31,954 nt of DNA, taken from IMG/VR virus record IMGVR_UViG_3300042521_000428, positions 1 through 31,954 of that record; one strand, written 5' to 3'. Position 1 is the first letter of the stretch. Every line of letters starts with the position of its first letter. The notes under the pieces were generated by a model. That model did not search any database and was not told the origin of the DNA. It saw nothing but the letters and a program-made list of their open reading frames with translations. A program made the position numbers and the translations under genes. Of the stretch, positions 1-31,954 are shown piece by piece. The stretch is from a virus.

Positions 1-1
1 G

Positions 2-34
2 CCCCGGCAGATGTACATCGGGAGCGGCACCTAA
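2..34 (+). CDS. C-terminal tail of an upstream gene (partial)
   Basis: Reading from base 2, an open frame encodes ten residues ending MYIGSGT before a TAA at 32-34, immediately before the ATG of the next gene at 35. The abutting stop and start match the packing of the rest of the window, so this is probably the end of a real gene whose body lies upstream. Too little is visible to assign a function. Confidence 0.45.
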   Translation, partial: PRQMYIGSGT

Positions 35-463
35 ATGGGCAACCGGTTTGCGTCAGGCAAGAATGCGATTGCGCAGTGTGACCGCTGCGACTTTCGGTTC
101 AAGCTCACGCAACTGCGCAAGGAAGTTATCAAGACCAAGACTTACAACCTCTTGGTCTGCCCGGTCTGCTGGGACCCCGACCAACCGCAGTTGCAGTTGG
201 GCATGTATCCGGTTGATGACCCGCAAGGCTTGCGCAACCCGCGCCCTGATCTGAGTTATGTGCAGTCGGGCAACACGGGGCTACAAGTCGTAGACACGAC
301 GGCAACCACGCAGGACGCAGTGGGTTTCCCGAGTGAAGGCAGTCGAGACTTTCAGTGGGGTTGGAATCCGGTTGGTGGGTCGCGTGGCCCCGATGCTGGG
401 TTGACGCCAAACTACTTGGTGTTGACGGTTCAAATTGGTACAGTCACGGTTGTGACGGCATAG
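35..463 (+). CDS. Zinc-ribbon phage protein of the head-tail region
   Basis: A 142-residue protein whose N-terminal third carries two CxxC pairs, C15/C18 (CDRC) and C42/C45 (CPVC), spaced as in a zinc ribbon. The region between them is basic and would suit nucleic-acid contact. After about residue 50 it becomes Pro/Asn-rich, and it ends in a hydrophobic beta-like strand (LVLTVQIGTVTVVTA). Similar small CxxC proteins occur near the adaptor gene in uncultured aquatic phages, but no function is established. The start is the first ATG after the upstream stop. Virion assembly or DNA packaging is possible from context only; the zinc-binding call rests on the cysteine pattern. Confidence 0.8.
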   Translation: MGNRFASGKNAIAQCDRCDFRFKLTQLRKEVIKTKTYNLLVCPVCWDPDQPQLQLGMYPVDDPQGLRNPRPDLSYVQSGNTGLQVVDTTATTQDAVGFPSEGSRDFQWGWNPVGGSRGPDAGLTPNYLVLTVQIGTVTVVTA

Positions 464-472
464 GAGCGAAAA

Positions 473-667
473 ATGGCAGGCGTTAAAGAAATGCTGAAGA
501 AGCACATGGCCAAGGGCGCTGGTGCGCACCCTGATGCCGACGTGAAGAAAATGCGGGCGGGTGGCAAGACCAACAGCGACATGCTGAAGATGGGCCGTAA
601 TCTGGCCAAGGTCGCCAATCAGAAGTCGCCCGGTTACACCTACAAGAAGTCAAATCGCGGAGGCTGA
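473..667 (+). CDS. Small basic hypothetical protein
   Basis: A 64-residue, strongly Lys-rich protein beginning MAGVKEMLKKHMAKG and ending in a basic, Gly/Asn-rich tail (KKSNRGG). An AGGAG ribosome binding site lies just upstream at a good distance, so the small gene is credible. It has no membrane segment or cysteine. The charge suggests binding to DNA or to another virion protein, but this is inference. It is followed after one base by another small basic protein, and both sit between the zinc-ribbon and adaptor genes, so a role in head completion or as a minor internal component is plausible. No family was recognised. Confidence 0.7.
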   Translation: MAGVKEMLKKHMAKGAGAHPDADVKKMRAGGKTNSDMLKMGRNLAKVANQKSPGYTYKKSNRGG

Positions 668-668
668 C

Positions 669-866
669 ATGGCAACCTACAAGACTCCCAAGCCGGTGGC
701 CACACCGGTTGTTGGCGCTGACGACATCAAGAAGGCGCTGCGCATGGACGTGTCCGTGGCCAACATGCACGCCAACGAATACAAGCCGACTAAGACTTCG
801 GGTATCAAGACCCGTGGTAACGGCTGCGCTACCAAGGGCACGATGGCCAGGGGACCGATGGCGTGA
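669..866 (+). CDS. Small basic hypothetical protein
   Basis: A 65-residue protein rich in Lys, Thr and Pro (MATYKTPKPVATP at the start), ending in a Gly/Arg/Met tail (GTMARGPMA). A GGAGG ribosome binding site at 659-663 lies five bases before the ATG and overlaps the end of the previous gene, which argues for translational coupling. The last four bases, GTGA, contain the start of the adaptor gene. It has a single cysteine (in GNGCATKG) and no predicted membrane segment. The function is unknown; the position next to the adaptor suggests a small structural or assembly protein. Confidence 0.7.
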   Translation: MATYKTPKPVATPVVGADDIKKALRMDVSVANMHANEYKPTKTSGIKTRGNGCATKGTMARGPMA

Positions 867-1570
867 ACTACACGCAACTCAGCAACGCCATCCAGGCGTA
901 CACCGAGAACGTGAGCAGCGATTTCGTTGCTCAGATACCCGTTTTCGTTCAACAAGCTGAGCAGCGCATCTACAACACGGTTCAGTTCCCGTCCTTGCGT
1001 AAAAACGTCAAGGGCGTTGTGAGCATCAACAACAAGTACTTGTCGTGTCCCACGGACTTTTTGGCTGTGTACTCGATGGCAGTCATCACAGACGTTACGG
1101 GCGGTGACATTGATACCGGCACGTACGAGTACCTGTTGAACAAGGACGTGAACTTCATCCGCCAGTCGTATCCGTCCCCGCAAGATACTGGCTTGCCGCG
1201 TTACTACGCGCTGTTCGGCCCTACGGTGAATGGCAGCACCATCACGACCGAGTTGTCGTTCATTCTTGGCCCAACGCCTGACGCCAGTTACAACGTCGAG
1301 TTGCACTACTACTATTACCCGGAGTCAATCACGACGGCAAACACGTCCTGGCTTGGGGACAATTTTGACTCTGTGCTGCTGTACGGCTCGCTTGTTGAAG
1401 CCTACACCTACATGAAGGGTGAGCAGGACATGATCGCGTTGTACGACGGCAAGTACAAGGAAGCACTGGCCCTTGCCAAGCGCCTGGGTGATGGTCTGGA
1501 GCGCAGCGATGCATACCGCAGTGGCCAATCGCGTCTGGCTCCGCTGCCGCAGAATAACGGGGTCAAGTAA
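863..1570 (+). CDS. Head-to-tail adaptor protein (phage SU10 adaptor-like)
   Basis: A 235-residue protein resembling the adaptor family of short-tailed phages (SU10 type). It starts with a helical segment (MNYTQLSNAIQAYTEN), followed by a region on oligomeric wedge-like joining (FVQQAEQRIYNTVQFPSLRKN), a beta-rich middle with a run of tyrosines (HYYYYPE, about residue 153) and a C-terminal helical part (SLVEAYTYMKGEQDM, then a lysine-rich helix). Such proteins form a ring under the portal that docks the tail nozzle. The start is GTG at 863 in a GTGA overlap with the previous gene. No portal gene is visible; it is expected upstream. Family assignment is from recalled motif pattern and length. 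Confidence 0.75.
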   Translation: MNYTQLSNAIQAYTENVSSDFVAQIPVFVQQAEQRIYNTVQFPSLRKNVKGVVSINNKYLSCPTDFLAVYSMAVITDVTGGDIDTGTYEYLLNKDVNFIRQSYPSPQDTGLPRYYALFGPTVNGSTITTELSFILGPTPDASYNVELHYYYYPESITTANTSWLGDNFDSVLLYGSLVEAYTYMKGEQDMIALYDGKYKEALALAKRLGDGLERSDAYRSGQSRLAPLPQNNGVK

Positions 1571-2001
1571 TGCCCATCGAGCAAGGCGCGACCAATCAGT
1601 TCAAGGTGGGCTTGGCTTCTGGCCAGTTCAACTTCAGCACTGACACGTTCAAGATGGCGCTTTACACCGGGGGCGCATCTATTGGCGCCAACACGGCTGC
1701 GTATACGACCACGGGTGAGACAAGCGGCACGGGCTATACCGCAGGCGGAGAGACGCTCACAGTCAGCGTTGCCCCCACTACGGGCAGCAATCCGCAGAAC
1801 ACGGTGGCGTATCTATCGTTCAGTAATGTGACTTGGAACCCGGCAGCGTTTACATGCCGTGGGGCGCTGATCTACAAGGTAGGCAGCGGCAACCCTACTG
1901 TGTGCGTTCTCGACTTTGGCGGGGATAAGACTTGCACCACGTCTTTCCAAGTTCAGTTTCCCACTGCGGACAACACCAACGCAATCATAAGGATCGCATA
2001 A
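1570..2001 (+). CDS. Beta-rich virion protein, first of a paralogous pair
   Basis: A 143-residue Thr/Gly/Ala-rich protein predicted to be mostly beta strand. It shares a pattern with the gene at 2205: TDTFKMALY here against TDTFKAALY there, then TTGETSGTGYTAGGET against STGEVTGTNYTPGGVT, and similar ends (NAIIRIA against ALIRLATT). These are probably a duplicated pair of small virion decoration or fibre proteins, a type seen in many uncultured aquatic phages. The start overlaps the adaptor stop by one base (TAATG), and the end overlaps the next small gene in the same way. It contains two cysteines near the middle and one later, so disulfides are possible but unproven. The exact role is unknown. 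Confidence 0.7.
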   Translation: MPIEQGATNQFKVGLASGQFNFSTDTFKMALYTGGASIGANTAAYTTTGETSGTGYTAGGETLTVSVAPTTGSNPQNTVAYLSFSNVTWNPAAFTCRGALIYKVGSGNPTVCVLDFGGDKTCTTSFQVQFPTADNTNAIIRIA

Positions 2002-2195
2002 TGGCTCTCGTTAACACCACCAAAGGCGTAATGGACGATGCTCTTCTTGAGAAAAAAGAAGGCTCCGTCGATAATGACATCGAACATACGACTTGGGTTG
2101 AATACTGGCACGAGGGCGAACTTGTCCACCGTTCGGTTCATGTTCGTTTGAAGCAATCTCCCCCGCTGTTCGCTGAAGCAGCATCCATTGTGTAA
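2001..2195 (+). CDS. Small hypothetical protein between the paralogous pair
   Basis: A 64-residue protein starting MALVNTTKGVMDDALLEKK, with an acidic middle and the aromatic patch TTWVEYWHEGEL. The ATG at 2001 overlaps the previous stop as TAATG; the open frame extends further upstream, but the overlap makes 2001 the sensible start. It has no membrane segment or cysteine. It lies exactly between the two paralogous beta-rich proteins, so it may assist or accompany them in the virion. The fold and function were not recognised. Codon use resembles the neighbours. Confidence 0.65.
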   Translation: MALVNTTKGVMDDALLEKKEGSVDNDIEHTTWVEYWHEGELVHRSVHVRLKQSPPLFAEAASIV

Positions 2196-2204
2196 GGAAA
2201 CATC

Positions 2205-2696
2205 ATGGCAAATACACAAAGCATGTGCACCTCGTTCATGGGCGAGTTGCTTGTCGGCGGACATCAATTTGGTTCCACGACCCTGACCTCTCGTAGCAGT
2301 CTTACCAACCCTACGACGGATACGTTCAAGGCCGCGCTGTATCTGGCTTCGGCCACGGTCAACGCTTCTACGACGGTGTACTCGTCTACGGGCGAGGTGA
2401 CTGGCACGAACTACACCCCTGGCGGTGTGACCATCACCAACGCCACTGGCCCTGCATCGAGCAACACGTCTTCTACGGCGGGCGTTGCGTACTGGACGCC
2501 GTCTGCTTCGATCACCTACACCAACGTCACACTGTCTACGGCGTTTGATGCAGTGCTGATCTATAACTCGACGCAAGGCAACAAGGCTGTGAGCGTGCAC
2601 ACGTTCGGTTCCCAGACGGTGACCGCCGGTACGTTCACCCTGACGATGCCCGCCAACACGACGACGACTGCGCTTATCCGCTTGGCTACCACCTAA
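2205..2696 (+). CDS. Beta-rich virion protein, second of a paralogous pair
   Basis: A 163-residue protein, very rich in Thr, Ser and Ala, built like the protein at 1570-2001 but with a longer N-terminus (MANTQSMCTSFMGELL) and an extra Ser/Thr insert near the middle. Shared landmarks are TDTFKAALY, STGEVTGTNYTPGG and the ending TTTALIRLATT. An AGGAAA-type ribosome binding site precedes the ATG. It is probably a surface or decoration protein of the virion. The duplication with divergence suggests that the two copies occupy different positions or form a hetero-oligomer. This role is inference; no catalytic motif is present. Confidence 0.7.
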   Translation: MANTQSMCTSFMGELLVGGHQFGSTTLTSRSSLTNPTTDTFKAALYLASATVNASTTVYSSTGEVTGTNYTPGGVTITNATGPASSNTSSTAGVAYWTPSASITYTNVTLSTAFDAVLIYNSTQGNKAVSVHTFGSQTVTAGTFTLTMPANTTTTALIRLATT

Positions 2697-2727
2697 AGAG
2701 GCAGGCGGCAAGTCCGCCTGAGTAGCC
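2697..2727 (+). promoter_or_regulatory. Hairpin between ribosome binding site and start codon
   Basis: An AGAGG ribosome binding site at 2697-2701 lies 26 bases before the ATG at 2728, too far for normal use. Between them, CAGGCGG (2702-2708) and CCGCCTG (2714-2720) form a perfect 7-bp stem with a 5-base loop. If folded, the hairpin brings the site to an effective spacing of about 7 bases, as described for phage T4 gene 38. A weak GAG at 2720-2722 is an alternative site. No T-tract follows, so a terminator is unlikely. Confidence 0.5.
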
Positions 2728-3657
2728 ATGTTCGGTATATCCGCCTTCTCCGAAGCGCCGTTCTCCTCGCTTGCGGGGGGCAATGTCACGGTTGCTCTTA
2801 CCGGGGTTTCGGCCTCCGGCGGAGTAGGCACGGTTGCCGAGATCAACAGCCCAACCGAAGACGGCGTTGTTGCCTATGGTGCCGTTGGATCTGTAACACA
2901 GTCCATCTCGGTTGCACTCACCGGGGTGTCTGCGTCTGGTGAAGTTGGCAGCGTCGCCCAAGACAATGTAGTTGCCATCACGGGGGTTTCTGCCTCCGGT
3001 GAGGTTGGGACAGCAGTTGCTACACCGCTGATTGCGCTTACCTCTGTTTCTGCAGAGGGGTTTGTTGGTGGAGTGGACCCATTCCCCAACCCAGAAATCC
3101 AAGAAGTTCATGCAGATGGCTACCTTGGTGCTGTTGCGTCTTCCCATGTCGTTGCCTTAACGGGCGTATCGGCGTCGGGGGCGGTGGGAAATGTTCAGTT
3201 TGCCACCCCTGTTTTCCCAACTGGCGTACAGGCAGATGGCGCAGTTGGTTCCGTATCCGCCTCTTCGCGCACGGTTGCACTCACCGGAGTCTCGGCTTCT
3301 GGCGGGGTTGGTACTGTTGCGGCAATCACGTCCGAAGGCGAAGATGGTGTTGTTGCCCACGGCCAAGTTGGGAGTGTCAGTGGTTCTCGTACGGTTGCGC
3401 TTACTGGTGTTGGCGCATCGGGCGAGGTTGGAACCGTTGTCTTCCAGCTTCAAATTACCGGCAATGAGGCAACCGGCACTGTTGGAAACGTGATAGGCGC
3501 ACGCACCGTAGCACTTACGGGTGTTGGCGCAACAGGCCAAGTCGGAACGATGGGGCTGCGTTATTGGAGTCTGATTGATGACAGCGAAATCGCCGATTGG
3601 CAGAATATAGACACAGCCGAAGTTTCTGATTGGGAACTGATTACCACGGAAACATAA
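2728..3657 (+). CDS. Repeat protein of VALTGVSASGEVG units (virion, probably fibre or decoration)
   Basis: A 309-residue protein made almost entirely of about thirteen degenerate units of 17-23 residues. The core of each is VALTGVSASGEVGTV or a worn version such as GVVAYGAVGSV or EVHADGYLGAV. The alternating hydrophobic and small residues, with Gly at fixed places, suggest a stacked beta-strand fold (beta-helix or blade-like). The last 45 residues leave the repeat and become acidic and Trp-rich (DWQNIDTAEVSDWELI), perhaps a docking tail. The N-terminus MFGISAFSEAPFSSL is a start typical of this family in aquatic phages. An in-frame TGA at 2719 fixes the start. Function is unproven; an extended surface structure is my inference. 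Confidence 0.75.
   Translation: MFGISAFSEAPFSSLAGGNVTVALTGVSASGGVGTVAEINSPTEDGVVAYGAVGSVTQSISVALTGVSASGEVGSVAQDNVVAITGVSASGEVGTAVATPLIALTSVSAEGFVGGVDPFPNPEIQEVHADGYLGAVASSHVVALTGVSASGAVGNVQFATPVFPTGVQADGAVGSVSASSRTVALTGVSASGGVGTVAAITSEGEDGVVAHGQVGSVSGSRTVALTGVGASGEVGTVVFQLQITGNEATGTVGNVIGARTVALTGVGATGQVGTMGLRYWSLIDDSEIADWQNIDTAEVSDWELITTET
2785..3552 (+). repeat. Degenerate tandem repeat coding for about 13 VALTGVSASG units
   Basis: The DNA repeats a theme like GTTGCACTCACCGGGGTGTC followed by GCGTCTGGTGAAGTTGGC about every 50-70 bases, with many third-position changes. The protein unit is much better conserved than the DNA, which points to old duplications kept by selection rather than a recent slippage array. 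Best-preserved units lie near 2791, 2911, 2971, 3151, 3274, 3391 and 3508. Confidence 0.75.
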
Positions 3658-3666
3658 GGAGCAACC

Positions 3667-4014
3667 ATGCCATTTGTAGTCGCAGATCGGGTTAAGGAAA
3701 CCACAACCACCACAGGTACAGGCACAGTAACGCTTGCCGGTGCAGCCACGGGCTTCCAGTCGTTTAGTGCTATCGGTAACGGCAACAACACGTACTACAC
3801 GATTGCGGGGCAGACAGGCAACGAGTGGGAGGTTGGCATCGGAACCTACACCTCATCGGGCACCACGCTGTCCCGGGATACAGTGCTGTCTTCGTCAAAC
3901 AGCGGCTCTCTGGTCAACTTCAGTGCAGGTGCTAAGGACGTGTTTGTCACCTATCCGGCGGCACCGTCCGCAACCAAGGCCCGTGTCACCGGCATGGCGC
4001 TCGTTTTTGGATGA
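3667..4014 (+). CDS. Small tail/fibre-region protein
   Basis: A 115-residue protein starting MPFVVADRVKETTTTTGTG, a start known from small virion proteins of aquatic podoviruses. The body is beta-rich with aromatic and glycine landmarks (NGNNTYYTIAG, NEWEVGIGTYTSSGTTLSRDTVLSSS) and ends in a hydrophobic strand. An AAGGAG site lies five bases before the ATG, and the previous stop overlaps it. There are no cysteines or membrane segments. The family resembles fibre or host-contact domains that recur in phage tails, but its structure and partner are not known to me. Context between the repeat protein and the anchored appendage genes supports a virion location. Confidence 0.65.
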   Translation: MPFVVADRVKETTTTTGTGTVTLAGAATGFQSFSAIGNGNNTYYTIAGQTGNEWEVGIGTYTSSGTTLSRDTVLSSSNSGSLVNFSAGAKDVFVTYPAAPSATKARVTGMALVFG

Positions 4015-4026
4015 TCGGAGAAATTA

Positions 4027-4380
4027 ATGGCTGCGCCAAATATCATCAACGCCACCACCATCACAGGTAAAACTTCTGGGTTGGCGGTCACCACGTCTGC
4101 TTCTGCAATTGTCAGTAACGCAGCGAGTTCCAATAAAGTATTGAAGATCAACGCCCTGTATTGCTCTAACGTAGCGGCAAGCAATGGTTGGGTGACAGTA
4201 GATGTCTTCAAGAACGGTACGACAGCGTTTGATATCGCATATCAAATCACGGTGCCGACCAACGCCACGCTTGATGTGCTGAGTCAGCCTGTGTATCTGG
4301 AAGAGAACGACTCGCTTCGTTTGACGGCTAACGCCAATACGACCATTGAAGCCGTCTGCTCCTACGAAGACATCTCGTAA
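4027..4380 (+). CDS. Small beta-rich virion protein
   Basis: A 117-residue protein starting MAAPNIINATTITGKT. It is rich in Ala, Thr and Asn, with the pattern expected of a small beta-sandwich (VLKINALYCSNVAASNGWVTVDVFKNGTT, described here only in part: NALYCSN and VTVDVFKNG). Two cysteines occur, at about residues 45 and 112. A GGAG site lies about six bases upstream. The stop overlaps the next ATG as TAATG, coupling it to the polyglycine appendage gene. Similar proteins are common next to phage fibre genes; a head-fibre or tail-collar role is possible but not demonstrated. Confidence 0.65.
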   Translation: MAAPNIINATTITGKTSGLAVTTSASAIVSNAASSNKVLKINALYCSNVAASNGWVTVDVFKNGTTAFDIAYQITVPTNATLDVLSQPVYLEENDSLRLTANANTTIEAVCSYEDIS

Positions 4381-5276
4381 TGCCTGACTTTCCCTCCACC
4401 ACCAGCGCCTACGGGCGGTGGAACCTCATGGATGTGCGGGATGCGCGCATGGGGGATAACTGGCCCGGAGTGGCCGTGCTCGTCAACTACCTTGTTGTCG
4501 CGGGCGGTGGCGCGGGTGGCCCTGGTAATTATCACTCGGGTGGTGGGGGCGCGGGGGGACTGCTAAGTGGTAGTAATCAGTCTTTAACCCCGGGAACCAC
4601 CTACACCATAACTGTTGGTGCAGGCGGTACAGGTAACTCCTCATACGCCACGCAAGGTGCTAACGGGAACAATTCTGCGTTTGGCGCTATAGCGTCCACT
4701 ACTGGCGGCGGCGGTGCGGGCACTTACGGCAGTGAGTCTGTTGCTCCGGGAAAATCGGGCGGTTCTGGCGGCGGTGCGGGCAATAATAGTTATGGCAGTT
4801 TTTACTCGGGCGGCTCCGCAGTAAGCGGACAAGGCAGCGCGGGCGGTTCTACACAATCCGCCGGCCCCTACTACGGTTGCGGTGGCGGCGGTGGTGCAGG
4901 GGCAGTCGGCGGCAGCGGTACCAGTTCAGCCGGTGGTAATGGTGGCAGTGGTTCAGCCTCATCCATTACAGGGTCAAGCGTCACTTATGCCGGTGGCGGT
5001 GGCGGCTCGGCATACACCATAACCGGCGGCAGCGGCGGCAGTGGCGGTGGCGGCGCTGCGGGGGGCACGAATGGTACTTCTGGCACAGCAAATACTGGCG
5101 GTGGCGGAGGAGCGTCGCAGTCTCATACGGGCGGTACAGGTGGGTCTGGCGGCTCCGGTGTCGTGATCATCAGCGCTTCTCAAGCGGCATCTGCAACGAC
5201 CGGTTCTCCTAGCGTTACATCTTCCGGCGGTCGCACCATCTATACGTTCACAGCCTCTGGCTCAATCACGTTCTGA
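4380..5276 (+). CDS. Polyglycine-rich appendage protein with shared N-terminal anchor
   Basis: A 298-residue protein in two parts. Residues 1-30 form an anchor (PSTTSAYGRWNLMD, then GDNWP) shared with the proteins at 5279 and 7003. From about residue 36 it matches glycine-rich tail domains: NYLVVAGGGAGG, many GGGG or GGSGG runs, and the usual closing strands (VVIIS, then TIYTFTASGSITF). In the Salmonella phage S16 adhesin, such glycine runs form packed polyglycine II helices that display receptor-binding loops; a comparable adhesin or tip role here is inference. A single cysteine lies in YYGCGGGG. The TAATG overlap with the previous gene sets the start. The glycine runs make the gene locally G+C-rich and repetitive. 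Confidence 0.8.
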   Translation: MPDFPSTTSAYGRWNLMDVRDARMGDNWPGVAVLVNYLVVAGGGAGGPGNYHSGGGGAGGLLSGSNQSLTPGTTYTITVGAGGTGNSSYATQGANGNNSAFGAIASTTGGGGAGTYGSESVAPGKSGGSGGGAGNNSYGSFYSGGSAVSGQGSAGGSTQSAGPYYGCGGGGGAGAVGGSGTSSAGGNGGSGSASSITGSSVTYAGGGGGSAYTITGGSGGSGGGGAAGGTNGTSGTANTGGGGGASQSHTGGTGGSGGSGVVIISASQAASATTGSPSVTSSGGRTIYTFTASGSITF

Positions 5277-5278
5277 TC

Positions 5279-6610
5279 ATGGCCCAATTCCCAAGCACCA
5301 CATCGGCATCAGACGTTTGGAGTCTGATGGATCAGTACCGAGCGCAGGCGGGCGGGAATTGGCCCGACTCGACTTCGTATTGGGTAAGCACCCTGACCGG
5401 CGTCCCCATCGGCCTCTACGGCAGAGGTATTGCTGTTGACTCTTCCGGGAATGTCTACACAGCGGGAGGTAACCCAAGTACCGCGTTGTACGTACAAAAG
5501 TTTAACTTGACTGGCGTTCTGCAGTGGCAAAAGCAGTTGGAATACTACGCAACAGGATACGCCGTCGCTGTTGATTCGGCGTCGAACATTTATGTCTCAT
5601 TCTATTATTCCAGCGGAAGCGGCGGCCTCGTAAAGTACAACCCGAGCGGCACGGTGTTGTGGCAACGGCAACTTGCTTCGGCCTATGCGGGATACGACTA
5701 CGCTTACGGCATATCTACCGACTCTTCAAACAACGTCTACATTACCGGTGTCACATATAACGGCTCCAAGTATTTGCAACTGATAGCCAAGTATGACGCC
5801 AACGGCAATATTCAGTGGCAAAGAACGCTTTCCACCACGAGCGGAAATGATGCTATCGCATATAGTGTAAAGGTTTCTTCTGCCGGAAACGTGTACACGG
5901 TCGGGTACAGCATTCAGTCCGGGACGTTTGATGTCCAAGTCGCAAAATACGATACCTTCGGCACCATTCAGTGGCAGAGGAGCATGGACTCTACGACGGA
6001 ATGGGGGCGTTCTGTTGCTATAGATTCGTCAGAGAACGTCTATGTTTTTGGCGAAGGATATAACCCTTTTGCCTGCTTTATTCTGGCGAAATTCAATTCC
6101 AGCGGCACGCTCCAATGGTCGCGAACTCTGACCACGGGCACCACAAAGACTGCGCTTGGAGCCACCGTGGATTCAGCGGGTAACGTGTACGTAACGGGCT
6201 TTGATTATTCGACGCCTGGCATTCAGGTGCTTGCAAAGTACAACGATAGCGGCGTCATTCAATGGCAGCGGAGCTTTAGCAACTTGCGTGTCAGCAGTGC
6301 TTCATATAACAATTTGGCAATTGATTCCGCAGGCGTTTTACATTTAATCGCGCAGGCCAACATTGGTGGCACCGCCGCAGCAAATAACTCTGCAGTGATT
6401 TGGAAACTTCCGTCGAACGGTGGCAAGACGGGCTCGTATGCGGTTGGCTCGTTCTCAAGCACTTACGCCGCCAGTTCATTGACAGATGCTGCGGGCTCAT
6501 TCACTGCCACAGCGTCGGGTCTGACTTCATCAGCGTCTTCGCTGACAGACACCGCGACGTCGTTTACGTCGTCAGACTCCACTCTCACCTCAACAACAGC
6601 ATCCCTATGA
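5279..6610 (+). CDS. Seven-bladed beta-propeller appendage protein with shared anchor
   Basis: A 443-residue protein. Residues 1-33 are the shared anchor (MAQFPSTTSASDVWSLMD, then GGNWP). Seven blades follow, each with an SBBP-like core such as VDSSGNVYTAGG and an exit strand such as GVLQWQKQL; blade starts fall near residues 50, 93, 142, 195, 244, 294 and 343. The last blade has lost the QWQR strand (VIWKL instead). The final 55 residues are almost only Ser, Thr and Ala, with the motif SSLTD-A-SFT given twice, perhaps a flexible stalk. A carbohydrate or surface binding role is likely from family and context. The start comes two bases after the previous stop, and the end overlaps the next gene as ATGA. 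Confidence 0.8.
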   Translation: MAQFPSTTSASDVWSLMDQYRAQAGGNWPDSTSYWVSTLTGVPIGLYGRGIAVDSSGNVYTAGGNPSTALYVQKFNLTGVLQWQKQLEYYATGYAVAVDSASNIYVSFYYSSGSGGLVKYNPSGTVLWQRQLASAYAGYDYAYGISTDSSNNVYITGVTYNGSKYLQLIAKYDANGNIQWQRTLSTTSGNDAIAYSVKVSSAGNVYTVGYSIQSGTFDVQVAKYDTFGTIQWQRSMDSTTEWGRSVAIDSSENVYVFGEGYNPFACFILAKFNSSGTLQWSRTLTTGTTKTALGATVDSAGNVYVTGFDYSTPGIQVLAKYNDSGVIQWQRSFSNLRVSSASYNNLAIDSAGVLHLIAQANIGGTAAANNSAVIWKLPSNGGKTGSYAVGSFSSTYAASSLTDAAGSFTATASGLTSSASSLTDTATSFTSSDSTLTSTTASL

Positions 6611-6999
6611 GCGCATACATCAAACTCTCCACGCTTGAGTACCCTCGCCATATCGGGGATATCGAGGTTGATCCGGCAGGCATGGCGGACTACGCGCCCG
6701 TCGAGTGGGTTGACCCACCGAGTTTCAATCGGGATACTGAGCGGCTGTATGAGGGTGCTCCCGTGCAGCAAGACGGCCAGTGGCGTATGAACTGGGTTGT
6801 CGCGCAGATTCCTGCGGATGAGATGGCGACAAAGGTCCGTAAGCAGCGCGACGCTAAGTTGGCCGCGACTGACTGGACTCAGCTTGCTGACTCCCCTGCG
6901 GATAAGGCGGTATGGGCAACGTACCGTCAAGCACTTCGGGATGTGCCTTCACAGCCGGGGTTCCCTTGGAACGTGCAGTGGCCTACGCAGCCGGAGTAA
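6607..6999 (+). CDS. Tail assembly chaperone-like protein (Phage_tail_APC type)
   Basis: A 130-residue protein whose C-terminal half carries the hallmark of the phage tail assembly chaperone family PF16778: RDAKLAATDWTQLADSP, then AVWATYRQALRDVPSQPGF and a final WPTQPE. The N-terminal half (MSAYIKLSTLEYPRHIGDI) is variable in this family. The open frame runs upstream to 6400, but that part only shadows the propeller gene; the ATG at 6607 gives an ATGA overlap with its stop and is preferred. It lies between two genes that share the appendage anchor, so it may help fold or attach those appendages. That role is inference from position. Confidence 0.75.
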   Translation: MSAYIKLSTLEYPRHIGDIEVDPAGMADYAPVEWVDPPSFNRDTERLYEGAPVQQDGQWRMNWVVAQIPADEMATKVRKQRDAKLAATDWTQLADSPADKAVWATYRQALRDVPSQPGFPWNVQWPTQPE

Positions 7000-7002
7000 C
7001 GC

Positions 7003-9060
7003 ATGGCTCAGTTCCCGTCCCAATCCTCTGCGTCAGGCATCTGGACGCTGAAGAAACAGAAGCGTGCAGAGCAAGGCGATAACTGGCCACCGCTGATTCT
7101 TCCCGATCCATACTTTGAGTACGTCACGATGCTGCTCCCAGGAGACGGCACCAACGGGGCGCAGAACAACACGTTCCTCGACAGCAGCACCAACAACTTC
7201 ACCATCACCCGCAACGGCAACACGAGCCAGGGCACCTTTGCGCCGTATGGGAGCAACTGGGGTAATTATTTTGACGGAACCGGAGATTGGCTATCTTCGC
7301 CTACTAATTCGGCATTTGAGTTTGGTTCTGGAAACTTTACGATTGAGTATTGGTTTTATGTCAATCGTATACCGTCTGGCTCGGCAGTCGGTTTATTGAG
7401 TAAACGAGCAGACGAATCGATTTACGCTCCGTTCAATATGTTTTTGTCTGCAGGCGGGGTGTTAAACTTATATATGTCAACTTCTGGTAGTAACTGGGAA
7501 GTTGGCCCGCTTTCTACTACAGCTTTGGCAACTGGAACTTGGTATCATGTTGCTGTAACTCGTTCTAGCAACACCGTATATATGTTCTTGAACGGAACTT
7601 CGGTCGGTTCCACCGGAACGCTTAGCGGAGCGTTAGTGACAAATTCGGCGGCATTGACAATTGGAGCAAACAGCGAATCCCCCGCTTCTACAACCAGACT
7701 CAACGGCTATATCTCCAATCTTCGGTTTGTTAAAGGCACCGCTCTTTATACTGCCAACTTCACCGTACCAACTTCACCGCTCACCGCTGTCACTAATACC
7801 TCGCTGCTGACCTGCCAAAGCAATCGCTTTATCGACAATAGCACCAACGCACTAACCATCACGCGCAACGGCGATGTGAGCATCCAACGCTTCAGCCCGT
7901 TCTCTCCGACTGCGCCCTATGCCGCAGGCACTGATGGCGGGAGTGGTTACTTTGATGGGAGTGGGGATTCGCTGACCACTAGCAGTCTGCCATCTTTCAA
8001 TGGAGACTTTGATATTGAATTTTGGGTTTATTCAACCGCTATTAGCACACCGTTTTATTTGTACAGAAGCGGTGATGCATACCCACTTGTAAGCATACAA
8101 GTTTCTTTTAGTTCTGCGTTGCGTGCCGATGTTTCAACAGATGGGGCGACATCCACAACCTTGACCCATCAAAGTACAGCCGTGGCGGGACAATGGAATC
8201 ATGTTGCGTTGACGCGCTCAGGAACTACAGTTCGTCTATTTTTGAACGGCGTAGTGTCCAGTTCCACAATAACTGTGTCTGGAGCGATATCAACAACAAG
8301 CGCTGTAACTTACCTTGGTACCGGCGCGGCATTGCTTACTGGCTACCTTAGTAATTTGCGCGTTGTTCAAGGTTCTGCTGTCTATACAAGTAGTTTCACA
8401 CCCCCTTCTTCGCCTGTCACAGCAATTACCAACACTAGCCTCCTGCTGAACTTCACCAACGCAGGCATCATCGACAACGCGATGATGAACAACCTTGAAA
8501 CGGTTGGCGCTACGCAAATCAGCACCGCGCAGAGCAAGTTCGGTGGGGCGTCGATGTTGTTTGATGGCACGGGTGATGTGTGTGTAACAGCAAACGCGCC
8601 CTGGATGAACTTTGGCACGGGTAATTGGACGATTGAGTTTTGGGTATACGCAAACAACACCAGTCGAGCGGATGTTGTATCAAAAGGCTCAAGCAGCACA
8701 TTTAACCCGTACGTTGTTCAGTTATCCGGTGGTCAAATAAATGTGTATTTAAGCGACAACGGGGCTGGTTTTTCGCTCGTAGTTAACTCTTCTGGATCAG
8801 CATACACCGTTGGGAGTTGGGTTCATGTTGCTGTTGTCCGTAACGGAAACACAGTAACCATTTACTCAAACGGGACTAATGTTGGGTCTGGCAGTTATAC
8901 GGGGTCGCCCGCTGTGACTACAGACCCCCTATCCATCGGCGGCGCATCGAATGCGGCGTTCTCGCTCAACGGATACATCGACGACCTCCGCATCACCAAG
9001 GGCTATGCCCGGTACACCGCCAACTTCACGCCGCCGACCACGGCATTCCCGCTTCTCTGA
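7003..9060 (+). CDS. Triple LamG (concanavalin-like) appendage protein with shared anchor
   Basis: A 685-residue protein. Residues 1-30 are the shared anchor (MAQFPSQSSASGIWTLKKQK, then GDNWP). Three LamG-like domains (Laminin_G_3 type) follow at about residues 44-266, 267-478 and 479-685. Each has the series YFDGTGDWL, NFTIEYWFYV, WYHVAVTRSSN, FLNGTSVG and LNGYISNLRFVKGTALYTANFT in its own form. Such domains bind sugars, so a host-surface or glycan-binding appendage is likely. The domain cores are markedly A+T-rich against G+C-rich borders (see findings), a sign of domain replacement. A GGAG site lies about eight bases before the ATG. No enzymatic residues were recognised. Confidence 0.85.
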   Translation: MAQFPSQSSASGIWTLKKQKRAEQGDNWPPLILPDPYFEYVTMLLPGDGTNGAQNNTFLDSSTNNFTITRNGNTSQGTFAPYGSNWGNYFDGTGDWLSSPTNSAFEFGSGNFTIEYWFYVNRIPSGSAVGLLSKRADESIYAPFNMFLSAGGVLNLYMSTSGSNWEVGPLSTTALATGTWYHVAVTRSSNTVYMFLNGTSVGSTGTLSGALVTNSAALTIGANSESPASTTRLNGYISNLRFVKGTALYTANFTVPTSPLTAVTNTSLLTCQSNRFIDNSTNALTITRNGDVSIQRFSPFSPTAPYAAGTDGGSGYFDGSGDSLTTSSLPSFNGDFDIEFWVYSTAISTPFYLYRSGDAYPLVSIQVSFSSALRADVSTDGATSTTLTHQSTAVAGQWNHVALTRSGTTVRLFLNGVVSSSTITVSGAISTTSAVTYLGTGAALLTGYLSNLRVVQGSAVYTSSFTPPSSPVTAITNTSLLLNFTNAGIIDNAMMNNLETVGATQISTAQSKFGGASMLFDGTGDVCVTANAPWMNFGTGNWTIEFWVYANNTSRADVVSKGSSSTFNPYVVQLSGGQINVYLSDNGAGFSLVVNSSGSAYTVGSWVHVAVVRNGNTVTIYSNGTNVGSGSYTGSPAVTTDPLSIGGASNAAFSLNGYIDDLRITKGYARYTANFTPPTTAFPLL

Positions 9061-9068
9061 GGATGACC

Positions 9069-9392
9069 ATGCTTTACTCCAAGAACGGCTCTATCCCCAA
9101 GACTGAGACTGACGGCACCGAAGGGTGGATCGAAGTCGAGGTAGCCCCGACTCCCGGCGAAGGTCAGGAGGTGGTGTGGTGGTTCCCGCCCGGATGGGTG
9201 GTGCGGCCTGTGTGCCCCAACGAACCCGGCATGGTCTACAACTGGAGCCAGTCAGAGCAGAAGTGGATGGCCGCGCCCGTGGAAGAAGTGCTACCTGTGG
9301 TTGAGGTCAACCTTGGCGGAGATATTATCTTTGCCGGAAGTTCTGCTGACACTATTACGGTGGGCAGCAATAGCGGCAGCATTACCATCTGA
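9069..9392 (+). CDS. Small tail/fibre-region hypothetical protein
   Basis: A 107-residue protein starting MLYSKNGSIPKTETDGTEGW. It is acidic and Trp/Pro-rich in the middle (EVVWWFPPGWVVRPVCPNEPG, partly quoted: VVWWFPPGW) and ends in repeated small strands (FAGSSADTITVGSNSGSITI). An ATG two codons earlier (9063) is possible, but the GAGG at 9059-9062 is placed correctly only for 9069. The protein type occurs beside fibre genes in other aquatic phages; its function is unknown. It lies between the triple LamG gene and a second small conserved protein, and could link or cap an appendage. Confidence 0.6.
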   Translation: MLYSKNGSIPKTETDGTEGWIEVEVAPTPGEGQEVVWWFPPGWVVRPVCPNEPGMVYNWSQSEQKWMAAPVEEVLPVVEVNLGGDIIFAGSSADTITVGSNSGSITI

Positions 9393-9402
9393 GGAGAAAT
9401 GC

Positions 9403-9780
9403 GTGGCCCACTTTGCTGAGATCGGTCTGAACAACACGGTGCTTCGCGTCATCGTCGTGCACAACAACGAACTTCTTGATGAGCACGGTGTTGAGCAGGA
9501 AGCCAAGGGCGCAGAGTTCTGCCGCAATCTGTTTGGCGGCACCTGGGTGCAAACGTCATACAACGGCAACAAGCGCAAGAACTACGCGGGTCAGGGTTTC
9601 ACCTACGACAGCACCCGCGATGCGTTCATCCCGCCCAAGCCGTTTGCTTCTTGGCTGCTGAACGAGGATACTTGTCAGTGGTATGCGCCCGTTCCGTTCC
9701 CCACGGACATTGGGACGCCTGAAGCGCTCAAGCGTTATGTCTGGAATGAAGACGCCCAACAGTGGGACTTGTTGGCGTAA
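9403..9780 (+). CDS. Conserved phage tail-region protein (MAHFAE family)
   Basis: A 125-residue protein of a family widespread in aquatic phages, recognised from MAHFAEIGLNNTVLRVIVV, WVQTSYNGNKRKNYAG, the DAFIPPKPFASW block and the aromatic end (CQWYAPVPFP). The start is GTG at 9403: it has GAGGAG six bases upstream (9391-9396) and restores the usual family N-terminus. The frame is open further upstream, but only as a shadow of the previous gene. No function is established for the family; the recurrent place beside fibre genes points to a minor tail protein. There are no membrane segments. Confidence 0.75.
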   Translation: MAHFAEIGLNNTVLRVIVVHNNELLDEHGVEQEAKGAEFCRNLFGGTWVQTSYNGNKRKNYAGQGFTYDSTRDAFIPPKPFASWLLNEDTCQWYAPVPFPTDIGTPEALKRYVWNEDAQQWDLLA

Positions 9781-9790
9781 GGAGACTTGA

Positions 9791-10813
9791 ATGACCACCG
9801 CGTACACCTCCCTGCTCGGTCTGGCGCTGCCAGTCACGGGCGAACTGTCGGGCACCTGGGGTGACACCGTCAACAACTACATCACGTCGTACCTCGACGC
9901 TTCGGTGGCCGGTGCGCTGACAGTCAACGCCGACACCACGCTGACCAAGACTACGGGCACATCGCTAGGCTCCACGTCTTCTCAGTACGCCATCATCATC
10001 GCGTCGGGGCATGTAGCCAACATCACCGTTACCGCCCCGGCGGCGAGTAAAACCTATGTGGTGATCAACACCTCCGGCACGTACACGGTCAAGATTCGTG
10101 GCGCAGGCCCGACCACGGGCGTCACTGTTGGTGTCAGTGAGAATGCAATCGTTGCTTGGAACGGCAGCGATTTTGTAAAGCTGTCTTCAAGCATCGGGAT
10201 TTCTTCGGTCGCAGTGGCATCGTCCAACGGGCTTGCCGGTACAAGCAGCGGCGGATCAACTCCCACGCTTACGCTGTCCACCACGGTCAACGGGCTTGTC
10301 AAAGGTAATGGCACAGCGCTTAGCGCCGCCACTGCGGGTACGGACTATGTCGCTCCTGGCACAGCCACAAACTTTACGGCTAAGCAGACCTTTACCGGCA
10401 GCACCAGTACGCTTGGCACCAAGTTGCTCAACGCTATTGAGGCCGTTACTGTCAGTGCCACTGCCGCAACAGGAACGATTAACTACGACTTGACGACACA
10501 GTCCGTCGTCTACTACACGACGAACGCATCTGGAAACTGGACGGTCAACTTCCGAGCATCAAGCGGCACAAGCCTAAATACCGCACTGGCTGTTGGCGAG
10601 TCTGTAACCGCCGCGTTTCTTGTCACTCAAGGCAGCACCGCATACTACAACAACGTCATACAAGTGGACGGCGTCTCGGTAACACCTAAGTGGCAGAACG
10701 GCAACACGCCAATTTCAGGTAACGCAAACGGCATTGATGTGTACTCATACACAATAATCAAGACAGCTTCGGCCACGTTCACCGTACTTGCGTCTCAAAC
10801 GAGGTTTGCTTGA
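9791..10813 (+). CDS. Tail fibre-like protein
   Basis: A 340-residue Thr/Ser/Ala-rich protein starting MTTAYTSLLGLALPVTGELS, then GTWGDTVNNYITSYLDAS. This N-terminal block (about 1-45) is common in aquatic phage fibre proteins and may be the attachment part. The middle (about 45-190) is a beta-rich shaft ending in a repeat-like section (GLVKGNGTALSAATAGTDY) typical of fibre shafts. The last 145 residues form a compact beta domain (TGTINYDLTTQSVVYY, then NWTVNFRAS and FTVLASQTRFA) found at the end of many marine phage structural proteins. An AAGGAG site is six bases before the ATG. Receptor binding is plausible but not shown. Confidence 0.75.
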   Translation: MTTAYTSLLGLALPVTGELSGTWGDTVNNYITSYLDASVAGALTVNADTTLTKTTGTSLGSTSSQYAIIIASGHVANITVTAPAASKTYVVINTSGTYTVKIRGAGPTTGVTVGVSENAIVAWNGSDFVKLSSSIGISSVAVASSNGLAGTSSGGSTPTLTLSTTVNGLVKGNGTALSAATAGTDYVAPGTATNFTAKQTFTGSTSTLGTKLLNAIEAVTVSATAATGTINYDLTTQSVVYYTTNASGNWTVNFRASSGTSLNTALAVGESVTAAFLVTQGSTAYYNNVIQVDGVSVTPKWQNGNTPISGNANGIDVYSYTIIKTASATFTVLASQTRFA

Positions 10814-10814
10814 T

Positions 10815-11528
10815 ATGCCAGTAATAAGCACTCGCGGCGTGGCGTCGGCAAAAGCCTTGGGCTTTTTGTCTGGTGGCACCGCAACCACCGTATCGTTTTT
10901 CACAACGAGTTCGTGGACAGCCCCGGCAGGCGTTACGAATGTTCGCGCAGTGCTTATTGGGCAACCCGTAATCCCGGCCTATTGGGATTATCCGCTTATT
11001 GGCCCTCGTGGAGAGTACACAAGTTCAACACCGCCTACACAGGCCAGTGTTGATAACGGTATCGCCGCTTGGGTGGCTAACGCCACTCCCGTATTTGATG
11101 TGGGTGCCCCCGGGGTACGCACAATATCAGGTGCTGTAGGTCAAACATCGTGGCTGCTCAGTAACGGCGACACAACGCTTATAGCGGACAATGTGACGTT
11201 TTATGGCCCTACGTACACGATTCGCGGTACGTTTGCAGGAACCACTTTTTATCCTGCGCAGATAAACACCTCTTTCAAAACCTTCTTCGCTTATAACTCC
11301 AGTAACGGTATCGAGGTGTACCGCGACGCACAAGACGGTGGGGCAACAATCATGTTTGGCTCATCTGCGGCAGGCGGTATAGCCCCGAGCGGTTCTCCGA
11401 CAACAATAGTTTTGGCAAGCCAAGCTGTTGTTCCAGGCACAGCTTACAGCGTGATTGTTCCCTCAACCTACACATCAGTTTTCGGCACCATAAGCGGGAG
11501 CGTGACGCTTACTTACGTCACTCCGTAG
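10815..11528 (+). CDS. Fibre-tip-like protein related to glycine-rich tail domains
   Basis: A 237-residue protein starting MPVISTRGVASAKALGFLSGG, an N-terminus often seen on aquatic phage tail proteins. Residues 30-55 (FFTTSSWTAPAGVTNVRAVLIG) match the opening strands of glycine-rich tail domains, but the polyglycine part that normally follows is absent, replaced by QPVIPAYWDYPL and a beta-rich body. The end (SGSVTLTYVTP) is a closing strand. The start at 10815, one base after the previous stop, is preferred over an in-frame ATG nine codons upstream that lies inside the previous gene. A fibre tip or adhesin role is inferred. Confidence 0.65.
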   Translation: MPVISTRGVASAKALGFLSGGTATTVSFFTTSSWTAPAGVTNVRAVLIGQPVIPAYWDYPLIGPRGEYTSSTPPTQASVDNGIAAWVANATPVFDVGAPGVRTISGAVGQTSWLLSNGDTTLIADNVTFYGPTYTIRGTFAGTTFYPAQINTSFKTFFAYNSSNGIEVYRDAQDGGATIMFGSSAAGGIAPSGSPTTIVLASQAVVPGTAYSVIVPSTYTSVFGTISGSVTLTYVTP

Positions 11529-11560
11529 GTCGGGCATGCATAGCTAACAGGAGTTTGATT

Positions 11561-11758
11561 GTGGAAGAGTCAGTTGAAGTCCGCGTGGCGGTGCATGAAG
11601 CAGTCTGCGCCCAACGGTACGAGGCTATTGAGAAGCGTCTTGACGACGGCAGCAGGCGTATGAGCCGCATCGAAATCTGGCTGTACATCACGCTAGGCGC
11701 GGTCCTGCTCGGCCCTGGCGCAATGGCAGAAGTGGTGAAGAAACTTCTAGGGTTGTGA
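11561..11758 (+). CDS. Small membrane protein of the lysis block
   Basis: A 65-residue protein. The N-terminal 35 residues are charged and probably helical (VEVRVAVHEAVCAQRYEAIEK, partly shown), followed by one membrane segment at about 38-58 (IWLYITLGAVLLGPGAMA) and a short basic tail. The start is GTG at 11561: GGAG at 11550-11553 gives a 7-base spacing, whereas a TTG two codons earlier would sit too close. It opens the membrane-protein block that ends in the holin and endolysin. It could be a holin-like, antiholin or spanin-like protein; the sequence alone does not decide. No family was recognised. Confidence 0.6.
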   Translation: MEESVEVRVAVHEAVCAQRYEAIEKRLDDGSRRMSRIEIWLYITLGAVLLGPGAMAEVVKKLLGL

Positions 11759-11759
11759 C

Positions 11760-12035
11760 ATGGCATGGTCAGATGTTCTCAAAGCAGTCATTCCCATCGT
11801 GGTGGCCGCACTGGCGTGGCTACTCGGTCAAGTGGCATCCTTCTCCGAGCGTCTGACCAAGATTGAGGGGCAGATGCCCGCGCTCATCACCAAGGAAGGC
11901 GTGCCCACCGACAGCCCAATCAGCGCAGAACGCAGGGCGATCCTGAAAGAGCAACTGATGGCGCACATCAACGAGTTGCAAGTCAAGGTCAGGCTGCTTG
12001 AGGAACGCGAGCGCATCGCCAAGGGGAACAAGTAG
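11760..12035 (+). CDS. Small membrane-anchored coiled-coil protein of the lysis block
   Basis: A 91-residue protein. One membrane segment lies at the N-terminus (about 7-26, LKAVIPIVVAALAWLLGQVA), followed by a long charged helix with heptad character (LTKIEGQMPALI, then QLMAHINELQVKVRLLEERERIAK). An N-terminal anchor with a coiled coil beyond it is the layout of an inner-membrane spanin subunit, but no outer-membrane lipoprotein partner is visible. An AGGG-type site about seven bases before the ATG overlaps the previous gene. A role in lysis is inferred from position. Confidence 0.6.
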   Translation: MAWSDVLKAVIPIVVAALAWLLGQVASFSERLTKIEGQMPALITKEGVPTDSPISAERRAILKEQLMAHINELQVKVRLLEERERIAKGNK

Positions 12036-12038
12036 TGT

Positions 12039-12533
12039 ATGGAACCGATAACCGGCATTCTCGCGGCAGTATCAGCGGCGAATGCTGCATTTGGGGCCGT
12101 TAAGAAACTCGTCGCCACAGGCCGCGAGATTCAGGACGTTGCCGGTCAGATTGGTAAGTGGTACGGCGCTTTCGGGGACTTCAACCGCCTAGCCAACGAG
12201 AAGGCCAACAAGAAGCCCTCTGTCTTTAAGCGCCTGTTGCACGACGGCAGTATCGAGCAGGAAGCCTTGCAGATCACGATGCACAAGCAGGCGTTGGTCA
12301 AGCAGGAGTACGAACTGAAGTTGTTGATCATCGCTCACTACGGTGAGAACGTGTACAACGAGATGATCATGGAGCGCATCCGACTCAAGAAGGAGCGCGA
12401 GAAGAAAGACCGAGAGCACCGCCTGCGGCAGCAGGAGTTCATGCTCAACGCCAAGTACGGCGCAGCGATTGCCTTCGTGGCAACCGCCCTGATCGCGGTG
12501 GGTTACTACTTAATCGACAAGGCACAGCAATGA
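12039..12533 (+). CDS. Hypothetical membrane protein with long charged helix
   Basis: A 164-residue protein. It starts with an Ala-rich amphipathic or weakly hydrophobic helix (ITGILAAVSAANAAFGAVKK), continues through a basic domain (KKPSVFKRLLHDG), then a long, highly charged helix (about 105-135, with KKEREKKDREHRL), and ends in a clear membrane segment (about 138-158, YGAAIAFVATALIAVGYYLI). Similar proteins occur in other aquatic phages next to lysis genes, but I know of no assigned function. The ATG follows the previous stop after three bases, and the end overlaps the DUF4337 gene as ATGA. A lysis-control or membrane-remodelling role is possible. Confidence 0.6.
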   Translation: MEPITGILAAVSAANAAFGAVKKLVATGREIQDVAGQIGKWYGAFGDFNRLANEKANKKPSVFKRLLHDGSIEQEALQITMHKQALVKQEYELKLLIIAHYGENVYNEMIMERIRLKKEREKKDREHRLRQQEFMLNAKYGAAIAFVATALIAVGYYLIDKAQQ

Positions 12534-13006
12534 GTTTCAGGAAGCCGCCGGAGGGTGCAAGCCGTTCAGAGAGGGAGGCCCATGTCAAGGCTCTTGCTGC
12601 GGTTTCTATTAGCCTGCTTGCTCTACTCCTTGCTGTTACAAATTACTTTGCCGGAAGGAACTCATCTGCGGTTCTCAACGGAACCATAGAGTCCAACAAC
12701 CTGTGGGCGTGGTATCAGGCCAAGAATGTTCGGGCGACCATCTACGAGGTCACCAACAACGAGCAGAAGGCCACGAAGCAACGCGCCGACATGGACGAGA
12801 TCATGGAAAAGGCCCGTGCGGCTGAAGCCAAGCGCGATGCTGCCAAGGCCAAGTCTTCCTACTACTCCTACTCCGGCATGGCACTGCAACTGGCCATCGT
12901 CCTGTCCTCTGCGGCCATCCTGGCCGTCACCCTGAGCCTGTTCTATGCCTCCATCGGCGTGGGGGCGGTTGGGGTGCTTCTGTTTTTCTTTGCTCTAGGA
13001 GCCTGA
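12530..13006 (+). CDS. DUF4337-family membrane protein
   Basis: A 158-residue protein that fits the DUF4337 family (PF14235). A first membrane segment lies at about 24-44 (AAVSISLLALLLAVTNYFAG), followed by the family signature SSAVLNGTIESNNLWAWYQ and AKNVRATIYE, then a charged helix (MDEIMEKARAAEAKRDAAK) and two more membrane segments near the C-terminus (ALQLAIVLSSAAILAVTLSL and the following stretch to the end). Chromosomal members are short inner-membrane proteins of unknown role. Here it lies directly before the holin and endolysin, which suggests a part in lysis or in changing the envelope during infection. The start overlaps the previous stop as ATGA. Confidence 0.75.
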   Translation: MSFRKPPEGASRSEREAHVKALAAVSISLLALLLAVTNYFAGRNSSAVLNGTIESNNLWAWYQAKNVRATIYEVTNNEQKATKQRADMDEIMEKARAAEAKRDAAKAKSSYYSYSGMALQLAIVLSSAAILAVTLSLFYASIGVGAVGVLLFFFALGA

Positions 13007-13007
13007 G

Positions 13008-13511
13008 ATGCTGTCGCTTCTTTCCACCCTCGGGGGCTTGCTGCTCTCGGGCCTGCCCAAATTGCTTGAATACTTCCAGAACAAGGCAGATCAAGCCCAT
13101 GAACTGAAGTTGGCTCAGGTTCAGACCGAGCGCGAACTTCAACTGGCAGCGGCAGGTTTTGCAGCCCAGGCCCGGATGGAGGAGATTCGCACCGAGCAGG
13201 TGGCGATGGAGACTGACGCCCGGATGACCGAGGCTGCTCTGGCGCACGACCAGAAGATCATGGACAAGGCTTCCCGGTGGGTGGTGAACTACACCGGCAC
13301 CGTCCGGCCTACGGTTACCTACATCTTCGTGTTTGAGTTGGTGGCCATCAACGCCTTCATGGCGTGGTACCTGTGGAACCATCCGACGCTCATTCAGAGC
13401 ATGGACGACATCATCCTGTACTCTGACCTGATCTTCTCTGCCGACGAGATGGCGATCCTCGGGGGCATCATCGGCTACTGGTTCGGTTCTCGCCAGTGGA
13501 GTAAGAAGTGA
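13008..13511 (+). CDS. Putative holin (3TM family, GTA-type)
   Basis: A 167-residue protein that resembles the three-segment holin family (PF11351 type). It has an N-terminal hydrophobic stretch (about 1-20, MLSLLSTLGGLLLSGLPKLL), a long charged coiled-coil region (about 28-90), a membrane segment at about 103-122 (TYIFVFELVAINAFMAWYLW) and a third short one near the C-terminus (ILGGIIGYWFGSRQWSKK). The motif VRPTVTYIFVF and the ending FGSRQWSKK are typical of this family. It would permeabilise the inner membrane and release the endolysin encoded in the next gene, with which it overlaps by four bases (GTGA). The holin call is by similarity and position. Confidence 0.7.
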   Translation: MLSLLSTLGGLLLSGLPKLLEYFQNKADQAHELKLAQVQTERELQLAAAGFAAQARMEEIRTEQVAMETDARMTEAALAHDQKIMDKASRWVVNYTGTVRPTVTYIFVFELVAINAFMAWYLWNHPTLIQSMDDIILYSDLIFSADEMAILGGIIGYWFGSRQWSKK

Positions 13512-14011
13512 AACTGAGCAAGGCGGGCGAAGACCTCATGCACAAGTATGAGGGGTTTAGGAGTAAACCCTACCTTTGCCCTGCCCACATCTGGACGATT
13601 GGCTACGGCCACGTCTTGTACCAAGAGCAGATTAGGCTCCCGGTCATCCGCAAGGAAGGCTACACCGGGATGCTCCGCAACGAGTTCCCCCTGAAGCCGG
13701 AGGACAGCCGTGTCTGGACCAAGACGGAGATCGACGAACTATTCCGTGATGATGTCGGGACTTTTGAACGCGGTGTTCTTCGACTTGTTCCCGGCGTATC
13801 TGGCCGTCAAGGCAGCTTTGACGCTCTGGTCAGTTTTGCCTTTAATGCAGGGCTAGGCAACCTTCAGCGCAGTCAGATCAGGATGCGGGCCAACCGGGAC
13901 GACTGGAACGGGGCGGCAGACGCCTTCCGCCAGTGGACGATGGGCGGCGGCAAAGTCCTGCCGGGTCTGGTAAAACGCCGTGAAGCAGAGATTGCCCTTT
14001 TCTTGTCTTGA
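13508..14011 (+). CDS. Endolysin, GH24 lysozyme
   Basis: A 167-residue phage lysozyme that would cut the glycan strands of peptidoglycan. The catalytic pattern E-8-D/C-5-T is present as E15, C24 and T30 (YEGFRSKPYLCPAHIWTIGYGH, read in two parts), so the usual Asp is replaced by Cys, an accepted variant in this family. Further landmarks are FDALVSFAFNAGLGNLQ and the closing GLVKRREAEIALFL. There is no signal peptide or N-terminal membrane anchor, so release should depend on the holin just upstream. The length is normal for GH24 phage enzymes. The start is GTG at 13508 in a GTGA overlap. Confidence 0.9.
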   Translation: MKLSKAGEDLMHKYEGFRSKPYLCPAHIWTIGYGHVLYQEQIRLPVIRKEGYTGMLRNEFPLKPEDSRVWTKTEIDELFRDDVGTFERGVLRLVPGVSGRQGSFDALVSFAFNAGLGNLQRSQIRMRANRDDWNGAADAFRQWTMGGGKVLPGLVKRREAEIALFLS

Positions 14012-14026
14012 CACGAGAATACGGTT

Positions 14027-15862
14027 ATGCCACTCCAGAAAATCCTGTTCAAGCCCGGAGTGAACCGCGAGAACACGCGGTACACGACTGAGGGCGGTTG
14101 GTATGAGTGCGACAAGGTGCGCTTTCGCCAAGGCAATCCCGAGATCATTGGTGGGTGGGAGCGCATTTCTTCTAGCACTTTTCTTGGCTTGTGCCGCTCT
14201 TTGTGGAACTGGGTGACGCTTGGTAACCTGAACCTTGTTGGCGTTGGCACCAACCTGAAGTTCTATATTGAGCGGGGCGGCGCGTATAACGACGTCACCC
14301 CGATTCGCGCTACCACAACACTGCCTGCCAACCCATTTACCGGAAACGGCACCACTACGGTGGTGGTCAACGCGCCTGCTCATGGCGCAAATAACAACGA
14401 CTTCGTGACTTTCAGCGGTGTGACGGGCACCTACGCTACGTTGCTCAACGCCGAGTACCAGATCACCTATATCGACGCAAACTCCTACAGCATCACCACG
14501 GCTTCTGTTGTAGCGGCGGGCACCACGGGCGGCTCGGCAGTCTCGGCTGCATACCAGATCAATACCGGTCCTGCTGTAGTTGTACCACTTAACGGATGGG
14601 GTGCCGGTGGTTGGAGTGAGGGAGCGTGGGGTGTTGGTGGTACGTCTAATACGTCTATCCGACTCTGGAGCCAGAGCAACTGGGGGGAAGACCTGATCTT
14701 TGGTCCACGCGGCGGCGGTGTGTACTACTGGGATGCCACGACGGGCCTGGGTGTGCGCGGCTACAACTTGGCAACCGCTGTCGGTTCGTCCGATGTCCCC
14801 ACGGTGCAGAACACGCTGTTTGTGTCCGATACCAACCGCTTTGTGTTTGCATTCGGCTGCAACGACTACGGCTCCTCAACGCTTGATCCGATGCTGATCC
14901 GGTGGTCGGCACAAGAAGACGCCACCAACTGGACGCCTGCGGCCACCAACCAAGCCGGTAGCATTCGCCTGTCTCACGGGTCTGAGATCGTAACGGTTAT
15001 CCAGGCGCGGCAGGAAATCGTGGCGTTCACGGACTCGTCCATTTACTCGTTGCAGTATTTGGAGCCGCCGGTTGTCTGGGGCAGTCAGCTTCTGGGTGAC
15101 AACATTTCCATCGTGGGGCCGAACGCTGTTGCGATTGCGTCTGGCGTTGTGTACTGGATGGGTGTGGATAAGTTCTACGCCTACGACGGTCGAGTGCAAA
15201 CGCTCAACTGTGATCTGCGGCGCTACATCTTCCAAGACTTCAACCCGTTGCAGTCGGCACAAGTTTTTGCAGGGACAAACGAAGGCTTCAATGAAGTCTG
15301 GTGGTTCTACTGTTCAGCAAATTCAAACGATGCCCGCGTAGACCGCTACGTCATCTACAACTACGTCGAGAAGATTTGGTACTACGGCACGCTAGGACGC
15401 ACGGCGTGGCTTGACTCCGGCTTGCGCGACTATCCGTTTGCGGCGACCTACAGCAACAACCTTGTTAACCACGAGAACGGCCTGAACGACAACGAAACGG
15501 GTACGGCTATCCCAATCGCAGCCAACATCTCTTCGTCGGAGTTCGACATCGGTGATGGCCACAACTTCGGGTTTGTCTGGCGCATACTGCCTGACCTGAC
15601 TTTCAGCAACTCAACGGCCAACACGCCCACCGTCACCATGACGCTGTACGGGCTGTACAACTCGGGCTCAGGTAGTGTTGATAACGCAGGTCAAAACGTC
15701 GTCAAGGGCACCACATACAACATCACCGAAGAGTTCACCGGGCAGATTTACACCCGTGTGCGCGGGCGCCAGATGATTTTCAAGATCAACTCAAACCAAC
15801 TCGACACAGCGTGGCAGTTGGGCGCGCCTCGAATCGATATTCGTCCTGACGGCAGGCGCTGA
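14027..15862 (+). CDS. Putative tail nozzle/tubular protein
   Basis: A 611-residue beta-rich structural protein. It starts MPLQKILFKPGVNRENTRYT, then GGWYECDKVRFRQGNPE, a signature found in aquatic podovirus tail proteins. Trp-rich strands recur in a blade-like way (GWGAGGWSEGAWGVG, NEVWWFYCS, DRYVIYNYVEKIWYYGTLG). The C-terminus (YTRVRGRQMIFKI, then AWQLGAPRIDIRPDGRR) is also typical. By size, composition and place it probably corresponds to the nozzle or tubular protein that extends the tail below the adaptor, though a P22 gp10-like hub is an alternative. It has a weak ribosome binding site (GAG about nine bases upstream). The functional assignment is by analogy. Confidence 0.65.
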   Translation: MPLQKILFKPGVNRENTRYTTEGGWYECDKVRFRQGNPEIIGGWERISSSTFLGLCRSLWNWVTLGNLNLVGVGTNLKFYIERGGAYNDVTPIRATTTLPANPFTGNGTTTVVVNAPAHGANNNDFVTFSGVTGTYATLLNAEYQITYIDANSYSITTASVVAAGTTGGSAVSAAYQINTGPAVVVPLNGWGAGGWSEGAWGVGGTSNTSIRLWSQSNWGEDLIFGPRGGGVYYWDATTGLGVRGYNLATAVGSSDVPTVQNTLFVSDTNRFVFAFGCNDYGSSTLDPMLIRWSAQEDATNWTPAATNQAGSIRLSHGSEIVTVIQARQEIVAFTDSSIYSLQYLEPPVVWGSQLLGDNISIVGPNAVAIASGVVYWMGVDKFYAYDGRVQTLNCDLRRYIFQDFNPLQSAQVFAGTNEGFNEVWWFYCSANSNDARVDRYVIYNYVEKIWYYGTLGRTAWLDSGLRDYPFAATYSNNLVNHENGLNDNETGTAIPIAANISSSEFDIGDGHNFGFVWRILPDLTFSNSTANTPTVTMTLYGLYNSGSGSVDNAGQNVVKGTTYNITEEFTGQIYTRVRGRQMIFKINSNQLDTAWQLGAPRIDIRPDGRR

Positions 15863-15864
15863 CC

Positions 15865-17241
15865 ATGACATTTCTCATCGAAGATGCAACCGTACCTGCG
15901 CCGCCAAACCTACCTCTGGCCCCAACGGCGTACGAGTCGCGGTACCACGAGCAGTTCAACAACGTCCTGCGTCTGTACTTCAACCGCCTTAACGCACTGC
16001 TGAACAAGATCGTGGCTACAACCTCACCCATCCCAGTCTCAATCGGCGGCACCAACGTAGACGCCTTTGGGCGGGTGCGGGTCAGTCAGCCCTACACGCT
16101 CTTTGACTCTCAGCAACGTTACGCTGCAGACAATCAGTTCGACACAAGCACGGTCAACGGCGCATCCACCACATTCCTGAGCAACGAGTCCTCTGTGCTG
16201 ATGTCGGTGGACAGCACCACCAACTCCGAGGCAGTGCGGCAGACGTTCCGCTCCATGTCCTACCAACCGGGCAAGGGCCTGTTGGTGCTTGCCACCTTCG
16301 CCATGAACACGCCCACGGCCAACATCCGGCAGCGTGTGGGGTACTTCAACACCCAGAACGGCGTGTTCTTCCAGGCCAACGGCACCACGCTGTCGATGGT
16401 CATGCGCTCTGACTCTCTGCCCACGCCGGGAACGCCGAGCGATATCCGCACCGTCAACCAAGCCGACTGGAACGGGGACAAGTTAAACGGTACCGGGGCA
16501 TCAGGCTACACGCTTGACGTATCAAAGACGCAGATTTTCTGGTGTGACTTCGAGTGGTTGGGCGTGGGCTCGGTGCGTACTGGGTTCGTGATCAATGGCC
16601 AGTACATCGTCTGCCACACGTTCAACAACGCCAACGACATCAGTTCGGTCTACATGACCACGGCCATTCTGCCGGTGCGCTACGAGATCAAGAACCTGTC
16701 CAACCTCACCACCGCGAGCATGAAGCACATCTGCTCGACGGTCATCTCTGAGGGCGGCTACGAGCAATATTCTCCGAGCCATTTGGCGCGGCGCACGACC
16801 AGACTCAGCAACATCCAACTGACGTTCAAGCCGGTGGTGTCGATCCGTCTGGCGTCTACGGCGCTTGGTGCGGTGGTGCTCCCTGGCCGGATGCAGTTGC
16901 TTCCCATCACGAGCCAAAACTATGAAGTGGGCCTGTTCTTGAACGGAACGCTGACCGGCGCTTCTTGGTCTGCCGTCTCATCTGACGCCAACGTGGAGAT
17001 GGATACCTCTGCCACAGCCATAACGGGCGGCACCCTGGTGCAGACAGACTACGTGTCCTCAAGCGGCTCGGGCGGTACTCAGCCTCTGGTTGATCCGGCG
17101 GGCTATAACTGGGCTTTGCAGTTGGGCGTGTCCTTGGCCGGAGCCAGTGACGTCTTGACGCTTGCCATCCGCACGGTGGATTCTGCAACTCCGCAGGGCG
17201 ACTGCTACGGCACTATCGCTTTCTGGGACTTGACCCAATAA
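15865..17241 (+). CDS. Tail/fibre structural protein
   Basis: A 458-residue beta-rich protein. Its N-terminal 50 residues (MTFLIEDATVPAPPNLPLAP, then a helix YHEQFNNVLRLYFNRLNALL) look like an attachment part also found on other small tail proteins. From about residue 68 comes a block (GRVRVSQPYTLFDSQQRY, NQFDTSTVNGAS) known in phage and large-virus structural proteins, followed by a long beta region (TFRSMSYQPGKGLLVLATF, RVGYFNTQNGVFF) and a jelly-roll-like C-terminal part. The start follows the previous stop after two bases. It may be a tail spike, collar or head-fibre protein; no catalytic residues are evident. Confidence 0.65.
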   Translation: MTFLIEDATVPAPPNLPLAPTAYESRYHEQFNNVLRLYFNRLNALLNKIVATTSPIPVSIGGTNVDAFGRVRVSQPYTLFDSQQRYAADNQFDTSTVNGASTTFLSNESSVLMSVDSTTNSEAVRQTFRSMSYQPGKGLLVLATFAMNTPTANIRQRVGYFNTQNGVFFQANGTTLSMVMRSDSLPTPGTPSDIRTVNQADWNGDKLNGTGASGYTLDVSKTQIFWCDFEWLGVGSVRTGFVINGQYIVCHTFNNANDISSVYMTTAILPVRYEIKNLSNLTTASMKHICSTVISEGGYEQYSPSHLARRTTRLSNIQLTFKPVVSIRLASTALGAVVLPGRMQLLPITSQNYEVGLFLNGTLTGASWSAVSSDANVEMDTSATAITGGTLVQTDYVSSSGSGGTQPLVDPAGYNWALQLGVSLAGASDVLTLAIRTVDSATPQGDCYGTIAFWDLTQ

Positions 17242-17242
17242 A

Positions 17243-17275
17243 ATGACTCAAACCATATCCAAGGGGCGCACATGA
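17243..17275 (+). CDS. Possible 10-codon leader reading frame
   Basis: An ATG one base after the previous stop opens a frame coding MTQTISKGRT. Its TGA at 17273-17275 overlaps the ATG of the next gene (ATGA at 17272-17275). The arrangement could let ribosomes pass by re-initiation into the large internal protein gene. It has no clear ribosome binding site of its own and may be chance. Confidence 0.2.
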   Translation: MTQTISKGRT

Positions 17276-19515
17276 GCCTTGCCGTACTAGCCGATCACAT
17301 GGCATCCAAGGGTCGCAACGGCGACACGATGCTGGTGCACATGTCCCCCGAAGAAGTCCAAGGGCTGCATGCACTTGCACTGTCTCAAGGCGGCGCACTG
17401 ACCATCAACCCGGAAACGGGCCTGCCGGAAGCCTTCAGTCTCAAGAGTCTGCTCAAGTCGGTGCTCCCGATGGTGGCGGGCTTCGCGCTTGGCCCCGCCG
17501 GGTTCGGCATCATGAGTTCGCTTGGCGCGGCAGCAACCGTTGGTGGCATCACCGGCTTGGCTACGGGCAGTCTTCAGAAGGGCATCATGGCCGGTCTGGG
17601 CGCTTATGGCGGCTCGGAGCTTGCCGGGGCTTTGGTAGGTGGTAGCAGCGCAGGCGCTACGGCAGCGGCGGGGGATGCCGTTGCTAAATTAAATGCTGCT
17701 GCTGATGCGGGCATGGCGTTTCCTGTAACTAGTGAAGCCGCACAGCAAGCCGCCACTAAAGCCTACGCTGACTTTGCCGCTAAGCCGTTCATGGATCAGG
17801 CAGCGGGCAGCTTTACCGCGCTTAAAAATGCGCCGGGTGGGATGTTCGGTGGCTTGGGTGCGATTGCAAAACCCGCCATGATGGCAGCAGCCCCGATCAT
17901 GGCTGATGCGATGGTGCCTACTGCTACTGGAATGCCCGGTGCAGGTGCAACGCCCTATCCTTTCCGCATCCGCCCGATGGCGTTCAATCAGTATGGCCAG
18001 ACGCTTGAGCAGTTGCCGATGATTTCCGCTACGGGTTATCAGCAACCTCCTGGCGGCGCGAGTGGCGGTATCGTGGCGCTTGCTGCGGGCGGAGCCTCTA
18101 AGCCTTTGTCGCCCGAAGAGTTTAAGCAGATGATCTACGAAGGTGGCGCAGATCACGGAGTTGCCACCCAGCGCGGTCTTGACTACATCACGTCAAAGAC
18201 CAACATGAACCCCACGCAGGCAACAGAGTTCTGGAACAAGGCATTGGGCACCAAGTTCACTGAGGGTGACTACTTCCGCGTCATGAAGGAGTACGACAAA
18301 GACCCGTACTACTACGAGAAGAAGTTCCCAACAACTCCAGGCCCAGTCACGGGTGGCGGTGTTACCTCTGGCACCTCTACGCAAGTGGGTGGCGGACAGC
18401 CTATTGTGGTGTCTCCCATCGGCAAAGAAACAATCCCAGGCTACAAAGGCGAAGACAAAATCTACGGTGGTGATATCACCATTCCGAAGTATGTCGCGCC
18501 TGATTTGGGAACCCCCGGCAAAGCCACACAGACTGGCGAAACGATTGCCGATATCCGCAAGGAGTACAAGGGCACGGTTGAGATGCCCACCCTTAAAGAC
18601 TTCAAACCCACGGTCACGGGCGGCAGCAAGGCTGCTTATGACTACCTAATGGGTCAGGGTGCATACCCGCTCAATCCGGTCATTCCCGGCGGTGGCCCCA
18701 TCATGAAGCCCTATGCCGAGTCGGTTGGCATGGTGCAGCCTGGGTTCTATGGACGGCAAGGTACGTTTGACGACGCGGGCGGCTTTACGCCTACGCCTCG
18801 CGTGGCCCCCGGCTCTGGTGGAACGGAACAGGCTGGTGGTACAACGGGTGGCACAACGGGTGGCACAGGTATTGTGTACGGGCCGAACGGCGCTCCTTAC
18901 GCCAATGCTGCCGCAGCCATTGCTGCGGGCGTCAGAAACTACAGCTTCAATCCGCCTTTTTCAACCACCAACACCTCTGGTACCGGCACGCCTATTACCG
19001 ACTTCCTCTTTGGTACGCAGGATGCAAGCAAGGTGCCCGTTGAGGACCGCACCATAAATCGCCTGCCCGAGCGTCAGGTTGATGTCAGTACGTACGACCC
19101 CGCCGCTTATGACTACGATGTCGGCAGCGGTGATCAATACACCGAAGACGAAAAGGCGATGATGGCCGGTATGCGCAGAGGCGGTCTTGCCGATGTCGCT
19201 GCTGCCGGTGCAGCACGCGGTGGCCAATTCAATCTGGGCGGTTACTCCGATGGCGGGCGCTTGCTTCGCGGCCCCGGTGACGGCGTATCTGACAGCATCC
19301 CCGCTACGATTGGAAACCGTCAACCCGCGCGGCTTGCCGATGGTGAGTTTGTGATTCCGGCAAGGATTGTTTCTGAGATCGGCAACGGCTCAACTGAGGC
19401 CGGAGCACGTAAGCTCTACGCAATGATGGATCGTGTGCAACGCGCACGCGCTAAAACAACTGGTAAGGGCAAGGTGGCTAAGAACACCCGCGCCGACAAG
19501 TACCTGCCCGCATAA
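17272..19515 (+). CDS. Internal virion protein (Ala/Gly-rich, membrane-active N-terminus)
   Basis: A 747-residue protein, first of four large internal-protein genes. Residues 1-55 (MSLAVLADHMASKGRNGDTM, then VHMSPEEVQGLHALAL) are a conserved start in aquatic phages. A hydrophobic Gly/Ala stretch at about 62-125 (VLPMVAGFALGPAGFGIMSS and onward) could insert in a membrane during DNA ejection. The middle is Gly/Pro/Thr-rich and probably disordered. The last 100 residues hold another conserved block (GGRLLRGPGDGVSDSIPATI, then ARLADGEFVIPARIV and LYAMMDRVQRAR). An AAGGGG site is five bases before the ATG. A role in the ejection apparatus is inferred from position, composition and the hydrophobic segment. 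Confidence 0.7.
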   Translation: MSLAVLADHMASKGRNGDTMLVHMSPEEVQGLHALALSQGGALTINPETGLPEAFSLKSLLKSVLPMVAGFALGPAGFGIMSSLGAAATVGGITGLATGSLQKGIMAGLGAYGGSELAGALVGGSSAGATAAAGDAVAKLNAAADAGMAFPVTSEAAQQAATKAYADFAAKPFMDQAAGSFTALKNAPGGMFGGLGAIAKPAMMAAAPIMADAMVPTATGMPGAGATPYPFRIRPMAFNQYGQTLEQLPMISATGYQQPPGGASGGIVALAAGGASKPLSPEEFKQMIYEGGADHGVATQRGLDYITSKTNMNPTQATEFWNKALGTKFTEGDYFRVMKEYDKDPYYYEKKFPTTPGPVTGGGVTSGTSTQVGGGQPIVVSPIGKETIPGYKGEDKIYGGDITIPKYVAPDLGTPGKATQTGETIADIRKEYKGTVEMPTLKDFKPTVTGGSKAAYDYLMGQGAYPLNPVIPGGGPIMKPYAESVGMVQPGFYGRQGTFDDAGGFTPTPRVAPGSGGTEQAGGTTGGTTGGTGIVYGPNGAPYANAAAAIAAGVRNYSFNPPFSTTNTSGTGTPITDFLFGTQDASKVPVEDRTINRLPERQVDVSTYDPAAYDYDVGSGDQYTEDEKAMMAGMRRGGLADVAAAGAARGGQFNLGGYSDGGRLLRGPGDGVSDSIPATIGNRQPARLADGEFVIPARIVSEIGNGSTEAGARKLYAMMDRVQRARAKTTGKGKVAKNTRADKYLPA

Positions 19516-19524
19516 GGAAGCATC

Positions 19525-21681
19525 ATGGCTACTGCCCCTACCCCAACGCAAGTTACCCAGTACCAGACCGGGTTTGCCCCGCAGATCGCCCCCTACGCCG
19601 AGCGCATGCTCGGCGCGATGGAAGGCAGCGTCTTCCAGTATGAGCGGGACGCGCAGGGCAACATCGTCATGGACGCCTCTGGGATGCCCAAGATCAAGGG
19701 CTTCCAACCGTACCAACAGTACCAAGGCGAACGTGTTGCTCAGTTCTCTCCGCTGCAACAGCAAGCGATGGCGCAGGCCGGTATCTTGGCTCCGGCAGGT
19801 CAACTTGCAGACGCCTCTGGTATCGCCGGTCTGGCCGCACAACGCGCACTGGGCTACGGTTATACCCCCGGGCAAGCAACCAATCAGTTTGTTGCGCCTG
19901 AGCAGTTTCAGCCGTCGTCGTTTGAGCGTCCGGGCGTCAGTACCCGCGACCTCACCCGTTATGAGATGGGTCCGGTTAAGGATGTCGGCTACCGCGAACT
20001 CACGGCTCCGCAGATGCAGGCGGCGCAAACAACGTACGCGCCGGAGGTGCGGGCTGCTGAGATGCAAGCCTCACTTGCCGCTGCTGCACCCACGGTTACT
20101 GCTGAGCGAATCCAAGCCGCCAAGGTTGAGGGCGCACCGTCTGCCATCGAGTCTCGCGCTATTCAAGCCGCGCAAAGCCAGTATCGGCCTGACTTGCAGA
20201 CCTTCCAGATGGGGCCGTACGAGCGCGTGCAGGCCGGATCGTTTGTTGGTCCGCAGACCGCGTCCATGTATATGTCGCCGTACATGCAGAACGTGTTGGA
20301 CATCCAGCAGCGTGAAGCAACCCGGCAGGCTGACATTGCCCGCGAGAGCCGCAGTGCTCGATACGCCAAGGCAGGCGCGTTTGGTGGTGCGCGGCAAGCG
20401 ATTGAAGAAGCTGAGGCCGCACGCAACCTGGGCACGCTCAAGAGCGACATTCAAGCCAAGGGCTTGCAGTCTGCGTACGAGATGGCGCAACAGCAGTTCA
20501 ACGCTGAGCAACAGGCCAAACTCGCTGCGGCACAGGCCAATCAACAGGCCGGTCTGACCACGGGCATTCAGAACCTTGCCGCTGCGCTTGGGGTGCAGCA
20601 GTTGGGCGCTGGCCAGAAGTTGCAGGTTGAGATGGCTAACCTGACCAACGAGCAGCAGTCTCGGGTGCAGAACGAAGCCAATCGCCTACAGGCGCAGGGC
20701 ATGACGGCGCAGAACGCCATGCAAGTGGCACTGGCCAATCATCAGGCGCAGCAGCAGTCGAACGTGCAGAATGCAGCCAACGCTCTTCAGGCGTCTGGCA
20801 TGTCTGCACAGATGGCACAGCAGACGGCACTCGCCAATCAGCAAGCGCAGCAGCAGGCTGCTTTGCAGAACCAACAAGCACAGATGCAAGCCCAACAGTT
20901 GGGTGTGCAGACGGGTCTGCAAACATCGCTTGCCAACCTCAACGCTGCTCAACAGGCCGCAGTGCAGAACCAAGCTGCACAACTGCAAGCGCAGGGCATG
21001 ACGGCACAGCAGGCGATGCAGGCTGCATTGGCGAATCAGCAAGCAGGGTTGACCATCGGTCAGCAAAACCTGGGTGCCGCGCTGGGCACGCAGCAACTGG
21101 GCGCTCAGCAAGACCTCCAAGCGCAACTGGCGAACCAACAGGCAGCGATGAATGCACAGCAGTTGGCTGAGCAGTCTAAGCAGTTTGGGTTCGGTCAAGC
21201 CATGCAGGCCGCAGGACTGGGCGCTCAGTACGGTCAGGCCGCACAGCAACTCAACGAGCAGTCAGCCCAGTTTGGCGCAGGTTTAGGTCTACAGGGTTTG
21301 CAGACGGCGATGACAGGTGCTCAACAGTTGGGCAACTTGGGTCAGGCGCAGTTTGGTCAGCAGTTGGCTGCAACAAACCTTCAGAGTCAGTTGGGCACGC
21401 AGCAACAGCAGCAGGCTCAGAACATTCTGAACAACCAGTACCAAGATTTCCTGAACTACCAGAACCAACCGTACAAGCAACTGGGCTTCATGTCTGACAT
21501 CCTGCGCGGATCACCTTTGTCGCAAACCGGCGCGGCTATTTATCAGCAACCACCCTCAATGCTTGGTCAAGTTGCGGGCGCTGGTATTGCGGCTAGAGGA
21601 CTTGGCTTATTTGCGGGTGGGGGGATGGTTGGCCGTCCTGCTGGCCTGAATGAGTTGGCTATCTATAACATGGGTCGTTGA
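19525..21681 (+). CDS. Internal virion protein with Gln/Ala helical repeats
   Basis: A 718-residue protein. Residues 1-90 start MATAPTPTQVTQYQTGFAPQ with a conserved FSPLQQQAMAQAG. At about residues 250-305 lies a block widespread in phage internal proteins (DIQQREATRQADIARESRSA, then KAGAFGGARQAIEEAEAARN). From about 330 to 620 it is a long Gln/Ala/Leu/Asn repeat (LQAQGMTAQNAMQVALANHQ and variants), probably a long helical rod or bundle. It ends with a hydrophobic Gly part and the tail GLFAGGGMVGRPAGLNELAI. No enzyme motif is seen. It may form part of the tube or core by which DNA leaves the head, comparable in role to T7 internal core proteins; this is inference. Confidence 0.7.
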   Translation: MATAPTPTQVTQYQTGFAPQIAPYAERMLGAMEGSVFQYERDAQGNIVMDASGMPKIKGFQPYQQYQGERVAQFSPLQQQAMAQAGILAPAGQLADASGIAGLAAQRALGYGYTPGQATNQFVAPEQFQPSSFERPGVSTRDLTRYEMGPVKDVGYRELTAPQMQAAQTTYAPEVRAAEMQASLAAAAPTVTAERIQAAKVEGAPSAIESRAIQAAQSQYRPDLQTFQMGPYERVQAGSFVGPQTASMYMSPYMQNVLDIQQREATRQADIARESRSARYAKAGAFGGARQAIEEAEAARNLGTLKSDIQAKGLQSAYEMAQQQFNAEQQAKLAAAQANQQAGLTTGIQNLAAALGVQQLGAGQKLQVEMANLTNEQQSRVQNEANRLQAQGMTAQNAMQVALANHQAQQQSNVQNAANALQASGMSAQMAQQTALANQQAQQQAALQNQQAQMQAQQLGVQTGLQTSLANLNAAQQAAVQNQAAQLQAQGMTAQQAMQAALANQQAGLTIGQQNLGAALGTQQLGAQQDLQAQLANQQAAMNAQQLAEQSKQFGFGQAMQAAGLGAQYGQAAQQLNEQSAQFGAGLGLQGLQTAMTGAQQLGNLGQAQFGQQLAATNLQSQLGTQQQQQAQNILNNQYQDFLNYQNQPYKQLGFMSDILRGSPLSQTGAAIYQQPPSMLGQVAGAGIAARGLGLFAGGGMVGRPAGLNELAIYNMGR
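20515..21420 (+). repeat. Gln/Ala-coding repeat region
   Basis: The DNA is a run of imperfect repeats rich in CAG, CAA, GCA and AAC codons. A 17-base unit GCGCAGGGCATGACGGC occurs at 20692-20708 and again at 20989-21005, and shorter pieces such as GCCAATCAGCAAGC recur. The frame is kept throughout, so length changes by recombination between repeats would lengthen or shorten the helical part of the protein. Confidence 0.7.
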
Positions 21682-21683
21682 TC

Positions 21684-23774
21684 ATGCTGAACGTCAATCA
21701 ACTCACTGAGCAACTGCGCATGATGCCGGATCAGGCACTGCAACGCATGGCGCAGATGTACAAGAATGACCCATATATCTTGCCGATGGTCATCTCTGAG
21801 GACACTTCGCGCAAAAAGATGCGCCAAGCTGCGCAAGCTCAGATGGCACAGCCTCAGCCCAAGGTGGTCGATAAAGCGCTTGCTGCGATGGGTACCCCTC
21901 CGCAGCCCGCACCGGGCATCGCCGGGTTGCAGGCACCCAACATGGAGGGCATGGCTGACGGCGGGATTGCAGGCTACGCCGAAGGTGGTGTAGCCGATAG
22001 CGCAGAGGACTCGTTCTCTCGCGGCGGCATGTTTGACTTCACTCAGCGCAGTGAGCCTGTCGTGCGCATGGCCGATGGTGGGGTGGCGCGGTACCAAAAG
22101 GGCGGGGACGTTAAGTCTCGCTTTGTCGAGCAGTACCGCGACGTGGCAGAAAAGGTCGGCACTGAGCTTGGCGTTGATCCTGACATCATCCTGTCTCAGT
22201 GGGGCCTTGAGTCTGGCTGGGGCACCAAGACGATTGGTCAATACAACCTGGGCAACATCAAGGACGTGACCGGCAAGGGCAAAAAAGCCTTTGACAAATT
22301 GGAAGGCAGCGAAGCTGCCTACAAGAGTTACAAGTCGCCTGAAGATTTTGCGCGGGACTACACGAGCTTGGTTAAGCGCAACTTCCCCAACGCTGTCGGC
22401 GCAGGTCGCGATCTTGGCGCATTCACAGAAGGTTTGTCTTCTGGCAGGATTGGCACGTACGCCACTGACCCGGACTATGGCAAGAAGTTGGCCGCTACGC
22501 TCACCAGTTTGGTTCCCGTTGGATCGGCCCAGGCTGCACAGGCGGCTTCTGCACAAGCGGTTTCCGGTGCGCAAATCCCTGGCCAAGCGGTTCAGGCGCC
22601 GCCTGCCGTGCCCGAAGGCTTCTTTAGCCGGATGGGCTCCAGTCTCGGTATGTCCGAGGAAACCAAGCGTAACCTTGGCAACATCCTGATGGCACCCACG
22701 CCTATGGCAGCGGTGACCGCTCCGGGCAAAGCAGCAGGCGAAGCCTCTGGTATTCAGCGGCTGTACGAAGGCACGCGTCGATTCTTTGGCTCGCCGTCTG
22801 CTGCACGCACGCTCACGCCGGAAGAGATTCAGGCTATGCAAGTTGCCGCTGCCGCTGGTAGGAATACCAAAGCCGCAGAAGACGCCGCAGAGGCTGCGCG
22901 TATGGCAGGCGCCATGTCTGGTGAAGCGCAAACGGTTTCGCAGGCAGTTATGGCAGAGCGTCTTGCCGAGCAAGCAGCCAAGGCCCCGTCAGCGGCTGAG
23001 CGCATTCAGCTTCTTCAGCAGGCAGAACGTGCGCGGGAAGCTGCCCGGGCAGCTACTGTGGCGTCGCCGAGGGTTGCTGCGGCGCAAACCGCCAAGAACC
23101 TTACCGCTGCTGCGGTTGCAAGCGAAGGTGAATCCGGGCGTACAGCGCTGCCCACGATGCTTGAGCAGGCCAGTTACAGCAACGAAGGCCGGAATTACCC
23201 CGCACCCATCAAGCGCGAAGACTTGCCCAAGGACGTCAAGAAAGAAGCGATTGCTACCGCCAAGGAAGAGCTTCCCAAGAAAGACCGCAAAGGGTTTACG
23301 AACGACGACTTGATTGAAATCGGCCTGCGCATGATGGCTGATCCGGGCCGAAGCGGAGAAGGGTTTGCCGGGTTTTTGGGTTCTGCAGGACGCGCGGGTC
23401 TTGGTGCTCTGGCCGCACGCAAGGAGCGCGAGAAGGTCGAGCGCGAGGAAGCCAAGGCGTTGTCTGAAGAGAAATACCGTGCGGCTCTCACGCGCGAAGC
23501 CGAGGGCAAGGCGTCGATGTACGAGGAAGGTACCCGAGGCAAGACTGCTGCACTGCAGCAAGCCAACGTGGCGTTTGCCAACTGGGAGAAGGGTCTGTCG
23601 GCCCTGCAGAAGTTGGAGATGACCGAGGAACAGCGCAAGGCTAAGTACGACGAAATTTTGCGGCAGACCTTTGCGGCGCTTGGCCTGGAAGCCCCTGGTG
23701 GAGTATCATCTAAACCCACCGGGGCGTCCGTTGATACAACCGGGTTTAGAGTTTTGGGGGTACGTAACCCCTAA
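21684..23774 (+). CDS. Internal virion protein with glucosaminidase (FlgJ-like) domain
   Basis: A 696-residue protein. The N-terminus (MLNVNQLTEQLRMMPDQALQ) is followed by a flexible Gly-rich part with repeated ADGG motifs (about 90-140). A peptidoglycan-cleaving domain of the glucosaminidase type lies at about 144-260: VDPDIILSQWGLESGWGTK with the probable catalytic E176, then QYNLGNIKD, AAYKSYKSPEDFARDYTSLV and GTYATDPDYGKKLA. It would open the cell wall locally during DNA entry. The rest is Ala/Glu-rich and helical, with a Gly-rich hydrophobic spot near 565. The start is ATG at 21684; a TTG two codons earlier overlaps the previous stop and is less likely. The ribosome binding site is weak. 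Confidence 0.8.
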   Translation: MLNVNQLTEQLRMMPDQALQRMAQMYKNDPYILPMVISEDTSRKKMRQAAQAQMAQPQPKVVDKALAAMGTPPQPAPGIAGLQAPNMEGMADGGIAGYAEGGVADSAEDSFSRGGMFDFTQRSEPVVRMADGGVARYQKGGDVKSRFVEQYRDVAEKVGTELGVDPDIILSQWGLESGWGTKTIGQYNLGNIKDVTGKGKKAFDKLEGSEAAYKSYKSPEDFARDYTSLVKRNFPNAVGAGRDLGAFTEGLSSGRIGTYATDPDYGKKLAATLTSLVPVGSAQAAQAASAQAVSGAQIPGQAVQAPPAVPEGFFSRMGSSLGMSEETKRNLGNILMAPTPMAAVTAPGKAAGEASGIQRLYEGTRRFFGSPSAARTLTPEEIQAMQVAAAAGRNTKAAEDAAEAARMAGAMSGEAQTVSQAVMAERLAEQAAKAPSAAERIQLLQQAERAREAARAATVASPRVAAAQTAKNLTAAAVASEGESGRTALPTMLEQASYSNEGRNYPAPIKREDLPKDVKKEAIATAKEELPKKDRKGFTNDDLIEIGLRMMADPGRSGEGFAGFLGSAGRAGLGALAARKEREKVEREEAKALSEEKYRAALTREAEGKASMYEEGTRGKTAALQQANVAFANWEKGLSALQKLEMTEEQRKAKYDEILRQTFAALGLEAPGGVSSKPTGASVDTTGFRVLGVRNP

Positions 23775-23782
23775 CAATTAGG
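23691..23782 (+). promoter_or_regulatory. Cluster of competing inverted repeats before the giant gene
   Basis: Five inverted repeats overlap the end of one gene and the ribosome binding site of the next: 23691-23701 with 23716-23725 (ten pairs, one bulged T); 23709-23717 with 23742-23750 (nine perfect pairs); 23730-23733 with 23737-23740; 23757-23761 with 23767-23771; and 23770-23774 with 23778-23782. The last one covers part of the AGGAAG site at 23780-23785. Several exclude each other. No T-tract follows, so this is not a standard terminator. Confidence 0.45.
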
Positions 23783-23792
23783 AAGCGCAGCA

Positions 23793-26700
23793 ATGCCCAT
23801 TTACAGCGTACAAGGCCCGGACGGGAGAATTTACGATGTGGAGGGGCCAGCAGGCGCTTCCGAAGAACAGATCATTGCTGTAGTCAAGCAGCAGATCGCG
23901 CAGCAGCCCAAGCCCTCAGAAGGCGTTCTTGCCGCTGTCGGCAAAGGTGCAGAGTCTGCACTGAGCGCCTTGCGCGCAGGTGTCAAAGGCGTCGTCGCCC
24001 CCGAGGAGGCGGCAAGAGAAGCGCGTCTTCGGGAAGAAGACATTCAGCGCCGCTACGCTGAGCAGGTCAGCCTTGACCGGGTCAAGAAAGCCTACCAAGA
24101 GCGCGGCCTGCTGCCCGCTGCCGGAGAGGTCATTAGCCAAGTGCCTTATGCCTTGGCTGAGCAGGCGCCCAATATCGCCACCACGCTCGCAAGCGCGCGC
24201 CTGGGTGCTATGGCCGGTGCACCGTTTGGTGTCCCGGGGGCTATTGTTGGCGGTATTGCCGGTGCTGTTGCGCCATCGTTCTTCCAACAGGCTGGAGGGA
24301 ACATTCAGCGCCAAGCCGCTGAGGGCCAACCCATCAGCCGTGCTGCTGCCTATGGTGCAGCCGCTCCGCAAGCCGCCCTGGACGTCGCTGCTACCTTTGT
24401 TCCGCTAGGCCGCACTCTGGCCGGTAAGGCGCTGGGCCCCGGTGTTGCCAAGATGCTGGAGAAAGGCGCTGAAGAAGGCGCTGAAAAGCTCGCCAAAGAG
24501 ACGCTGCTCAAGACGCTGACCAAGGGCACGGCGGTTGGCGCACTGGCCGAAATCCCCACCGAAGTCACGCAGCAGATGCTGGAGCGTGTGCAGGCAGGAC
24601 TGCCGCTGCTCAGCGAAGACGCGCTCAAGGAGTATGGTGAGACGGCGTACCAGACCAGTCTGCTTGCGCCTATCGGTGCTGCCGGTCGTGTGGCCGAGCG
24701 CGGTGCAGCCCGTGAGCGGGTCGAGGTCAGGGAAGAACTTGAGCGTGGCAAGGCGCTGAAAGAGCAGCGCGAGCAGGAGCGTCTGGCCGAAGAAAAGGCT
24801 GCGGCGGAGAAGCAGACCCCTGAGTACGCGATCAACTTCATGCAGCAGCATGACGCGCTGCAGAAAGAGTACAACGACCTTGGCGACCTGCTCAAGCAGA
24901 AGCTGCCTCCCGGCGCTTCGTTTGCTGAGAAGCAAACCTATGAGGCCCAGAAGAAGCGCCGCAACGAACTGGCGACGCAACTGAAGGAACAGGCGCCCGA
25001 GTACAACCGAGTTAAGTCGCTTGTGCCCCCGGCACCGCCGAAGCCGCCTGAACTGACCGACGAACAAAAGCGTATTGCTGCGCTCAGCCCTCTGGAATAC
25101 CAGATGGAGCAGGCCGGTGTTGACCTTACGTCCCCCCTCGCACAACAGCGGGTGTTTACGGGCGAAGAAGACTTCGGGCTACCCCCCTCACCGGCATTGA
25201 CGTACGCACAGTCGCGCATCAATCTTGCAAACGAACAGGCGTACGTAGACTCAAGAGAAGCCAATGAGCGCCCTGCGTTCTATGTGGCCTACCTGATGCA
25301 AGACCCGGCTATGGCGAAGGCGCTTGTAGAAGCGAACGAGCCAATTCCCGGTCTTAAGAAGCGTGAGAGCAACGCAATTCTTGGTGGGTTGAAGCTGCAA
25401 CTCGACGCACTTGAAGAGCAGAAGAAGGCTGACGAGGCAGAACGCCAAGAGAAAGCGGCTGCACGCACGGCACAACAAGAACAAGCTCGCTTGGCTTTTG
25501 AGGCCAGCACTGCCCCGCAGCAAGACGTTGCGGGCTTCCAGCGCAGCATGGGCGATGTTGTCCCCCGTCCTGAGTTTGCGCTGCCAAAGGAAGCCGAAGA
25601 CCTCATCGATAGGATGATGGCAGCGACGGAGCCTGCGCAGCAGAACCGCGTGATGGCCAGTCTGACGCAGCAGCTTTCAATGGCTCCGGCCACCATGCGC
25701 TACGACCGCGCGACGGCACTCCTGCGCGATGTGCAGGAGAAGGCCAAGACTGCTGAAGGCGACGAGAAGGTTCGCCTTGAGCGCCGCGCCGATCAGCTTC
25801 AGCGTGCACAGAACGCGCTTGGCAAAGAGGTCAACCGCAGGCTGTTCGACATCACCACCGATCTCGGGGAGCAGGGGCTTGTCCCGCGCAACGTCCTCAA
25901 GCCCACGGGCGAAGCCCGCCGCGCCAAGGGCGAGTTCCGTCTGTTTGGTGAGGCTGAGCCTGCTGCGCGTGAAGTTACCCGCGAAGACCTGCAAGAGCGC
26001 CTCACCCGGGCGATGGCCAGTAACAAACTGTCGGACGAGGCGTACGAGTTCCTGAGCCGGATGGAGCGTTCGCTCCCTGAGAAAGACCGTGAGGTTGCAG
26101 AACTAGAGCAGGTTCCCGGCGCGTTCAAACCGGGCGTTACATACACGACTGGTGCCACTACGCCAGGATATGTAATTGCCAAAAGCGGGGAAGAAGCAAA
26201 GATTTCCTATCCTGCGCGCTTGGAAGACGGCAGCGAAGTTACGGTAGAGATCATTCGCCCTGTTGACGAACAAAGAAACATTAAGCCTGACGTGGCTGAT
26301 GTGCGTGTGCGGCAAGGTAAAGAACTTCCCCTGGTAAATCTTGGTAAGCAAGGAAAACAAACCGACGAGCAGATTCTCAAAATGCTCGTAGATATTGAGC
26401 AGATTGCAAACGTAACCCGTCCGAAAAAGATAACACCTGAAGGTGAAGCAGCCGCGCCTACACGCAGCCTTTTCCGCCTGCTTGATGAACAGCTTCGTCG
26501 TATTGAAAGCGGCGAAGAGGGCATGGCGCGTCCTGGCGCAGGTCGCAAGACTACGTTGCAGGCATTCCCTGCTGAGGGCCGCGCGGACGTGGCCGCTACT
26601 GAAAGTGCTACGGCAGAAGACATCATAAAGCAGGCGCTGTATCAGCAGAAGGTCAACGCAGGCATGAAGCCCGAGCAGGCGCGTGCTGAGTCTTTTGCTG

Positions 26701-29700
26701 ACTTTGAAGAAGGCCGAGTGCCCGAGAACTTGCGCAAAATGGCGCAGGCCAAGGCTGCAGTAACCAAGCGTCCCGCACGTGACTTTACGCCCACTCGCGT
26801 TGAGGGCGATCAACTTGTTCCCGGCACTCTTCGCGGCCCCAGCACCAAGGCGCTGCCGCTGTCTCTCCAGGCCGAGCTTGAGCCGTTTGTGGAGCAGGCC
26901 GAGCGTGGACGCGAAGGTGAGATGGGGCAGACGAGCTTGTTCCCCGAAGAGCAGGCCAAGATCGTCACCGAGCGCGCTACCCCTGGTCGGTTCCAGCGAT
27001 TTCTCGACAGCGCAGAGGCTGATCGTCTGCGCAAACAGTTTGAACCCGACGCTAAGAAGTTGGGGCGGGCGCGTAATCAGCTTGACGAACTGAACGAGAA
27101 GATTGCCAAGCTCAACGCGGTCATTGCCGATATTGAAGCCGTGCGGGCAGAGATGCTGCCTGCCACGCAGATTCGGGCGCTCAAGAAAGAATTGAGTGCG
27201 CTTGAGTCCCTTGAGATTCCTGAGACGGCTACAGTTTCAGGAACGACGGGTATCACCGACCGCATCGCTGCAATCCGCGAGTACTTGAAAGTTGCCGAGG
27301 AGCAGCAGGCAAAACTGCGTGCAGCCGAGAAACAGTTTGGCAGCGCCGGACTTGACCCCGATTCGCTGCGCAGAGAACTGGCTAACGTGCAGGAAAACTT
27401 TGGCAGCGTGCTGACCGCAGTGGCGCGCCAGGGTGAACTGGGTGCCGCGCTTGTCGAACTCAAGATTCCGCGCAATCAAGCGTCGGACTTCATCGACAAG
27501 TTCAACATCTCTGACAAAGACAAGTCGCTGCTCAAGGAGCAGCTTGTTGCGGAAGAGGGCAAGACCGCTGTCGGCAAACACATCAACGCGCTGACCCAAC
27601 AGTTCGACGCAATTGGTGCGGCACTGGCGCGTGTTGACGCAATAGCGCGTTTGACCAACGCCGAACTCAAAGCCTATCAGTACGAAAGCCAGGAAGCGGT
27701 GGATCGCGCTGCGCTTGCCGCAGCCAAAAAAGAACTGCGTTCTGCCCAAGCGGCGGCATCCAAGCTGACCAAAGAGATTGGCTCCATCGAGGGGCGTACA
27801 GCCGCGCAAGAGGCGGCGGCGCGGCGCGCAGCAAACGCCGCCGACAGAGCCAAAGCCGATCTCAAGCGCACCGAAGGCTACCTTGCGCAGCAAGCTGCGC
27901 TTGAGCGTCAGCAGAAAGCGCCGGAGGGTGTGGATCGGTTTGGTCAGCCCCTGCGATCAATGGCGTACGACCCCATTACCGACGCACAGCGCGCGGCACG
28001 GGATGACGACACGCCCACTATCTTGGCCGACGAGATGCGGCAGGTGCGGGGCAATCCGCAGCAAGTGCTCAAGGGCTATCGCGCCTACATCACCACGATC
28101 ACCAAGGCGTTGAAGGAAGCCTACGACAAGGCTCGTGCGCAGACCGTTGAAGGAGTAAAGGAGCGAGCGCCCTACGAAGCTGCGTTGCGTGCATATAGTG
28201 CGGCTAAGACGTCACAGGCTCGCGCCAACTTGATGCCTATTGTTAATGCACTAGAGAAGGCATACAACGACGCGGTCACCAACGCGCTTAACGCCCGGGT
28301 AATGCCCAAGGGTCTGGTTGGCTATCAAGCAGCACTGTCTGAGATGCTGCGTCGTGAGGCGTGGCTGAAGGGGCTGGTTGATCGTGGCGAAGTAGAAGTC
28401 GCTGAGCCGCCCAAGCCGCGCAAGCGCAAGACCGAAGCCGAACTCAAGGAAATTCAGGACGTCCTGAATCAGAAAGAACTTGCCGAGGCTGCGGCACGTG
28501 AAGGCGCGCCCAAGCTGGATATCACCGCCACAACTAAGTCGGAGATTGAGAAGGAGCGCAAGCCCAAGGGCACGCGCTACAGCAGCAAGGGCGTGGGGCA
28601 AGAAACGGCAATAACGACAGAGGCCGCGCGGATTAAGCGGGAAAAGCAGGCGCTTCTGAAGAAAACGCCAACTGCCAAAGAGAAGGCTCGACTTGCCGAA
28701 CTCACCCTTGTTGAGCAGGCTCGCGACAAGCAAGAGCGCAAGGAGCCGCTGACTGAACTGGAGCAGATGCTGCTGACGGATTACCGTCGCAGCCGCAAGC
28801 CCACCAAAGAAAGCGAAGTCGAGCGTCAGCGCCGCGAAGAAGAGGGCGAAGAAGAACTCACCAGTGAAGAACTGGCAGAGAAGGCGCTTGAGCAGGAGCG
28901 CGCTGAGTTTGACGCTGAAGAAGTTGCGGACACCGGCATTCTGAAAACCGGAACCGAAGACCTCGACGCACTGTTTGATAAACCTGACACGCTGCAGCAA
29001 CTGGCTGCGACTGCGTCGCAAGGGCCTGCGCTGAAAGAAGATGTTGATAGCGAGAAGAGCGCAGCGGTCGTTGCAGCTAACGTGGCAGATACGGGCAGCA
29101 CCGAGATTGCCCGCGCTGTTGCAGACCGACTGAAGCTGCTCCTGGGCAACACCCGCGTCGAAATCGTCAAAGACCTGCGTGACCCGGATGGGCAGGCAGC
29201 ATACGGTCAGGCTGCGGCTGACGGTTCCTTCATCCGCCTGGATGCCAAGTACGGTCTGAACGAGCGCACGTTCATCCACGAAGGCGTCCACGCTGCCACC
29301 GAGCGCGTCATCCAGATGCCGGAAGACCAGCTTACGGATGACCAGCGCCGCGCCAAGCGGGAACTGGAAGAACTCTTCGAGGCGTATAAGAAGTTACGCG
29401 GTGCGACAAACGCGAACGCCAAAACATCTTTGAGTGAGTTTGCGTCTGAGGCGCTGTCTGACGACGTGATGCAGGCAGAGATGCGGCAGCAGAAGTGGAC
29501 GCTGCGCCACATGTGGGACTCGTTCAAGAGCGCACTGCTGCGACTGCTCGGCATCAAGACGCCGGAGAACATGCTCGAAGCCACGTTGGCTGCGGTTGAT
29601 AACCTGATGACGAAGGTGCCGCGTCCGACCCAGGCTGACAACGCGCTGTTGGCGCCGAAGATGCTCAATCGTCCGCGCAACCTGAACCCGGCCCTGGCCG

Positions 29701-31954
29701 AGGCGGATGCGTTCGGGCGCAGCATCGTTGCGGGCAACCAATCTTGGTGGCAACCCATCCGCGCCAAGTCCAGCGGTCTGGCGATGGAGACGGGTCTGGT
29801 AGATCGTTTTGCCGGGTTCGAGCGGCTGTCCAAATACATGGACAAGCTCAAGGGTACGCAGATGATGTACTACCTGCGCATGTACGACCAGCGCATGAAC
29901 TTCACGGCGCAGTCTGTGGCCAACGGCGCACTGGACGTCCGCGAAGTCCAGCGTAGGGATGGTGAGCGCGAGTTTATTGTCGAGAGCCAGACTGGCCCCA
30001 GCCTGCGGCAGGTGGCAACTACGCTTAAGGGTGCAGCACGCCTTGTCGGCGATGTCGATGCTACGAGCCGTCTGTTCACCCTGTATCTGGCCGCAAAGCG
30101 CGCTGAGCGTGTGGGCTTCGACAAGCTCGACCTGCGCGACCCCAAGATCACTGAGCAGAAGCTGCGGGATACCGTGGCTCAGGTTAGGTCTGTCGAGGGG
30201 CTGCAGGACATCTTCGACAACGCTCGGGATATCTACAACCAGTACAACGAGAACCTCGTGCGCTTCGCCCAAAAGGCGGGCGTGTTGAGCAAGAAAGACG
30301 CAGACGCACTGCTTGCATCCAAGGACTACATTCCCTGGTACCGCGAGCGCAACGGCGTTGCTGAACTGGCGCTTGGTGGGCTGACTCCGATCAAGCTGGG
30401 CAACGTCAAGGACATGCCGCACCTGCAGGAGTTGGTGGGCGGCGATAAGCCGATCCTCGACTTCATGATCAGTTCGGTGCAGAACACCAATATGATGGTG
30501 GACTTGGCGCTGCGCAATCTGGCCACTCGCAACGCGATGTTCGAGTTGCTTGATCTGGGCATGGCCAAGATCACATCCAAGCCTGTTGACGGCCCGGAGG
30601 TTGTGCGGTTCAAGCACAACGGCGAAGACCGCTACGCGGTTCTTGAAACCGATACTGTTGAAGTCGGCGGTAAGAAGGTCAACACGGGCGTCAACGCGGA
30701 CATCCTGGTCAAAGGCATGGAGGGCATCCCGCTCCAGACCACGGGCATCCTGCGCGCCGTTACGATTCCGACGCAGTTGCTGCGCCGCGCTGTGACACTG
30801 AACCCGCTGTACATGGTGCGTCAGTTGATGCGTGACTCACTGGCCGCTTCGATTGCGTCTGGTGCTGACTTCCCGCCCGTGCTGGGCGCGCTCCGTGAGA
30901 TTGAGAGTTCTGCCAAGGGCACGCTTGAGCGGCGCGGCATCACCGGTGGGCAGATGTTCACGGGCACGCAGGAAGACCTGAGCAAGATCATGCGTGATCT
31001 TGTCGGGGGCCGGTCAGCCCTTACCAAGACCCTCGGCGCGCTGGAGTGGGCGGGTATGGAAGCTGACGCTTTGACCCGCCGCGCTCAGTACAACAGCTAC
31101 ATCAAGCAGGGCATGTCCGAGATGGAGGCCACGCTGCTCTCGCTGGAGTCGATGAACTTCAACAAGCGCGGCGCGTCGCCCAGTGTCCACATGGCGAACT
31201 CCTTGTACCCGTTCTTCAACGCGCAGGTGCAGGGCCTGAACGTGCTGTACCGGGCTATGTTCGGCCAGATTACGGCAGGCGAGCGTGCTCGGATCAAGGC
31301 TAAGCTCATCACGCGCGGCGCCATGCTGATGGCGGCTACCCTGGCCTACGCCCACGCAATGCAGGACGACGAGGCATACAAGAACGCACTGCCTGCTGAG
31401 AAGTACGGCAATTGGTTCATCCGCCTTCCCGGCGTGTCGGAGCCCCTGCGCATTCCGATCCCGTTTGAAATCGGCTACATCTTTAAGGCGTTGCCCGAGG
31501 CGCTCTACAACACCATCGTCAACGAGCGTGGCGGGGAGCAAGCCAAGGAGGCACTGCTCGGCATCTTGCGAAACACCATCCCTGGCGGCTCTGCTTACTT
31601 CATCCCGCAAGCCATGAAGCCCGCCATCGAGGTAATGACCAACTACTCGATGTTTACCGAGCGCCCGCTGCTGTCGGCCAAGGAGCAGGCACTGCTGCCG
31701 GAGTATCAGTACCGCGAGAAGACGACCGAACTGGCCAAGCTCTTCGGTGGTGCGGCGGGCGTCAGCCCCATCAAACTGGAGGCGCTCATCAGCGGCTACT
31801 TCAGCACGATGGGTATGGCGCTGCTGCAGGCGGCAAGCCTGCCGATTCCCACAAAGGACACGCCGGAGAAGGCCACCAAGCGCCTGTCCGACATGCCGGT
31901 GGTTGGCAGCGCCTTCCAGCCCAACGATGCCCGGTGGGTCATCAACAGCACCTA
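23793..31954 (+). CDS. Giant internal virion polyvalent protein, HExxH motif and LPD38-type C-terminus (partial)
   Basis: An open frame of at least 2,720 codons that runs off the window; the last two bases, TA, could begin a stop. Residues 1-40 (MPIYSVQGPDGRIYDVEGPA) are a short module seen at the start of other phage virion proteins. A Gly/Ala hydrophobic stretch at about 130-165 may insert in membranes. About 300-1650 is mostly charged helix and coiled coil, for example near 1086-1120 and 1306-1375. HEGVH at 1829-1833 fits a zinc metallopeptidase site. About 2050-2720 matches the LPD38 type of polyvalent proteins: LNPLYMVRQLMRDSLAASIA, FNKRGASPSVHM with FFNAQVQGLNVLYRAM, and the NYSMFTERPLLSAKEQ block. 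It probably enters the host with the DNA. AGGAAG lies seven bases before the ATG. Confidence 0.8.
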   Translation, partial: MPIYSVQGPDGRIYDVEGPAGASEEQIIAVVKQQIAQQPKPSEGVLAAVGKGAESALSALRAGVKGVVAPEEAAREARLREEDIQRRYAEQVSLDRVKKAYQERGLLPAAGEVISQVPYALAEQAPNIATTLASARLGAMAGAPFGVPGAIVGGIAGAVAPSFFQQAGGNIQRQAAEGQPISRAAAYGAAAPQAALDVAATFVPLGRTLAGKALGPGVAKMLEKGAEEGAEKLAKETLLKTLTKGTAVGALAEIPTEVTQQMLERVQAGLPLLSEDALKEYGETAYQTSLLAPIGAAGRVAERGAARERVEVREELERGKALKEQREQERLAEEKAAAEKQTPEYAINFMQQHDALQKEYNDLGDLLKQKLPPGASFAEKQTYEAQKKRRNELATQLKEQAPEYNRVKSLVPPAPPKPPELTDEQKRIAALSPLEYQMEQAGVDLTSPLAQQRVFTGEEDFGLPPSPALTYAQSRINLANEQAYVDSREANERPAFYVAYLMQDPAMAKALVEANEPIPGLKKRESNAILGGLKLQLDALEEQKKADEAERQEKAAARTAQQEQARLAFEASTAPQQDVAGFQRSMGDVVPRPEFALPKEAEDLIDRMMAATEPAQQNRVMASLTQQLSMAPATMRYDRATALLRDVQEKAKTAEGDEKVRLERRADQLQRAQNALGKEVNRRLFDITTDLGEQGLVPRNVLKPTGEARRAKGEFRLFGEAEPAAREVTREDLQERLTRAMASNKLSDEAYEFLSRMERSLPEKDREVAELEQVPGAFKPGVTYTTGATTPGYVIAKSGEEAKISYPARLEDGSEVTVEIIRPVDEQRNIKPDVADVRVRQGKELPLVNLGKQGKQTDEQILKMLVDIEQIANVTRPKKITPEGEAAAPTRSLFRLLDEQLRRIESGEEGMARPGAGRKTTLQAFPAEGRADVAATESATAEDIIKQALYQQKVNAGMKPEQARAESFADFEEGRVPENLRKMAQAKAAVTKRPARDFTPTRVEGDQLVPGTLRGPSTKALPLSLQAELEPFVEQAERGREGEMGQTSLFPEEQAKIVTERATPGRFQRFLDSAEADRLRKQFEPDAKKLGRARNQLDELNEKIAKLNAVIADIEAVRAEMLPATQIRALKKELSALESLEIPETATVSGTTGITDRIAAIREYLKVAEEQQAKLRAAEKQFGSAGLDPDSLRRELANVQENFGSVLTAVARQGELGAALVELKIPRNQASDFIDKFNISDKDKSLLKEQLVAEEGKTAVGKHINALTQQFDAIGAALARVDAIARLTNAELKAYQYESQEAVDRAALAAAKKELRSAQAAASKLTKEIGSIEGRTAAQEAAARRAANAADRAKADLKRTEGYLAQQAALERQQKAPEGVDRFGQPLRSMAYDPITDAQRAARDDDTPTILADEMRQVRGNPQQVLKGYRAYITTITKALKEAYDKARAQTVEGVKERAPYEAALRAYSAAKTSQARANLMPIVNALEKAYNDAVTNALNARVMPKGLVGYQAALSEMLRREAWLKGLVDRGEVEVAEPPKPRKRKTEAELKEIQDVLNQKELAEAAAREGAPKLDITATTKSEIEKERKPKGTRYSSKGVGQETAITTEAARIKREKQALLKKTPTAKEKARLAELTLVEQARDKQERKEPLTELEQMLLTDYRRSRKPTKESEVERQRREEEGEEELTSEELAEKALEQERAEFDAEEVADTGILKTGTEDLDALFDKPDTLQQLAATASQGPALKEDVDSEKSAAVVAANVADTGSTEIARAVADRLKLLLGNTRVEIVKDLRDPDGQAAYGQAAADGSFIRLDAKYGLNERTFIHEGVHAATERVIQMPEDQLTDDQRRAKRELEELFEAYKKLRGATNANAKTSLSEFASEALSDDVMQAEMRQQKWTLRHMWDSFKSALLRLLGIKTPENMLEATLAAVDNLMTKVPRPTQADNALLAPKMLNRPRNLNPALAEADAFGRSIVAGNQSWWQPIRAKSSGLAMETGLVDRFAGFERLSKYMDKLKGTQMMYYLRMYDQRMNFTAQSVANGALDVREVQRRDGEREFIVESQTGPSLRQVATTLKGAARLVGDVDATSRLFTLYLAAKRAERVGFDKLDLRDPKITEQKLRDTVAQVRSVEGLQDIFDNARDIYNQYNENLVRFAQKAGVLSKKDADALLASKDYIPWYRERNGVAELALGGLTPIKLGNVKDMPHLQELVGGDKPILDFMISSVQNTNMMVDLALRNLATRNAMFELLDLGMAKITSKPVDGPEVVRFKHNGEDRYAVLETDTVEVGGKKVNTGVNADILVKGMEGIPLQTTGILRAVTIPTQLLRRAVTLNPLYMVRQLMRDSLAASIASGADFPPVLGALREIESSAKGTLERRGITGGQMFTGTQEDLSKIMRDLVGGRSALTKTLGALEWAGMEADALTRRAQYNSYIKQGMSEMEATLLSLESMNFNKRGASPSVHMANSLYPFFNAQVQGLNVLYRAMFGQITAGERARIKAKLITRGAMLMAATLAYAHAMQDDEAYKNALPAEKYGNWFIRLPGVSEPLRIPIPFEIGYIFKALPEALYNTIVNERGGEQAKEALLGILRNTIPGGSAYFIPQAMKPAIEVMTNYSMFTERPLLSAKEQALLPEYQYREKTTELAKLFGGAAGVSPIKLEALISGYFSTMGMALLQAASLPIPTKDTPEKATKRLSDMPVVGSAFQPNDARWVINST

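Follow-up and report, generated by a model that had tools for sequence, protein, structure and literature searches.

Proteins ejected with phage DNA act ahead of any phage gene expression. In a survey of polyvalent proteins, Iyer et al. (2017, PMC5512222) identified zincin-like metallopeptidases (MPTases) as the commonest polyvalent-protein domain, so that a peptidase in a giant of this kind is not unexpected. These domains occur in HExxH and HExxxH versions whose last helix carries a Glu, and were proposed either to process the proteins they belong to or to act on host proteins. The same work lists LPD38 as a phage-type domain, describes the MPTase region of phage N4 as required for encapsidation of the virion RNA polymerase (vRNAP), which is packaged unprocessed, and points to Alt of phage T4, an ADP-ribosyltransferase (ART) that modifies host RNA polymerase (PMC5512222). 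The HExxH of N4 vRNAP has been noted as well (PMC12633501). Two further systems are relevant here. Mass spectrometry of virions detected JC1 gp69, a giant with a C-terminal LPD38 (PMC9144972), and residues 268-528 of the PhiM1 ejection protein gp48 have been published as endolysin/exotransglycosidase-like (PMC11440229).

In this context, we analyzed a giant protein encoded on IMG/VR record IMGVR_UViG_3300042521_000428, whose 31,954 bases constitute the whole window, that is, the stretch of DNA under study. The original prediction described a single frame filling the last quarter of the window, and such a frame is indeed found on the + strand from 23,793 to 31,954 (codons 23,793 to 31,952), open for 2,720 codons up to the contig end, where its 3' end is lost. 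As this last gene is cut, the record is probably a fragment. The prediction had also advised obtaining the rest of the gene, and the complete ORF was found in five relatives at 97% identity, where it comprises 2,826 or 2,858 codons; about 106 residues are thus absent from the window protein. From residue 2001 on (29,793 to 31,954, + strand) the giant consists of a C-terminal core with a mean column identity of 63% over 32 homologues, likewise cut at the contig end. Inside this core lies the LPD38 domain that had been predicted for the C-terminus (PF18857, residues 2526-2704; 31,368 to 31,904, + strand), matched by Pfam with an E value of 6e-32 and 111.6 bits against a curated cut-off of 27. 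Over the whole giant, Pfam and PHROGs returned significant E values for LPD38 and one PHROG of unknown function only, and the Pfam scan recognized no RNA polymerase. A proposed membrane-active stretch corresponds to one hydrophobic Gly/Ala-rich segment, found by hydropathy at residues ~137-165 (24,201 to 24,287, + strand), which is possibly membrane-active.

The N-terminal module, residues 1-38, had been taken for one seen on phage virion proteins. A search of 50,697 phage records at E 0.01 returned nothing for it, so that it was rejected as a general virion tag; the only proteins in which it was detected are homologues of the giant, one of them with a split gene. In contig L035 (~2,736 to 12,357) the giant gene appears as two ORFs, one of 504 codons with the N-terminal module and one of 2,724 codons with the rest, an arrangement that reflects a real split, a frameshift or an assembly error. 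The core profile has no matches in the PDB, its AlphaFold2 model reaches a mean pLDDT of 63.5, and the Foldseek matches of this model are meaningless. Neither profile comparison nor AlphaFold2 combined with Foldseek revealed homology of the core to the C2 part of N4 or to the tetrameric ejection proteins. Relatives of the core are common in viral contigs, but pattern scans covering 84,980 species genomes of bacteria and archaea yielded none; provided that the pattern scan is sensitive enough, the phages bearing the core are probably virulent, with hosts unsampled.

The giant sits among virion genes, as ejectosome proteins do, and shares its strand with an SU10-type adaptor, virion structural proteins and an endolysin. 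Two virion structural proteins (phrog_3287 and phrog_1645; 14,027 to 17,241, + strand) provide a late-gene context. Directly upstream of the giant, a 698-residue protein (phrog_3513, E 3e-24; 21,678 to 23,774, + strand) carries an endolysin-like (peptidoglycan hydrolase) domain at residues 146-278 and is a probable ejection partner. Judged by its gene families, the neighbourhood is what would be expected in a short-tailed phage around proteins that are internal or ejected. The proteins at 17,272-19,515, 19,525-21,681 and 21,678-23,774 share short Gly-rich patches (such as GGIVALAAGG and GGIAGYAEGG), and the first of them ends with a GPGDGVSDSIPATI...LADGEFVIPA segment. Elsewhere in the window, a 443-residue protein with beta-propeller repeats (SBBP; 5,279-6,610) and a 685-residue protein with three lectin-like laminin-G stretches (7,003-9,060) are probably surface or tail proteins.

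Alignment, AlphaFold2, PDB profile matches and Foldseek together delineate a zincin-type metallopeptidase domain at residues ~1757-1939 (29,061 to 29,609, + strand). The HEGVH motif is present where it had been reported, at residues 1829-1833 (29,277 to 29,291, + strand), and would supply the catalytic Glu as well as two of the predicted zinc ligands. It is the sole HExxH of the giant, in which 0.003 would be expected from composition and which contains only nine His. To collect homologues, six peptides, all chosen outside the domain, were scanned against 2.9 million viral contigs, yielding 77 loci. The resulting zincin alignment comprises 26 different HExxH sequences, the most distant of them only 13% identical to the window version, and is too diverged for a pattern search of the collection. 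Only six of its columns are invariant (Leu, His, Glu, His, Glu, Phe), the motif's own residues among them, and the Glu-Phe pair lies 49-50 residues past the second His. This is the pattern of a Glu-zincin built on His1829, Glu1830, His1833 and Glu1882. The last of these, in SEFASEAL (29,436 to 29,438, + strand), is the predicted third zinc ligand, and it is invariant both in the 26 homologues and in four relatives of solved structure.

The AlphaFold2 model of the domain agrees with this assignment, with a mean pLDDT of 81.5 and values above 90 around the motif. One helix and three strands are joined by the HExxH helix and, later in the chain, by a helix bearing the third ligand, so the zincin core, with its single helix, three strands and pair of C-terminal helices, is present. 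In model numbering, HExxH falls in helix 91-108 and Glu1882 in helix 147-156; the third metal ligand that the original prediction had left to structure modelling is thus placed on a later helix.

Comparison with solved structures connects the domain to ejection proteins. The zincin profile matches 9sfn (internal virion protein, E 6e-15), 8vb2 (PhiM1 tetrameric ejection protein gp48, E 1e-9), 23sg (gp10, E 5e-9) and 11fw (virion RNA polymerase, E 3e-6), and in each of them the H, E, H and distal Glu positions align; we found no paper naming 9SFN, 23SG or 11FW. Foldseek against the PDB places N4 vRNAP on top with a probability of 1.00 and a TMq of 0.51, at an E value of only 0.058. Against viral models it gives 22 matches at E 0.001, including internal core proteins, structural proteins, vRNAPs and crAss-like proteins. 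Taken together, these data make us highly confident that HEGVH marks a genuine zincin domain. The interpretation offered with the original prediction accordingly stands for the metallopeptidase-type domain, the LPD38 C-terminus, the virion neighbourhood and the kinship with ejection proteins, and is unsupported for an N-terminal module general to virion proteins.

The closest described systems each share part of this architecture. With the polyvalent MPTases (PMC5512222) the window domain has in common the HExxH/HExxxH motifs, the Glu on a later helix, the three strands, the LPD38 partner and the location in a phage giant near virion genes. Unlike them, it lies outside PF18818 (MPTase-PolyVal), which remained unmatched in 19 records at E 10, and is assigned here at the level of the superfamily, above that of the 12 published clades. 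The C1 domain of N4 gp50 vRNAP (PMC12633501; PDB 9pnt) and 11fw represent the same domain type by profile and fold, in a giant ejected protein that, like the window giant, continues in a long C-terminal part after the zincin; the window giant differs from gp50 in showing neither a recognizable RNA polymerase nor detectable homology of its core to C2. PhiM1 gp48 (8VB2, PMC11440229) and 9SFN have a zincin in which H, E, H and Glu align, with ~750 residues beyond it, as proteins of about half the size of the window giant or less in which the core has no sequence match. Residues 381-516 of gp48 are probably a zincin, given that both HExxH and the distal Glu are matched there by the profile. JC1 gp69, from the Bcep22-like podoviruses (PMC9144972), resembles the window giant in its C-terminal LPD38 and in being encoded last in the block of virion genes, but has 4,515 residues and lytic-transglycosylase-like, methylase- and helicase-like domains not seen in the window giant.

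A lack of HExxH in homologues had been named as the outcome that would speak against the site. Instead, all 72 homologues that are complete in the slot region keep a zincin motif upstream of the conserved core, 31 as HExxH and 41 as HExxxH in or just upstream of the slot. At least 72 motifs are thus observed, against a chance expectation of about 1 over all homologues together. The notion that half of the homologues have no peptidase was rejected, as these carry HExxxH, some of them further upstream behind an ART-like insert. The HExxxH proteins split into three sequence classes (HE..GHFG, HE..GHYGVD and HEVGxHxG), and a Glu in an E-hydrophobic-x-A context follows the motif in 71 of the 72, the exception (L041) reading REILA and being missed by the pattern. 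Between classes the zincin region falls to chance-level identity in most pairs, against 53-75% identity in the core. Profile comparison of class with class ranges from fair (E ~1e-5, probability 74-81) to none, so that a distant relationship is possible for some classes, whereas sequence gives no link between others.

Additional modules enter the same region. In 18 proteins, several hundred residues are inserted between the HEVGxH zincin and the core. Of 12 records tested, five match the ART-PolyVal model weakly and below its cut-off (best E 2e-5), which makes an ADP-ribosyltransferase likely, not certain. The window giant combines zincin and LPD38, to which homologues add this weakly matching ART-like module. 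The module can also be substituted: L040 and its sister L029 have cores that are 92% identical, and L040 carries an HExxH zincin at the position of the ART-like module of L029, keeping its HEVGxH zincin beside it. The two motifs of unlike class in L040 (1,230-10,379) are HEVGAH at residue ~1600 and HELTH at ~2050.

Eight cultured phages have LPD38 proteins with the same core, at full-sequence E values between 3e-29 and 2e-79. In the protein of Planktothrix phage Pag-Yong1 an HExxH zincin occupies the same position (E 2e-11), four other proteins have HExxxH, and a Vibrio phage contributes one with two motifs of the HExxH or HExxxH type. No zincin motif is seen in the two shortest, from Pelagibacter phage HTVC204P and Bacillus phage Page; the zincin is therefore universal in the clade of the window as sampled, not in all LPD38 proteins. 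In three phage records (H1, H4 and H7) the LPD38 giants are annotated as RelA/SpoT, N-6 adenine-specific DNA methylase and putative portal, names that are either erroneous or taken from different regions of these proteins.

How the classes are distributed over the core tree shows that the slot has been refilled repeatedly. By approximate counts, as the tree is quick and unrooted, its class changes at least 16 times, against a mean of 35.6 for shuffled labels, and 12 changes separate HExxH from HExxxH; the starred branches alone require 10 changes for HExxH. Class differs even between cores that are 91-96% identical (L044/L045, L042/L035 and L069/L062). The last pair is 76% identical up to residues 1106/1535, unlike over the zincin, and 85% identical again from 1240/1746, which reads as a clean cassette exchange. 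Chimeric assembly might affect any single contig, but is not a plausible source of the 16 changes, as the contigs come from many separate metagenomes. In the limited literature searched, we found no description of one orthologous slot that keeps a zincin and repeatedly changes its class. This kind of domain has been known since 2017 (PMC5512222); the repeated class exchange at one slot of a conserved orthologue, in which the giant also differs from the polyvalent MPTases, is new here.

These observations can be combined into a possible mechanism. By analogy with its kin, the giant LPD38 polyvalent protein would be packed into the head of a short-tailed phage, from which it would enter the host along with the DNA at ejection. 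Following the chemistry of the superfamily, residues ~1757-1939 would fold as a Glu-type zincin that holds zinc on His1829, His1833 and Glu1882, activates water through Glu1830 and cleaves proteins once ejected. The slot preceding the core would be a cassette site at which zincin classes are exchanged and ART-like modules added or substituted, and exchanged cassettes would fit a delivered effector acting on host proteins at takeover better than a fixed housekeeping enzyme. That the giant is a metallopeptidase delivered at infection as an effector on host proteins is a reading to which we give about even weight. As a target, host proteins appear somewhat more likely than the giant itself: sequences diverge outside the active site, cassettes are swapped, and in L040 an HExxH zincin occupies the position of an ART-like module.

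Cleavage within the giant is a tentative alternative, in which the zincin cuts its own protein or the ejection partners, most likely after ejection, and frees the core and any effector modules. Such a role has been proposed for polyvalent-protein MPTases by Iyer et al. (PMC5512222) and is favoured by the one zincin always kept in 72 of 72 homologues, amid other modules that are gained and lost; yet the unprocessed packaging of N4 vRNAP (PMC5512222) means that cutting before packaging is not general. A fixed cut site also sits awkwardly with unlike classes on nearly identical cores, unless the exchanged cassettes carried their own cut sites, and the position of the L040 HExxH zincin, that of its sister's ART-like module, speaks against it as well. 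We consider it unlikely that the zincin fold serves as an ejectosome building block or a packaging need with its catalysis unused. The N4 encapsidation requirement (PMC5512222) and the presence of the matching region in the assembled PhiM1 ejectosome (8VB2, PMC11440229) would suit such a role, but the HExxH class is invariant almost solely at catalytic residues, and unlike classes replace one another where a purely structural part would conserve its surfaces. Finally, the idea that HExxH arose by chance in a coiled coil, with no underlying domain, has only the large size of the protein in its favour and can practically be dismissed given the chance expectations for the giant and its homologues, the zincin fold model and the PDB profile matches.

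Returning to the delivered effector on host proteins, the slot may be obligate but interchangeable: a zincin would have to be delivered, and, as hosts come to resist each of them, the HExxH and the three HExxxH classes would be replaced by one another, or a zincin would be set where a sister phage has an ART-like module. We regard this extension as possible but less likely than not; if it is true, host targets would differ from class to class. The zincin profile further suggests that the PhiM1 ejectosome domain read as exotransglycosidase-like is itself a zincin. The zincin is the commonest domain of ejected proteins. The interest of this lineage lies in its natural cassette swaps, which make the target of a delivered zincin directly testable. 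Its members are natural experiments, with unlike peptidase cassettes on cores that are up to 96% identical, and a comparison of substrates across these cassettes would discriminate directly between cleavage of self and cleavage of the host.
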